A stretch of 48,388 bases of DNA. Source: Defluviitaleaceae bacterium (GTDB taxonomy: Bacteria; Bacillota_I; Bacilli_A; MOL361; Turicibacteraceae). Positions 1 to 48,388 of this stretch are shown here, piece after piece. The DNA is taken from contig WRKJ01000102.1 in assembly GCA_009778135.1 (NCBI GenBank), forward strand, positions 1 to 48,388. The letters are read 5' to 3'. The stretch's first letter is position 1, and the number at the start of each line of letters is the position of its first letter. A program made the position numbers and the translations under genes. The notes under the pieces are model-generated. The model was not told where the DNA came from. It did not search any database and worked only from the letters and a program-made list of their open reading frames with translations.

Positions 1-74
1 GATTCTTTAAACGCTTAAGCTTTTTCTGTTGTTAAGTTGATACTTGATTAACCGGTATCCTCGAGTGTCACCTT

Positions 75-114
75 AACATGAAAACATAGAAGCCTTGCTC
101 TACCTTTTCATGTT
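75..114. terminator. Inverted repeat downstream of tail chaperone gene
   Basis: AACATGAAAA at 75-84 pairs perfectly with TTTTCATGTT at 105-114 around a 20-base loop. It lies about 40 bp after the stop codon of the leftward tail gene. There is no long T run on either side, so it may be a processing or regulatory hairpin rather than a full terminator. Confidence 0.4.
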
Positions 115-154
115 AGGGAGAAACGCTAAACAAATCGTCTAAGGTAGCCAGTTC

Positions 155-481
155 TTATGACTCACTACCCAGACTCGTATTTGCTTTTAACATCATCTTT
201 TTCAAATCACCGTATGGCTTCATTGCTGGTTGATGTTGCGTTGGCTTCATCTTGCCATCATGGGGATCTTTAAAAAAGTCATTAAACGTTTTAAAATAAG
301 GAACCGTCTTCTTGCCCCGCTGTTTTGTTGCTTTCACTTGCATATTTAACCATGCCTGAATATGTAAATCTCGTTGTTTATCAACCAGTTGTAATTGAAC
401 TGCCTTCATCATCAGAAAGTATTGCTTTAATGTCACCCTTCCTAATGTGACAGGGTCGTAAATTTGACAATAACGCATCAT
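155..481 (-). CDS. Phage tail assembly chaperone, frameshift-extension half
   Basis: This frame is open from its stop at 155 and encodes about 108 residues from the first ATG. It continues upstream without a stop through the end of the neighbouring chaperone gene, in the -1 frame relative to that gene. In siphophages the second tail-chaperone ORF is usually made only as a -1 frameshift fusion (the lambda gpG/gpGT arrangement), and size, order and frame all fit. No convincing ribosome binding site precedes the ATG-ATG at 481, which supports expression by slippage. The chaperone would coat the tape measure protein during tail assembly; the tape measure gene would lie left of the window. The family is inferred from position more than from motifs. 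Confidence 0.6.
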   Translation of the reverse strand: MMRYCQIYDPVTLGRVTLKQYFLMMKAVQLQLVDKQRDLHIQAWLNMQVKATKQRGKKTVPYFKTFNDFFKDPHDGKMKPTQHQPAMKPYGDLKKMMLKANTSLGSES

Positions 482-528
482 TTCTACCTTGAGATCATCT
501 ATGATTTGCAGGCTTACAGGACCGGAAG

Positions 529-873
529 TTATGTCTTCTTGCTTAATTGTCCCAGTTTCTTCATGTTGAAACGGGTAATCGGTGACTTCTCTAATTGTGA
601 CAAAAAATCGGTCATCAGTGCCTCAATATCTGCTTCTGTTTCAAGGTATTTCTTAACCTCTTCTTCTTTTACTTTTGTGCCAGTTAACGTACCCGCCATG
701 ATCAGATCAACAAGAATCAATGGATTCCCGAGTTCAATTTGAGCCACAACATAGGTTAATCCTTGTCCGAGTTTAAAGCCATTTTGTTCAACATAATACT
801 TTTTATCTAAGTAGTTAATAAAATCTAATCCAAAATATAAGTCATAATCTTTGTTGTTAATTGTTAAGTTCAT
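529..873 (-). CDS. Phage tail assembly chaperone (TAC)
   Basis: This encodes a 114-residue protein with the small acidic helical character of siphophage tail assembly chaperones. The N-terminus is a short beta-rich stretch (LTINNKDYDLYFG), followed by a helical core with an IxxL-rich middle and a basic end. It follows the major tail protein gene, which is the normal order in long-tailed phages. An AGAGGAG-type site precedes the ATG. A T_TTT_TTG slippery heptamer lies inside the gene about 24 codons before the stop, so part of translation probably continues into the next frame. Gene order makes the role likely, although there is no catalytic motif to confirm it. Confidence 0.65.
   Translation of the reverse strand: MNLTINNKDYDLYFGLDFINYLDKKYYVEQNGFKLGQGLTYVVAQIELGNPLILVDLIMAGTLTGTKVKEEEVKKYLETEADIEALMTDFLSQLEKSPITRFNMKKLGQLSKKT
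601..607 (-). other. Probable -1 ribosomal frameshift site T_TTT_TTG
   Basis: Read on the minus strand, the chaperone codons GAT TTT TTG contain the canonical X_XXY_YYZ heptamer T TTT TTG in the correct phase. After slipping back one base, the -1 frame stays open through the annotated stop at 529-531 and joins the downstream ORF ending at 155. The fusion would be about 89 residues of chaperone plus about 149 residues. Confidence 0.6.
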
Positions 874-908
874 TGTTTTTTCTCCTCTGAGTTTAATTTT
901 TAATTGAA

Positions 909-955
909 TAAAGGTGGCACTAGACCTTTTCTATGCGTGGCTAGACCACCTTTTT
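909..955. terminator. Hairpin between tail protein and chaperone genes
   Basis: AAAGGTGG at 910-917 pairs with CCACC(TTT) at 946-953, with a further CTAG-containing inner match. It lies in the 144-bp gap between the major tail protein and chaperone genes. It could be a partial terminator that lowers chaperone expression relative to the highly expressed tail tube protein. Confidence 0.4.
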
Positions 956-1017
956 CATGCGTTTAATGTAAGTTAAGGTGCCATGACGATGTTTACTTAT
1001 CGTGCATAAGCAAGCAC

Positions 1018-1524
1018 CTATCCCGTTTTTGTTGTATCTGAAAATTGGTATTGAACAACAGTTGCTTGGTCTTCTGTTAATGTGGCATTCCCACGCACAC
1101 CAGCGCCATTTATGGCAACAGATAATGAAATTTCAACACTGTCTTCTGCTCCAGCTGATTCACTCCATTCAGTTAAATAGCCTTGGAAGTAAGTCGCTGG
1201 GAATTGATCTCCACCTGTCATTGTTGGCTCTGTTTTGTCGATGTCCCACAGTTCAATTAATTCGCCATCTAAAAATGCTTCATACATCTTCTCACGAACT
1301 GCATCATGACTCGCCATCAATGTGGTTAACGAATACTCGACAACCAAATCTGCTAGTGAATTGATGTTTCCATCTTTTGTAATCGTAGCTTCTGCATCTC
1401 TCGTCATTGATTTTTCATGGCTGGTTTGGAATGCCATGCGTCCTGCTGTTGCTTCATGGCGTAGTGAATATGGGCGCATTAACATAATGCGGTTTGCACC
1501 TCTTAATGGTGTATTTGACATCAT
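1018..1524 (-). CDS. Phage major tail protein, TP901-1 family
   Basis: This encodes a 168-residue tail-tube subunit. The sequence has the features of the TP901-1-type major tail proteins: an N-terminal arm with RIMLMRPYS and a central beta-sandwich. The C-terminal half contains YLTEWSESAGAEDSVEISLSVAINGAG-like strands typical of tube proteins. Length (about 170 residues) matches the family. The ATG at 1524 is preceded by AAAGGAG at a good distance. It heads a leftward tail operon. No portal, capsid or head-tail connector gene is seen upstream, so this is either a prophage remnant or a tail-like particle locus whose remaining genes lie to the left. Confidence 0.75.
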   Translation of the reverse strand: MMSNTPLRGANRIMLMRPYSLRHEATAGRMAFQTSHEKSMTRDAEATITKDGNINSLADLVVEYSLTTLMASHDAVREKMYEAFLDGELIELWDIDKTEPTMTGGDQFPATYFQGYLTEWSESAGAEDSVEISLSVAINGAGVRGNATLTEDQATVVQYQFSDTTKTG

Positions 1525-1547
1525 AAATTTCTCCTTTACGCGCTCAT

Positions 1548-1691
1548 TTAATTGAGCTTGCGTTTGATTGATATTTCAACTGTTGTTTCATGTCTAACAG
1601 TCGATAAAACGACTTGTCGTAAGTGCGTTACGCTTGTGTCATCTAGACTTATTTTTCGATTCAAGTTTCTTTCCTTCAATTTTTTTCCCAT
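1548..1691 (-). CDS. Possible 47-codon ORF ahead of the major tail gene
   Basis: An ATG at 1691 opens a 47-residue frame ending at 1548, just before the ribosome binding site of the tail protein gene. The first ATG has no clear ribosome binding site, but an internal TTG is preceded by GAAGGAAAG at good spacing and would give about 38 residues. The C-terminal part (VVLSTVRHETTVEISIKRK) looks protein-like. It could be the 3' remnant of a head-tail connector gene or chance. I do not recognise it. Confidence 0.25.
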   Translation of the reverse strand: MGKKLKERNLNRKISLDDTSVTHLRQVVLSTVRHETTVEISIKRKLN

Positions 1692-2004
1692 CTACGGGAC
1701 TCGTTTGAAAAGTTCACTTAAATCTTGATGCTATCTATTCAATTGTAAGGTTAGCTTGATCAGAGCCAATCATATCGATATGTGAAAGCGAGTCGATTGC
1801 TTGCTTTCTGATAACATTTTAGCACATGACTTGCTTAAAAAGGTCGCATACAATTTTACATTTTACAAATACAAATTTTTATTTCGTTTGAGACGTCGAA
1901 TTTCTCCCGATTTATACCCATTACAAATCAGGGATTATCATGATTTAGTCGTCGAATTTTCAATTGATTTATGACTTTATTATATATTATAAGGAATGAT
2001 TTAA
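1692..2004. other. Intergenic region with direct-repeat copy 1
   Basis: No convincing gene is present. Bases 1795-1844 are copy 1 of a 50-bp direct repeat (see 2595-2644). The right part is AT-rich and leads into the lipoprotein gene, with TATATATTATAAGG just before its ribosome binding site. Confidence 0.5.
1795..1844 (+). repeat. 50-bp direct repeat, copy 1
   Basis: This matches 2595-2644 at about 46 of 50 positions and lies exactly 800 bp from it. On the minus strand it contains TGCTAAAAT, which could be an extended -10 box pointing toward the tail genes. Confidence 0.8.
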
Positions 2005-2424
2005 ATGTTAAAGAAATTTTCACTATTTTTCACTGCTTTGCTGTTTGCTATACTTTTCAGCTCATGCTCTGAACAGATACATGACGATGCAATTTATGAT
2101 TTGGTTTCAATAGAAGTAATTTTTGATGGTGAGTATATTGTCGAAACGATAGAAAACAACCATGCTAATGATGTTCATTTATCTCACCCAATTCTAGAAC
2201 AAAAAGTCGATAATGAGTGGGTTCTTATCCCTGCATATCTCTGGTTTGATTTTGAAGACGAAGGTGTTATGGTTTCTCCAAATGAAATTAGACACTTTAA
2301 GTCTTCTGTGCCTACCTTAGAAAATCCAAGCAATGGTTACTTTAGATACAGTAGGCAGGTAAGAATAGGTGATTCAGACGATATTAATTATTTAAGAGAC
2401 GAATTTTCAATTCCGTTAAATTAA
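2005..2424 (+). CDS. Small lipoprotein of unknown function
   Basis: The 139-residue product begins with a lipoprotein signal peptide (KKFSLFFTALLFAILFSSC), the lipobox cysteine being at about residue 21. It would be anchored to the outer face of the membrane. The mature part alternates beta-strands and acidic patches, including an immunoglobulin-like stretch around VETIENNHANDVHL, but no family is recognised. AAGGAATGATTTAAATG gives a usable start. The gene is bracketed by 50-bp direct repeats and points opposite to both neighbours, so it looks like an insertion between the regulator and the tail genes. A bidirectional terminator follows. Confidence 0.7.
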   Translation: MLKKFSLFFTALLFAILFSSCSEQIHDDAIYDLVSIEVIFDGEYIVETIENNHANDVHLSHPILEQKVDNEWVLIPAYLWFDFEDEGVMVSPNEIRHFKSSVPTLENPSNGYFRYSRQVRIGDSDDINYLRDEFSIPLN

Positions 2425-2443
2425 ATGATTTTAAATTTCTACC

Positions 2444-2487
2444 AAAAAAATCAAGAAAAATTAAAATTACATTTTTTCTTGATTTTT
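2444..2487 (+). terminator. Intrinsic terminator after the lipoprotein gene
   Basis: AAAATCAAGAAAAA pairs with TTTTTTCTTGATTTT around a short AT loop and is followed by T residues. The A/T symmetry would let it work in both directions, so it may also end transcription of the leftward regulator gene. Confidence 0.75.
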
Positions 2488-2594
2488 CATTATGATGTTG
2501 ATTTACCACAAGTTAAGTCGTAAATCGCGAACTACAGGTGCAATGGCTACGTAAAATCCGTTTGATCTCGCATGAACTCCCACCACTCGATTTT

Positions 2595-2644
2595 GATTGC
2601 TTGTTTTTTGATAACAGTTTAGCACATGGCTTGCTTAAAAAGGT
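2595..2644 (+). repeat. 50-bp direct repeat, copy 2
   Basis: This is the second copy of the 1795-1844 repeat. It lies just beyond the 3' end of the leftward regulator gene. The pair brackets the lipoprotein gene and suggests a duplication or insertion boundary. Confidence 0.8.
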
Positions 2645-2669
2645 GAAGTGATTTTTGACTCTTAATTTT

Positions 2670-3368
2670 TTAAGGTAATTCTTTAACTTGTATTGTTTCT
2701 AACAAAGGTTGATCCAGTTCGTAAAGCAAGTCATTAATTATATGCAAACGTTCAAAACCCGACATCTCTTTTAAATCATGATCTAACAAGTAACAAATTA
2801 AAAGATCAACCGGTAACGAAAAACTTAAACAATATCCAGCTGCTCGCAAACACTGTTGAATTTCTGATAAACTCAAATCCATTGTTATAAATAAAGCAAG
2901 AATCACCTCTTTTCGTAAGTTCTCACCTTGCTTTATTCGATAAAATGTCGCTTTATGCATGCCTACATGTTCGTACAAAATACGCTGTTTACCTTTCCAA
3001 GTAGCTAATTTTTCATTAAATATTTTAGAAAATAATTCATTATTCTCATCTTGAAAGTATTCTGTTAATCTTGCAAGACCAGCTTTATTGGCAAGCTGTT
3101 CTGTTTCTAGTGCAGTTAATCCAAATAATTCTGCTGTATGTTCAATAACACAGTGCTTTTTAATTACCTGAGTCATCATACTATTAGAGTGTTTACGCCA
3201 ATAATACACATTTTGCCGAGAAATCCCTAACTCTTTCCAAATCTCATCCAATGTGCAATTATGCTTGCGCTTATGTTCAACCGCTAACCGATACAAAGCA
3301 TCCGCAAAGCTTTCCTCACAGGTTATGTCACGTTCTTTTAACCATTGTTTCATTTTTATCTGATTCAT
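2670..3368 (-). CDS. Double helix-turn-helix regulator
   Basis: This 232-residue protein carries two HTH segments. One is near residues 40-60 (LDEIWKELGISRQNVYYWRKHS). The second is near 132-150 (EHVGMHKATFYRIKQGE). Between and after them is a helical region with conserved-looking leucines and a possible ligand or dimer domain at the C-terminus. It is probably a cytoplasmic DNA-binding regulator. AAAGGTGATCAAAG places the start at 3368. The gene is transcribed toward the tail genes and is preceded by a 19-codon ORF embedded in an RNA switch, so its expression may depend on that leader. It could control the tail module or itself. Confidence 0.65.
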   Translation of the reverse strand: MNQIKMKQWLKERDITCEESFADALYRLAVEHKRKHNCTLDEIWKELGISRQNVYYWRKHSNSMMTQVIKKHCVIEHTAELFGLTALETEQLANKAGLARLTEYFQDENNELFSKIFNEKLATWKGKQRILYEHVGMHKATFYRIKQGENLRKEVILALFITMDLSLSEIQQCLRAAGYCLSFSLPVDLLICYLLDHDLKEMSGFERLHIINDLLYELDQPLLETIQVKELP

Positions 3369-3382
3369 CTTTGATCACCTTT

Positions 3383-3442
3383 CTACAAAACTTGCAGAAA
3401 GGAAATCACATCAAAGATAATAGGTGAAAGGTATGAAGACAT
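3383..3442 (-). CDS. 19-residue hydrophobic peptide, leader or toxin-like
   Basis: AAGGAGG (complement of 3452-3458) sits 9 bases before an ATG that encodes MSSYLSPIIFDVISFLQVL and then TAG, 14 bases before the regulator start codon. The peptide is short and hydrophobic, like type I toxins, leader peptides and linear pheromones. The ribosome binding site and the last codons lie in opposite arms of an inverted repeat. It is probably translated when the hairpin opens, and coupled to the regulator gene. No homolog is recognised. Confidence 0.5.
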   Translation of the reverse strand: MSSYLSPIIFDVISFLQVL

Positions 3443-3502
3443 ACTTTCAAACCTCCTTCTGCAAGTTAGAATTTTCTAAACTTTTGAAAATCCAACTTGC
3501 AG
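3389..3502 (-). promoter_or_regulatory. Three-segment alternative hairpin (translational switch)
   Basis: Reading the minus strand 5' to 3', segment A is CTGCAAGTT (3502-3494), segment B is AACTTGCAG (3467-3459) and segment C is CTGCAAGTT (3397-3389). B can pair with A, with extra support from GATTTTC/GAAAAT next to it, or with C. The AAGGAGG site immediately follows B and is partly drawn into the B:C stem (AACTTGCAGAAGG with CCTTTCTGCAAGTT). This is the arrangement of an attenuator: A:B would expose the ribosome binding site and B:C would hide it. Confidence 0.6.
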
Positions 3503-3904
3503 GCGGTGGCGATCGACAGTTTGGAATAAAATGATGCAATAGAAGTACAAGCATGGCTTTCTCCTCTAAAAACACTGAAACGTCATCATCCCACTAAAAT
3601 CCCATTAAAAAGCAGTAAAAGAAAAACCCATGCAACTTCTCTTTCACTGCTTCACATTAAGTTTAAAAATGGATTGGTCGGTTTTGATCAGCCAGTAAAT
3701 GGAGAAACCAGGTAAACTCACAACATCATCTTGCTCCTTCTTTTTTAGATTTTTTACATCTTGACAGCATACAGTATTTTATTTTTTAAGAATAAACGTG
3801 TTCGTTGTATCGAAATAAGACTTTTTTTTGTTGAAAAATTCATTAAAAAGCTTTATTTTTTTACGATAACTGTTATAATAATCATCATATAGTTAAAAAT
3901 CTCA
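3503..3904. other. Intergenic region upstream of the ABC-3C operon
   Basis: No gene with a start signal is seen. A plus-strand frame from about 3532 to 3717 is open for roughly 60 codons but has no start and no recognised product; it may be a decayed gene fragment. TGTTATAAT at 3871-3879 is an extended -10 promoter element aimed at the operon starting at 4051. Confidence 0.45.
3871..3879 (+). promoter_or_regulatory. Extended -10 promoter of the ABC-3C operon
   Basis: TGTTATAAT is a TG-extended -10 element with no strong -35 at 17 bp. It precedes the first gene by about 170 bp, leaving a sizeable leader. Confidence 0.45.
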
Positions 3905-4050
3905 ATGCCTCATCGACCGCTATATCATAACAAAATAAAAGCGAAAAGTAATTGTTGTGCTTTTGGCGTGTTTTTGGACTGTTTTTGGCGTTTTCAACAG
4001 ATACTCATTCACAGTCAAAAACGAAGGCGTATCAGAAAGAGGGTGACTCT

Positions 4051-5256
4051 ATGGCTAAATACAATATTTCAACATTCATTCCCATCATCCAAAGTGGCTT
4101 AGTCGAACATAATAAACAAGAAGCTGCAGGTAGACTTTTGTTAGATGCCATCGCCATTGACGTAGAAGTCGACATCCCTGCAGAAACAATTTCAAATCTA
4201 GTCAATCAAAAAATTGACGTCCATCACAAAATAAAAAAAGCCTCCGCTAGACCCGAAGTCATGGAAGCAGCAATTGAATACTTTGAAAGTGAAGTCTTGA
4301 CTGACCTCAATCCAAACTTAACAGACGACATTTGTACAGAAATCCTTCGTTCATTAGCGCAAGATCCTTCTGTTTCCCCTAAAAAGCGTGAAGAATTAAC
4401 ATCACTTTATCACGAAGGCGCGCTTAGTCAATTTCTCACCAAAAGCTATTTATATGCGATTAATCGACCTAATAAAATCAATAAGCCTAGAAAAACGAAA
4501 AAGAACGACGCACTTACAAGTGTAGATGAATTCCCCCTCATTTATGAAGTTAACAATAAATGTCCACTTTGTGCTGATCCACTGGTCAAAAAAGTCAAAG
4601 AAAAAACGATTGAAAAGTACAAAATCGTCCATATCTTCCCCCTTGATTTAACCCCCGAAAAAACACACGCATTTCAAGAAGTGAAGCAACCTATCGAGGA
4701 TTTAACAGCCAGTGAAAACAAAATCGCCCTTTGTATCGATTGTGCCGAATCCTATCAAATTGATACAACCCTTGAAGAATATGCCTCATTACTAAAGATC
4801 AAAGACACCTACACAAAAAGCTATCGTTTACAACAAACATTGAATGGGATGGCATTAGAAGATGAAATTAAAGAAGTGATTCATGCATTAGCAAAAATCA
4901 CTTATGTAAACCAGTTGCCCCCTTTTTTGTCCTTAGAAGCCCTTGAAATTAAAAAGAAAATTCACCCGAAACATGTGATGCTCATTGATGATTTAACAGG
5001 AGATGTTTTAAAATACTATCGATTTATCGAACACACTTTTTCTCAAATCGGCAATTTCAATCTCATCGCTTCTGAAATCCAGGCCACCTTTTATCAAATC
5101 GAAAAAGACTTTTCCGATCAAATTGAAATCAAAAATCACCTAACGGAGTGGATGTTAACAAAGACAAAAATGCCACATCAAAACCGCCGTGCTTGCGAAA
5201 TTATTGTTGCTTTTTTTGTCCAAAATTGTGAGGTGTTTTATGAAATTCCCAGATAA
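4051..5256 (+). CDS. HNH-like putative effector of an ABC-three-component system
   Basis: This is a 401-residue protein. Residues 1-130 are helical. Residues 171-231 look like a treble-clef HNH nuclease: CPLC at 171-174, an HIFP motif with His194 preceded by KIV, then ENKIALC ending in CIDC at 228-231. The remainder is a helical C-terminal region. In ABC-3C systems a nuclease or other effector with a specialised C-terminal domain is encoded with a small middle component and an SMC-like ATPase, which is what follows here. I chose the ATG at 4051 because GAGGGTGA precedes it; an upstream in-frame ATG at 3952 has no such site. The second catalytic His of classic HH motifs appears replaced (VH), so activity is uncertain. 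Confidence 0.6.
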   Translation: MAKYNISTFIPIIQSGLVEHNKQEAAGRLLLDAIAIDVEVDIPAETISNLVNQKIDVHHKIKKASARPEVMEAAIEYFESEVLTDLNPNLTDDICTEILRSLAQDPSVSPKKREELTSLYHEGALSQFLTKSYLYAINRPNKINKPRKTKKNDALTSVDEFPLIYEVNNKCPLCADPLVKKVKEKTIEKYKIVHIFPLDLTPEKTHAFQEVKQPIEDLTASENKIALCIDCAESYQIDTTLEEYASLLKIKDTYTKSYRLQQTLNGMALEDEIKEVIHALAKITYVNQLPPFLSLEALEIKKKIHPKHVMLIDDLTGDVLKYYRFIEHTFSQIGNFNLIASEIQATFYQIEKDFSDQIEIKNHLTEWMLTKTKMPHQNRRACEIIVAFFVQNCEVFYEIPR

Positions 5257-5488
5257 AGTGACCCCTTATAAACAGAGCGTCATTGCTAAATTTCCGATTG
5301 TGCTTGAAAAATTACAAAAAGAAAACATGACACCAGCTACTTTATACAAAAAAGTGAAACGCCACATAGACAATACTTCCGAATTTACAAACATTTTAAC
5401 TTGTCTTTATGCCCTCAATAAAATTGACTTCATTGATGAGGAGGTGCTCTACCATGTTGAAAACCATCCAGTGCGACAAGTTTATTGA
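5240..5488 (+). CDS. Small middle component of ABC-3C system
   Basis: The 82-residue product starts at an ATG preceded by GTGAGGTG and overlaps the end of the first gene by 17 bp, a sign of translational coupling. It is predicted mostly helical with an ITL-type pattern (SEFTNILTCLYALNKIDFIDE) that resembles the small middle components linking effector and ATPase in ABC-3C operons. It also overlaps the start of the ATPase gene by 35 bp. By size and context it is probably an adaptor; sequence alone would not identify it. Confidence 0.6.
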   Translation: MKFPDKVTPYKQSVIAKFPIVLEKLQKENMTPATLYKKVKRHIDNTSEFTNILTCLYALNKIDFIDEEVLYHVENHPVRQVY

Positions 5489-7088
5489 AAACGATCAAAT
5501 TCGACCACCCATCGTTTTTAAAGCCGGTCTTAATACCATTCTTGGTGACGAATACGCTTCTAATTCAATTGGAAAGTCTACTTTCCTGATGATTCTAGAT
5601 TTTGTTTTTGGCGGCGACGATTATGTGAGGAAATCCATTGACGTTCAAGCACATATCGGCCCTCATCACATTGAATTTTCTTTTGAATTTGAAGATGGCA
5701 TGCATTACTTTTCACGTTCCACCGATAACTTTTCAATCATTCATGTTTGTAATGCCAACTATCAAGTTGAAAAGAAAATATCAAAAGACACCTATACAAC
5801 ATTTTTAAGCCAAAAGTTCAATTTAGATTTACCAGATCTCACATTGAGAAATGCCATTGGTCGTTTCTTTCGCATCTATGGTCGTGAAACATTAGATCCT
5901 AAATACCCCCTTCAACAAGCCATACGAGAGCCACAACAGATGGGGATCGATGCCTTATTGAAACTATTTGATCGCTATGAAGCAGTTAAAAGACAAAAAG
6001 AAGTAACAGCAGAAGCAGTACTAAAAGAAAAAACATTCAAAAGTGCACAAAGGTATCATTACTTGCCTTCCGTCAGTAATAAAATTCAATACACGAAAAA
6101 TGAAAAACGCATCCTTGAACTAGAAGCAGAGATCAAGCGCTTAATCAAAGAAAGTACACATGGATTCTCCCAACTTGAAACACTCCAAACAGAAAGTACA
6201 TTAGAACTGCAACAACAGTTAAAAGTTGAAAAAAGACACTATATCAATCTGATCAATGAGTTGAACACCATGGAAAACAGGCCTCATAAACAAAATGCCT
6301 TTCAAAAAGATTACGATAAATTGCAATCCTTTTTCCCAGGCATTGACATGCGGAAGCTTGAAGATATTGAACGTTTCCATCATAAAATGGGTCAGATCTT
6401 GAAAAATGAGTTTAAAGAAAAAACCGCCAGCTTGCAAAGCATGATTAACTTGTCTGCCGAACGCATTGCCCAATTAGAACTGAAAATCACTGAAATTGGA
6501 AATGCCCCTCATCTCACCCAGGTCGTCTTGACTAAACACTACCAAAAGCAAAAAGAACGAACCCAATTGCAAGCAGCCAATAAAAGCTACGACACATTAG
6601 AAACTTTGAAACGAGAAACAAAACTGTTAAAACAACTTTTAGATGAACTCACTTTAGAAATCATTTCTCAGACCGAGACAGATATCAATGCAGTTATGAA
6701 CAGCTTAAATAAACACATGAGCAACAGTAAAACGGCACCTCATCTTACCATTAGAGACGCTAATCGCTATACGTTTTCCACGCCTAATGACCGCGGGACA
6801 GGTTCCGAGTATAAAGGACTGATTCTATTTGATCTCGTTGTATTGGCTTTAACTAGCTTACCGTTACTCGTTCATGATTCAGTCCTTTTAAAACAAATTG
6901 AAGACCGCACATTGGAGGCGATTTTACGCCTTTATACCCAGACCCAAAAGCAAGTCTTTATTGTACTAGATAAACAAAGCTCTTTCTCCAAAGACATGCA
7001 ATCGATCCTAGAAAAAACGGAAGTCCTTCGCCTATTTTCTGGTGGTGGAGAATTATTCGGAACCGCTTGGAATAAAAACACCCGGTAG
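5454..7088 (+). CDS. SMC-like ATPase, DUF2326-type (ABC-3C ATPase)
   Basis: This is a 544-residue protein with an unusual Walker A, GDEYASNSIGKST at residues 31-43, followed by FLMILDFVFGG. This matches DUF2326-type and related SMC/RecN-like ATPases. Residues about 190-430 are strongly coiled-coil (long runs rich in K, E, Q and L). The C-terminal ATPase half has a hydrophobic strand ending LLVHDS, the position of Walker B. A GAGGAGGTG site sets the start at 5454. In ABC-3C systems this protein is thought to sense an invader or DNA state and release the effector. It is the last gene of the three. Confidence 0.7.
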   Translation: MLKTIQCDKFIENDQIRPPIVFKAGLNTILGDEYASNSIGKSTFLMILDFVFGGDDYVRKSIDVQAHIGPHHIEFSFEFEDGMHYFSRSTDNFSIIHVCNANYQVEKKISKDTYTTFLSQKFNLDLPDLTLRNAIGRFFRIYGRETLDPKYPLQQAIREPQQMGIDALLKLFDRYEAVKRQKEVTAEAVLKEKTFKSAQRYHYLPSVSNKIQYTKNEKRILELEAEIKRLIKESTHGFSQLETLQTESTLELQQQLKVEKRHYINLINELNTMENRPHKQNAFQKDYDKLQSFFPGIDMRKLEDIERFHHKMGQILKNEFKEKTASLQSMINLSAERIAQLELKITEIGNAPHLTQVVLTKHYQKQKERTQLQAANKSYDTLETLKRETKLLKQLLDELTLEIISQTETDINAVMNSLNKHMSNSKTAPHLTIRDANRYTFSTPNDRGTGSEYKGLILFDLVVLALTSLPLLVHDSVLLKQIEDRTLEAILRLYTQTQKQVFIVLDKQSSFSKDMQSILEKTEVLRLFSGGGELFGTAWNKNTR

Positions 7089-7219
7089 AACTTAAAAAAC
7101 TTCTGTTCATAACAAGTACGCTAAAAAAGAGAAAAAGTATAGAAAATTAGATAATTTATTTAGATTAAGAAATTTATAAATTTTTTTATAAAGAAATGAG
7201 AAAAAAAACAAAATAACAC

Positions 7220-7248
7220 TTGTAAGTTAAGTTAAAATCTGGTATAGT
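7220..7248 (+). promoter_or_regulatory. Promoter of the Agr-like peptide gene
   Basis: TTGTAA and TATAGT are separated by 17 bp. The spacer holds GTTAAGTTAAA repeats, a possible site for the LytTR regulator encoded nearby. It lies about 45 bp before the peptide's ribosome binding site. Confidence 0.6.
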
Positions 7249-7290
7249 TTTACATACAGGGGGGAAACTAAAAAAAAGGAGTTTTCTATC

Positions 7291-7425
7291 ATGAACAAAA
7301 AGAAATTTTATGTACACAAACTCGCAGCTTTTTTCCTTGCAATTGCCCCTTTTACAATTATAAATAGCCATACTGCAAGCTTTGCTTTCGGAGAGCCTGA
7401 ACTACCAGCTAAATACCAAAAATAA
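7291..7425 (+). CDS. AgrD-like cyclic lactone autoinducer precursor
   Basis: This is a 44-residue peptide with an AAAAGGAG site at good spacing. It has a basic N-terminus, a hydrophobic helix (LAAFFLAIAPFTII) and the C-terminal block ASFAFGEPELPAKYQK. AgrD-type precursors in Bacillota have the same plan: helix, a short Cys- or Ser-led ring motif, then a charged tail with PxxP or ELP. Here a serine takes the place of the usual cysteine, as in the enterococcal FsrD lactone, so a serine-linked SFAFG ring is possible. It is convergent with AgrC/AgrA-like genes and shares a bidirectional terminator with them. No AgrB-type processing protease is found nearby. The identification rests on plan and context. 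Confidence 0.65.
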   Translation: MNKKKFYVHKLAAFFLAIAPFTIINSHTASFAFGEPELPAKYQK

Positions 7426-7458
7426 AAAAGATACCTAACATACAGTTAGGTATCTTTC
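7424..7458. terminator. Bidirectional terminator between agrD-like and agrC-like genes
   Basis: GATACCTAA at 7430-7438 pairs with TTAGGTATC at 7446-7454, flanked by an A run and a short T run. It would end transcription from both convergent genes. Confidence 0.8.
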
Positions 7459-8697
7459 TCATTTAGATAAAATTTTGATTGTCATATCAAGATAATAAAG
7501 CTTATACTCAACATCATAGTAATGATCTGCCTTGAGCTGTGCTTTAAATCTTTGATCACGATAAGCTTCGACTTCACGTTTTAACTTGTAGAGTCCTTGA
7601 CCACACCCCACTTGCTCTTTCGTGCTAAACCCTTTTTTAAAAAGTCTATCTAACTTTCGATCAGACATTTTTTGACAAGCATTTTTAACCGAGAGTTCAA
7701 AGTGATTTTTACATACATTCAAATAGACGAAAATAGGTCCGTCTAAGCCATGTTCTAACGCATTATCAAATAAGCTTCCCAACATATAAACAACGCTTCC
7801 TAAGCTGACAATCTCATGATGCTCATAATAACCAATATCTAAGTTAAGTTGATTGCTCCTTTCACTGATCACCAGTTTTTCTTCTAATACTTTCCCAAAG
7901 TTTTCTTCATAACTATCTGAAACCTCTATAACGTCAGCTCTTCCGGTAATATATTGTTTCAGTTCACGAGATAAAGCCTTAATTTTTTCATGTTCATCAT
8001 CTGCTTCAATGGCTAAATAAAGACCAGCAAACTTATTGACCAAATCATGATAACGATCAGATGTTTGATCAATTTTTTTTTGAGCCATCATGACAACACT
8101 AAAAAAAGCAGACAAAATCAGGATGATTAATGTCACAAATAAGAACACCTGATCAAAAACGTTATTCATATTAAATTGAAACATGATTAGCAGGGCATAT
8201 ACAATAATGTACAGACAGATAAGTCCAATGATTAAAATCAACCGCTGTTTAATCATTGAAAAAAACTCATAAAGGGAAACTTTCCAACATAATAAGGAAA
8301 AGACAAAAAAGATGATAAATTGCATAACTAATAGTGTAAGCTCATCATTCATCTCCCACACCCCAAAAAGCCAGCCAGTCAATGATTGAACAGTAAATAA
8401 AGTTAAAAATATGGCTACATGGATAATAAAAACATCAAATAACTTGCGTCTTGTTGCAATCTTAATAACCAGAAGTGAGATGACAATTGCAAGCATACGT
8501 ACTATTAACGCGTCGTTTCCTACATGATAATTGATAATACTAAATATACCTGAAAATAGTAGAATGAAAATATGATGTCTCCATTTCTTCTCTAACTTAT
8601 GATCACCACCTAAATTATGACCCATTAAATACATAATGATATAGTCAATTACATTGGTAACGAATAAGATACCCAACCAAGCATGGTTCTCGATCAT
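7459..8697 (-). CDS. AgrC-like sensor histidine kinase (GHKL family)
   Basis: This is a 412-residue protein with about six N-terminal membrane helices (to about residue 205), the plan of peptide-sensing HPK10 kinases. The dimerisation segment carries DRYHDLVNKF, with the phosphoacceptor His in the AgrC-like HDxxN context. The ATPase domain has the N-box LFDNALEHG and a G-box around KGFSTKEQVGCGQGLYKL. It should bind the processed peptide outside and phosphorylate the adjacent LytTR regulator. It follows the regulator gene with a 12-bp gap, so the two are co-transcribed. Confidence 0.8.
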   Translation of the reverse strand: MIENHAWLGILFVTNVIDYIIMYLMGHNLGGDHKLEKKWRHHIFILLFSGIFSIINYHVGNDALIVRMLAIVISLLVIKIATRRKLFDVFIIHVAIFLTLFTVQSLTGWLFGVWEMNDELTLLVMQFIIFFVFSLLCWKVSLYEFFSMIKQRLILIIGLICLYIIVYALLIMFQFNMNNVFDQVFLFVTLIILILSAFFSVVMMAQKKIDQTSDRYHDLVNKFAGLYLAIEADDEHEKIKALSRELKQYITGRADVIEVSDSYEENFGKVLEEKLVISERSNQLNLDIGYYEHHEIVSLGSVVYMLGSLFDNALEHGLDGPIFVYLNVCKNHFELSVKNACQKMSDRKLDRLFKKGFSTKEQVGCGQGLYKLKREVEAYRDQRFKAQLKADHYYDVEYKLYYLDMTIKILSK

Positions 8698-8709
8698 CTT
8701 TTAACACTC

Positions 8710-9450
8710 CTATTTCATCCGTCCAAACAACAAGCCAACCGATTCACGATAAGTTGTTCCGATCGACGATACTTGTTTAACATACTTTAAATGGAGTTCA
8801 TTCACTGCGCCATCATAATGAATCACATAATCAGGATTCACAGCCGTACTTTGATGAACCCTAATCAAGCCTTGAAACTCTGGAAGTAACTTCATGAAAT
8901 CTTCCATTGATTGCATCGGGAATTCTTGTATGGACGTATCCTCCGTTTCTTTATTGTAACATGTCAGCTTAATTCGCTTAGCTCGTTTAACCGTTTCAAC
9001 TTTAACAACTGTAAAAATAGGAATCCGATAACGCTCTTTTCCATCTCTAAGAACCAAAACAGGCTCTTTTCTCCTTTTCGATTTCTTCAGATTAGAGTGA
9101 ATCCTTGGCAAAATATCCTTCGCTTTAAACGGTTTTTTCAACACTAAAAATAAATCCAATTCATTGTTTAACTTCATATGTAGCTTTTCTGTTGTATGAG
9201 AAGATGCGACCATGATTGGAACATCTTCATCTTTTTCACGAACTTCACGGGCAAAATCAATCCCACTCCCATCTGGAAGCTCAATGTCTAAAATGTATAA
9301 ATCAATTTGATTGGTCGTTTTCATTTCGCATGCTTCTTCAATGGTATAAGCTGACAATATGCGTATGCCTTCTCCTAACCCCGCTTTTAATCCCACCGAT
9401 ATTTCTTTGTTAATCACTTTGTCATCTTCTAAAAATAAAATAGTTTGCAT
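8710..9450 (-). CDS. AgrA-like LytTR response regulator
   Basis: This is a 246-residue protein. The receiver domain (1-125) shows the acidic pair ED in LFLEDDK, the phosphorylation Asp in LYILDIELPDGSG and the conserved Lys in VLKKPF. The C-terminal LytTR DNA-binding domain (about 140-240) has the typical IPIFTVVKVET start and ends with LIRVHQSTAVNP. LytTR regulators bind paired 9-bp repeats near peptide-controlled promoters. AGGAGGATAAAAAGT precedes the start at 9450. It is the first gene of a two-gene operon with the AgrC-like kinase. Confidence 0.85.
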   Translation of the reverse strand: MQTILFLEDDKVINKEISVGLKAGLGEGIRILSAYTIEEACEMKTTNQIDLYILDIELPDGSGIDFAREVREKDEDVPIMVASSHTTEKLHMKLNNELDLFLVLKKPFKAKDILPRIHSNLKKSKRRKEPVLVLRDGKERYRIPIFTVVKVETVKRAKRIKLTCYNKETEDTSIQEFPMQSMEDFMKLLPEFQGLIRVHQSTAVNPDYVIHYDGAVNELHLKYVKQVSSIGTTYRESVGLLFGRMK

Positions 9451-9828
9451 TACTTTTTATCCTCCTGATAAATTTTTCAAATTCTTATGACAGAATTTAA
9501 ATCTATAACAACTATTTTATCACATTTTATTTAAATTTCCACCATTTTAGATCATTTTCAATCATTTTTCATCAAAAATTTAAAGGGGATACTCTAAAAC
9601 AGTTAACAAAAAAAGCCCTCAAAGGAACTTGAATCGCTTATGAGGCACTTCTTTTTTATACCATTTATATCTATTATTTATTTTTCTCTATGATTATAGA
9701 CAATATAAGATAGGAAAGCAATTATAAAAAAGAATAATAACGTTTAGAGTAAAATGAAGCAAATGTGATGCGCTGATCCGTTAAGAAATCTCTCATTGAA
9801 AATATACTTTTACAACTTTCGATCTATC
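9451..9828. other. Intergenic region upstream of agrA-like gene
   Basis: No gene is seen. ACAGTTAAC at 9599-9607 resembles an AgrA half-site (ACAGTTAAG). GCCCTCA at 9615-9621 and TGAGGC at 9641-9646 form a weak terminator followed by CTTCTTTTTT. The rest is AT-rich. Confidence 0.4.
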
Positions 9829-9992
9829 TAGTGCAGCAAAACGTAAGTAATAGCCCATATTGACGTGTATCATTTTCAAATACAAGGAAACGAGGACGAC
9901 TCGTACCAATATCGGTACGCAAGGACGAGTTGACGCAGTAGTTGGAAATGAGACGCATGAATAGCGGTGGTTACTTATGTTGTGCTGCACTA
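9829..9992. mobile_element. MITE-like palindromic element
   Basis: Terminal inverted repeats of 22 bp (TAGTGCAGCAAAACGTAAGTAA at the left; the right copy differs at two or three positions) bracket a 164-bp block. The interior continues the palindrome: TGACGTGTATCATTTTC pairs imperfectly with the right half, and CGTACC-AATAT-CGGTACG forms the tip. There is no ORF of substance. It looks like a non-autonomous palindromic repeat, or it could act as a long RNA hairpin. It lies between the Agr-like locus and the next regulator. Confidence 0.65.
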
Positions 9993-10287
9993 GCCTTCAG
10001 ATCTCCTTTCCTAGCTAAACAAAGTATACCACAAATTTCTTCAAAAATTTCATAAAACGGTCAAACGAACGTTTCATACCGCCAAACGACCCTTTCAAAA
10101 TTTGATTCGTTTTCAATTTAACGCAAAACACCTTTATATCCTTTCCAAATGACATTTATAGCATTTTTTCGAAATAAAAAGACAACTTTTGTACTTTTAA
10201 ACAGGTAAATTCCTAATTTGTAAACGTCAATCAATAGATTAAAGCGTTTTTCACGACTTTGAATACAAAAAAAGTAGGTGACTCAAG
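9993..10287. other. Intergenic region with 21-bp-spaced direct repeat
   Basis: No gene is seen. CAAACGAACGTTTCA at 10062-10076 and CAAACGACCCTTTCA at 10083-10097 are 21 bp apart start to start, two helical turns, as in tandem sites for LytTR or OmpR-type regulators. Confidence 0.4.
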
Positions 10288-11121
10288 TCAGCTACAGGAA
10301 ATAAATTCTATTTTAATTTCATTGGATATGTGATAAAGAAAGTCTTTAACACTTGGAATCATTTTTTCAATTGGCTTCTCAAGATGAGTTTCTAGCACTG
10401 GCGTGCCGTAGTAAAGCTCAAAAAATAGCTCAGGATTCTTATTAAATGTCGTAGTAATGAGCCTATTTATTCCATTAAAGATAGATGAATATTGAACAAA
10501 TGCAACTTCTTTAAAAATAGTCGTTAAAGATTTACCTTCTGGTTGATTAATGTCATTAAGTAGATGAAAAAGTGCATTTACTAAATAACCATAAGCCCTC
10601 TTTTTAGAGTCAAAGCCAAACATGTTTAACTTTTCATGTATCATCTGCTTGAGCGCTCCGTCGGGAAGCAATACTTTAGTAGTAGAATACTTGTCACGAT
10701 CTCTTTTATTTTCTTCAAAAGAACAATTCATTTCTTGTTTGATTCCAATCATATCATTAAAATAAGCTAAAACTAATTCATGCTTATAACGATGACCTTT
10801 CTCTAAGTAAAAGCATTTTTTTGTATTTAGAAATGCAACCACTCTTTTGCTAATATAAGAAGTAACAACAATTAATACAGGATCACCTTCAGAGTCCAGT
10901 TCTGGTTTTAGATACTTTAAAACCTCTAAACCTAATTCACCTTTCAGTTGAATATCAAGAACGATACCATCAGGTTGAAGTTTATCTATCGTATTAAGTG
11001 CATCTTCAACATTGTCGACAATGGGAAGAACGTGATAACCACCCTTCGTTAAGCAGTCTTCAAGCTCTTTTGCAAAGCTAAAGTCATCTTCTATGATTAA
11101 AATTTTCTTACGCTCAGACAT
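10288..11121 (-). CDS. Response regulator with Spo0A-C-like output domain
   Basis: This is a 277-residue protein. The receiver domain has the acidic pair in LIIEDDFSF, the phosphoacceptor in GIVLDIQLKGELG, a Thr/Ser switch (VVTSY) and the Lys in YLEKG. The C-terminal 120 residues are helical, with LKQMIHEKLNMFGFDSKKRA, then YLVNALFHLL, then a second block YSSIFNGINRLITTTF. This order matches the Spo0A C-terminal DNA-binding domain. I use the ATG at 11121 (GGAG 8 bp upstream) rather than an upstream GTG. A paralog is at 40111. No partner kinase is adjacent. The gene diverges from the first secreted-peptide module, which it may regulate. Confidence 0.75.
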   Translation of the reverse strand: MSERKKILIIEDDFSFAKELEDCLTKGGYHVLPIVDNVEDALNTIDKLQPDGIVLDIQLKGELGLEVLKYLKPELDSEGDPVLIVVTSYISKRVVAFLNTKKCFYLEKGHRYKHELVLAYFNDMIGIKQEMNCSFEENKRDRDKYSTTKVLLPDGALKQMIHEKLNMFGFDSKKRAYGYLVNALFHLLNDINQPEGKSLTTIFKEVAFVQYSSIFNGINRLITTTFNKNPELFFELYYGTPVLETHLEKPIEKMIPSVKDFLYHISNEIKIEFISCS

Positions 11122-11291
11122 CTCCCACACTCCTTTTAGTAATTATTGTCAATCATTCTAACAGAAATAATGACAGTAAACAACGCTTTTCTGCAAAATA
11201 ATATCAGAAAACGTTTTTATATTCCATGTGACTTTACTTTGATTCTCTATGTAAAACGTGTTGCAAATGATCATGTCTGGTCAATCTTGTC

Positions 11292-11373
11292 AAAAAATGA
11301 GAAATGTTTTTGTGCCTTTTCATGAAAATGAGAAAAAATGAGAAATATTTTTATGCTTTTTTCCATGAAAATG
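11292..11373 (+). repeat. Tandem 40-bp unit with TTTTCATGAAAA palindrome
   Basis: Two units, 11292-11330 and 11333-11373, share AAAAAATGAGAAAT, then a T-rich stretch, then CATGAAAATG. The first has the perfect palindrome TTTTCATGAAAA at 11317-11328. Copy 2 of the leader keeps only one unit, with the palindrome at 15721-15732. This is a likely regulator-binding region. Confidence 0.5.
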
Positions 11374-11416
11374 TTGAAAATGAGAATTTTTGTATAATGA
11401 ATGTCGATTTTTTTTA

Positions 11417-11435
11417 TGGTATAATATGGTATAAT
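11417..11435 (+). promoter_or_regulatory. Promoter (tandem extended -10 boxes) of secreted protein A
   Basis: TGGTATAAT occurs twice in a row, with TATAAT at 11420-11425 and 11430-11435. Copy 2 of the leader has a single TGGTATAAT with TATAAT at 15772-15777. No clear -35 is visible, so activator control is plausible. Confidence 0.6.
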
Positions 11436-11523
11436 ATTATTTATCGATGCATTGAACATGCGTACTTGAATAGACTGACGAGTCTTGGATGGTACGAGAA
11501 GGAGGTTAAAGGATACTTCTGTG

Positions 11524-11550
11524 ATGTTTTCTTTCGTACATTATTTCTAG
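11524..11550 (+). CDS. 8-residue leader ORF, copy 1
   Basis: ATG TTT TCT TTC GTA CAT TAT TTC TAG encodes MFSFVHYF. AAAGGA lies 10 bases before the ATG. The second leader copy (15868-15894) encodes the same peptide with a synonymous CAT to CAC change. A hairpin follows or encloses it (TTCTGTGAT with ATCACACAGAA). It is probably an attenuation or leader peptide. Confidence 0.5.
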   Translation: MFSFVHYF

Positions 11551-11653
11551 AGAATCACACAGAATCTAAGCTTAAAATCAGCGTTAATTGTTGAAAACAG
11601 TTTAATGCTAGACAAGTTATACAATTTGTTTAGTTGAAAAAGGAGAAGATAAT

Positions 11654-12055
11654 ATGAAAGTTAAAAACAAAAAAGTAAAAAAAGGTATAGTAGTTGCACT
11701 GTTAGGGATAGCTTTGGCTGGGGCTGCTGTTCCAGTAGCAGCATCATGGGATACAAGAGCAGGATGGCATTCTTCAGAGATCACTGTGCCACGTAATGGA
11801 TGGTGGACTACTACGGATAGGAGAGCAACTTCTAATACACAACAAGCACGAGTTAATCGTCCAACATATAATGTTGTTAGCAATATACAAAATACCAACG
11901 GTCGGAACTTATCATCGAATCAAACACATAATTCAAATCAAGATATTACACAGTCACATAATACATCAGCTAGTGGCTCTATGATAAGAGGAGCATTCCG
12001 CTCATCAATCATAAATCAGCGTACCAATACAATAAATTTAAGTTGGCGACCATAA
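11654..12055 (+). CDS. Small secreted protein A, bacteriocin-like
   Basis: This is a 133-residue protein with a basic N-terminus and a signal peptide (KKGIVVALLGIALAGAAVPVAAS) cleaved near residue 30. The mature region is rich in Asn, Thr, Ser, Arg and Trp, lacks cysteine, and ends in the strand motif TNTINLSWRP. The start has AAAAAGGAGAAGATAAT upstream. It is the first gene of a module with four ABC transporter genes. Such pairs of secreted polypeptide and dedicated ABC transporter are typical of lactococcin-972-like and other bacteriocin or peptide-resistance loci, but no exact family is recognised. Confidence 0.6.
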   Translation: MKVKNKKVKKGIVVALLGIALAGAAVPVAASWDTRAGWHSSEITVPRNGWWTTTDRRATSNTQQARVNRPTYNVVSNIQNTNGRNLSSNQTHNSNQDITQSHNTSASGSMIRGAFRSSIINQRTNTINLSWRP

Positions 12056-12122
12056 AACACAGTTAAAATATAGTAAATTAAAAAACTTACTTTGAAAAAC
12101 TAATTTTTATCAAAAAGTCAAT

Positions 12123-12238
12123 AACCATACATTTGCTATTTGTCTATTATATAAACTATGGGCAAATAGCAATGTCGTACATAGAAGCAAATAAAAAGAA
12201 TTAATTTTGTTTCTATGTACGACAAGAAAAGTATGGTT
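12123..12238 (+). ncRNA. Three-way-junction RNA element between peptide and transporter genes
   Basis: The outer stem is AACCATAC (12123-12130) with GTATGGTT (12231-12238). Inside it are two perfect hairpins: TTGCTATTTG (12133-12142) with CAAATAGCAA (12163-12172), and TGTCGTACATAGAA (12173-12186) with TTCTATGTACGACA (12211-12224). This closed three-way fold sits in the 219-bp gap, so it may set the expression ratio of peptide to transporter, or be a small mobile palindrome. Confidence 0.55.
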
Positions 12239-12274
12239 CATGGAAAACAGTAATACAGTATTGGAGGAAGTTAA

Positions 12275-13105
12275 ATGAAAGCAATATTACAACAGAAATT
12301 AAAAAAGTTGATTTCTAAAAAATCTACATGGTTAATTATCATTATTTATTTAACAGTAGGTATTGGAAATTACTGGTTTATTCATAGCGAGCATCCTTGG
12401 GCAAATCCATACTTTGAATTTAACACTTCATTTTTTGAATACTTTGTTCTGATTCAGGGTGGTGGCTCAGGCTTTATGTTTATCTTACTTCCTTTGCTGG
12501 TGACCTTATCAACTGGAGATTCTTTTATTAAAACGAGGAGATCTAGCATTTTATCGTATGGTTTAATGCGAACTAATTTAGTATCATATATTCGTAATGA
12601 AGTTCTTTCTACAGGAATGATTAGTTTTATATTTGTTGCTTTATGTCAATTTCTATTATTCTTTTTTAGTTTGTTTTTCACGCAAATTGCAATAGTTAAT
12701 GCTGAGCAAGGGATGATCATTTACGCTGTCGAGTTATTAAATGCAGCTCCCCTTATTTACATTTTATTAATTATTTTTAATAGTTCACTGATGGCATTCT
12801 TCTTTAGTACATTTACAATTGGTTTGAGCATCTTATTCAAAAGCTTATACAGTGCGATATTGCTACCTTACTTGATTTTTATTGGATTATCAGAAATGAT
12901 GATGACAATGCCTTTGATTACACCTTTTTATGGAAAATGGTTTTACAACCTTGCACCTTTAAATATGGTCGGTGGGTATATATGGCTAACATTTTCAATA
13001 TTTGCTGTACCCATGTACTGGTTGGTTTTAAATGCAGGCGCATATGTCGTTGTTGCAAACTACTTTAAGCATGCATTTAGAAAAGAAAAACTTTTATTAA
13101 TTTAA
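12275..13105 (+). CDS. ABC-2-type transporter permease
   Basis: This is a 276-residue integral membrane protein with about six hydrophobic helices, starting after a short basic N-terminus (LKKLISKKSTW). The plan matches ABC-2-type permeases that work with a separate ATPase in peptide export or bacteriocin immunity. TTGGAGGAAGTTAAATG gives the start. It is followed 14 bp later by the ATPase gene. The transported substrate is unknown; secreted protein A is the obvious candidate by position. Confidence 0.75.
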   Translation: MKAILQQKLKKLISKKSTWLIIIIYLTVGIGNYWFIHSEHPWANPYFEFNTSFFEYFVLIQGGGSGFMFILLPLLVTLSTGDSFIKTRRSSILSYGLMRTNLVSYIRNEVLSTGMISFIFVALCQFLLFFFSLFFTQIAIVNAEQGMIIYAVELLNAAPLIYILLIIFNSSLMAFFFSTFTIGLSILFKSLYSAILLPYLIFIGLSEMMMTMPLITPFYGKWFYNLAPLNMVGGYIWLTFSIFAVPMYWLVLNAGAYVVVANYFKHAFRKEKLLLI

Positions 13106-13119
13106 GGAGCTAAAAGACT

Positions 13120-13977
13120 ATGCAAGAAAATAGGATCGAATTTAGGAATGTTACAAAAAAAATTAAAAAACAAGAAATTATTAAAGATATCTCATTCACT
13201 GTAAAAAGAGGAGAAGTTGTCGGTATTATTGGTGAAAATGGATCTGGAAAAACAACAGTTCTACGCTTAGCTTCAGGATTGAGTTATCCTACAAGTGGAG
13301 AGGTTAGCGTCAATGGAAAAATAATAGAAGCAGGAAAATCAGGAATTTTACCAGAAAACATTGGTATTCTCATAGAAGCACCGACATTTATAAAAGAGCT
13401 AACTGGATTTGATAACTTGAATTATTTATCAAAAATCCGAAATGAGATTACAAAAGAAGATATTATCAAAGCAATGGAGCAAGTCGGACTGGATCCAAAA
13501 AATAAAAAGAAAGTAGCTACTTACTCGCTTGGTATGAGGCAAAGGTTAGGGATTGCTCAAGCAATCATGGAGAAACCCAATATCATTTTATTTGATGAAC
13601 CAACTAACGGATTGGATCTTGATGGAATAGAACGATTTGAAGAAATTGTTACGACATTAAAAAAACAGGGAACTAGCTTTATATTTGTTTCCCACAGCAT
13701 GGAAGAAATTGATAAGCTGTGCGATAGCGTATTTAAATTAAAAGATAAGCGGATTATTTTGCAGGAAAGGATGAGAGATTGGCATATTGTATTGAATAGT
13801 CTAGAAGATGTTGAAAGAGTCTCTCAATTAAGAAAAAATGTTAAAATAACTGATCGATATGATGGAAAGCCAGCCATCGTCATACCATTTAAAGTGGATG
13901 AAGATATCAAGATATTTTTTGATCAATTAAAAATTGATTATAAAGTGCTAGTCGGTGAAAATAATGATAAATTTTGA
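13120..13977 (+). CDS. ABC transporter ATP-binding protein
   Basis: This is a 285-residue ATPase with Walker A GENGSGKTT, signature YSLGMRQR, Walker B IILFDEPTNGLD and the switch His in FVSHS. The C-terminal 70 residues are an extra domain as in bacitracin/lantibiotic-type (BcrA/CcmA-like) ATPases. It should energise the three flanking ABC-2-type permeases. AAGGAGCTAAAAGACT precedes the ATG. It overlaps the next gene by 14 bp, indicating coupled translation. Confidence 0.9.
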   Translation: MQENRIEFRNVTKKIKKQEIIKDISFTVKRGEVVGIIGENGSGKTTVLRLASGLSYPTSGEVSVNGKIIEAGKSGILPENIGILIEAPTFIKELTGFDNLNYLSKIRNEITKEDIIKAMEQVGLDPKNKKKVATYSLGMRQRLGIAQAIMEKPNIILFDEPTNGLDLDGIERFEEIVTTLKKQGTSFIFVSHSMEEIDKLCDSVFKLKDKRIILQERMRDWHIVLNSLEDVERVSQLRKNVKITDRYDGKPAIVIPFKVDEDIKIFFDQLKIDYKVLVGENNDKF

Positions 13978-14788
13978 AATACTGAGATATTTAAAGTGTA
14001 AATGGATTAGAATTTTACTTGTTATATGTTTGCTATTTGTAACAGCAGCATTTAGTGTGCAAAATGTATATCGGTTCCTAATTATGTCAGAATTGTTGAC
14101 AGCGTATGATTTGTTTACAATCTCAGATTATATTGTAGGGACATTTAACTCAGCTCAATTTATGATGTATTTCATCCTTCCTGTTCTATTTTCAATTTTG
14201 GTTGCAGATATTATTAGCGCAGATTTGGATGAAAATTTAGACCAATTTTTTTTTACAAGACTTGATAACAGGCTGTCGTATGTCTTTGTGAAAATAAAGA
14301 TGATTATTTTATTCGCTATTGTTTTCACAATTTTGTTTTTAGCTGTCTTATTAATAACAGGCTCATTTTATCATATCTCATTCACGACTAATCATCACCA
14401 CTATTTATTTCTAGCCAATCAAAGACATCATGTTTGGGTATATCTATATGTCGCATCCTTTTTTATATTAGGGCTTATTCTTATTGGAATGATTGTTGTC
14501 ACCTTATCAATTTATCTAAAAAATGCTGGTGTTTCAGTCGGGATTATTGTTTTACTTGGATTTATGCATAATATTTTTTATGTTATTGGTTTCGATGGTG
14601 TACTGGCTTGGTTACCATTTTCACAATATCTATTTGGACATCGCAATTATTTTATGCCCTTCGGATTAGATGTCCCTTATTTCACCACCTTGTTCTCTTT
14701 AATGTACATGATAGGTGGTAGTGGAATTTTGTCGATACTGATGACAAAAAAAATAAGGAACATGGATATCGGACTGGGAAAGGAATGA
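13964..14788 (+). CDS. ABC-2-type transporter permease
   Basis: This is a 274-residue membrane protein with about six helices. The N-terminal FEILRYLKCKWIRILLV is a cytoplasmic amphipathic region entering helix 1, followed by a large loop around SAQFMMYFILPVLFSILVADIISADLDENLDQFFFTR, an ABC-2 permease feature. I use the ATG at 13964 (GGTGA upstream) instead of a GTG at 13955. It overlaps both neighbours and is part of the four-gene transporter operon. Confidence 0.75.
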   Translation: MINFEILRYLKCKWIRILLVICLLFVTAAFSVQNVYRFLIMSELLTAYDLFTISDYIVGTFNSAQFMMYFILPVLFSILVADIISADLDENLDQFFFTRLDNRLSYVFVKIKMIILFAIVFTILFLAVLLITGSFYHISFTTNHHHYLFLANQRHHVWVYLYVASFFILGLILIGMIVVTLSIYLKNAGVSVGIIVLLGFMHNIFYVIGFDGVLAWLPFSQYLFGHRNYFMPFGLDVPYFTTLFSLMYMIGGSGILSILMTKKIRNMDIGLGKE

Positions 14789-15573
14789 TGAAAATGCTAC
14801 CCCTCTTGCAAATAAGATCTATTTTTAATAAAAAGTTCATTCTGATACTATTGAGTGTACTCCTGTTTATTACCTTACTGCAAGCATTGCGGTTAAGACA
14901 GTATTTCTTAGTTTATGAACTAGATGGCACTATTTTGGACTTTCTTTTCTTTACATTGGGAGCGAGAGAAAATCCTACCCTATTCACATTTATATTAACA
15001 TGGACAGTTCTTTCAATTTTTTTCTTGTATGTTTCGTTCCTATCAAAAAAAGTAATTGAAGACTTTGCAGAGCTATTATTATCTAGGGTAAAAACGCGTA
15101 TAAAATTATGGTTTTCAATTTGTATCACCCAGTTTATTTTAAGTGTCATCCTATTTTTAGCATACGGAACAATTGTTATTTTTATCGGTCGTTATTTTTT
15201 TGGAATGGATCTGTCACCTAGTGAATATACAGTTGTATTTTATAGTGATTGGCTTGATATTAACCCTTTTCTATTCGTTAAAATGTGCTTAGTATTTATT
15301 AGTGGTTTACATGCGCTGTTTATGATTGGACAATTTATTTTGTTGGTATTCGAAAATAAAGCGAAGTCAATTATGGTTTTCATTTTAATGATGATGACTG
15401 GAAGTATTTTGTATGTCTATACGAGCGTTCATAGGATTTTCGCATTGTCATTGTATGTTAGTATGATTTCCTTAGGGAAGGACGGAATTTTATTAGGCAT
15501 ACTGGTAAACTTAGGTATTGTTATTTCATTAGTCTTATTTGGTTGTCTACAAATCAGAAAAAAAGATCTTTAG
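14785..15573 (+). CDS. ABC transporter membrane subunit
   Basis: This is a 262-residue polytopic membrane protein with about six hydrophobic helices. It begins in an ATGA overlap with the previous permease. The overall plan resembles its two upstream partners, but sequence conservation looks low. It is the last gene of the first transporter operon; the duplicated leader (copy 2) begins 13 bp after its stop codon. Confidence 0.65.
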   Translation: MMKMLPLLQIRSIFNKKFILILLSVLLFITLLQALRLRQYFLVYELDGTILDFLFFTLGARENPTLFTFILTWTVLSIFFLYVSFLSKKVIEDFAELLLSRVKTRIKLWFSICITQFILSVILFLAYGTIVIFIGRYFFGMDLSPSEYTVVFYSDWLDINPFLFVKMCLVFISGLHALFMIGQFILLVFENKAKSIMVFILMMMTGSILYVYTSVHRIFALSLYVSMISLGKDGILLGILVNLGIVISLVLFGCLQIRKKDL

Positions 15574-15585
15574 TTAACTTCAATG

Positions 15586-16002
15586 ACGCTTTACTGCAAA
15601 ATAATATTAGAAAACGTTTTTATATCCCATGTGACTTTACTTTGTTTCTCTATGTAAAACGTGTTGTAAATGATCATGTCTGGTCAACCATTATCAAAAA
15701 ATGAGAAATGTTTTTGTGCCTTTTCATGAAAATGTTAATTTTTGTCTAATGAATGTTAATTCTTTATATGGTATAATGTTATTTATCAGTGCATTGAACA
15801 TACGTACTTGGATAGGCTGACGAGTCTTGGATGGTACTGGAAGGAGGTTTTAAAGGATACTTCTGTGATGTTTTCTTTCGTACACTATTTCTAGAGAAAT
15901 CACATAGAATCTAAGCCTAAAATTAGAGTTAATTGTTGAAAACAGTTTAATGCTAGACAAGTTATACAATTTGTTTAGTTGAAAAAAGGAGAATAGAATC
16001 GT
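15586..16002 (+). repeat. Duplicated leader/promoter region, copy 2
   Basis: This is the second copy of the 11183-11653 region, about 417 bp. It keeps the TTTTCATGAAAA palindrome, one TGGTATAAT promoter (TATAAT 15772-15777), the hairpin around GGCTGACGAGTCT, the 8-codon ORF and the TTAATGCTAGACAAGTTAT block. It drives a second, unrelated-looking secreted protein. No other gene lies here. Confidence 0.85.
15868..15894 (+). CDS. 8-residue leader ORF, copy 2
   Basis: It encodes MFSFVHYF, identical to copy 1 despite a synonymous change at the His codon and several differences in the flanks. AAAGGA is 10 bases upstream. Confidence 0.5.
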   Translation: MFSFVHYF

Positions 16003-16371
16003 ATGAAAAATAGAAGCAAATATTTATTAGTGTCTTGTTTATCTTGTGTATTTTTATTAAGTGGTAATATACTAGCCGTTCAAGCATCGCCTCTCATATC
16101 TCCAACAATGCTCAACGCTGGTCCTGATGGATTTACGGCTCAAATAGCAATTGTCGGTCATAATAACAGTTTACCGATATATCGTCTAGCGAGAGGAACA
16201 CGTATTCTAAATGGTGCAAATAACATTACTGTTAGAGCTCGACTTTATCGTAATGGTAGAGAAGCCATTAGCTCCCACCTTGCAACAGGGAATACTTCTG
16301 TAACAGTTCAAACACCTACCTATACCGAGCATACAAATGGAACTTTCACAGCATCAGCCCGCGCTAATTAA
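16003..16371 (+). CDS. Small secreted protein B
   Basis: This is a 122-residue protein with a signal peptide (KYLLVSCLSCVFLLSGNILAVQAS). The mature part is beta-rich with repeated strand-turn units (RARLYRNGREAISSHLATGN, VTVQTPTYTEHTNG), suggesting a small extracellular beta-sandwich. The start has AAAAAAGGAGAATAG upstream. It heads the second peptide/transporter module under leader copy 2. It is not clearly similar to secreted protein A beyond plan and position. Function is unknown; bacteriocin or envelope-active peptide is inferred from context. Confidence 0.6.
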   Translation: MKNRSKYLLVSCLSCVFLLSGNILAVQASPLISPTMLNAGPDGFTAQIAIVGHNNSLPIYRLARGTRILNGANNITVRARLYRNGREAISSHLATGNTSVTVQTPTYTEHTNGTFTASARAN

Positions 16372-16397
16372 TAGATAGGTTTAAGATTCAGATTATG

Positions 16398-16448
16398 AAT
16401 AATGGTCTTATTTTTACTCATTTTTATAAAAATGAGGCCATTATTTAA
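16398..16448 (+). terminator. Hairpin between secreted protein B and transporter genes
   Basis: AATAATGG at 16398-16405 pairs with CCATTATT at 16438-16445, and TCATTTTT pairs with AAAAATGA inside. It ends in TTTAAATTT. It is probably a partial terminator that keeps transporter expression below that of the peptide. Confidence 0.65.
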
Positions 16449-16471
16449 ATTTAAAAACAGAGTGTGATAGT

Positions 16472-17410
16472 ATGCTAAGAAAGCAAAAATTATTTGTTAT
16501 TTTTAGTTTATTTTTAATGTTAAAGCTTTTTATTTTTTTTTATTTTCAATATTTAATAGCAGAGCAGATGCAAATGTTGGTATCCAATCATCTTTACAGT
16601 ACTTGGCATGTCGTGTTAAATGAATCCGCTGCATCTATTTATGATATTTCTGAATTACTACCAAGCGGTAGTCGTCTTTTTTTTGAGCACACCCAGGACG
16701 GAAATGTACGTACAGTTTATCAAACAAATAATTGGAAACCCCCATTAACAGAAGGTCAATTTTTTGATCAACATACAGCGGACTTTCAAGCCGTTGTAGG
16801 TAGAAATGTAAGGGACAACATGAATGAATCCCGCTATTTTATCATAGATGATTTAAAGTATGACATCGTTGGAATCATTGGAGCAGATTTCCCTTCTCCG
16901 CTAGACAATCTCGTTTTATTAAATCATGTTTCAAACACGCCCTCCCTTCCTATTATTCGTCGGGTCATAGACACAGATCAACCTGGGATCGTCAGACAAA
17001 TCATCGAAAATTTTAGTGGATTTTTAGCAGATGGGTATCAAGAACCAGATTTGATTTTCAATCATCACATTTTTGGACAACTCATACGAGTCAATGTTAT
17101 CCTGATTTCTTTCTTTTTAATCATTCTGATGACCTATAGCTACTTTAAATTGTTTAAACGTGATCATTATATTTACTATTTGTTAGGAAAGCAAAAATAT
17201 AAGATTGGACTCCGCCATATCCTTATACTCACATTCCTCTTTTTTTCTAGCTTATTCGTCATTAAAACAGTTGATTTAATCGTTGGAGATCAAATTATTT
17301 TGAACAATTTTTTTCTTTATTTCATGATTTGGATCATGATTTGCACAATCTATACAGTCATTTTCCTCATAAACAACATAGCTGGAGGGATTTCAAGTGG
17401 AAATAATTAA
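16472..17410 (+). CDS. FtsX/MacB-like membrane protein, short form
   Basis: This is a 312-residue protein with one N-terminal membrane helix, an extracellular domain of about 170 residues and about three C-terminal helices. This is the MacB/FtsX plan, one helix then a large outer domain then three helices. The inner segment contains VVGRNVRDNM and YDIVGIIG, which match the MacB periplasmic-core pattern of FxVVGI strands. No strong ribosome binding site is present (AGAGTGTGATAGT). It overlaps the next gene by 14 bp. It probably pairs with that permease and the downstream ATPase. Confidence 0.65.
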   Translation: MLRKQKLFVIFSLFLMLKLFIFFYFQYLIAEQMQMLVSNHLYSTWHVVLNESAASIYDISELLPSGSRLFFEHTQDGNVRTVYQTNNWKPPLTEGQFFDQHTADFQAVVGRNVRDNMNESRYFIIDDLKYDIVGIIGADFPSPLDNLVLLNHVSNTPSLPIIRRVIDTDQPGIVRQIIENFSGFLADGYQEPDLIFNHHIFGQLIRVNVILISFFLIILMTYSYFKLFKRDHYIYYLLGKQKYKIGLRHILILTFLFFSSLFVIKTVDLIVGDQIILNNFFLYFMIWIMICTIYTVIFLINNIAGGISSGNN

Positions 17411-18800
17411 ACTACTTTATTTTTCCTTACGAAAAAATGGTGTCCTTCAACTTTTAATTGCTGTCTTCACTTTTTTTAGCCTTATCTTTTTAATTACTTT
17501 ATTGCGTTTTTCTCGTCACCATGATCAATTATTAAATGACATAAGTGAGAGAAACGAATTTTTTGAAAATGTCCAAGTATTTCACTTAACAGATGGTCAC
17601 GGTGGCTTTTTTTATGGAGCAGAAGTGCATGAAGAACCGATTTTTTTACAAGCAGACGGCTTGGAAAGGATGAAAGAATTTCACTACAATCTACGTTTAA
17701 GTAATGAATTTTATGTTGCATCCGCTCATACTGGGATGTTTCTTGAAATTGATGCAAGTCAGTTTTTAGGTGGAGAAGCTTTTCACTTTGGCTATGAATG
17801 GGGACTTACAGGTCCACTTGCAGATGGACGGGGCAACTACTTTTATCAAATAAAAGCTGCAAGCCTCGATTATGCCGCTTGGAACTTATCTTCGATGGAA
17901 ATGAAGCATGGTCGTGCATTTCAAGCTGAAGACTTTAGTTTGTTTTCTGGTCGAATTCCTATCATCTTAGGTTACCAATATGCAAATTATTATGAAATTG
18001 GCGATTTAATAACCATGTATTTTCTTGCTTTTCAATTCGACTTTGAAGTCATTGGTATTTTAGCTGAAAACCAGCGATTGTTTAATGAAGTCACAGGTAC
18101 ATATCTTGACTATTCGATCCTTAAACCACTGATTTCTTTCGGAAATCCACTAAACGAAGAAGAGAGAAGGTTTCAATCAATTTATTACAATAATAAGTCT
18201 CTATCTGCTTATATTTTTGTTGATGACACACCAGAAGCTGTTAATCAGATGCATAATATCATTTATACAGCAGCTGCGCATTTAAATATCCCTTACTCAT
18301 TTTCAATGACGGATCACACATTTGTTCTTCATGGTGAAATGGTTAATCTAATTCATCATCACACAGGTGTTATTCATCGATTGTTGATCAATTCGATTTT
18401 ACTGATTGCGCTGATCATTTTATTTTTATCCACGATTAAATATCATCGACAAAAATCTGTTTATCAGGTGCATGCTTTATTAGGTATTTCTAAATCTAAG
18501 CAATGGTTAGCTCTTTTACTAGAAAATTTAATTTTTAACGGTCTTACTGTTTTCATTGCTTTATACTATTCTGTTTTTTATAGCGGGATTATGTATACAA
18601 GTTATCAACGTGCCTTCTTTTCTACTTATGACATATCCAGATGGCCCATCTTTTGGGAAGCTGTGATTTTTGATTCTTTTAGTTTTTATCATCTCTCTTT
18701 ACAGCCTGCTTTAAGCTATAGCCTATTTTTACTTCTCGTTTCAATCATATACCCTACTATTAAAATTCATCAATTGTATAAAGGAGTTCGTTCCAAATGA
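17397..18800 (+). CDS. FtsX/MacB-like ABC permease
   Basis: This is a 467-residue protein with one N-terminal helix, an extracellular domain of about 280 residues and three C-terminal helices. The outer domain has the strand motif FEVIGILAENQRLFNE, typical of MacB-like permeases. A GTG start at 17397 is preceded by GGAGGGA at 6 bases. It ends in an ATGA overlap with the ATPase gene, so the three genes form one translational unit. Such transporters use conformational change for export, signalling or peptide resistance rather than classic uptake. Confidence 0.7.
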   Translation: MEIIKLLYFSLRKNGVLQLLIAVFTFFSLIFLITLLRFSRHHDQLLNDISERNEFFENVQVFHLTDGHGGFFYGAEVHEEPIFLQADGLERMKEFHYNLRLSNEFYVASAHTGMFLEIDASQFLGGEAFHFGYEWGLTGPLADGRGNYFYQIKAASLDYAAWNLSSMEMKHGRAFQAEDFSLFSGRIPIILGYQYANYYEIGDLITMYFLAFQFDFEVIGILAENQRLFNEVTGTYLDYSILKPLISFGNPLNEEERRFQSIYYNNKSLSAYIFVDDTPEAVNQMHNIIYTAAAHLNIPYSFSMTDHTFVLHGEMVNLIHHHTGVIHRLLINSILLIALIILFLSTIKYHRQKSVYQVHALLGISKSKQWLALLLENLIFNGLTVFIALYYSVFYSGIMYTSYQRAFFSTYDISRWPIFWEAVIFDSFSFYHLSLQPALSYSLFLLLVSIIYPTIKIHQLYKGVRSK

Positions 18801-19468
18801 TAGCATTAAAAAACATCACAAGAACATACAAAGTAGGACAACACAAACGCTGTGTTTTAAACGATCTTACACTAGAGATCAAAAAGCATGAATCTATTGT
18901 AATTGAAGGACGTAGTGGATCTGGAAAAACAACGTTACTAAATATTCTAATCGGGTTGGACACCGCATTTACAGGACACTATCAGTTTGAAGAGATGGAC
19001 ATGAGTCATGCAAAGTCTGCAATAAGAGCTAAGTTCCGGCAAGAAAAGCTCGGGATTATCACACAGCACTTTGATTTGCTCGACGATCGGAATGTTTATG
19101 AAAACATTGTTTTAGCGATTCATCATCAAAAATTAAGCGCTGTAGAGAAAAGAAAGCGTATTTCTGAGCTGCTTGATTATGTCAATTTATCTGGCTATGA
19201 AAAGATGCCAGTGAAGCGACTCTCAGGTGGAGAAATGCAACGGGTTGGAATAGCTAGGGCACTAGCGAAACGACCGAAACTCATTGTTGCAGATGAACCG
19301 ACAGGTTCACTTGACGAGCAAACACGAGATGAAGTCTTGACTGTTTTTAAAAAAATGATGCAAGATAAAGTCCAGTTTATTATCGTCACACATGATAAAG
19401 AAGTTTCTGCGATTTGTAATAAAGTCTATCGCTTGCAAGAAGGGAAACTAAAAAATTTATCATCATAG
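18797..19468 (+). CDS. ABC transporter ATPase, LolD/MacB type
   Basis: This is a 223-residue ATPase. It shows Walker A GRSGSGKTT, Q-loop in GIITQHFDLL, signature LSGGEMQR, Walker B LIVADEPTGSLD and switch His in VTHDK. The EPTGSLDE form is typical of the LolD/MacB/FtsE group that pairs with FtsX-fold permeases. It overlaps the permease by 4 bp and has AAAGGAG upstream. It is the only such ATPase in the window, so it could also serve the three FtsX-like permeases at 21.5, 24.4 and 35 kb. Confidence 0.9.
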   Translation: MIALKNITRTYKVGQHKRCVLNDLTLEIKKHESIVIEGRSGSGKTTLLNILIGLDTAFTGHYQFEEMDMSHAKSAIRAKFRQEKLGIITQHFDLLDDRNVYENIVLAIHHQKLSAVEKRKRISELLDYVNLSGYEKMPVKRLSGGEMQRVGIARALAKRPKLIVADEPTGSLDEQTRDEVLTVFKKMMQDKVQFIIVTHDKEVSAICNKVYRLQEGKLKNLSS

Positions 19469-19551
19469 ATCAATTCAATGGTGCTCACGCAACTGGAACT
19501 CCAGCCGGAACTGCAACCAACTCAGGTAGCATCAGGGTTTCATGGAATTAA
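19468..19551 (+). pseudogene. 3' remnant of a secreted-protein gene
   Basis: Directly after the ATPase stop, an in-frame stretch reads QFNGAHATGTPAGTATNSGS followed by IRVSWN and a stop. It has no start codon or signal peptide. The composition and the closing strand (SIRVSWN) resemble the end of secreted protein A (TINLSWRP), so it looks like the decayed tail of a third secreted-protein gene. Confidence 0.55.
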
Positions 19552-19565
19552 AATAAGGTAAGCAT

Positions 19566-20207
19566 ATGGGTCGTTTTACTATTGATTTACATTGGACATT
19601 TCATTTATGGGTATGGCTGATCATTTTCATCCTTTACTATTTTCTAACATTAAGAAAAAGGGAAGGGTGGTTGGATCATCGTGTCATTATTAATGCCTTT
19701 TTTATCTTTTATTTGCTGTTTGTTTTTCGATTCGTCTTCATACCTTTTTCGATGTGGCCCAACGAAGCAGATCGTGTATATTTTATAACAGAAATAATGC
19801 AAGGAAAGTTGCCGACATGGTGGGAAATTGCTAACATCAATTTTGTACCACTTCGATCACTTATGCGGACATTATCTGCACCTTTGGTTATTTGGCGTTT
19901 TACATTTGTCTTTGTTTCTGGAAACTTTATTTTATTATTCCCACTGTCTATTTTCGTTGGCTTATTATCGAGAAAAGGATTAACGTTCAAAAAAGCTTTG
20001 TTGATCGGGTTTTTAACGACACTGTTTATTGAAAGTACACAATTGCTGATCAATCTCACAACAAGATGGTCTAACCGACTTGTTTGTGTGGATGATTTAT
20101 TACTCAATACATTAGGTGCCCTATTGGGCTATTTTGTTTTCAAAAAATACCATCGCTTTTTTGAAAAGATCATTTCATTGTTTTACCAATTTTTGACTTG
20201 GTCTTGA
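19566..20207 (+). CDS. VanZ-family membrane protein
   Basis: This is a 213-residue membrane protein with about five helices. Family-typical polar residues are present: NFVPLRS in the first half, then IESTQL and VDDLLLNTLGALLGY in the second half, the signature of VanZ-like proteins. VanZ homologs are linked to glycopeptide tolerance and to membrane or peptide immunity, but their biochemistry is not settled. A weak site (AATAAGG) precedes the ATG at 19566. It ends the second transporter module and may be an immunity gene. Confidence 0.8.
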   Translation: MGRFTIDLHWTFHLWVWLIIFILYYFLTLRKREGWLDHRVIINAFFIFYLLFVFRFVFIPFSMWPNEADRVYFITEIMQGKLPTWWEIANINFVPLRSLMRTLSAPLVIWRFTFVFVSGNFILLFPLSIFVGLLSRKGLTFKKALLIGFLTTLFIESTQLLINLTTRWSNRLVCVDDLLLNTLGALLGYFVFKKYHRFFEKIISLFYQFLTWS

Positions 20208-20269
20208 TAGCGCTTAAATAATTTGTTATCTATCTAACAGATAGAAATAATAAAACGTATGAGGGCTAT

Positions 20270-20296
20270 TTAAAGCACACTATAGGCGTGTTTTTT
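20270..20296 (+). terminator. Terminator after the VanZ-like gene
   Basis: AGCACAC at about 20274-20280 and GCGTGTTTTTT at about 20286-20296 form a short stem with a T run. Confidence 0.5.
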
Positions 20297-20317
20297 CTTC
20301 TGATCTTAAAAATTATC

Positions 20318-20346
20318 GTGCAAATTGTCGCCATATGTGTTATAAT
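20318..20346 (+). promoter_or_regulatory. Promoter block shared with 48227-48255
   Basis: The block runs from GTGCAA to TATAAT (20341-20346) with about 17 bp between. It is identical to 48227-48255 at 27 of 29 positions. Each copy precedes a tiny membrane-peptide gene, and the flanks differ, so this is a conserved promoter rather than a larger duplication. Confidence 0.7.
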
Positions 20347-20420
20347 TCTAAATTAGAGCTACAAAGGACGTAAAGGTAAGTTCATCTATTTCCCTATTAA
20401 AGGGGAAGGAGGTGAACCCT

Positions 20421-20579
20421 ATGGGAGAGTATTTGTTTGGACTTGTGCAATTATTTGTAGGGGCATTTGTTTCTGCAGCTGCAAAAGTTCTTGCTAAACG
20501 CATGTTTGGCAAAAAGAGCAAGGAAAAACCCACCTTTACGCACGAACAACGCAACAAAGGTGGGAAATCTAAAAACTAG
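20421..20579 (+). CDS. Small membrane peptide, holin-like toxin candidate
   Basis: This is a 52-residue peptide with GAAGGAGGTGAACCCT upstream of the ATG. It has one hydrophobic helix (LFGLVQLFVGAFVSAAAKVL) and a long basic tail. Plan and size resemble type I toxins and holin-like toxins of Bacillota. The leader can fold TTCCC with GGGGAA next to the ribosome binding site. The 3' part of the gene contains a perfect 9-bp inverted repeat (CCCACCTTT at 20529-20537, AAAGGTGGG at 20556-20564). It lies alone, with its own promoter and terminator. Toxicity is inferred, not shown. Confidence 0.55.
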   Translation: MGEYLFGLVQLFVGAFVSAAAKVLAKRMFGKKSKEKPTFTHEQRNKGGKSKN

Positions 20580-20610
20580 ATGAACTACCTTAACGTTGAA
20601 AGTAGCTCGG

Positions 20611-20640
20611 GTGGCGTGTTCGTAGCACGTCACTTTTTTA
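20611..20640 (+). terminator. Terminator of the small membrane peptide gene
   Basis: GTGGCGTG at 20611-20618 pairs with CACGTCAC at 20626-20633, followed by TTTTTTATTT. Confidence 0.8.
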
Positions 20641-20784
20641 TTTATATGCTTATTCTATCATTTTTATACGGGTTTGTAAAGTTGTTTTCTTTAAAAAGGC
20701 AAAATAAAAAACTTGTAATTGCATTTACTTTCACTTTCAAGCCGTAGCGGACTTGCTAGGTGATTTAAAAATACCTACGATATT

Positions 20785-20822
20785 GTTGTGATATGTTCTT
20801 TCGGTATGCTCATTCCGCTATG
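20785..20822 (+). pseudogene. Short fragment of an FtsX-like permease gene
   Basis: Bases 20785-20822 match 22768-22805, inside the permease gene at 21547, at about 35 of 38 positions. The fragment has no surrounding reading frame. It is a trace of a decayed duplicate or of recombination. The rest of 20641-20901 has no gene. Confidence 0.6.
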
Positions 20823-20901
20823 AAGACATCTTCTCACATGAGAGGGTGAAATGGAAATCTTAGTAGATAGGCGCGATTTTTTCTAAATTTTTTAAAAACT
20901 A

Positions 20902-20930
20902 TTGACAATGCATCACACTTATGATATACT
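20902..20930 (+). promoter_or_regulatory. Sigma-A promoter of secreted protein C
   Basis: TTGACA (20902-20907) and TATACT (20925-20930) are separated by exactly 17 bp. Transcription would start near 20937. Confidence 0.85.
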
Positions 20931-20936
20931 ACCATA

Positions 20937-21090
20937 CAAATGAAAACGCCGGACTTTTAGTAAATGGGAAGATATAGGCATCATTCCTTATTTACTATGG
21001 TCATATCTTGGAGATGCTGTAAAGCAGGAAGGAACAGGTGGTTCTATTGATTGAGTGAAGCGCATCAACTTAAAATTTTAAAAAATGGAG
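20937..21090 (+). promoter_or_regulatory. Structured leader of secreted protein C
   Basis: The 160-base leader can form TAGTAAAT (20958-20965) with ATTTACTA (20990-20997), extended by GGGAA with TTCC. It can also form the competing AAGATAT (20969-20975) with ATATCTT (21003-21009), or GCATC with GATGC at 21013-21017. Alternative pairing suggests a regulated leader. It does not resemble the 11-kb leader. Confidence 0.45.
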
Positions 21091-21099
21091 GAATGGCTC

Positions 21100-21492
21100 A
21101 TGAAAGAAACAAAAAAACTAATTTTATCTTCTTTGGTAACACCTTTAATCGTTGGAAGTCTCTTTTTCTTACCAACGAGTGTTGTTGAGGCGAATACGTG
21201 TACTCAGAATAACAGCCACGTAGGTTGTACTGTGCTTTCACCAGAAGTTAGCGTAAGTGGACAGACATGGAACTATCGTGGCAGAATCCAAGCCTCGCGC
21301 TCAAGTGTAGGAAGTCTGTGGGCACGTGTTGATTCACACCAAGTTGGACAGACCATTGGAGGTTCAGCGGGCACCATTACAGGATCACAAAACACACCTG
21401 TTGGATCATCAAGTGTGACTGCCCTTTCAGTATGGGTAATGGATCGAAATGATGGTAGCACTATGAGGACGATTGGCAGAACTAGCAATTAA
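21100..21492 (+). CDS. Small secreted protein C
   Basis: This is a 130-residue protein with a signal peptide (KLILSSLVTPLIVGSLFFLPTSVVEAN). Two cysteines near the mature N-terminus (NTCTQNNSHVGCTV) could form a disulphide. The rest is beta-rich and Ser/Thr/Gly-rich (VSVSGQTWNYRGRIQASRSS). I use the ATG at 21100 because GGAGGA precedes it; an earlier in-frame ATG overlaps that site. It has its own strong promoter, a terminator-like hairpin, then FtsX-like permeases. The plan repeats the A and B modules. Function is unknown. Confidence 0.65.
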   Translation: MKETKKLILSSLVTPLIVGSLFFLPTSVVEANTCTQNNSHVGCTVLSPEVSVSGQTWNYRGRIQASRSSVGSLWARVDSHQVGQTIGGSAGTITGSQNTPVGSSSVTALSVWVMDRNDGSTMRTIGRTSN

Positions 21493-21534
21493 AAAAAATT
21501 AGCACAGGTGGTGGATGCTGTGCTAATTTTTTTC
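21493..21534 (+). terminator. Terminator between secreted protein C and permease
   Basis: AAAAAAATTAGCACA pairs with TGTGCTAATTTTTTT. It lies directly after the stop codon and only about 13 bp before the next gene, so read-through must feed the permease genes. Confidence 0.8.
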
Positions 21535-21546
21535 AAGGAGTGAGAA

Positions 21547-23106
21547 ATGATGAATCTTTTAAAGCGTACTCAAATCAATATTTTGAGAAATAGCAGCAAA
21601 TCATTGTTATTGCTTGTTTTGACCATTCTTCTCGGTATTGTTGTTTCTGCTGCCTTAATCGTAACTCAAGCCATTGAGCAAACGACGAGACAAGCAAGGC
21701 AAAACCTTCCCTCGATTGCAACGATTGCTGTGGATATTGAAGCCGTGTTAAATGCTGGTGATGCTGCATTAGATATCGGCTATGTCGACGCTGTCACGTT
21801 AAATGAAATCGCCGCATTACCGTATGTTTTACAAGTTGATGAATCGCTAATTTGGGGAGCTTTAACGAGATATGATACTTTTTGGCCTGACATTGAATCG
21901 GATTATTTTATCCGAGATGAGAATCTAACAGGCAATTTAAATGGCGAGTTCAATCAGCTAAGAGCTAGAGGTGTGTCTCATGTGCATTCGATTCACTTGA
22001 CAAAGGGGTTGTTTACTTTGGTAAATGGTCGATTGTTCGACGCGAACGAGCTGGAGCCCCAAATAGAATTATTCGAACAAACGCCTGTCATCATCCCACG
22101 AACGTTCGCAGAATTAAATCATTTAGCAGTCGGAAGTTTAATGACATTATACATCGATCATTTCCAACTCCCTGAAGGTGCTGAAATTCCAGAAGGTGGC
22201 TTTTACTTTGAAGATGCTTTTAATCATCCGTATAACAACTGGATTAATGTCCCCTATCATTTCGTTGTGATTGGTATTGTTGATGTCGATTACACCATCG
22301 CAACTCATCAGGAAGCGTTTTTGATGCAAGAGGTCGTATATAACACGATTTTTATGCCCAACTGGAAAATCGAATCCATATGGAGAGAACAGTTTCCGAC
22401 AGCTTTACTTTATCGAGAAATTTTTAATGATACAGGTCGAAGTCTAGAAGATCTTTTAACACCAACTGTTTTCTTTGTCATCGATGATGGCTTGAATTTA
22501 GCATCGTTTCGTGTTGCTGCTGATGCATTACTGCCTGAATTTTATCGCATAGACACTTGGGAGCAAGTTGTAACACCTTTAGAAACTGGATTAAGTCAAA
22601 TAAGAGGCATCGTTCAAAATGCCATGAGGGGTGGTATTGTTGCGATGGGAATCATACTGGTTTTATTGTTGTCTTTGTTTATACATGAGCGTCGGTACGA
22701 AATGGGCGTGTATATCGCATTAGGACAAAAGAAACGACATGTTTTTTTGCAGTTGATGATAGAAACAGTTGTGATATGTTCTGTCGGTATGCTCATTGCG
22801 GTATGGATAGGGAATTTAATTGCCGACGAAGTGAATCAACATATGATAAGGACAGCCATCACACAAGAAGATATTTGGCGAACAGGAACGAATGAACTAT
22901 TTAGTGAACTAGAGTTTCAAGGCATTGGACGTGAGTTAACAGTTGAAGAACTGGTTGATTTTTTTGATGTTTCTTTAAACGTAAGGACGATTCTGATGTT
23001 CTTCTTAATCGGAATCGGGACAGTTATTTCCTCATTGGCTATCGCTTCTTATTTTATCTTTAAACTCAATGTGAAAAATCTCTTAATGAGGGGGAAGATT
23101 GGATGA
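21547..23106 (+). CDS. FtsX-like ABC permease
   Basis: This is a 519-residue protein with one N-terminal helix, an outer domain of about 320 residues and three C-terminal helices (GGIVAMGIILVLLLSLFIHERRYEMGVYIALGQKKRHV onward). ERRYEMGVYIALGQKK is the coupling segment typical of MacB/FtsX permeases. It begins in ATG-ATG with AAGGAGTGAG upstream. Paralogs lie at 24391 and 35033. No ATPase is adjacent. It overlaps the next gene by 4 bp. It probably exports or responds to an envelope-active peptide, perhaps secreted protein C. Confidence 0.75.
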   Translation: MMNLLKRTQINILRNSSKSLLLLVLTILLGIVVSAALIVTQAIEQTTRQARQNLPSIATIAVDIEAVLNAGDAALDIGYVDAVTLNEIAALPYVLQVDESLIWGALTRYDTFWPDIESDYFIRDENLTGNLNGEFNQLRARGVSHVHSIHLTKGLFTLVNGRLFDANELEPQIELFEQTPVIIPRTFAELNHLAVGSLMTLYIDHFQLPEGAEIPEGGFYFEDAFNHPYNNWINVPYHFVVIGIVDVDYTIATHQEAFLMQEVVYNTIFMPNWKIESIWREQFPTALLYREIFNDTGRSLEDLLTPTVFFVIDDGLNLASFRVAADALLPEFYRIDTWEQVVTPLETGLSQIRGIVQNAMRGGIVAMGIILVLLLSLFIHERRYEMGVYIALGQKKRHVFLQLMIETVVICSVGMLIAVWIGNLIADEVNQHMIRTAITQEDIWRTGTNELFSELEFQGIGRELTVEELVDFFDVSLNVRTILMFFLIGIGTVISSLAIASYFIFKLNVKNLLMRGKIG

Positions 23107-24239
23107 GGACTGAAAACAAGAAAATAAAAAAAATCCTGGCTCTAATCTTACTTATTTGTGCGATTTTTGCTGTTATGACGCTTATCTCGTTATCCTCAGC
23201 TAGACCGCTTATGAGGATACACTTTGATTCGGAAAGTTGGCTTCGTGAGTCAGCCTTTAACTTTGAGGTTGATGATTGGCGAGACATTCCATTTATTAGA
23301 CCCCACATTGCACGAACCCTTCAAGAATTGCCAGAAATTTATACGTTAAATTATTCTTATTCAGCGTTACTTATGAGTGCCACACTAGATCGTTATGTAG
23401 AGAATGAACTACCATTTGGAAATATTATCTTCGACGTTGAGACATTCGGTGTCATTGGCGTGTCGACGGAAAACCTTCCTCATGTGAGTTCAGGAAGTAT
23501 TGAGATTGTGGAGGGTCGACAATTTCTAGAAAATGAACTGATTGATGAATCCGACACAATTGGGGTGATGCTTTCGTCTTTGTTAGCAGAAACAAATGCG
23601 TTATCAATTGGCGATGAGATTCAACTTTATACTTTTTCAGAGGTGCAAGCATCATGTTTTTTGGATGAAACTGAACCTGAATATGTTATCAACAATGATT
23701 TCGCACTTGATACAATAACGATCAATGCAGTCATTATCGGTTTGTTTGATGTTCCTGAAACGAGACCCTTTAACGCTGTAAGTGCAAGACAAATAAGTGA
23801 TGATCGCGAAGAAGCACTCAACACGCTTTATTTCCCGAATTGGGCTTTAAAGTTACATTTTTACAACGTTCATCAAGCACAAATCAATTCAAAAAAAGCG
23901 ATATGTGACGGGATTTTACCAGCTGATTTTGATGTGTACTTAGAAGACATTTTAAGTGGCGAAGGAATCGAAGTGGATGTTGTTTTTGAATTAAATGAAC
24001 AGACGAATATCCAAAATTTTATGGCAGATGAGCATCATTTACTGACAGATGATGCCCAATCTTTTGTCGTTATACATGATGCAGGAAGCAGACAACATCA
24101 AACGACCATTTTTTCACCACAAGTGATCATCATCATGTGTCTTTTACTAATAGCATCCGTTATCGTTGTCATTTTTTATCTCAAGCAAAGAAAATCAAAT
24201 GAATTTAATTTTCACCATGAGCATATGAAGAAGCAATAA
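23103..24239 (+). CDS. Extracellular MacB-core-like membrane protein
   Basis: This is a 378-residue protein with one N-terminal helix, a large outer domain and one C-terminal helix (VIIIMCLLLIASVIVVIFYL) followed by a short basic tail. The outer domain contains strand motifs like ITINAVIIGLFDV that match the periplasmic core of its FtsX-like neighbour, but the three permease helices are missing. It starts in a 4-bp overlap with that permease. It may be a truncated permease that partners it. Confidence 0.6.
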   Translation: MRTENKKIKKILALILLICAIFAVMTLISLSSARPLMRIHFDSESWLRESAFNFEVDDWRDIPFIRPHIARTLQELPEIYTLNYSYSALLMSATLDRYVENELPFGNIIFDVETFGVIGVSTENLPHVSSGSIEIVEGRQFLENELIDESDTIGVMLSSLLAETNALSIGDEIQLYTFSEVQASCFLDETEPEYVINNDFALDTITINAVIIGLFDVPETRPFNAVSARQISDDREEALNTLYFPNWALKLHFYNVHQAQINSKKAICDGILPADFDVYLEDILSGEGIEVDVVFELNEQTNIQNFMADEHHLLTDDAQSFVVIHDAGSRQHQTTIFSPQVIIIMCLLLIASVIVVIFYLKQRKSNEFNFHHEHMKKQ

Positions 24240-24265
24240 AAATGTTGACATCTCGTGTTTATCTG

Positions 24266-24294
24266 TTGACATTTGTACGTTAATGCTGTAAAAT
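24266..24294 (+). promoter_or_regulatory. Sigma-A promoter of the second FtsX-like permease
   Basis: TTGACA (24266-24271) and TAAAAT (24289-24294) are 17 bp apart. A second TTGACA lies at 24245-24250. Downstream, AATGATGATCATT is a near-palindrome that may be an operator. Confidence 0.75.
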
Positions 24295-24330
24295 GACGTT
24301 TATGATCTAAATGATGATCATTAAAAATAG

Positions 24331-24372
24331 GCTAGAAGTAAAAAGTACGCTGCTTTTTATTTTCTAGCTTTT
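24331..24372 (+). promoter_or_regulatory. Leader hairpin between promoter and permease gene
   Basis: CTAGAAGTAAAAAG pairs with CTTTTTATTTTCTAG around TACGCTG. It lies between the promoter and the ribosome binding site and is a candidate attenuator. It has no clean T run, so translational or processing roles are possible. Confidence 0.5.
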
Positions 24373-24390
24373 CATATAGGGAGGATCGCT

Positions 24391-25950
24391 ATGACGATTG
24401 TAAAACGTGCTTTTTTAAGCATGATGAGAAGTCCTGTGAAAAATACGCTTATTTTGTTATTAGTGGTCGTTTTAAGTGTCTTTTTATCATTGGGCATGTC
24501 GACTCGCACTGCGATTCATCATATGGAAATGCATTTAAGGGAAAGGTTACCCGCCATTGCGACGTTAACCCATGATGCGAGAGCCACACAGGCTAAAACG
24601 CCTTCATTAGAAATGATTGCAGCAGTCGGCGCGTTGCCTTATGTCCGTGCATACGATTTTAGAAGTTGGACCTTTTTATTTTCTGAAACACTAGAATGGG
24701 CCATTCCTTCCATCGATGATGCCTTCATTCCTGAAGGCATGACAAAAGAAGAAATGATTCTTTCTTACAATCTAGGTGGTGTTACTTCTCTCGGTGGTTC
24801 TGTTAATCGATTCCAAGTTGGTGGGGTTAATCATCCTTATTTAACGGACATTCAAGCTGGATTGATTGCGCTGGATTCAGGTCGATTGATGACAGAAATT
24901 GAAATTGAGACAGGCGCACATGTTGCCCTAGTCTCTCGGGATTTTGCAGAAGTGAATCAATTAGAAGTTGGTGCGATCATTTCTTTGGAAAATAATTTAT
25001 TTGATCATGAAGCCATCGCCGAGTATGGTTCATGGACAAATGGTACGTTATTTAGTTCCAACTATTGGCACATGGATGCGTTTAAAATAGCGAATCAACT
25101 GATTGATCTTGAAGTCGTTGGCATTTTTGATATCCAACGTGATTTTATCTACCTTTATTACGCTCAAGAGATGATGGACATCGTCTTTTTTGGCGTGGAA
25201 CTTTATAACCGGATTTACATCCCACACCGCTTACAAATGGAATTGGTTCATTATTTGACACAATATGAACCTGATTTATATGCTGCCTATGGGATGACGG
25301 AAGATCATCCTTTAATGCTTGAACCGATGTTTCTTTTATCTGATCCACGAGATGCCCAGCAATTTGTTCAAGCTGCACAAGCAGTTCTACCAGAAAATTG
25401 GTTCATTGAAGATACGAGTGCAGCGTTTGCACCTTTTATCAGTTCAATGGACCATATGCTGTGGCTTGCAAATTTAATTGTTATCGGTGCCGTTGGGACA
25501 GCGGTTAGCATCTTGACTTTACTATTTACGTTGCTCATACATGGAAGACGCCATGAAATAAGCATTTATCGGGCATTGGGAGAAACAAAGCAGAAAATGC
25601 TTGGGCAACTGTTGGTTGAAGTAGCTGCTGTTGCCACGGTCGCGATGATGATCGGCTTATTCATTGGCAATCACTTAGCCCATACCATCTCTAGAGACAT
25701 GCTAACCCATGAACTTATTCGACAAGAGCAAGAAAATCCATCTCCATTTGCTAATCAGCTTCCTGTTGAACTCATTCTTTTTACACCCGAATCCATGTCC
25801 ATAGAAGAACTCATTGATACTTACGATGTCTCATTAAACTGGGCGAGCACAACCTTGTTTTTTAGTGTCCAGTTTGGAAGCATCCTATTTTCTACCACAA
25901 TCTCTGTGATCTATTTGATCCGATTAAATCCAAAAAAGATTTTGTTCTAA
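24391..25950 (+). CDS. FtsX-like ABC permease
   Basis: This is a 519-residue paralog of the 21547 protein with the same length and plan. Its N-terminus (SMMRSPVKNTLILLLVVVLSVFLSLG) enters helix 1, and a long outer domain with the repeated strand VVGIFDI follows. The C-terminal coupling segment is GRRHEISIYRALGETKQKM. It has its own promoter and an attenuator-like leader, with no secreted-peptide gene between it and the promoter. GGGAGG precedes the ATG. The divergence between paralogs implies an old duplication. Confidence 0.75.
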   Translation: MTIVKRAFLSMMRSPVKNTLILLLVVVLSVFLSLGMSTRTAIHHMEMHLRERLPAIATLTHDARATQAKTPSLEMIAAVGALPYVRAYDFRSWTFLFSETLEWAIPSIDDAFIPEGMTKEEMILSYNLGGVTSLGGSVNRFQVGGVNHPYLTDIQAGLIALDSGRLMTEIEIETGAHVALVSRDFAEVNQLEVGAIISLENNLFDHEAIAEYGSWTNGTLFSSNYWHMDAFKIANQLIDLEVVGIFDIQRDFIYLYYAQEMMDIVFFGVELYNRIYIPHRLQMELVHYLTQYEPDLYAAYGMTEDHPLMLEPMFLLSDPRDAQQFVQAAQAVLPENWFIEDTSAAFAPFISSMDHMLWLANLIVIGAVGTAVSILTLLFTLLIHGRRHEISIYRALGETKQKMLGQLLVEVAAVATVAMMIGLFIGNHLAHTISRDMLTHELIRQEQENPSPFANQLPVELILFTPESMSIEELIDTYDVSLNWASTTLFFSVQFGSILFSTTISVIYLIRLNPKKILF

Positions 25951-25960
25951 ACGAACAATT

Positions 25961-26003
25961 AAAATGCTATCGACCAAGCTTATTCGGTTGATAGCATTTT
26001 TTT
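25961..26003. terminator. Bidirectional terminator between permease genes
   Basis: AAAATGCTATCgACC pairs with GGTtGATAGCATTTT, with T runs on either strand. It separates convergent genes. Confidence 0.85.
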
Positions 26004-26057
26004 CTGAAATTTTAAAGATGTTCATTAAAATCGCTTCTTCTTTTCTTCACCTAATAT

Positions 26058-27446
26058 TTAAGTTTCTTTTTTGTTAACGACTAAGAAAATAGCAGCGATA
26101 CCCATAATGACGCTAAAGAAAGCTAAATACCACCAAGCCCCGAGTGCATTGGTATAAAATACCATGTAAATTAACGCTAACGCCCCGATAATTGACAGTA
26201 AAGGCATGATGAAACGGTTGAAAACATGCCATTCTTTTTGTTTAACCATGACGGCAACGAAAACAGGTATATACAAGCCCATTAAAGTCACAGGTGCCAA
26301 GCTTGAAACAGCAAAGTTAACGTCTCCAAACCATCGTCTGTGATAAAGATAAGGATAACCACTCATATCTTGTGCATTAGCAAAGACGATAAAGAAGATG
26401 ATCCCACAAAACAGCAAAGAAATGGCAGCACTTGTTGGTGGCATGTCTGTCTTCGCATCAACTTGCTTGACATAATCAGGTGACGGTCCTTTACCTCGAA
26501 TAGCCAATGCATAAAAAGCACGACTTCCAGCCATCATGGCACTGTTCATGGCACCTAGACACGAAATAATGACAAAGACCATCAAAACACTTCCAAATGC
26601 ATCACCAAAAACACGCTGAAAAGCAGCTGTAACACCACCACCCGTTGCTAAAGTCTCCACGTCAATGGCACCAAAAACACCGATTGTATATAAAACATAA
26701 ATGGCAATAATCACCATCGAACCCACGACAATGGCTCTTGGCAAATTTTTCTCACGGTTTTTAATTTCACTACTCATCATCAAAACTTCTTCACTGCCTG
26801 CATAAGCAAAAACAGTTGATAAGATCGCATAAAATAAAGGATTAGAAACAGCATTTTCTGCCGCAACGACAAAAGTCAAATTCTCAGCTGTCGTACCATT
26901 TACGATGCCGACAATCAAACCCACAATACCCATTAAAATCAAAGGAATGACTTTAATGAAGGTTGTACTTACTTGAAAAAAGCCAGCGAGCTTAGGAGAA
27001 ATAACATTCATCACATAAATACCGACCAGATAAACACCTGCTAACATCCAAACAGGACCGCTCGTAAAGACCATGTCCCAGCCAAAAAGGGTCGCCGTAA
27101 ACCTCGCTGTTACCCAAGCAAGGACAGCAACAAAAGCAGGATAAAGAATCGTTCCTAAAAACCAACCAAGGAAATAAGAATATGTTTTTCCTAATAGATC
27201 ATCTGTATATTCCAGTAAACCACCCATTCCTGCTTTGCCACTCGCCAATTGTCCCCAAACCCACATCATGACAAACATAATGGCACCACCAATGAGCCAT
27301 GCAATAATCGCTTCTGTTAAATGACCGCCAACACGTGCAAAAATCGTTTCGTTAACGAAAAAGATGCCGGATCCAATCACTGCACCGACGACTAAGCAAA
27401 TAGCTGTTAATAGACCGTATTTTTTTTGAAGATTTTGTTCCAACAT
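26058..27446 (-). CDS. APC-family amino acid permease
   Basis: This is a 462-residue protein with about 12 helices. The first helix carries VVGAVIGSGIFFVNE, the GSGIF motif that contacts the substrate backbone in APC transporters. An E-x-x-LPRAI segment follows later (KNREKNLPRAIVVGSMVI), another family mark. It imports or exchanges amino acids; the exact substrate cannot be read. I use the ATG at 27446 (AGAGGTG upstream) instead of the earlier in-frame ATG at 27494. It lies downstream of the TPR/peptide pair with a terminator between. Confidence 0.85.
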   Translation of the reverse strand: MLEQNLQKKYGLLTAICLVVGAVIGSGIFFVNETIFARVGGHLTEAIIAWLIGGAIMFVMMWVWGQLASGKAGMGGLLEYTDDLLGKTYSYFLGWFLGTILYPAFVAVLAWVTARFTATLFGWDMVFTSGPVWMLAGVYLVGIYVMNVISPKLAGFFQVSTTFIKVIPLILMGIVGLIVGIVNGTTAENLTFVVAAENAVSNPLFYAILSTVFAYAGSEEVLMMSSEIKNREKNLPRAIVVGSMVIIAIYVLYTIGVFGAIDVETLATGGGVTAAFQRVFGDAFGSVLMVFVIISCLGAMNSAMMAGSRAFYALAIRGKGPSPDYVKQVDAKTDMPPTSAAISLLFCGIIFFIVFANAQDMSGYPYLYHRRWFGDVNFAVSSLAPVTLMGLYIPVFVAVMVKQKEWHVFNRFIMPLLSIIGALALIYMVFYTNALGAWWYLAFFSVIMGIAAIFLVVNKKET

Positions 27447-27566
27447 AAACACCTCTGATATCAATTTTGAATGGTTGAGCATTGAAAGGTTCAATTAGGT
27501 TTATTCTAACACCTTGCAAGAAAAAATGCAACCCTCCATCCAGTCGAAAAGGAAATGAAGGTAAAT

Positions 27567-27598
27567 AAAAAAGCCACTTGAAGAAAAATGGCTTTTTT
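27567..27598 (-). terminator. Terminator of the TPR/peptide operon
   Basis: AAAAAAGCCA pairs with TGGCTTTTTT. It ends the leftward transcript of the peptide gene. It works in both directions by sequence. Confidence 0.8.
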
Positions 27599-27629
27599 AT
27601 TGGAAATGAGTTGGTAGAACCAGGTTGAG

Positions 27630-27727
27630 CAAAACGCCCAACCTCATCCTTTTAATTAAGAAACACTTTTGATCTTAAAGGTTAACCTTCATAACCTTCT
27701 GCACCCGGTGGCCAAAACGCCCAACCT
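27630..27727. repeat. 15-bp direct repeat CAAAACGCCCAACCT
   Basis: Perfect copies lie at 27630-27644 and 27713-27727. The right copy encodes GWAF of the 25-residue peptide. The left copy forms a hairpin (AGGTTGGGC / GCTCAACCT) after the peptide stop codon. It suggests a decayed second peptide unit. Confidence 0.6.
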
Positions 27728-27759
27728 GATCCTTGGATCAATTGATAGATATATAGCAT
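27682..27759 (-). CDS. 25-residue peptide coupled to the TPR-like protein gene
   Basis: GGAGGTGAGGAATAATG shows a strong ribosome binding site and a one-base overlap with the upstream stop codon (TAATG). The product has a short hydrophobic N-terminus (MLYIYQLIQ) and a Trp- and Gly-rich end, GSGWAFWPPGAEGYEG. Length, position after a helical receptor-like gene and translational coupling match Phr-type or SHP-type signalling peptides of the RRNPP systems. There is no classical signal peptide, as in SHP/XIP-type precursors. No homolog is recognised. It could instead be a small antimicrobial peptide. Confidence 0.55.
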   Translation of the reverse strand: MLYIYQLIQGSGWAFWPPGAEGYEG

Positions 27760-28505
27760 TATTCCTCACCTCCTTTTAATGCTAAGTAGCCTTTTGATGT
27801 TGTATAAAAACGAACTTCACTGATCACCAAATTGATCACATCTTCAAGATAATCAGATTCATCTTCGAACTTCTCCATAAGCTTGGCAAGTTCTACCTCG
27901 TCTTGTTTTAAAATCGCATGTCTGATTTCAGTCACTTGTAGTGGAAGCTCCAACTCGTAATGACGTTCTTCTAATTCTCTTAATTTATGAAACCACGTTT
28001 CAAATTCTTCAGCAATGAACGCAGCATCTGTATCCATTTCAAAATACTTGGCATATAAGAATCGGGCACACAGATTACATGCAAGTCCACCTTCCAAAAC
28101 ATCAACATTTTTAGTCACTCTAAAATCTGCACTTCTTTCCGACCCTTTAATGGCTAATGTCTGTGCTTCCTCAGCATCTGAGGCAAGATATATTGAACCA
28201 ACAAGTAATTTTAATTCATAATAATTCCAATCATCTGACGCCAACAAACGTTTAAAAAATGGTTGCAAACGAGTTCTCGCTTGGGTCATATTCGATGTTT
28301 GTGCATAAGTCTCATTGGCATCAAGAAAATGAATCGCATTTTTTGCTAACAAGACATTTTCATCTTCTAACGGTGCTAATAATAATTCTTCCCCTCTCAA
28401 AAATTCTAGTAACTCCTCTCGAATTTCAAGAGATTTCTTAACATCGTGATTGCCACCAATGTCAAACATTTTTTCCAATACTCCGACTAGTTTCATTTGA
28501 ATCAT
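27759..28505 (-). CDS. Helical TPR-like protein, Rap-like receptor candidate
   Basis: This is a 248-residue all-helical protein without an HTH. It begins directly with helix pairs (VLEKMFDIGGNHDVKKSLEIREELLEFL). Successive 30-40 residue helical units contain the hydrophobic and alanine/glycine spacing of TPR-like folds, for example YYELKLLVGSIYLASDAEEAQTLAIKG. AAGGAGGG precedes the ATG at 28505. It is overlapped by one base by a 25-codon peptide gene. In Rap and related RRNPP families such receptors bind the linked peptide and block a partner protein. The lack of an HTH points to Rap-like protein binding. The family assignment is an inference from fold pattern and context. Confidence 0.5.
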   Translation of the reverse strand: MIQMKLVGVLEKMFDIGGNHDVKKSLEIREELLEFLRGEELLLAPLEDENVLLAKNAIHFLDANETYAQTSNMTQARTRLQPFFKRLLASDDWNYYELKLLVGSIYLASDAEEAQTLAIKGSERSADFRVTKNVDVLEGGLACNLCARFLYAKYFEMDTDAAFIAEEFETWFHKLRELEERHYELELPLQVTEIRHAILKQDEVELAKLMEKFEDESDYLEDVINLVISEVRFYTTSKGYLALKGGEE

Positions 28506-28966
28506 AAAACTAAAATCCCTCCTTTTTAGCTACTATCAGTATATCATAAAATTTTAAAAAAACATCTCTGACGCCCATTTTCTTTTTTTATCAATTTTAA
28601 GATTTTTTTATCAATTTTTAAATGCTATGAAGTCCTAATTTCATCTTTATTGAAGTAGATTTGTGATTTAATTATCATATAGAACGACTCTTATGTACGC
28701 CTACGGTAAATCCTGAAAATGTAAACGTATCTAAAAAATGCCATTATCAATTATTGACCTTTATACGACATATTTAGTCAAATATAGACCATTCAGCCTT
28801 TAAACTCATACATTCGCATCGACAATTGAGAATTTGATTTTTTTATTTACAATGCGCTAAGACTTAAGACTTAGATAGATTCCTTCGCAAGTCCTGTTAT
28901 TATCGCGTCCATCTATGGTATAATAAGTTATCTATAAGCAGTATAAAAGGAAGGGGCTTTTGAATC
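28506..28966. other. Intergenic region upstream of the DUF2807-lia operon
   Basis: No gene is seen. CTAAGACTTAAGACTTAG at 28856-28873 is an imperfect dyad and may be an operator. TGGTATAAT at 28916-28924 is an extended -10, with no clear -35 at 17 bp. Confidence 0.5.
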
Positions 28967-29716
28967 ATGCATAAAAAAAGATTATTGGGGTTCACTGTTG
29001 TGCTAGGAATGATGGCTTTGTTGGTGGGTTGTACCGCAGATTTTAGCAATGTCAGGCTTTTTAATCTCGGGAATATAAGTGGAAGCGGCGCGGTTGTTTC
29101 TCATGATTTTGATGTGGAAAATTTTAATGCGCTTGATATCAGTGGTAATTACCTCATCACTTGGCGTCAAAGTGATGAGGTTTCAGTAACAGTCAGCATG
29201 CAAGAGAATTTGTTTGAATTTTTAGAGGTGTCCGTGCAAAGCGAGACGCTAGTCATTGATGCTATGCGGACATTTAATATTGGTCATGCAAACAGACCAC
29301 GCATTGATATCACATCACCTTATTTAGAGATGATTCGTACTTCAGGCGCTGTTTATATCAGCGATTGGGATTCGATTAACGCGCAACATTTTTCGATCCA
29401 TGCAGCCGGTGCAGCCAACATCACTTTATCACTAGCAGTTGATTCATTTGAAGCTCATCTGGCTGGCGCTGGAGATCTGACCCTTTCAGGAAATGCCACC
29501 GAGGTCAACATGACCCTCGCAGGTGCCGGAAATATTGAAGCGACCCATTTACAGACAAATCAAGCCGACATCGTGCTAACCGGTGCCGGAAATATTGATG
29601 TTGCTGTCTCAGATTATTTGACCGTCAACTTAACGGGTGCCGGACGTGTCCGTTACACCGGAAATCCGACCATTGAACGGAATATCTTAGGCGCTGGACG
29701 GCTTGAACAACAGTAA
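28967..29716 (+). CDS. DUF2807 (head GIN domain) lipoprotein
   Basis: This is a 249-residue lipoprotein with a signal ending in LLVGC. Residues about 45-249 form the DUF2807 beta-helix-like domain: repeating strands such as VNMTLAGAGNIEA and ADIVLTGAGNIDV, with recurrent GAG turns. Such proteins sit on the outer membrane leaflet and are often placed next to envelope-stress regulators. It heads the operon with liaF, liaS and liaR. AAGGAAGGGG precedes the ATG at moderate spacing. A sensor or output role in the Lia response is inferred. Confidence 0.8.
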   Translation: MHKKRLLGFTVVLGMMALLVGCTADFSNVRLFNLGNISGSGAVVSHDFDVENFNALDISGNYLITWRQSDEVSVTVSMQENLFEFLEVSVQSETLVIDAMRTFNIGHANRPRIDITSPYLEMIRTSGAVYISDWDSINAQHFSIHAAGAANITLSLAVDSFEAHLAGAGDLTLSGNATEVNMTLAGAGNIEATHLQTNQADIVLTGAGNIDVAVSDYLTVNLTGAGRVRYTGNPTIERNILGAGRLEQQ

Positions 29717-29758
29717 TGCGTTTAGCGCTACCTATCATTTAGTAATCAGGTGATGATG

Positions 29759-30514
29759 ATGAATAAAATAAAAGAATTATTGAAACGTCAATACACCAAA
29801 TCAGAAGCGCTGGGTATCCTACTTTCAATTGCTGCAGTCGGATTCGTCATTGATATCCTGCTCAGGCGTTTCAGTGTCCTCTTGCTTGCATTAGCTATTT
29901 TTTTGATCATCACTGGCTATCAACAATTCAAACAGAAAAATACCTTCACCGCATATTTTTTAATCGCTATTGGGAGTAGCTTCCTCCTCTTTACCCTTTT
30001 CACTTCGTTTTCTTTCTCATTGCTCGTGGCGACCCTCGTGATTTATTACAGCTACCAACTTTTTAGAAGTTCCGCTCACAAATCGAACATTAACGTCAAT
30101 ATTCAACCTAACCCCATGGGTACGAGACCCTATGTCCAAGTCGATCCTTACTTCAAAAATAAACTCGTTGGTGAATATCGCCATTTTGAACAAGATTATG
30201 CCATTGAAGATATCAACCTTCAGACTGGCTTCGGCGATGTTCAGATCGACCTTTCTGACAGGATCATCCCGCAAGGTGAAACCGTTGTACTCATTCGCGG
30301 CATGGTTGGAAATATTTACCTGAATGTCCCTTCTGATGTCGGCCTATCTGTTCAGCTGTCTTTGCTTTGTGGAAAAATAACATTATTGGAAGATGGGAAA
30401 ACAGCCTTCAATGTGACTCAAAAATATCAAAGTGTTGACTATCAAGAAACTTCTAGAAAAATTAAGATTGTGATTAGTTTATTTGTGGGAGATATCGAGG
30501 TGAAGCACCGATGA
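29759..30514 (+). CDS. liaF: LiaF-like membrane regulator
   Basis: This is a 251-residue protein with an N-terminal membrane part of about four helices and a C-terminal DUF2154-type domain (about residues 130-251). The latter has the strands YRHFEQDYAIEDINLQTGFGDVQIDLS and IRGMVGNIYLNVPSDVGL that mark LiaF. LiaF keeps the LiaS kinase off in the absence of cell-envelope stress. I use the ATG at 29759 because AGGTG sits 6 bases before it; ATGs just upstream are also possible. It is followed by liaS with a 4-bp overlap. Confidence 0.85.
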   Translation: MNKIKELLKRQYTKSEALGILLSIAAVGFVIDILLRRFSVLLLALAIFLIITGYQQFKQKNTFTAYFLIAIGSSFLLFTLFTSFSFSLLVATLVIYYSYQLFRSSAHKSNINVNIQPNPMGTRPYVQVDPYFKNKLVGEYRHFEQDYAIEDINLQTGFGDVQIDLSDRIIPQGETVVLIRGMVGNIYLNVPSDVGLSVQLSLLCGKITLLEDGKTAFNVTQKYQSVDYQETSRKIKIVISLFVGDIEVKHR

Positions 30515-31518
30515 AAAGTTTCAGATGGATTTATGTGAAATACTCAATGCTCATGTGCTTCACGGTTGCATTACTGTCTTTTATTATTTTTTTAGTAAGT
30601 GTCCATCCGTTCGTTCCGGTCCAAGAGATGATCGAAACATTTCTGCTGGTAATCGGGCTTAGTTTGTCAATTGGCGCGACAGTTGGTATTTCCATTAGCC
30701 TTTACATCAACAAGCCACTTCATCAAATGTCTCATTTCTTATCCGAAGTCGAACGCGGGAATACGCCACATTTGCCAACTGATCGAATGTTTAAGGAATT
30801 TAAAGCTTTAGAAACGTCCATTGTCAACCTTTCTGAAAAGACAGCCGAGCAATCATTGATGATGCAAAGAAAAACCAATGAATATGCTGAAGAAAAGCAA
30901 CATATTGAAGAAGCGGCCGTTGCTGTTGAACGGGGTCGATTGGCGAGAGAACTTCATGATTCTGTTAGCCAACAATTGTTTGCCATGTCCATGATGTCTG
31001 CTGCGCTTCATGCTGGTATGCCTGATGAGGAACCACTTAAAGCCAACATGGCGAAGCTTGAGCACATGGCTGTTCAAGCACAAAGTGAAATGCGGGCTTT
31101 GTTATTACATCTGCGACCGATTCAATTAGAAGGAAAGCAATTGGTCGTTGGGATTCGTGAACTGTTAACTGAATTGTCTGCGAAGCAAAATCTAGATGTT
31201 CGTTGGCAATTAGATGATTTGGCATTTGAACGAGGTGTTGAAGATCATCTATTTCGAATTTTACAAGAAGCCATTTCTAATACACTTCGCCATGCAAAAG
31301 CGTCTAAATTAGAGATTAGTTTGAAACGCTCGGATCCACTTGCCATGATGAGGATTTTTGATAACGGCATTGGTTTTAATAAAGATGACCGAAAAGTCGG
31401 TTCATACGGCCTTGAATCTATGAAAGAGCGTGCTGAAGAAATTGGCGGCACATTAAAAATCATGAGTTTAAAAGGGACAGGTACACAAATTGAAATTAAA
31501 ATTCCACTCAAGAGGTGA
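30511..31518 (+). CDS. liaS: LiaS-like sensor histidine kinase
   Basis: This is a 335-residue kinase with two N-terminal helices enclosing a very short outer loop, as in intramembrane-sensing kinases. A HAMP-like region and coiled coil follow. The HisKA_3 motif RLARELHDSVSQQLFAM carries the phosphorylated His. The ATPase has ILQEAISNTLRHA (N-box) and DNGIGF (G-box). It should phosphorylate LiaR under lipid II or membrane stress. It lies in the operon with 4-bp overlaps on either side. Confidence 0.9.
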   Translation: MKSFRWIYVKYSMLMCFTVALLSFIIFLVSVHPFVPVQEMIETFLLVIGLSLSIGATVGISISLYINKPLHQMSHFLSEVERGNTPHLPTDRMFKEFKALETSIVNLSEKTAEQSLMMQRKTNEYAEEKQHIEEAAVAVERGRLARELHDSVSQQLFAMSMMSAALHAGMPDEEPLKANMAKLEHMAVQAQSEMRALLLHLRPIQLEGKQLVVGIRELLTELSAKQNLDVRWQLDDLAFERGVEDHLFRILQEAISNTLRHAKASKLEISLKRSDPLAMMRIFDNGIGFNKDDRKVGSYGLESMKERAEEIGGTLKIMSLKGTGTQIEIKIPLKR

Positions 31519-31523
31519 TGGCA

Positions 31524-32156
31524 ATGAAACAAATCAAAGTCTTATTGGTTGATGATCACGAGATGGTTCGCATGGGTGTTTCTGCTTATTTATCAACGCA
31601 AGCCGATATTGAAGTCATCGGAGAAGCACCCAATGGTAAAATTGGAGCAGAAATGGCATTGAAGTTGAGACCAGATATTATTTTAATGGATTTAATGATG
31701 GACGTGATGGATGGAGCAGAAGCGACAAGTGAAATCATCAAAGAATGGCCCGAAGCTAAAATTATCGTCGTCACCAGCTTCCTGGATGATGAAAAGTTAT
31801 ATCCCGTTATTGAAGCCGGTGCCACCAGTTATTTGCTTAAAACATCAAGTGCTGGTCGTATTGCTGAAGCCATTCGAGCAACTTGTGACGGACAGTCTAT
31901 CCTTGAACCAAAAGTGGCAGAAAAGATGATGACACATCTGCGAAAAGAGACCCCTTTACATGAAGATTTGACTGAACGTGAATTAGAAGTTTTATTACTC
32001 ATGGCACAAGGTAAGCAAAACCAAGAAATTGCTGATGAGCTGTTTATTGCATTAAAAACAGTTAAAACGCATGTCAGTAACATCTTGAGTAAACTTCAAG
32101 TTTCAGATCGAACACAGGCTGTTATTTATACGTTTAAACACGGATTGATTGAATGA
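31524..32156 (+). CDS. liaR: LiaR-like response regulator (NarL/LuxR type)
   Basis: This is a 210-residue protein. The receiver has the acidic pair in LLVDDHEMV, the phosphoacceptor in DIILMDLMMDVMDG and the Lys in YLLKTS. The C-terminal LuxR HTH has LTERELEVLLLMAQGKQNQEIA and KTVKTHVSNILSKL. AGAGGTG sets the start at 31524 rather than the upstream GTG. It is the last gene of the DUF2807-liaFSR operon and would switch on envelope-stress genes, including its own operon. Confidence 0.9.
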   Translation: MKQIKVLLVDDHEMVRMGVSAYLSTQADIEVIGEAPNGKIGAEMALKLRPDIILMDLMMDVMDGAEATSEIIKEWPEAKIIVVTSFLDDEKLYPVIEAGATSYLLKTSSAGRIAEAIRATCDGQSILEPKVAEKMMTHLRKETPLHEDLTERELEVLLLMAQGKQNQEIADELFIALKTVKTHVSNILSKLQVSDRTQAVIYTFKHGLIE

Positions 32157-32309
32157 GCTCAAGTAAAGATATTTGGTTGTTTTATCGTGAAATACGCAAC
32201 CAATTAGATGAAAACGTCTATCAAATAAACAAATGTTGTCATTTTAAAAAGATTTTTTTCGTTTTCTGCGTAAATAATAGATGAGGGGGTAAATGAGGAG
32301 GTTGAAATC

Positions 32310-32363
32310 ATGACAACATTTGAAACAGCAGTGAGTCATCTTTACAGGGTCATTCGCACATGA
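32310..32363 (+). CDS. 17-codon upstream ORF coupled to comFA
   Basis: GAGGAGGTTGAAATC precedes an ATG encoding MTTFETAVSHLYRVIRT and then TGA. The stop overlaps the comFA ATG (ATGA). comFA itself has no separate ribosome binding site, so its translation probably depends on this short ORF. Confidence 0.6.
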   Translation: MTTFETAVSHLYRVIRT

Positions 32364-33727
32364 TCGATATTTACGGAAGAGAGTTTTTAGAAAAAGAATT
32401 TTTACAACTCAAACGACAACAAGTCATCACCGATCAACCAATCACAACCATCCCAGGCCTTACTGAAGGTACTTGCAACAGATGTCTAAACGATGAACAC
32501 CATTATTTTTCAACGTTCACCTATCGTAACGAAAAAATCATTTACTGTCGAAAGTGTATCGGCTTTGGACTCATCACCAACCAAGTAAAACTGTATCGCA
32601 TACCCGCCACGAATCAAATTGAAGCCAATGTTGGGCAATTAAACAAAGACTTCCAACTTTCTTTCTTGCAAGAACGGGCATCAAATTTCAGCAAAGAGAT
32701 CTTAAAAGAACAACAAACGGGAATGGTTTGGGCTGTTTGTGGTGCGGGAAAAACAGAAATGATGTTTGAATCCATCTCTGAAGCACTAACTGATGGCAAA
32801 CGCGTTTGTTGGGCAATCCCGCGTTCAGATGTGGTCATTGACTTAGCACCACGAATCAAAACAGCTTTCCCCAACGCTAAAGTCGTCACTTTACACGGAA
32901 ATAGTGACGAAAAAGCAGACTATGGTGATATCGTCGTCACAACCGTTCATCAAATGATTCGCTTTTACCAAGCATTTGATTTCTTAATCATTGATGAAGT
33001 GGATGCTTTTCCGTACACCTTTGATGACATGCTCGTCCGAATCGCAAAACGCGCATGCAAAAAGGATGCTGCTACCATTTATTTATCTGCAACCCCTTCT
33101 AGAAGTGACCAATCTAAAATAAAAAGAGGCATTTTAAACGCATGTATCATTCCAGCACGCTTCCACCTTTTTCCATTGGATATCCCTCAGTATAAATGGT
33201 GTGCCAATTTTCATCGACATGTTTCAAACAATAAACTACCCCTTGTCGCTCAAAGTTGGATCAAAAAGAAAATACAAAAAGAGCGTCGTGCACTCCTTTT
33301 TGTACCAACCATTGACTGTGGCTTAAAATTTCAAGCAACATTAAAAAAGCGCCTCAACTTAAACATCGACTTCGTTTATTCCAGTGATCCCGACCGTCTT
33401 GACAAAGTGGCACGCTTCAAGCAAGGAGAAGGTCAGTTTTTGATCACCACCATGATTTTAGAACGTGGTGTCACCATTCCCAATATTGACGTGGCTATTT
33501 TTGCCGCTGAACACGACATTTACGAAGAAAGTGCATTGGTTCAAATAAGTGGTCGTGTCGGTCGAAATCCAAAATGGCCAACAGGGGAGATCATTTTCTT
33601 TCATCATGGTGTTACGAAAGCCATGGAAGATGCTAAACTGCAAATCATCAACATGAACAAATCAGCCAAAAACCAGGGACTGCTGAAGGACGCAACAGCT
33701 TCTAAGACGAGCGCCACTAAAGTATAA
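32360..33727 (+). CDS. comFA: ComFA-like DNA helicase for competence
   Basis: This is a 455-residue superfamily 2 helicase. It has an N-terminal four-Cys zinc-binding segment (CNRCLND then CRKC). Walker A is AVCGAGKTEM; motif II is LIIDEVDAFP; motif III is YLSATPS. The C-terminal helicase half has ERGVTIPN and QISGRVGR. ComFA drives uptake of single-stranded DNA during transformation. Length and order match the family. The T-rich sequence with GCGTAAATA at about 32268-32276 may be an alternative-sigma competence promoter. It is followed by a comFC-like gene. Confidence 0.9.
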   Translation: MIDIYGREFLEKEFLQLKRQQVITDQPITTIPGLTEGTCNRCLNDEHHYFSTFTYRNEKIIYCRKCIGFGLITNQVKLYRIPATNQIEANVGQLNKDFQLSFLQERASNFSKEILKEQQTGMVWAVCGAGKTEMMFESISEALTDGKRVCWAIPRSDVVIDLAPRIKTAFPNAKVVTLHGNSDEKADYGDIVVTTVHQMIRFYQAFDFLIIDEVDAFPYTFDDMLVRIAKRACKKDAATIYLSATPSRSDQSKIKRGILNACIIPARFHLFPLDIPQYKWCANFHRHVSNNKLPLVAQSWIKKKIQKERRALLFVPTIDCGLKFQATLKKRLNLNIDFVYSSDPDRLDKVARFKQGEGQFLITTMILERGVTIPNIDVAIFAAEHDIYEESALVQISGRVGRNPKWPTGEIIFFHHGVTKAMEDAKLQIINMNKSAKNQGLLKDATASKTSATKV

Positions 33728-33800
33728 GCCTTGGACGCACGACGAAGACGTGATTAGAAACCACTGCGCTTATCATGACAAAAAAGGAGACCATTTTATC

Positions 33801-34223
33801 ATGACTTGTATTGCATGTGATAACAGCATTAGAATTGAGACGTTAAAACAGCTTTTTGCATTAAAACCGTTGCTTTTGTGTGGGCGTTGTTCCGAGTATT
33901 TGATTCCGAAGTCTACTGAAATCCTTTATGAAGATAATGAATGGATTCGAACAATCATTGATCGCTTAAATCAAGGAGATCTGGTGCTCATTCAATTATT
34001 TAAAAGGCATTTGCAAAAAGCCCTGATCAAAAAAGGCACACTAAAATCTAAAATGATCATCATTGAATCAAAAGAAGCATTACCCTATCCTTGGTTAGAA
34101 ATTCTAGTTGAAAGCATCATAAAAAAGGATAAGAAAATCATATTTTCTCCTTCAAGGGATGAATTACTCATAACTGTTGAGAAGCAAAAAAATGTAAAAT
34201 CCCAAATTTCATTAATTGGTTAG
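33801..34223 (+). CDS. Shortened ComFC-like protein
   Basis: The 140-residue product begins with the ComFC-type zinc motif CIACDNS and LLCGRC. A segment WIRTIIDRLNQGDLVLIQLF follows, which matches the region ahead of the phosphoribosyltransferase domain. ComFC is usually about 220-240 residues and ends in a PRPP-binding loop (VDDVxTTGxT-like). That loop is absent here and the C-terminal 60 residues are unlike it. AAAAAGGAGACC sets the start at 33801 rather than the first in-frame ATG. It is either a degenerate comFC or a divergent form. A role in DNA uptake is inferred from position. Confidence 0.6.
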   Translation: MTCIACDNSIRIETLKQLFALKPLLLCGRCSEYLIPKSTEILYEDNEWIRTIIDRLNQGDLVLIQLFKRHLQKALIKKGTLKSKMIIIESKEALPYPWLEILVESIIKKDKKIIFSPSRDELLITVEKQKNVKSQISLIG

Positions 34224-34256
34224 GTTTTATTTTTAACCTTTTTAACGCAAAGTGAT

Positions 34257-34286
34257 TTGAATTTTCAGGTTGTTTTGTGGTATAAT
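34257..34286 (+). promoter_or_regulatory. Promoter of the SH3-tail membrane protein
   Basis: TTGAAT (34257-34262) and TATAAT (34281-34286) are 18 bp apart, with a TGG extension of the -10 box. Confidence 0.75.
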
Positions 34287-34323
34287 TTAAAAAGAATAGA
34301 TATTTCGAGGAGGCTTAATTGCC

Positions 34324-34959
34324 ATGAGTAATGAAAATAAACAGGATGAAACAATTGAAAATGAGAAAAACGAGAAAACATCCCAAGCGACAGTCTTAAA
34401 GCAGCTCAATGATCAAACTTTATATCCGATGCAAGAACGAATTGGAATTTATGTCATTGCCGCTTTATCTACGCTAGGTCTGATTTTAATCACCTATACA
34501 GGTGTTATGGCAGTTGTGACCAGTGGGACCAATGGTTACACACCGACAGAAGTAGACATAGATAATGTCAATGAATTACTCGATGATTTAGACGACTTGC
34601 TTGAATCCATCGTTGAAGAAGAACCGCAAGAAGGCGCTCAACACGAAGCCGATTTACATGAGTACGTTGATTCAGAAGAGACTCAAGATGCAGATGAAGA
34701 GCCTGAAATGGAACCTGCGACAGAACCCGAAACAGAGCCTGAAACGACATCGCCTTCACCAACCCATGGAACGATTAATGCAAACTTAGTTGAATTCTTC
34801 CGTCATCCTAATGTAGATGGACTAGGCTTCATCTATCGTGGAGACGTGGTTTCAATCATTGACTTTGACAGCAACCCTTACTGGATTGCAGTTGACATAC
34901 CAAACGAATTTGGTATTTCACCTGTCTACATCGAAAGAAGTCGTGTTGATATTGATTAA
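34324..34959 (+). CDS. Membrane protein with extracellular SH3-like domain
   Basis: This is a 211-residue protein with a 50-residue acidic cytoplasmic start. One membrane helix follows (IGIYVIAALSTLGLILITYTGVMAV). Next is an acidic Glu/Pro-rich linker (repeats of EPE and ETEP) about 80 residues long. A C-terminal SH3b-like domain begins at NANLVEFFRHPNVDG and ends VYIERSRVDID. It would present an SH3 domain on the cell surface on a flexible stalk, perhaps sensing wall peptides. AGGAGGCTTAATTGCC precedes the ATG. It forms its own transcription unit. Confidence 0.7.
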   Translation: MSNENKQDETIENEKNEKTSQATVLKQLNDQTLYPMQERIGIYVIAALSTLGLILITYTGVMAVVTSGTNGYTPTEVDIDNVNELLDDLDDLLESIVEEEPQEGAQHEADLHEYVDSEETQDADEEPEMEPATEPETEPETTSPSPTHGTINANLVEFFRHPNVDGLGFIYRGDVVSIIDFDSNPYWIAVDIPNEFGISPVYIERSRVDID

Positions 34960-34967
34960 CAACTGAT

Positions 34968-34996
34968 GAAACCGCCTACGTATAGGCGGTTTTTGT
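34968..34996 (+). terminator. Terminator after the SH3-tail gene
   Basis: ACCGCCTA at 34971-34978 pairs with TAGGCGGT at 34983-34990, followed by TTTTTG. Confidence 0.85.
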
Positions 34997-35032
34997 TCGT
35001 TATTCATTTTATGAAACATCATTCATCATTTC

Positions 35033-36451
35033 TTACTTTTGTAATAATAATGATTTTGGTTCTAGTTTTAATGCATACCAAATAGGAAGAATAGTGGAGA
35101 TTAGCACACTCATCAGGCTAATCAATCCAAAGATTGAAATGACAATACCATTCAAAGATACATCAGAAAGTGCGAGCGATTGTTCAACTGTGAGTTCCGT
35201 TGGAATATGAAGCGTCAATTCTAATGGCGTCTCTCCAGGTGTAAAATGGTGCGTTGCTAATTGTTCAATAAGCTGCTGTTCGAACAAATGATTTGTTATG
35301 ACCTGTGAAAAGAGATGCCCCATAAAAATAGCGACAACAAGACCACTTATTGTAATCATGCCAATTTCTAACAAGATTTGAAAGATAATTTTTATCTTTT
35401 TGTCTCCCAAAGCGCTATAAATACCCATTTCATAACGCCGATCTCGTAAAAACAAGAGTAAAACCAATGTTAGAATGAAAATAGAAGCAACGATCACCGT
35501 CAACTGAATCGCACTTGCAATTTCTACAACGACATCCATTGAGTTAACAATCGGTGAAAAGACAGCTTCATCTATTCCACCAACTATCCAGTCACTAGGC
35601 AGCAAGTCTGACGCTGCGTAAGCGAACACTTCTAAATCACGCGGACTATGAAGCACAAAAAGCGTATCCAAAAAAGGTTCTTCTCTAAAAGCACCTCCTT
35701 GTCCCAAATAACGGAAAGTCTCTTCATCAGCTTCAATCATAGCGTTTTTTTCAAACATTAACATGCTTTCTGCTACACCAAAAGGCATATAAAACAGAAT
35801 AGGATAAATCCTATCCTCCTCCACAGGATCAAAAATACCAACGATTTTAAATTCTAATAATCGTTTTGACAACACAAAGTCTTCATTAAATCGATCTGAC
35901 CAGTCTCCTTGCCATCTATAGTCATGGGCAATATTGGCAATTTCAATCGTGGATCCGATGCTTAAATCATTCATTAAAGCAATACGCCTTGGAATCATCA
36001 TGACCAGTGCATCAGTATCTATTTCTTCTTGTGTGAAAACTCTGCCTTCGACTAATGAAATCAGCCCCGCTTCCACATCTGCAATGTTAGGATTATTCAC
36101 ACCCCAAGCTGTAAAAAATCCCGGATCCATCGTATCTATCCAACTCAATTCTTGACTATAAAAAAACGTACTCATCGTAAAATCATAGGCGCTCACATAA
36201 GACAAATTCCCAATTGAAGTAATTTCTTCCCTTGTGGGTTGTCCCCATCCAAAGTTTAAATCCCCATCATAGACAAGGGTCGCAACAGATGGCAACTGCA
36301 TCAATAAACGTGTCTCTGTCGCAACCATTGCTTGGCTCATAGAAATGCCACTTAATAAAAAACTACCTAACAAGATCATCAAAAATAACAACGAGAAACT
36401 CTTGACAGGCTGCCTGATAACGTTAATCATTGCCCGTTTAAATATACCCAT
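35033..36451 (-). CDS. FtsX-like ABC permease
   Basis: This is a 472-residue paralog of the 21547 and 24391 permeases: one N-terminal helix, a large outer domain and three C-terminal helices. The coupling segment is DRRYEMGIYSALGDKKIKI. It is the last gene of a leftward set with a lipoprotein and a secreted SH3 protein. No ATPase is encoded nearby. The ribosome binding region is unusual: a run of eight G residues follows the lipoprotein stop and ends 5 bases before the ATG, so slippage in that tract could change expression. Confidence 0.75.
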   Translation of the reverse strand: MGIFKRAMINVIRQPVKSFSLLFLMILLGSFLLSGISMSQAMVATETRLLMQLPSVATLVYDGDLNFGWGQPTREEITSIGNLSYVSAYDFTMSTFFYSQELSWIDTMDPGFFTAWGVNNPNIADVEAGLISLVEGRVFTQEEIDTDALVMMIPRRIALMNDLSIGSTIEIANIAHDYRWQGDWSDRFNEDFVLSKRLLEFKIVGIFDPVEEDRIYPILFYMPFGVAESMLMFEKNAMIEADEETFRYLGQGGAFREEPFLDTLFVLHSPRDLEVFAYAASDLLPSDWIVGGIDEAVFSPIVNSMDVVVEIASAIQLTVIVASIFILTLVLLLFLRDRRYEMGIYSALGDKKIKIIFQILLEIGMITISGLVVAIFMGHLFSQVITNHLFEQQLIEQLATHHFTPGETPLELTLHIPTELTVEQSLALSDVSLNGIVISIFGLISLMSVLISTILPIWYALKLEPKSLLLQK

Positions 36452-36456
36452 CTCGA

Positions 36457-36464
36457 CCCCCCCC
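36457..36464 (-). repeat. G8 homopolymer in the permease ribosome binding site
   Basis: Eight consecutive G (C on the plus strand) lie directly after the TAA of the lipoprotein gene and before TCGAG-ATG of the permease. In AT-rich DNA this is rare. It is the only likely Shine-Dalgarno region. Confidence 0.7.
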
Positions 36465-37625
36465 TTATGTTAATGTCACAAATTGAATCTGATGATCTTC
36501 AAGAAACACCCCAGGACCGCTAAGTGCTAACCTTGTGTAAATCACATACGAGCCTTCTGCAATCGGAAAGATTTCAAAAGAATTTGAAAGATGCATGCGT
36601 TCAAGCTCTTCTACTGTAAACATTTCAGCACCACTAACGGTTAATGGAATCTCTATTTCCATCTCGTTAACAAGGATACCATTTAAATCATACATTCTAA
36701 AAAGAGATGCTGCTTCGTTGACGGTAACAAGATGAGAACCATCAAAAGAAAAATGTGCCCAGATACTTTCTTCTTCCTCTAATTGAATGATGTGACTAGA
36801 CATGCTGTAAACATCAAATAGGATCACCTCATGATGAAGCGCAAAACTACTTGAAGGCGACTCAGTTATGAGTACCTGAGCGTCTCTAAAATCTAAATGA
36901 CCATACCAAAAATTCTCTTTCTCAAAGATGTGTGTTTCACCTGTTTCTAAATCAAGAATCCCATATCTGCTCAACACGCTCCCAGCATGAAAATCCGCAA
37001 TAAAATCAGTGACAAAAATTTGATTTTCATCCACAAATTGATGCATGATATGGATCTGTTCATCAATTTCAGCAAGGATCTCTATTTCCCCAATGTGTAA
37101 GTTAAATCTTACAGGGTTAACAATCGTACTTGATAAGTTATCAGGCCCTGCTTCTAGTACATAAGCAATCAATTCTCCTTCAACCACTTGTAAAAATCCC
37201 ATCCATAGCGCTGATACTTCCCCATCATCATAAAAGAGCGTTTCAATCACTTCTAATTGCTCGTTGAAAATAACGATACGAGCCGCTTCATGGTTGATGC
37301 TCACGACATGTGCTGCATAATAACCATTTTCCAAATCCCAAACGCCACCAAATAGGTACATCTCACCTAAATCATAACTTGCAACTATTTCTCCTGTTGT
37401 TAAATCCACTAATGAAAATTCATTTGAGAAAGTTCCCGCTTGATGTGTCGAATGTAGTATATTAGATACATTTTTCATGACCTCTTCAAGTTCATCATCG
37501 ATAACTATTTCTATTGTGCCGCTCTCAGATCCCGTACTTTGTTCATTACCTAAATCTCCATTTTCAGTGTTGCAAGCAGTTAAAAAGAGCAACATTGCGA
37601 TTGTTAATCCTGATATCTTTCCCAT
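36465..37625 (-). CDS. Beta-propeller-like lipoprotein
   Basis: This is a 386-residue lipoprotein with a lipobox (LFLTAC, Cys about 18). After an acidic linker, residues 45-386 are beta-rich with repeating units such as FSLVDLTTGEIVASYDLGEM and YGILDLETGETHIFEKENF. These resemble blades of a WD40/YVTN-like propeller. GAAGGAG precedes the ATG. It sits 13 bp upstream of the FtsX-like permease and may be its extracellular partner. No enzyme motifs are seen. Confidence 0.65.
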   Translation of the reverse strand: MGKISGLTIAMLLFLTACNTENGDLGNEQSTGSESGTIEIVIDDELEEVMKNVSNILHSTHQAGTFSNEFSLVDLTTGEIVASYDLGEMYLFGGVWDLENGYYAAHVVSINHEAARIVIFNEQLEVIETLFYDDGEVSALWMGFLQVVEGELIAYVLEAGPDNLSSTIVNPVRFNLHIGEIEILAEIDEQIHIMHQFVDENQIFVTDFIADFHAGSVLSRYGILDLETGETHIFEKENFWYGHLDFRDAQVLITESPSSSFALHHEVILFDVYSMSSHIIQLEEEESIWAHFSFDGSHLVTVNEAASLFRMYDLNGILVNEMEIEIPLTVSGAEMFTVEELERMHLSNSFEIFPIAEGSYVIYTRLALSGPGVFLEDHQIQFVTLT

Positions 37626-37715
37626 TCGAAATCTCCTTCATTTCATATATCTCTTAAATGCGTTTAAAACTCTGACGTAACTTACATCAGAGTTTTAAGC
37701 TAGTTTGGTAAAAAA

Positions 37716-38297
37716 TTAATGCCGACAAGCCGCAGGTAACTGACTTGTAGCTACCCACATCAGTCTTCCTCCCCAACCATTATGACCGTTTCTACCTGCA
37801 GTACCGCCAATCGTTCCTAAAACCCATTCCCAATTACCTGACCGGAAACGTCCAGATCCCCATGGTCGAAACGTTGCACCAGTCGAAATATGATCTAGAG
37901 CAGGTCCACCGGGTGCGTGCCTTACTTCAGTTCCAGCTGCGCTTATGCGACAGGTTGTCCCACCATGGTTACCATCTGGTGTCAGTTGAGATGTTGCCAC
38001 CCAATAAGTTCCAGAAAGCACTCCATTCATTTGTGCTGCTGTTCCTGAAACTGAACCTTGAATCCATGTCCAATTATTCACAACTTGAGGAAACGTTAAT
38101 GGAAACTCAACAAAATTAGCATTTTGCCTAATGCTTCCAACATTTCCCCCATTCGGATTAGTTCTTACATAGGTGTTTCCAGTCATCACTACTCTCCAAC
38201 GACGCTGGGGACCATGTGCTTCTACCAAATTCACACCTGCAAACATCATTACTACTGCTGACAAAGTCAACACTACTTTCTTCAAAATTTTCTTCAC
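37716..38297 (-). CDS. Secreted protein with two SH3-like repeats
   Basis: This is a 193-residue protein with a signal peptide (KKVVLTLSAVVMMFAGVNLVEA). Two similar units follow, each with a variable turn and a shared ending: YWVATSQLTP in the first and LMWVATSQLP in the second, each preceded by a WxWxxGxxxGTA stretch. The second unit has two cysteines (TCRISAA and AACRH). The fold suggests SH3b-like domains that bind peptidoglycan or peptides. A GTG at 38297 with AAAGGTGG upstream is the better start. It heads the set with lipoprotein and permease, again a secreted protein plus FtsX-like module. Confidence 0.65.
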   Translation of the reverse strand: MKKILKKVVLTLSAVVMMFAGVNLVEAHGPQRRWRVVMTGNTYVRTNPNGGNVGSIRQNANFVEFPLTFPQVVNNWTWIQGSVSGTAAQMNGVLSGTYWVATSQLTPDGNHGGTTCRISAAGTEVRHAPGGPALDHISTGATFRPWGSGRFRSGNWEWVLGTIGGTAGRNGHNGWGGRLMWVATSQLPAACRH

Positions 38298-38537
38298 TTG
38301 TAATTCCACCTTTATTTTGTTATTTTGAAAGATTTATCCTATTCCCCAGCAGATTTTCTTTCATTAACGGTCATTTTATCAGATTATATTTTAAAAGTCA
38401 ATCATTTTCTTACATTTAACACATGTATTCTACTAACAAAAACGATTACATATTAATCTGTTGTAAATTTTTAAATTTGGAGAAGAACGTTAAGAATTGT
38501 GGAGATGACATTGAATACAATGCTTCTATTCCACAAA

Positions 38538-39749
38538 TTAGTGTCTATTTTTCGATGAATTAACCTTTAGAAAAACAAAGATAACGATTAGAGAACTAAC
38601 AATAGAAATAATAAAATTAATAATGATCACATATTCTACGCCAAAAAATCTCAATAAAAGACTACCAAATAATAAGGATAGTATAGCACCTATTCTAGCA
38701 CAAGTTGCTTTAAAAGAAGTCAACGATGAAATCCTTTCTTTTGAAACCTGTTTAGAAAATATATACGTACACAGATAGCCAATGAAAGTGAATAGAGATA
38801 CGAATATCATATATATTAAGATTGATAAAAACGTATTCCCGAAAACAATTAAAATCGGCAATGTGGTAGCTACTAAGCTAATAGTAATGATTAACAATTT
38901 AGAAATCTTTAATTTAATGTTATCTAGAGAGATATTATAAACAAACATACCAATTAATTGAAATATGATATAAAATATGAAAAAATGCTCTGGATTGATA
39001 GATCTATTTAACAAGAAAGCTTGCCATAATTGGAAATGCGTTTGAAAAAAAAATTGACTAAGTATCGTTAAAATAATGATGAGTTTAATATAGATACTGT
39101 TATTAATTTCTTGGAATCCATGAATAATTTGGTTTTTAATCAATTTAAAATCTATTTTATGTTGAATTTGACTTGAGGCTCCTAGGTTTTTGAAAAAAAG
39201 CTGTACAAATAGTAAAGTCATAACAACAAAAAAAATACTAATAAAATAGAAATAAACATCCATTTTACTATATAATATCGACCCTAAACTACTACCTACT
39301 ATCAATGAAATAAATGTTAGTTGATGTGACCTGCTCACAAATTTGTTAAGTTTATCTTGGTCGTTAATTTTAATATCATTAATAAGTTCTGCATCTAAAG
39401 AGCCATCTGTTAAAGCTGTTGATACTCCATATAAAAACCATCCAATAAAAATAATCCAAAAATTGTTAAAATATATAATTGATAAGAATGTTAAAATTAA
39501 TAAAGATTTTCCAATCAAAAATATTGCTTTTCTTGATAAAAAATCTGCTAAGATTCCACTTGGATATTCAAAAATCAAAATTGCTATGCTAAAACTAGTT
39601 TGTATCATAAGAATTTGTGACAATGTCAATCCCTTGTCTAAAAGCAATACGGTTAGCACAGCATGAGGTAGAGAAAGCGAAAGGGTAAGGAGCACGATTG
39701 AAAAATAGTAGACTAAGATGTTATCGTTTAAACTGTTATTCATTTTCAT
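38538..39749 (-). CDS. MFS transporter
   Basis: This is a 403-residue protein with about 12 hydrophobic helices. The loop between helices 2 and 3 reads EYPSGILADFLSRKAIFLIGK, close to the MFS motif (G-x-L-a-D-r-x-g-r-k). It is probably a drug or peptide efflux pump, but the substrate is unknown. I use the ATG at 39749 rather than an upstream TTG; the ribosome binding site (TTAGGG) is weak in either case. It is divergent from the Spo0A-C-like regulator at 40111, which may control it. Confidence 0.8.
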   Translation of the reverse strand: MKMNNSLNDNILVYYFSIVLLTLSLSLPHAVLTVLLLDKGLTLSQILMIQTSFSIAILIFEYPSGILADFLSRKAIFLIGKSLLILTFLSIIYFNNFWIIFIGWFLYGVSTALTDGSLDAELINDIKINDQDKLNKFVSRSHQLTFISLIVGSSLGSILYSKMDVYFYFISIFFVVMTLLFVQLFFKNLGASSQIQHKIDFKLIKNQIIHGFQEINNSIYIKLIIILTILSQFFFQTHFQLWQAFLLNRSINPEHFFIFYIIFQLIGMFVYNISLDNIKLKISKLLIITISLVATTLPILIVFGNTFLSILIYMIFVSLFTFIGYLCTYIFSKQVSKERISSLTSFKATCARIGAILSLLFGSLLLRFFGVEYVIIINFIISIVSSLIVIFVFLKVNSSKNRH

Positions 39750-40110
39750 AATATTAACCCTAACCAATTTGACCCTGTGATAAAATCTTTAATTTTTTTC
39801 ACTTTGAAACATCCCTTTATTCGACCCAGGTCGATTTTTAAATTTTCAGTAACTGTTTAGCTATAAAGGTATTATACACTATTTTCTATTAACATTCATT
39901 AGACAAAAATTAACATTTTTACAAAAAATCTAAATTTCTATTAACATTTGTTAACATTCTTGGATGCAGACGAAAAAAAAGAAAGATTTCAAAGTGTATT
40001 GCTTCATTTTCTCATTTACAAAAACCGACTTTATGTTATATAATCATTATAAAGAACTAGATGTCTATCATGCTGGTATTTAAAATGATAATTGAAAGGA
40101 TAAATAACTG
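39750..40110. promoter_or_regulatory. Divergent regulatory region with TTAACATT repeats
   Basis: No gene is seen. TTAACATT occurs four times: 39889-39896, 39910-39917, 39951-39958 and 39961-39968. The first two are 21 bp apart. The last two form a close pair (TATTAACATTTGTTAACATT). Such repeats suggest binding sites for a regulator of the MFS gene, the response regulator gene, or both. Confidence 0.5.
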
Positions 40111-40917
40111 ATGGCAAAAGATACAATATTAATAATCGAAGATCATTTAGAATTTGCAAATGGGCTAGCAAACTGTTTACAAGAGGGTGGATTCAACACA
40201 CTGCATACAGATAATATCGATGATGCACTTAAAATCATAGAAGAAGTAAGGCCATCTGGGATATCATTGGATATTCAATTAAAAGGGGAACTGGGCTTGG
40301 ATATTTTAAAAACATTGACATCAGAAAAAACTTATGATGACTTTAGTCCTACAATCATCATCGTTTCATCATTCATTGGCCTTCAAACGATGACGATGCT
40401 CCAAAAATATAAAATCCTATATTATGATAAAAGTCTTCCGACTTTTAAATATTCACTGGTCTTGAATACTTTTTCAATGTATCTTGACAATATGATCAAA
40501 CCTTCTTCAATGGTTAGTAAAATTGACATGCAATCTCCAATAATTCCTTCATTTCCTACAGGGGATACTTTAAGAAATGTTATTTCTAAAAAACTAGCTA
40601 TTTATGGATTGAATGTCAAGGCTACTGCTTATAAGCGCTTGATAGAAGGCGTATACTATACACTTCTTCCAGAAAAAAAGCAGAAAAATTCTTTATCTAG
40701 CATTTACATTGATATTCTTCATATTGACTACCACACCGCATTTACCAGTATTAAAAGATTACTTACAGATTCTTTCAGAAGAAATCCCACAGTTTTTAGT
40801 GAATTTTATCATGTCATATCTGGAGAAGCGCTAACTCAATCAAAAGTTCAGTCTGCACCAACGCCTAGTGATTTTATTTACTATATTGTCACAGAAATTA
40901 GGAAAGACTACGTTTAG
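40111..40917 (+). CDS. Response regulator with Spo0A-C-like output domain (paralog)
   Basis: This is a 268-residue protein, a clear paralog of the 10288-11121 product. The receiver shows LIIEDHLEF, the phosphoacceptor in GISLDIQLKGELGLDIL (the same LDIQLKGELGL core as its paralog), SS in IIIVSSF and the Lys in YYDKS. The C-terminal domain has LRNVISKKLAIYGLNVKATAYKRL and YHTAFTSIKRLLTDSFRRNP, the Spo0A-C-like pair of helices. No kinase is adjacent. GAAAGGATAAATAACTG precedes the ATG. It diverges from the MFS gene, with TTAACATT repeats between them. Confidence 0.75.
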   Translation: MAKDTILIIEDHLEFANGLANCLQEGGFNTLHTDNIDDALKIIEEVRPSGISLDIQLKGELGLDILKTLTSEKTYDDFSPTIIIVSSFIGLQTMTMLQKYKILYYDKSLPTFKYSLVLNTFSMYLDNMIKPSSMVSKIDMQSPIIPSFPTGDTLRNVISKKLAIYGLNVKATAYKRLIEGVYYTLLPEKKQKNSLSSIYIDILHIDYHTAFTSIKRLLTDSFRRNPTVFSEFYHVISGEALTQSKVQSAPTPSDFIYYIVTEIRKDYV

Positions 40918-41023
40918 TTCCTGATATTTTTTTATTTTAAAACACCCAATTCAATAGTCTGGCACAATTTCTTGTTTTTCCAGTGTCTATTTCATTGGGA
41001 GTCTGTCATTATTTAGGCGGTTT

Positions 41024-41326
41024 TTATTCGTTATCAATGCCAATTTCTAATCTTTGCATGAGCCCTCGTAAGTGATCAAAGTTCGCTGGATCCGTTTCGA
41101 TAAATCTTGTGTTTGCATTTCCATGAACACTCAAGAAGTAGTCTATATGATGATCATCCATTAATACAAGTCCGATATTTAATTGTGTAACGCCATAGTG
41201 CGCCAATAATTCTTCTCTATTCATCTCACTCGTATCTACTGCTGCTGTGTTTTCATTGCCATTTCCACACGCTACTAATAGTAATACTGCCGTAAATACG
41301 GTTAGGATAAGGAATCTATTTTTCAT
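41024..41326 (-). CDS. Small lipoprotein downstream of the PhnC-type ATPase
   Basis: This is a protein of about 100 residues with a lipobox ending LLLVAC. The mature part is short, acidic and His-containing (VLMDDHHIDYFLSVHGN). GGAG before the upstream ATG at 41338 is too close for that start; ATG 41326 is used. It lies 10 bp (or 22 bp from this start) after the PhnC-type ATPase gene in the same direction, so it is probably co-transcribed. It is far too small to be a PhnD binding protein. Function is unknown. Confidence 0.6.
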   Translation of the reverse strand: MKNRFLILTVFTAVLLLVACGNGNENTAAVDTSEMNREELLAHYGVTQLNIGLVLMDDHHIDYFLSVHGNANTRFIETDPANFDHLRGLMQRLEIGIDNE

Positions 41327-41348
41327 CTTTTTAGTCATCTCCGGTTTT

Positions 41349-42218
41349 TTATACTAAATATAACGTTCTCAACTTAGAAATTTCTTCATCAGTTACCTTC
41401 AAAGCTTCTTTTAAATAGGTGTCAAAAGTGCCATAGATTTTTTTAACTGTATCAAAAGCAACTTCTAAATACAACGCTTTTACACTCATCATTTCTTCAG
41501 TTAAACCATTTGGCACACCATCATAAACAACGCAACCATCTTTGATACCGATAATACGTGTTGCATAATCTTTTGCGACTTGTACTTGATGTAAATTCAT
41601 CACACAAGCAATGTGACGCTCAATAACGAGATCCTTAATTTGATCCATGATGATTTTTGCTGACTTAGGATCTAGTGATGCAATTGGCTCATCCGCAAGT
41701 AATAATTTCGGATCTTGCATCATCGCTCGACAAATCCCAACACGTTGCATTTGTCCACCTGATAACGCATTTGCTTTTTTATAGATGTGCTCACCTAATC
41801 CAACTTTTTGTAACAAATCGAACGCTTCACGTCTTTCCTGATCGGAATAACGACCTGTTAACGTTTTGAAAAATGAATGATGACCTAAACGACCATGTAA
41901 GACATTCTTGATCACATTGGTACGACCAATTAAGTTATAATGTTGGAAAATCATCCCAATATTCGAGCGTGCTTCACGCAAAGCTTTACCTTTTAATTTC
42001 GCAACATCAATACCATCAAACTCAACTGCACCTTGAGTCGGATCAACCATTCGATTAATACAACGAATAAACGTCGACTTTCCTGCACCAGATGGCCCGA
42101 TGACCACAACGAACTCACCCGCTTTAATTTCAATGTCGATTCCTTTGAGGACTTCTTTTTTTGAATATTGCTTTTTTAAACCTGAAATTTTAAGTATTGT
42201 CTTTGCGTCTGTCATCAT
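41349..42218 (-). CDS. PhnC-type ABC transporter ATPase
   Basis: This is a 289-residue ATPase with Walker A GPSGAGKST, signature LSGGQMQR, Walker B LLLADEPIASLDP and switch His in MNLHQV. MIFQHYNLI and the DEPIASLDP form match PhnC, the phosphonate/phosphite importer ATPase. The C-terminal end is longer than usual, with an extra tail after IKDGCVVYDG (about 45 residues ending RTLYLV). PhnD and PhnE genes are absent on either side. GGGAGTG precedes the ATG-ATG start. Promoter TATAAT is at 42284-42289 on the minus strand. Confidence 0.8.
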   Translation of the reverse strand: MMTDAKTILKISGLKKQYSKKEVLKGIDIEIKAGEFVVVIGPSGAGKSTFIRCINRMVDPTQGAVEFDGIDVAKLKGKALREARSNIGMIFQHYNLIGRTNVIKNVLHGRLGHHSFFKTLTGRYSDQERREAFDLLQKVGLGEHIYKKANALSGGQMQRVGICRAMMQDPKLLLADEPIASLDPKSAKIIMDQIKDLVIERHIACVMNLHQVQVAKDYATRIIGIKDGCVVYDGVPNGLTEEMMSVKALYLEVAFDTVKKIYGTFDTYLKEALKVTDEEISKLRTLYLV

Positions 42219-42283
42219 GTGACACTCCCGTTTATTGTGATTTTTAAAAACATGTAAAACTTGTATGACCTTTGATAAAACTT

Positions 42284-42289
42284 ATTATA
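42284..42289 (-). promoter_or_regulatory. -10 box of the PhnC-type gene
   Basis: TGCTATAAT on the minus strand is an extended -10 element about 65 bp before the ATG. Confidence 0.5.
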
Positions 42290-42364
42290 GCAAAGAGATG
42301 TTAAGATCATATTTTTCTTTTGTTAACCTATTGTCTCTAAATTGTAAAGAAACGGTAAATTCAA

Positions 42365-42397
42365 AAAAATACACCCTATTTTTAAAGGTGTATTTGC
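42365..42397 (-). terminator. Terminator of pdxST
   Basis: AAATACACC pairs with GGTGTATTT and is followed by a T run on the minus strand, about 55 bp after the pdxT stop. Confidence 0.8.
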
Positions 42398-42449
42398 TTG
42401 CTGTTGACCACAAAAGTAACATTTCGATTTACTTAGATAGAGGTATCGC

Positions 42450-43028
42450 CTAATGACCACGTACCATCCTCACAAAATAACGATGCCAAGCCAAATCTTC
42501 TGTTAATTCTGGATGAAATGCCGTCGCTAACATGTTGTTTTGCCGACAGGCAACAATGCGGTCATCAACTTTAAGTAAAATGCGAACTTCACTTCCGGCC
42601 GAATTCACATAGGGGGCACGTATAAAAGTAAGCTTCATGTCTTCAACCGCCACTTCAGGAACGTTCACGACCGTTTCAAAACTTCCCAACTGTCGACCAT
42701 AACCATTGCGCGCAACTTCAATGTCCATGACACCCAAATGACTCGTGTCATCATTGACTAACTTTTTTGCAAGTAAAATCATGCCCGCACAAGTTCCCCA
42801 AACAGGTAGTCCCTTTTGAATTTTTTCCTTTAATGGATCAAGCAAGTCAAAATCACGCAACAACCGCCCGATGGCTGTGCTCTCCCCACCTGGTATAATC
42901 AGTCCATCAATCTCATCCAATTCTGTTTCATACTTAACCGCTAAACCTTGGACATCCGTTATTTGATTCAACATACGCACATGCTCTCGAACAGCCCCTT
43001 GTACAGCCAAAACACCAATTTTTTTCAT
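42450..43028 (-). CDS. pdxT: PdxT, glutaminase subunit of PLP synthase
   Basis: This is a 192-residue class I glutaminase. It shows IPGGESTAIGRLL, the nucleophile Cys in TCAGMILLAK and the His-Glu of the triad in TAFHPEL. It releases ammonia from glutamine and passes it to PdxS to make pyridoxal 5'-phosphate by the DXP-independent route. It is preceded by pdxS, 73 bp upstream, in one operon. Length and motifs are normal. Confidence 0.95.
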   Translation of the reverse strand: MKKIGVLAVQGAVREHVRMLNQITDVQGLAVKYETELDEIDGLIIPGGESTAIGRLLRDFDLLDPLKEKIQKGLPVWGTCAGMILLAKKLVNDDTSHLGVMDIEVARNGYGRQLGSFETVVNVPEVAVEDMKLTFIRAPYVNSAGSEVRILLKVDDRIVACRQNNMLATAFHPELTEDLAWHRYFVRMVRGH

Positions 43029-43101
43029 CGTTAACTTTCCACCTATTCCGCCTATTTTTAAAAAGTGATCCTAGCTAAACTAGCATCACCCATTCATGAT
43101 G

Positions 43102-43980
43102 TTACCATCCTCGACTCGCCATCTGATCGTGTGCGTCGAGTGATTTCGCCGAGATCCCGCTCATGGCTTCTCCCAGATCTTCAGATACCTCGGCAATGAT
43201 TTTAGCATCGTTGTAATAAGTCGTCGCTTTCACAATCGCTTCTGCACGTCTTTTTGGATCGCCTGAATTGAAGATTCCCGAACCAACAAAGACACCGTCG
43301 CATCCAAGTTGCATCATTAAAGCTGCATCAGCTGGTGTTGCGACGCCACCGGCAGCAAAATTAACAACTGGTAATTTCCCATGATCATGAACATAGCTAA
43401 CAAGTTCATAAGGTGCTTGCATGTCTTTTGCAATAGCCATTAATTCTTGCTTAGTTGCCGCTTGAACTTCACGGATTTCTTTATTCATCTGACGCATGTG
43501 ACGAACAGCTTCAACAACATCTCCCGTTCCAGGCTCACCTTTCGTTCTAATCATTGACGCCCCTTCACCAATTCGACGTAAAGCTTCACCTAAATTTTTA
43601 GCACCGCAAACAAAAGGGACATTAAAAGCTGTCTTATCAATATGAAATTCATCATCTGCAGGTGTTAGAACTTCACTCTCATCAATATAGTCAATTTCTA
43701 ATGCTTCCAAAATTTGTGCTTCAACAATGTGTCCAATACGCACTTTTGCCATAACTGGAATACTAACTGCTGCTTGAATTTCTTTGATCATTTTAGGATC
43801 AGACGTTCTCGCCACACCGCCCACGCGACGAATTTCAGATGGGACACGTTCAAGTGCCATAACTGCGACTGCACCTGCAGCTTCAGCAATTTTAGCTTGC
43901 TCTACATTACTGACGTCCATAATGACGCCACCTTTTAACATTTCTGCTAAATTTTTATTTAAACCATAACGCTCACTCAT
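43102..43980 (-). CDS. pdxS: PdxS, PLP synthase lyase subunit
   Basis: This is a 292-residue TIM-barrel enzyme that condenses ribose 5-phosphate, glyceraldehyde 3-phosphate and ammonia into pyridoxal 5'-phosphate. [21 protein letters not shown] starts the barrel. VMAKVRIGH holds a catalytic Lys, [12 protein letters not shown] the second Lys and phosphate site, and [16 protein letters not shown] the C-terminal phosphate loop. ATG 43980 is preferred (AAAGGAG upstream) over an earlier TTG. The two-gene operon ends with pdxT. Confidence 0.97.
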
Positions 43981-44285
43981 CAAAATCAAACTCCTTTATA
44001 CTTTATGTTGCATTATATCATAATTGAAAAAGAAAGAAAAGAAGTAAACAAAAGTTCTCTTATTTTAGATGCGAACATCAGCACAACTTGTGCGCTTTAA
44101 TTCCATGATACACCTACAGGATATCGGCTCAAACAGTTCTCGTGATTTTTGTCTGATTGCGTGTTAACATGCCATCTTACACCAAAAGTAAAGTCGTTTT
44201 TAACATGTAAAAGAGGCACTGGTAGCACCTCTTCTTAATATATTTGCAACTTTTGAATATCTTTTAAAATCAATTGAAGACCGTT
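43981..44285. other. Intergenic region between ridA and pdxS
   Basis: No gene is seen. AAGAGG at 44211-44216 and CCTCTT at 44228-44233 form a weak hairpin (6 bp) that may help end the leftward ridA transcript. Confidence 0.4.
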
Positions 44286-44663
44286 TTATCCTTTCACTGC
44301 AATCGCATCAATTTCAACTTTCGCATCTTTAGGTAACTTTGCAACCTCTACACAGAATCTAGCAGGCTTATGCTGACTAAAATATTGGCCGTAGACTTCA
44401 TTAACTGAACCAAAGTCATTCATGTCTTTTAAGAAGATCCCACATTTTACAACATTTTCTAATGTCAATCCTGCTTCTTCAATAATTGCTTTTAAATTTT
44501 TCAAACACTGATCTGTTTGTGCTTTGACATCTTCAGAAACAAATTCCATTGTAACTGGGTCGAGTGGAATTTGTCCTGAGACGTATAATGTATGACCTGC
44601 TTCGATTGCTTGTGAGTACGGACCGATCGCAGCTGGTGCGTGTTCTGTATTGATGACTTTCAT
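44286..44663 (-). CDS. ridA: RidA, enamine/imine deaminase
   Basis: This is a 125-residue protein that hydrolyses reactive 2-aminoacrylate and related enamines. Signatures are present: [12 protein letters not shown] near the N-terminus, [10 protein letters not shown], and the Arg of the active site in [15 protein letters not shown]. Length is normal. GGTGGAGG-type sequence precedes the ATG. It stands alone. Confidence 0.95.
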
Positions 44664-44903
44664 TTTGATTCCTCCACCTAAATAATGTTATTCGCTCTCA
44701 TTATACAAACATTTCCCTTCGATTGTCAAGTAGACCTACTCGTTTTTCACTTCAACAAATCTGATCGAACGCAATCCAACGCACAATTTAAGAAGTATGC
44801 TCACGCAAGTGCGATGGCTTCCTAGCAAAATGTTGTGAAAGAATAGGATCAGTTGTTTAGGGAATGATAATAAAGAAACTCATCATTTAAGGTGTTGATT
44901 AAT

Positions 44904-45860
44904 TTGTTATTAAATATTGGATTAGCTGTCGCTGGTTTTGTCATGCTTATTAAGTGTGCTGACATTTTTGTTGATGGATCAGCTTCTTTAGCACGGAATT
45001 TTAAAATATCAACCGCCATTATCGGATTAACCATTGTCGCATTCGGAACATCAGCACCCGAAATTGCGATTTCTTTTAATTCTCATTTATCAGGGAATAA
45101 CGACTTGTTATTCGGCAATGTCATCGGCAGTAGCATTACCAACATCTTGGTCATTTTAGCTGTTGCGATTTTAGTGAAACCCTTTAAAATTGAACTTGAT
45201 GTGATCCGAAAACAAATTCCTATTTTGTTATGGGTCACATTAGGCTTATCCGTCCTCTTTTTAGATCCTTTTTTAAATGGTGCAACCACGCATTCACTCT
45301 CACGCGCTGATGGTGCGGTTTTGTTACTTTTCTTTTCCATTTTTGTGTATTACTTGATCACCATTTTAAAAGCCGACAAAGAAAAGGAATCTTTAATTGA
45401 AGCGCCTAAGTATAAACGAACCAAATCTGTATGGCTGATTCTCTTAGGTTTAGCAGGTATCATTTTCGGCAGCAACTTGGTTGTTAATCATGTTGAACAG
45501 TTGGCTACATCCATCGGAATTAGTCAAAAAATCATTTCAGTAACAGTTATCTCTATTGGAACATCTCTTCCTGAATTGGTAACGATCATTGTAGCAGGTA
45601 AGAAAGGTGAGAATAAAATGGCCATTGGTAGTATCATTGGCGGAAACATTTTTAATATTTGCATCGTACTCGGCTTACCTATTTTAATTTTAGGAGAAGC
45701 AGCCACAATGGCTTTCACATTCATTGATGTGATTTTCATGATTCTTGCAGCTGTGCTCCTGTGGCTTTTTTCGGCAACTTCACGCGAGATCAAGCGCTTG
45801 GAAGCTATTGCTTTTTTAGCCATCTATGTTGCTTACGTCGGCTACATTATCATACAGTAA
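44904..45860 (+). CDS. CaCA-family sodium/calcium exchanger-like protein
   Basis: This is a protein of about 318 residues with around ten helices in two inverted halves. The first alpha repeat is GLTIVAFGTSAPEIAISF with FGNVIGSSITNILVILA. The second is SVTVISIGTSLPELVTIIVA with IGSIIGGNIFNICIVLG. These GTSxPE motifs are the ion-binding elements of K+-dependent and bacterial Na+/Ca2+ exchangers. TTG 44904 has AAGGTG 9 bases upstream; an in-frame GTG at 44892 overlaps that site. It is convergent with groEL. Confidence 0.9.
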   Translation: MLLNIGLAVAGFVMLIKCADIFVDGSASLARNFKISTAIIGLTIVAFGTSAPEIAISFNSHLSGNNDLLFGNVIGSSITNILVILAVAILVKPFKIELDVIRKQIPILLWVTLGLSVLFLDPFLNGATTHSLSRADGAVLLLFFSIFVYYLITILKADKEKESLIEAPKYKRTKSVWLILLGLAGIIFGSNLVVNHVEQLATSIGISQKIISVTVISIGTSLPELVTIIVAGKKGENKMAIGSIIGGNIFNICIVLGLPILILGEAATMAFTFIDVIFMILAAVLLWLFSATSREIKRLEAIAFLAIYVAYVGYIIIQ

Positions 45861-45887
45861 AAAAGCAAGGATAAACCTCGCTTTTAA
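45861..45887. terminator. Bidirectional terminator between exchanger and groEL
   Basis: AAAAGC-A-AGG and CCT-C-GCTTTT form a stem around ATAAA, with A and T runs on each side. Confidence 0.75.
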
Positions 45888-45922
45888 CTTGGAAAATGTC
45901 GATATCAACGATCATTTCTGAT

Positions 45923-47554
<1,632 letters not shown>

Positions 47555-47604
47555 TCACCTCTTAAAATCAAATTCAATTTTCAAATCCGCCTGTTCGGCT
47601 CATC

Positions 47605-47892
47605 CTACTCAACAATTGCTAAAATGTCTTTCTCTGGCAAAACAACTAAATCTTTACCTTCGTGTTCAACCGTACTTTGACTGTAACCACCATAAATAAC
47701 ACGGTCACCAACTTTAACTGACAAAGCACGTCGCTCACCCGTTTTAGATAACTTTCCTGGTCCTACGGCAATAACAGTTCCTTCTGCATGCTTCGGTTGT
47801 GCTGCATCTCCAGATAATAAAATACCACTCGCCGTCTTTTTCTCGACTTCGATCGGTTCGATAACGACGTTTTCATTTAAAGGTTTTAACAT
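47605..47892 (-). CDS. groES: GroES co-chaperonin
   Basis: This is a 95-residue lid subunit of the chaperonin. MLKPLNENVVIEPIEVEKKTASGI holds the start of the mobile loop, VIAVGPGKL and VGDRVIYGGYSQSTVEHEGKDLVVL are family marks. TTGGGAGG precedes the ATG. It is first in the groES-groEL operon, controlled by a CIRCE operator. Confidence 0.97.
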   Translation of the reverse strand: MLKPLNENVVIEPIEVEKKTASGILLSGDAAQPKHAEGTVIAVGPGKLSKTGERRALSVKVGDRVIYGGYSQSTVEHEGKDLVVLPEKDILAIVE

Positions 47893-47925
47893 TTCTATAA
47901 CCTCCCAAAAATTTTTATTTTATTT

Positions 47926-47952
47926 TTAGCACTCATTATTCTCGAGTGCTAA
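47926..47952. promoter_or_regulatory. CIRCE operator (HrcA-binding)
   Basis: TTAGCACTC-N9-GAGTGCTAA is a perfect CIRCE inverted repeat, between the groES promoter and its ribosome binding site. HrcA repression of groESL follows from established knowledge. Confidence 0.97.
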
Positions 47953-47960
47953 CGAAACCT

Positions 47961-47989
47961 ATTATACACGACTTCATTTCAGATTGCAA
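47961..47989 (-). promoter_or_regulatory. Sigma-A promoter of groESL
   Basis: On the minus strand, TTGCAA (47989-47984) and TATAAT (47966-47961) are separated by 17 bp, directly upstream of CIRCE. Confidence 0.9.
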
Positions 47990-48078
47990 GTCTAAAAACA
48001 GAAGAATTTTTAAAATTTTTTAATACTCCGTGTGACCCTCTCAGATTGCTTTTTTAATTTTTGCACAGTTCACAGGTG

Positions 48079-48208
48079 TTATTCACAGTTTATATCAGAA
48101 TTATTCACAGTTTTTGATGAGTTATACACAGCTTTTCTGTGATTATACACATCTCATCCACCATTTTAATCAACTTATTCACATCTTATCAACAAATACT
48201 GTGGAAAA
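48079..48208. other. Cluster of DnaA-box-like sites
   Basis: TTATTCACA at 48079 and 48101, TTATACACA at 48122 and 48143, TTATTCACA at 48175 and TTATCAACA at 48186 lie on the plus strand. TGTGGAAAA at 48200 is the reverse-orientation form. The first four start 22, 21 and 21 bp apart. All differ by one or two bases from the DnaA box TTATCCACA. It lies in the groES/small-peptide intergenic region. Confidence 0.7.
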
Positions 48209-48226
48209 GTATATTTAAAAATAATG

Positions 48227-48255
48227 GTGCAAATTGTCGCCATGTGTGTTATACT
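48227..48255 (+). promoter_or_regulatory. Promoter block shared with 20318-20346
   Basis: The block runs from GTGCAA to TATACT (48250-48255) and is nearly identical to the copy ahead of the 52-residue peptide at 20421. It directly follows the DnaA-box-like cluster. Confidence 0.7.
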
Positions 48256-48317
48256 TTAATTGGAGTTATAAGAATAGGCGCAACTTTTAATCTGCTCTTA
48301 CGGAGTAGGTGATATTT

Positions 48318-48388
48318 ATGACTACTTTAAAAGAATTGTTTTGGATAATTGGCATTATTGCTGGATTAATCACGATTATTGAGAAATT
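48318..48388 (+). CDS. Small membrane peptide, partial (window end)
   Basis: An ATG with CGGAG at 48301-48305 (11-12 bases) starts MTTLKELFWIIGIIAGLITI, which continues past the window. It is a single hydrophobic helix with a short polar start, like holin-like or type I toxin peptides. Its promoter block matches that of the 20421 gene, though the two peptides differ in sequence. The end is not visible. Confidence 0.5.
   Translation, partial: MTTLKELFWIIGIIAGLITIIEK

Follow-up and report, generated by a model that had tools for sequence, protein, structure and literature searches.

The window, the whole 48,388-nt stretch of contig WRKJ01000102.1 of a Defluviitaleaceae bacterium, carries two copies of a long leader on the forward strand, W1 (11183-11656) and W2 (15586-15999), which align over query positions 1-471 with 80% identity (BLAST, E 9.5e-128). 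W1 consists, in order, of a far-upstream region, an operator, an extended -10 box, a short core, an 8-codon ORF and the ribosome binding site of the gene that follows. Both leaders precede a secreted protein without Pfam family: cargo 1 of 133 aa (11654-12055, forward strand) and cargo 2 of 122 aa (16003-16371, forward strand). Behind each cargo, on the same strand, lie genes for membrane proteins and an ABC ATPase (12275-15573, with an ATPase at 13120-13977 resembling TIGR03740, and 16472-19468, with an ATPase at 18797-19468 resembling TIGR03608 under its cut-off). On the reverse strand, a response regulator gene with a receiver and a Spo0A-like DNA-binding domain (10288-11130) is divergent from W1, and a histidine kinase with a REC+LytTR regulator (7459-9450; LytTR E 0.005, below the Pfam cut-off) is also encoded. 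The initial annotation had described the duplication and, in both copies, a palindrome (AAAACGTTTT, 11208-11217 and 15611-15620), the -10 region, a hairpin, the ORF MFSFVHYF with a CAT/CAC difference and the cargo ribosome binding site, all of which we confirm.

Searches of the genome by BLAST and with the model R1 identified exactly six leader copies, none further appearing with the model down to E 3.6; the four beyond the window are designated C29, C30, C71 and C73. Each copy lies 5' of a different small secreted protein, and ABC-transporter or membrane-protein genes are found downstream in all six cassettes. As had been claimed for the window pair, the cargo proteins share no convincing similarity, the best pair in a nine-sequence search (W2/C30) reaching a phmmer E of 2e-4 over about 40 residues. 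The combination of a small secreted protein, one or more integral membrane proteins and an ABC ATPase is that of lactococcin-972-type cassettes (TIGR03608, TIGR01654), and the partners resemble TIGR03608, TIGR01654 and TIGR03740; unlike in those cassettes, however, the partners score under the model cut-offs (192.9 of 254.85 bits for TIGR03608, 103.5 of 189.35 bits for TIGR01654) and the cargoes match no family. The six secreted proteins are probably bacteriocin-like. The leader is known from this genome alone among the relatives searched. By DNA, 60 relatives yielded the genome itself and five with short AT-rich matches only; model R1 across 395 genomes of the class returned the genome itself and two others at E 0.005 and 0.009; seven genomes of the family gave weak matches at E<=5 (best E 0.04). 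An exact-pattern search of viral and GTDB contigs returned none, and a plasmid search one weak 55-nt match.

Common to all six copies is a core of about 70 nt (11435-11508 in W1 and 15777-15850 in W2, both forward-strand R1 matches) made of the extended -10 box, a short hairpin and an invariant AAGGAGG. Core identity between copies is 84-96%, and flanks are at the random level between classes. The palindrome region is missing from the four other copies: the BLAST match of C29 begins at query base 71 (window 11253) and those of the other three later. In W1 the weakly supported core hairpin (11462-11495, forward strand) would have an outer GUACU stem and an inner AGACU/AGUCU stem, and is followed by GAAGGAGG (11498-11505, forward strand), invariant in 6/6 copies with no conserved start codon behind it. 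A start codon stands 4-12 nt behind AAGGAGG in only two of the six copies, and the distance from AAGGAGG to the cargo start is 130-191 nt. With the transcript start predicted from TATAAT only, AGGAGG falls at about +57 to +62. The leaders are mosaics whose parts meet at the core: C30 carries class-A DNA upstream of the core and, downstream of it, the DNA found behind the core in class-B C73. That six copies, in mosaic leaders, each precede a different secreted protein bears out the earlier view of a portable control unit for different cargo.

The 8-codon ORF (11524-11550 in W1, 15868-15894 in W2, forward strand) lies outside this shared unit. It is absent from C29, C30, C71 and C73, whose homology to the window copies ends at AGGAGG. 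The initial annotation had read the single, synonymous difference between W1 and W2 as selection on the peptide, and had named further copies with a broken ORF as what would refute it; the four additional copies speak against the claim insofar as they lack the ORF altogether. Moreover, one substitution in this ORF is synonymous with a chance of 11/63 (7/21 for transitions), and its ATG lies 18 and 20 nt past AGGAGG in W1 and W2. We therefore rejected selection on the peptide, and the ORF is probably a hitch-hiker of the W1/W2 duplication without a role in the unit. Two longer reading frames crossing the core (one starting with TTG, the other with ATG and the changes MVREGG/MVLEGG) were likewise discarded, as both show non-synonymous changes and no Shine-Dalgarno (SD) sequence at a usable distance. 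Control of the cargo by translation of MFSFVHYF, or of whichever short ORF a copy has, is very improbable: the ORF is intact in both window copies, and C73 and C29 have MLKCRLKK and MRFVKSIKH 6 and 10 nt past AGGAGG, respectively, but no ORF is common to the copies, and C30, which has the downstream DNA of C73, reads GTA for ATG and has lost the stop. Nor do the leaders combine a conserved short ORF with a terminator as leader-peptide attenuators do, and attenuation was rejected, W1 and W2 having no terminator.

The promoters have an extended -10 (TATGN TATAAT), duplicated in W1 (TATAATATGGTATAAT), and no TTGACA-type -35 was found on the leader strand of W1 or W2. Tandem TGTTAAT-type boxes occupy the -35 place instead, from which we infer that the promoters are activator-dependent. 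In W2 the operator (15731-15760, forward strand) reads AATGTTAAT-N12-AATGTTAAT with a central TGTCTAA, and the identical 30-mer is found in C30 and at 39888-39917 on the reverse strand, where it lacks the leader core and is flanked by the gene of a Spo0A-like regulator on one side and an MFS-type gene on the other. These are the only three exact places in 2.3 Mb, with none else within three mismatches and none for the reversed control. The boxes stand at -39/-29/-18 at these three sites and are diverged or shifted in W1/C29 and C71/C73; the W1 operator (11372-11408, forward strand) shows diverged tandem boxes TGTTGAA, TGTATAA and TGTCGAT.

Foremost among the candidate activators are three response regulators with a diverged Spo0A DNA-binding domain; all three are encoded divergently from box-bearing promoters, the boxes being diverged in W1. 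Besides the gene next to W1, these are a second in the window (40111-40917, forward strand), divergent from the third operator copy, and one at L031 11760-12656, likewise with a receiver and a Spo0A-like domain. The genome also encodes a separate, true Spo0A. The top PDB matches of the regulator profile are 1fc3/1lq1, hhalign against the genome's own Spo0A gave 80.6%, and a four-row profile finds typical Spo0A in 6/6 relatives of other genera. The fold was tested on the 10288 protein only, for whose DNA-binding domain Foldseek ranks 1-7 are all Spo0A and VIA-align gave a Z of 14.6 with Spo0A, against 4.0 with the next entry; the best model from a two-row C-terminal alignment had a pLDDT of 77, the other four 39-48, and single-sequence prediction of the whole regulator a mean of 37. 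Spo0A target promoters carry tandem boxes overlapping the -35 place, an arrangement shared here together with the receiver and Spo0A-fold domain. Set against Spo0A, however, the three regulators score 14.6, 13.1 and 12.6 bits with Pfam Spo0A_C (cut-off 25), their genes adjoin bacteriocin-like cassettes, and the boxes are TGTTAAT rather than the 0A consensus TGTCGAA (PMC3485338). Of the latter, only versions with one mismatch occur, in 4/6 copies, while C71 and C73 have none over 70 nt. Canonical 0A boxes show no enrichment, and chains of them are no better than in shuffles. Four of the six copies lack an adjoining Spo0A-like regulator, C29 and C30 being on short contigs. In a congener (G001), such a regulator is encoded about 0.9 kb away from a cassette of secreted-protein and ABC genes; this cassette lacks the operator and, within the searches made, also the leader. 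A scan of named genomes with the regulator returned a distant receiver-domain match only, and a search of listings of open-access papers showed no report of Spo0A paralogues linked to bacteriocin cassettes.

The explanation we favour, with a probability of about one half, is that the leader controls a regulon made up of several operons with bacteriocin-like cassettes, that Spo0A-paralogue response regulators would activate it, and that the conserved 5' UTR of about 60 nt, which has a small hairpin and, behind it, a strong SD sequence without a gene of its own, would stabilise the transcript as RNA, making the mRNA of the secreted protein long-lived regardless of cargo. By sequence, all six copies have an SD-like element in the 5' UTR that would not serve a translation start, as in STAB-SD. 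The STAB-SD 5' mRNA stabiliser of cry3A has a strong SD-like sequence about 129 nt before the start codon (PMC4113751); the SD-like sequence here is comparably far upstream, at 130-191 nt, and likewise starts no gene, but it recurs in six operons and is preceded by a conserved, hairpin-containing segment of about 55 nt. The core AAGGAGG is some 57 nt inside the predicted transcript, away from the 5' end, a position that would count against a stabiliser.

Alternatively, the same regulon could be activated by the neighbouring AgrA/PlnC-type LytTR regulator (8710-9450) and its kinase, the arrangement of plantaricin regulons, which we consider unlikely. In the pln regulon of Lactobacillus plantarum (PMC2714321), several bacteriocin operons have one type of promoter in common, at which the response regulators PlnC/PlnD bind tandem repeats. 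In W2, C30 and the 39917 site, the AATGTTAAT-N12-AATGTTAAT arrangement reproduces the 9-bp repeats and 12-bp spacer of that system, each repeat agreeing with TACGTTAAT at 7/9 bases, a score that shuffles reach in 1/500 cases for W2 and 7/500 for C30; the kinase and REC/LytTR pair moreover adjoins W1. This geometry is nonetheless found at three of seven promoters only, W1 and C29 being unremarkable and C71/C73 needing an 11-bp spacer; the right repeat overlaps the missing -35 instead of lying upstream of it, extra boxes recur at 10-bp steps rather than 21, and the LytTR match is under cut-off. The three Spo0A-type genes adjoining operator-bearing promoters, and the added 5' UTR core, further distinguish this system from pln.

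A regulatory RNA function of the core, responding to a ligand or an sRNA instead of passively stabilising the transcript, appears similarly unlikely. Its loop and stem hardly vary among copies with random flanks, and all changes in the inner stem keep pairing, so that the pairing-preserving change noted earlier is real; yet the three such changes are one-sided, none is compensatory, and shuffled letters do equally well, which leaves no sign of selection. Folding z-scores (-1.9 to +0.4) and energies are unremarkable. A known RNA family was rejected, no Rfam family reaching its gathering cut-off (best RF03084, 20.1 of 41.2 bits, outside the core), and the lack of a terminator in W1 and W2 also argues against such an RNA. 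Somewhat less plausible still is conservation of the core by recombination at shared DNA, through gene conversion or the exchange of cassettes, rather than by RNA function: the C30 junction is suggestive of it, but the conserved block runs from the -10 to AGGAGG, boundaries in keeping with a feature of the transcript, and the C71/C73 cores resemble each other (91%) more than they do those of class A (84-88%), which agrees with the class of their upstream DNA.

Returning to the regulon with Spo0A-type activators and a stabilised transcript, it is conceivable, more tentatively, that a lineage related to spore-formers duplicated Spo0A into dedicated bacteriocin regulators, which read tandem TGTTAAT boxes instead of a -35, and equipped each weapon with a stabiliser leader swapped by recombination. 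Three paralogues, three exact 30-bp sites and the true Spo0A as a control make this system amenable to a clean binding test. If the proposal is right, a compact natural promoter-stabiliser module co-regulates very different secreted proteins, and competition genes can come under the control of redeployed copies of the master sporulation regulator.

The leader duplication proposed in the initial annotation was confirmed, 11183-11656 (W1) and 15586-15999 (W2) aligning at 80% identity (E 9.5e-128), and the palindrome, -10 region, hairpin, 8-codon ORF and ribosome binding site (RBS) were all found in both copies. A DNA similarity search brought the number of leaders in the 2.32-Mb, 109-contig genome to six (the others being C29, C30, C71 and C73, on other contigs), and a covariance model of their common core of ~70 nt recovered the identical six, each at E <=1e-24, with the next match at an E not below 3.6. 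None was found beyond this genome in the sequence and covariance-model searches made of other genomes, the congener G001 yielding nothing at E<=5 apart from two weak rows. The block common to all six in the alignment runs from the -10 box through AGGAGG, with 54 of 75 columns invariant. Upstream of the -10, the leaders fall into class A (W1, W2, C29 and C30; 66-84%) and class B (C71 and C73; 96%), which resemble each other no more than shuffled sequence does (z -1.2 to 0.7); 3' of AGGAGG, W1 and W2 are 91% alike, C30 and C73 87% alike, and C29 and C71 each unlike the rest. Because C30 fuses class-A promoter DNA to downstream DNA held in common with class-B C73, comparison of the copies identifies the leaders as mosaics with the core as their common joint. 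This structure, and the presence of the six copies before six different secreted proteins, bear out the portability claimed for the leader.

These cargo proteins (117-153 aa) have signal-peptide-like N-termini by eye and no meaningful family match in Pfam or NCBIfam. Their pairwise similarity is marginal (W2 versus C30, E 2e-4 over 40 residues), and distant kinship of some is possible. Since partner genes encode an ABC ATPase resembling the lactococcin-972-type TIGR03608 (192.9 of 254.85 bits), a protein resembling bact_immun_7tm TIGR01654 (103.5 of 189.35 bits), and others resembling lantibiotic-protection ABC (TIGR03740) and VanZ, "bacteriocin-like cassettes" appears the best label for the six operons. 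Another secreted protein (21085-21492) has its own, different, structured-looking leader at 20900-21085 by eye. A small hydrophobic ORF with structured-looking RNA at 20380-20640 and at ~1920-2110 of locus L003, similar DNA adjoining the C29 leader, looks like a candidate type I toxin-antitoxin unit; the 166-bp palindromic element at 9828-9993 gave 43 match rows in this genome, many of which span almost the whole element, and represents a MITE- or BOX-like repeat family.

Selection on the 8-codon peptide MFSFVHYF, also proposed initially, found no support. The ORF is restricted to W1 and W2 (all 11 matching loci among 78 map to these two places), which differ within it by a single base, and of the 63 single substitutions open to the ORF, 11 would be synonymous by chance. 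Its ATG lies 18 and 20 nt after AGGAGG in the two copies, with a weaker AAGGA 10 nt upstream. The downstream stretch of C30 and C73 differs from that of W1 and W2; C73 could encode MLKCRLKK, the ATG and stop of which are both lost in C30, so that no short ORF is conserved across the six sequences. The pairing-preserving stem change is present but proves little: in the RNAalifold consensus of three helices, nine of 14 pairs never vary, four vary in one partner yet still pair, and one departs only via an unpaired cell (2/84 cells, both within the first helix); none of the six copies carries a compensatory change in the core helices, shuffled 3' letters pair equally well, and the folding energies are unremarkable (z -1.9 to +0.4). 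No Rfam model matched the leader at Rfam thresholds, and no terminator was found in W1 or W2. At 11605-11656, over the hairpin that precedes the W1 cargo RBS, the DUF2815 RNA motif gave a weak match (E 0.17; 20.1 bits against a gathering cut-off of 41.2).

No SD-like sequence in the leader is stronger than AAGGAGG, which is unchanged in all six copies, lies 130-191 nt upstream of the cargo start codon (148, 155, 130, 145, 191 and 188), and is followed by a start codon 4-12 nt after AGGAGG in just two. It thus shares the anatomy of the cry3A STAB-SD, an SD-like sequence near -129 whose binding of 30S subunits stops RNase J1 (PMC4113751), in being SD-like without a gene far upstream of the start; by this analogy, we infer that the core may work as a STAB-SD. 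Upstream of the congener cassette (G001, L055 3170-3360), AAAGGAGG is directly followed by ATG TAG, an SD without usable gene.

TATAAT is preceded by TATGN in 6/6 copies, which we take to be an extended -10, and has no TTGACA-like -35 partner on the leader strand of W1 or W2. Tandem boxes occupy the -35 place: W2 and C30 have TGTTAAT/TGTCTAA/TGTTAAT at -39/-29/-18 relative to TATAAT, W1 and C29 have diverged versions, and C71 and C73, the sole sites of the class-B operator, have TGTTAAT at -44/-34. Exact matches to the 30-mer operator AATGTTAATTTTTGTCTAATGAATGTTAAT number three in this genome, namely W2, C30 and 39888-39917 (minus strand), with no further site within 3 mismatches and none for the reversed control. 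The third site lacks the leader core, has the TATAAT spacing of the other two, and lies between a gene read from its sequence as an MFS-type transporter (38538-39767, minus) and a regulator gene (40111-40917, plus). Short overlapping ORFs between this operator and the transporter gene (39750-39835, minus) are by eye a possible coupled leader peptide, and inspection likewise shows a second promoter-like TTGCAA-TATAAT directly preceding the cargo RBS in the C73 leader (L006 1725-1770).

Three regulators with a receiver and an unassigned C-terminal domain are divergent from W1 (10288-11130), the third operator (40111-40917) and C73 (L031:11760-12656). Their Spo0A_C scores are weak (14.6, 13.1 and 12.6 bits; cut-off 25), TIGR02875 spore_0_A aligned to residues 9-196 of the first well under cut-off, and single-sequence phmmer of the C-terminal domain found no Spo0A. 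With a four-row profile of these domains, the top PDB sequences were Spo0A 1fc3 (E 0.038) and 1lq1 (E 0.055), and the best match in six of six other-genus relatives was a protein of ~270 aa whose C-terminus is typical of Spo0A; hhalign against the genome's own Spo0A gave 80.6% over 105 columns. A structure model for which the two paralogues in the window served as input (pLDDT 77, pTM 0.74; four other models, 39-48) retrieved Spo0A chains at Foldseek ranks 1-7 and aligned to Spo0A in VIA-align with Z 14.6 (rmsd 2.3, 112 residues; next entry Z 4.0). A separate true Spo0A is encoded at C73:10345-10656 (E 1.3e-44). A regulator of like kind in G001 (C31:4073) lies ~0.9 kb from a 150-aa secreted protein with membrane and ABC genes, one small ORF separating it from the secreted protein; no such operator was found at that locus.

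Activators replacing the -35 would most likely turn on the regulon, and these are probably the Spo0A paralogues. The canonical 0A box is TGTCGAA (PMC3485338), and tests on it alone were not significant at the leaders; the C30 chain of four in-phase boxes was matched by 3 of 2000 shuffles, a partly circular figure given that the consensus was fitted to these data. A LytTR pair encoded at 7459-9450 is a serious rival for the role of activator because AATGTTAAT-N12-AATGTTAAT has the geometry of PlnC/D sites, described as TACGTTAAT with a 12-bp spacer (PMC2714321), and a PlnC/D-type score is rare among shuffles for W2 and C30. Against it, four of seven promoters lack this geometry, the operator boxes repeat at 10 bp, and each of the three Spo0A-like genes borders a promoter that carries an operator. 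Each transcript of the regulon would most likely open with this common, stabilising 5' UTR. Multi-operon bacteriocin regulons are already known; this one is set apart by an unusual regulator family and a candidate stabiliser.

Follow-up and report, generated by a model that had tools for sequence, protein, structure and literature searches.

A probable RRNPP-type receptor–pheromone pair in Turicibacteraceae with an Rgg-like receptor predicted to lack the HTH

ComR, the receptor of the ComR–ComS (XIP) system, has an HTH and directly activates comS, while the Phr propeptides of the Rap–Phr system carry a Sec leader. In the RopB clan, communication peptides that lack a leader have been described (PMC10518010). 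Rap proteins have been described as the only RRNPPA members without an HTH (PMC9765709), and an RRNPPA receptor of Anoxybacter fermentans, subfamily 17, has been reported as HTH-less (PMC12700828). Subfamily 17 belongs to clan B (nine-TPR), like Rap, whereas the case presented here would be a loss in clan A, the five-TPR clan, for which no HTH loss is described in the literature that we compared.

The window, that is, the whole stretch of 48,388 nucleotides that was analysed, comes from a genome of the Turicibacteraceae (G000) and carries a gene for a receptor candidate followed by a short open reading frame (ORF) for a Trp-rich peptide. The pair shares with Rgg–SHP and RopB–LCP (clan A) the predicted C-terminal peptide-binding fold, the profile register, and a short hydrophobic or aromatic peptide gene adjoining the receptor gene. 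However, the window receptor has no HTH and cannot bind DNA in the Rgg manner, the peptide gene is co-directional and lies 3' of the receptor gene with a one-base overlap, and the peptides are 21–25 aa long and rich in Trp and Pro. The likeness to Rap–Phr lies in the missing DNA-binding domain, an overlapping or adjacent peptide gene after the receptor gene, an expected protein partner, and extra propeptide copies, which are known there as “chatterers” (PMC9765709). Nevertheless, Rap, at about 370 aa, combines an N-terminal three-helix bundle with a nine-TPR-type fold, whereas the window receptor, at 248 aa, is predicted to have the shorter five-TPR form. Its peptide seems to differ from Phr in having no evident leader; neither a charged N-terminus nor a long hydrophobic stretch was seen by eye. 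ComR–ComS has in common with the window pair the clan A fold and a short Trp-containing peptide without a classical leader, but differs from it by the HTH of ComR. If our inference is right, the pair would be Rap–Phr-like in its working and next to Rgg by its fold, and we have filed it as neither.

The features of the locus are collected in Table 1. As an earlier note on this DNA had claimed, the peptide and receptor ORFs overlap by one base (TAATG), with a strong ribosome binding site for the peptide inside the receptor gene. The Shine–Dalgarno (SD) sequence of the peptide, AAGGAGGTGA, is an 8-nt match at a spacing of about 8 within the final codons of the receptor gene. Translational coupling of the peptide gene to the receptor gene is part of our best explanation, which we hold as a whole to be probable. 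The note had also reported a 15-bp repeat after the gene; the repeat is present but larger, 22 nt with one mismatch. Its second copy has lost the SD, the start codon, and the N-terminus (a 36-nt gap against a second locus, which lies elsewhere in this genome on contig C92). The stem-loop and T-run are kept at C92, and so are the tandem 20-bp repeats, which stand with equal spacing upstream of that peptide-only locus. Taken together, the tandem repeats and the weak −35 of the promoter suggest an operon that may need an activator.

Table 1. Features of the receptor–peptide locus and of the neighbouring cassette, with positions in the window
Feature	Position	Strand	Remark
Cassette of a gene for a 135-aa secreted protein and three FtsX/MacB-like permease genes	21085..25950	+	
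Stem-loop and T-run that probably terminate the receptor–peptide transcript	27564..27601	-	16-bp arms, 94% complementary
Repeat copy 2, relic of a second peptide unit	27630..27651	-	One mismatch to copy 1; in-frame TGA
Trp-rich peptide ORF, 25 aa, MLYIYQLIQGSGWAFWPPGAEGYEG	27682..27759	-	Core YQLIQGSGWAFWPP conserved in two paralogous copies
Repeat copy 1, 22 nt	27713..27734	-	Encodes QGSGWAF within the peptide ORF
Peptide SD (AAAAGGAGGTGA) and peptide start, in the 3' end of the receptor gene	27759..27779	-	One side of the C92 deletion junction
Receptor candidate of 248 aa with about 12 helices, Rgg-type (RRNPP clan A) without an HTH	27759..28505	-	Structure model and homologue
Promoter/leader region	28518..28833	-	317 nt with 82% identity to the sequence preceding the two peptide ORFs without a receptor on C92
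Extended −10-like box TGATATACT, no good −35	28545..28552	-	Position approximate; inferred from the sequence; kept at C92
Two tandem 20-bp repeats, possible activator site	28583..28622	-	Upstream of the receptor promoter

The receptor has no sequence match in Pfam, NCBIfam, PHROGs, or PDB sequences, and none to Rgg_C (PF21259) or the NCBIfam Rgg models up to E=10, so that its likeness to Rgg at the sequence level is a profile–profile one only. The lead to the family was given by a weak profile match (G034:C1), which is a true HTH-Rgg with the same W-YY-E-L motif. When the receptor was aligned with seven Rgg proteins of related genomes by hhalign, we obtained a probability of 84% and a single-comparison E of 7e-6, in a register that places query residue 9 on template column 65, just past the Rgg HTH. 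AlphaFold (AF2) predicted all-helical structures for the window receptor (pLDDT 81, pTM 0.80) and for its homologue in a genome of the same genus, G001 (pLDDT 85.5, pTM 0.83), both models being built from the same two sequences. In a Foldseek search of 350,542 PDB chains, the first three ranks for the window receptor were Rgg144, Rgg2, and RopB, with Rap, ComR, and AimR within the top 20, while the best ten for the homologue were all clan A RNPP receptors or regulators (Rgg2, Rgg144, NrpR, RopB, ElrR, PlcR, ComR, and an uncharacterised Listeria regulator). The best E values were modest (0.003–0.03), at a TM-score of about 0.6 and a probability of 1.00. Because the top list is made up of one small family, which is hard to obtain by chance, the receptor is best read as a predicted Rgg-type peptide-binding domain without the HTH. 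In the models, both homologues have the five-TPR, all-helical C-terminal peptide-binding domain of clan A (Rgg/ComR/PlcR/PrgX). There is no N-terminal XRE-type HTH: the model opens with TPR-like helices, Pfam gives no HTH match, and an upstream extension could not hold an HTH because the open frame has only 256 codons.

The structure prediction agrees with the description in the earlier note of an all-helical, TPR-like protein without a DNA-binding domain. For the note, a protein without a TPR-like fold would have refuted its own reading; the fold found by Foldseek is TPR-like/RNPP. Its proposal of a Rap/Phr-like pair stood in part. The idea of a cytoplasmic, HTH-less pheromone receptor with a cognate peptide is backed by the fold, the peptide conservation, and the gene order, but both fold and register agree with Rgg (five-TPR clan A, normally with an HTH) rather than with Rap (nine-TPR clan B), and the Rap structures match the window receptor less well than Rgg does (TMq 0.41–0.56). 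Rap is a functional analogy only, through the absent HTH.

A pattern search found the peptide DNA also on contig C92 of the same genome. The identity of the two loci is 77% in the peptide–terminator region, in addition to that in the 317-nt promoter region, and the receptor is absent from C92 exactly between the receptor SD and the peptide SD, two sites that have AAAAGGAGG in common. Since the flanking genes differ, C92 represents a second locus and not an allele. In base composition C92 fits the genome of the window, both being contigs of a fragmented, probably metagenome-derived assembly. Two intact peptide ORFs, MVYLYQLIQGSGWAFWPPNVEG and MHVYQLIQGLGWAFWPPGSVN, are present on C92 and have the core YQLIQGxGWAFWPP in common with the window. 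As judged from this intact double-peptide locus, the second repeat of the window is a dead second peptide unit, which bears out the relic suspected in the earlier note. When the 14 core codons of the window were compared with those of the second C92 copy, four changes were synonymous and one was non-synonymous (P=0.007 under neutrality). This predominance of synonymous changes makes it probable that the peptide is translated and selected at the protein level. Just upstream of the C92 peptide locus (9189-10557, −), two toxin–antitoxin-like pairs were recognised by eye (Phd/ParE-like).

The sole homologue of the receptor is encoded in G001 (contig C11, WRAJ01000011.1) and is 32% identical over its whole length; G001 is of the same genus, within the taxonomic family Turicibacteraceae. 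An SD-preceded ORF of 23 aa, MKLFYCRLINGIGVMPRIWEPWT, starts 6 nt past the stop of the G001 receptor and is followed by a terminator-like stem-loop. A short propeptide gene with its own ribosome binding site adjoins the receptor gene in both genomes that carry the receptor; this and the paralogous C92 locus speak against a chance arrangement. The residue similarity of the window and G001 peptides is marginal (P=0.04), and what is kept is the arrangement and an aromatic, proline-containing tail. A broken peptide frame beside a conserved helical protein would have refuted the pairing put forward in the earlier note; next to the helical protein of G001, the only homologue, the frame is open. Among 395 class-level and 392 phylum-level genomes, only these two same-genus members of the receptor family were found, and phages, plasmids, and viral contigs gave no relatives. 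Weak matches, which by eye concerned large proteins of unrelated kinds such as MutS2-like and SecA-like ones, were rejected after the frames had been read. The peptide DNA pattern returned only the three copies of the own genome when the 395 genomes were searched, and 11 viral-contig frames that matched it were unrelated chance matches.

These results make it probable that the two genes form an RRNPP-type receptor–pheromone pair, with a receptor of the Rgg-like five-TPR form from which the N-terminal HTH has been lost. Against the pairing stand the C92 peptides, which occur without an adjacent receptor. We lean somewhat towards a more specific reading, in which a clan A RRNPP receptor has lost its HTH independently and is now protein-targeting like Rap, with a cognate leaderless pheromone rich in Trp and, apart from the pair, a sender-only locus where the receptor gene was lost, or was earlier absent, between the two SDs.

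By analogy with the known systems, the peptide, which has no obvious leader, would be exported, may be cut down to some portion of the C-terminal half that includes or surrounds GWAFWPP, and would be re-imported through an oligopeptide permease. A complete Opp/Dpp-type oligopeptide importer operon is present in the same genome (G000:C85). The peptide would then bind the concave TPR surface of the receptor, with GWAFWPPGAEGYEG as the candidate ligand for the groove, and alter the binding of a partner protein, as in Rap. Because the receptor has no HTH or other DNA-binding domain, it would have to act through such a partner. Two response regulator systems are encoded near the pair, a LiaFSR-like system (divergent, 29750-32156) and an AgrC/AgrA-like pair (7459-9450), and their response regulators are candidate partners. 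If this is true, the switch from a DNA-binding to a protein-targeting pheromone sensor happened again in another branch, the five-TPR clan, and the HTH-less receptor offers for study an Rgg sensor domain that nature has reduced to a minimum. Turicibacteraceae, for which no system of this kind was found in the literature library searched, would also gain peptide signalling, along with a sender locus that lacks a receptor.

The short ORF could also be a Trp-rich leader peptide, at which ribosome stalling and alternative hairpins of the repeats would control the amino-acid permease gene at 26061-27446 (−). The ORF does lie upstream of the permease gene and runs in the same direction, and the stretch that separates the two holds a terminator and alternative stems. 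However, no such ORF accompanies the 84% identical permease orthologue of the sister genus, which carries a lysine riboswitch (RF00168, 116 bits); this makes lysine rather than tryptophan the probable substrate. Moreover, no such permease gene is next to the other peptide loci, which are followed by a secreted-protein gene in G001 and by a convergent, unrelated gene on C92, and in two genomes the peptide sits 3' of the receptor gene. With the leader ORF not conserved upstream of the permease, genome comparison led us to reject attenuation, which we regard as very improbable. The riboswitch of the orthologue is at 8406-8579 (−) of G002:C191, while an Rfam scan of the window locus gave only sub-threshold chance matches, with no lysine riboswitch at the window permease.

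Another explanation takes the peptides for small secreted antimicrobials or toxins, like leaderless bacteriocins, and the helical protein for their immunity protein or antidote. It fits the near-identical tandem peptides of C92 and a region rich in secreted-protein/ABC cassettes, but leaderless bacteriocins are usually longer than these sparsely charged peptides of 21–25 aa, those on C92 have no adjacent immunity gene, and the RNPP fold predicted for the helical protein is soluble in its solved members; we consider it improbable. Somewhat less improbable, though still unlikely, is that the HTH-less protein is a decaying Rgg remnant or a peptide sink without an output of its own. Rgg proteins dimerise via the C-terminal domain and an intact Rgg is encoded in the same genome (G000:C94), with which the protein might heterodimerise, and the second peptide copy of the window is dead. 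In G001, on the other hand, the HTH-less form is full length at the divergence noted above and its coupled peptide is kept, and no Rgg was found in that genome, which is 75% complete. Conservation of the HTH-less form and the peptide in a second species argues for an old, selected gene and not for recent decay. Both the bacteriocin–immunity and the decaying or heterodimerising Rgg explanations are less likely than a receptor–pheromone pair.

The genes regulated by the putative receptor–pheromone pair may include the adjacent secreted-protein/FtsX-permease cassettes. In G001, a similar cassette follows immediately downstream of the receptor–peptide pair. Such genes are numerous in this genus and its sister genus, with 24 FtsX matches in this genome and 23 and 28 in two relatives, whereas the genomes from another genus of the family gave 0-4. 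We rejected a strictly orthologous relation of the neighbouring cassettes, as the G001 cassette is closer to one (G000:C101) that has no receptor than to that of the window. Since the cassettes are numerous and not strict orthologues, the link between receptor and cassette is suggestive and the regulon a guess. The link gains weight because two HTH-Rgg genes also adjoin FtsX genes: the true HTH-Rgg of the same genome (C94) is directly upstream of an FtsX permease gene, and the one found in the sister genus (G002:C208) and a secreted-protein/FtsX cassette are transcribed divergently. Between the latter Rgg and its cassette, at 9436-9483 (−), there is an SD-preceded ORF of 15 aa, MTLLNWFYPRLFPWV, which is likely a leaderless pheromone of the sister genus; beside the Rgg gene on C94, no convincing peptide ORF was found.

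Several further genes were observed in these regions. Small secreted proteins are densely encoded together with FtsX-like or other ABC permeases at 11654-19468, 21085-25950, and 35033-37625 of the window. A cationic amphipathic ORF of 52 aa with an 8-nt SD (MGEYLFGLVQLFVGAFVSAAAKVLAKRMFGKKSKEKPTF..., 20421-20579, +) looks like a bacteriocin and has no Pfam match. In G001, a stand-alone LytTR regulator of 172 aa (C28, 7097-7615, +) is encoded directly upstream of a secreted-protein/FtsX cassette.
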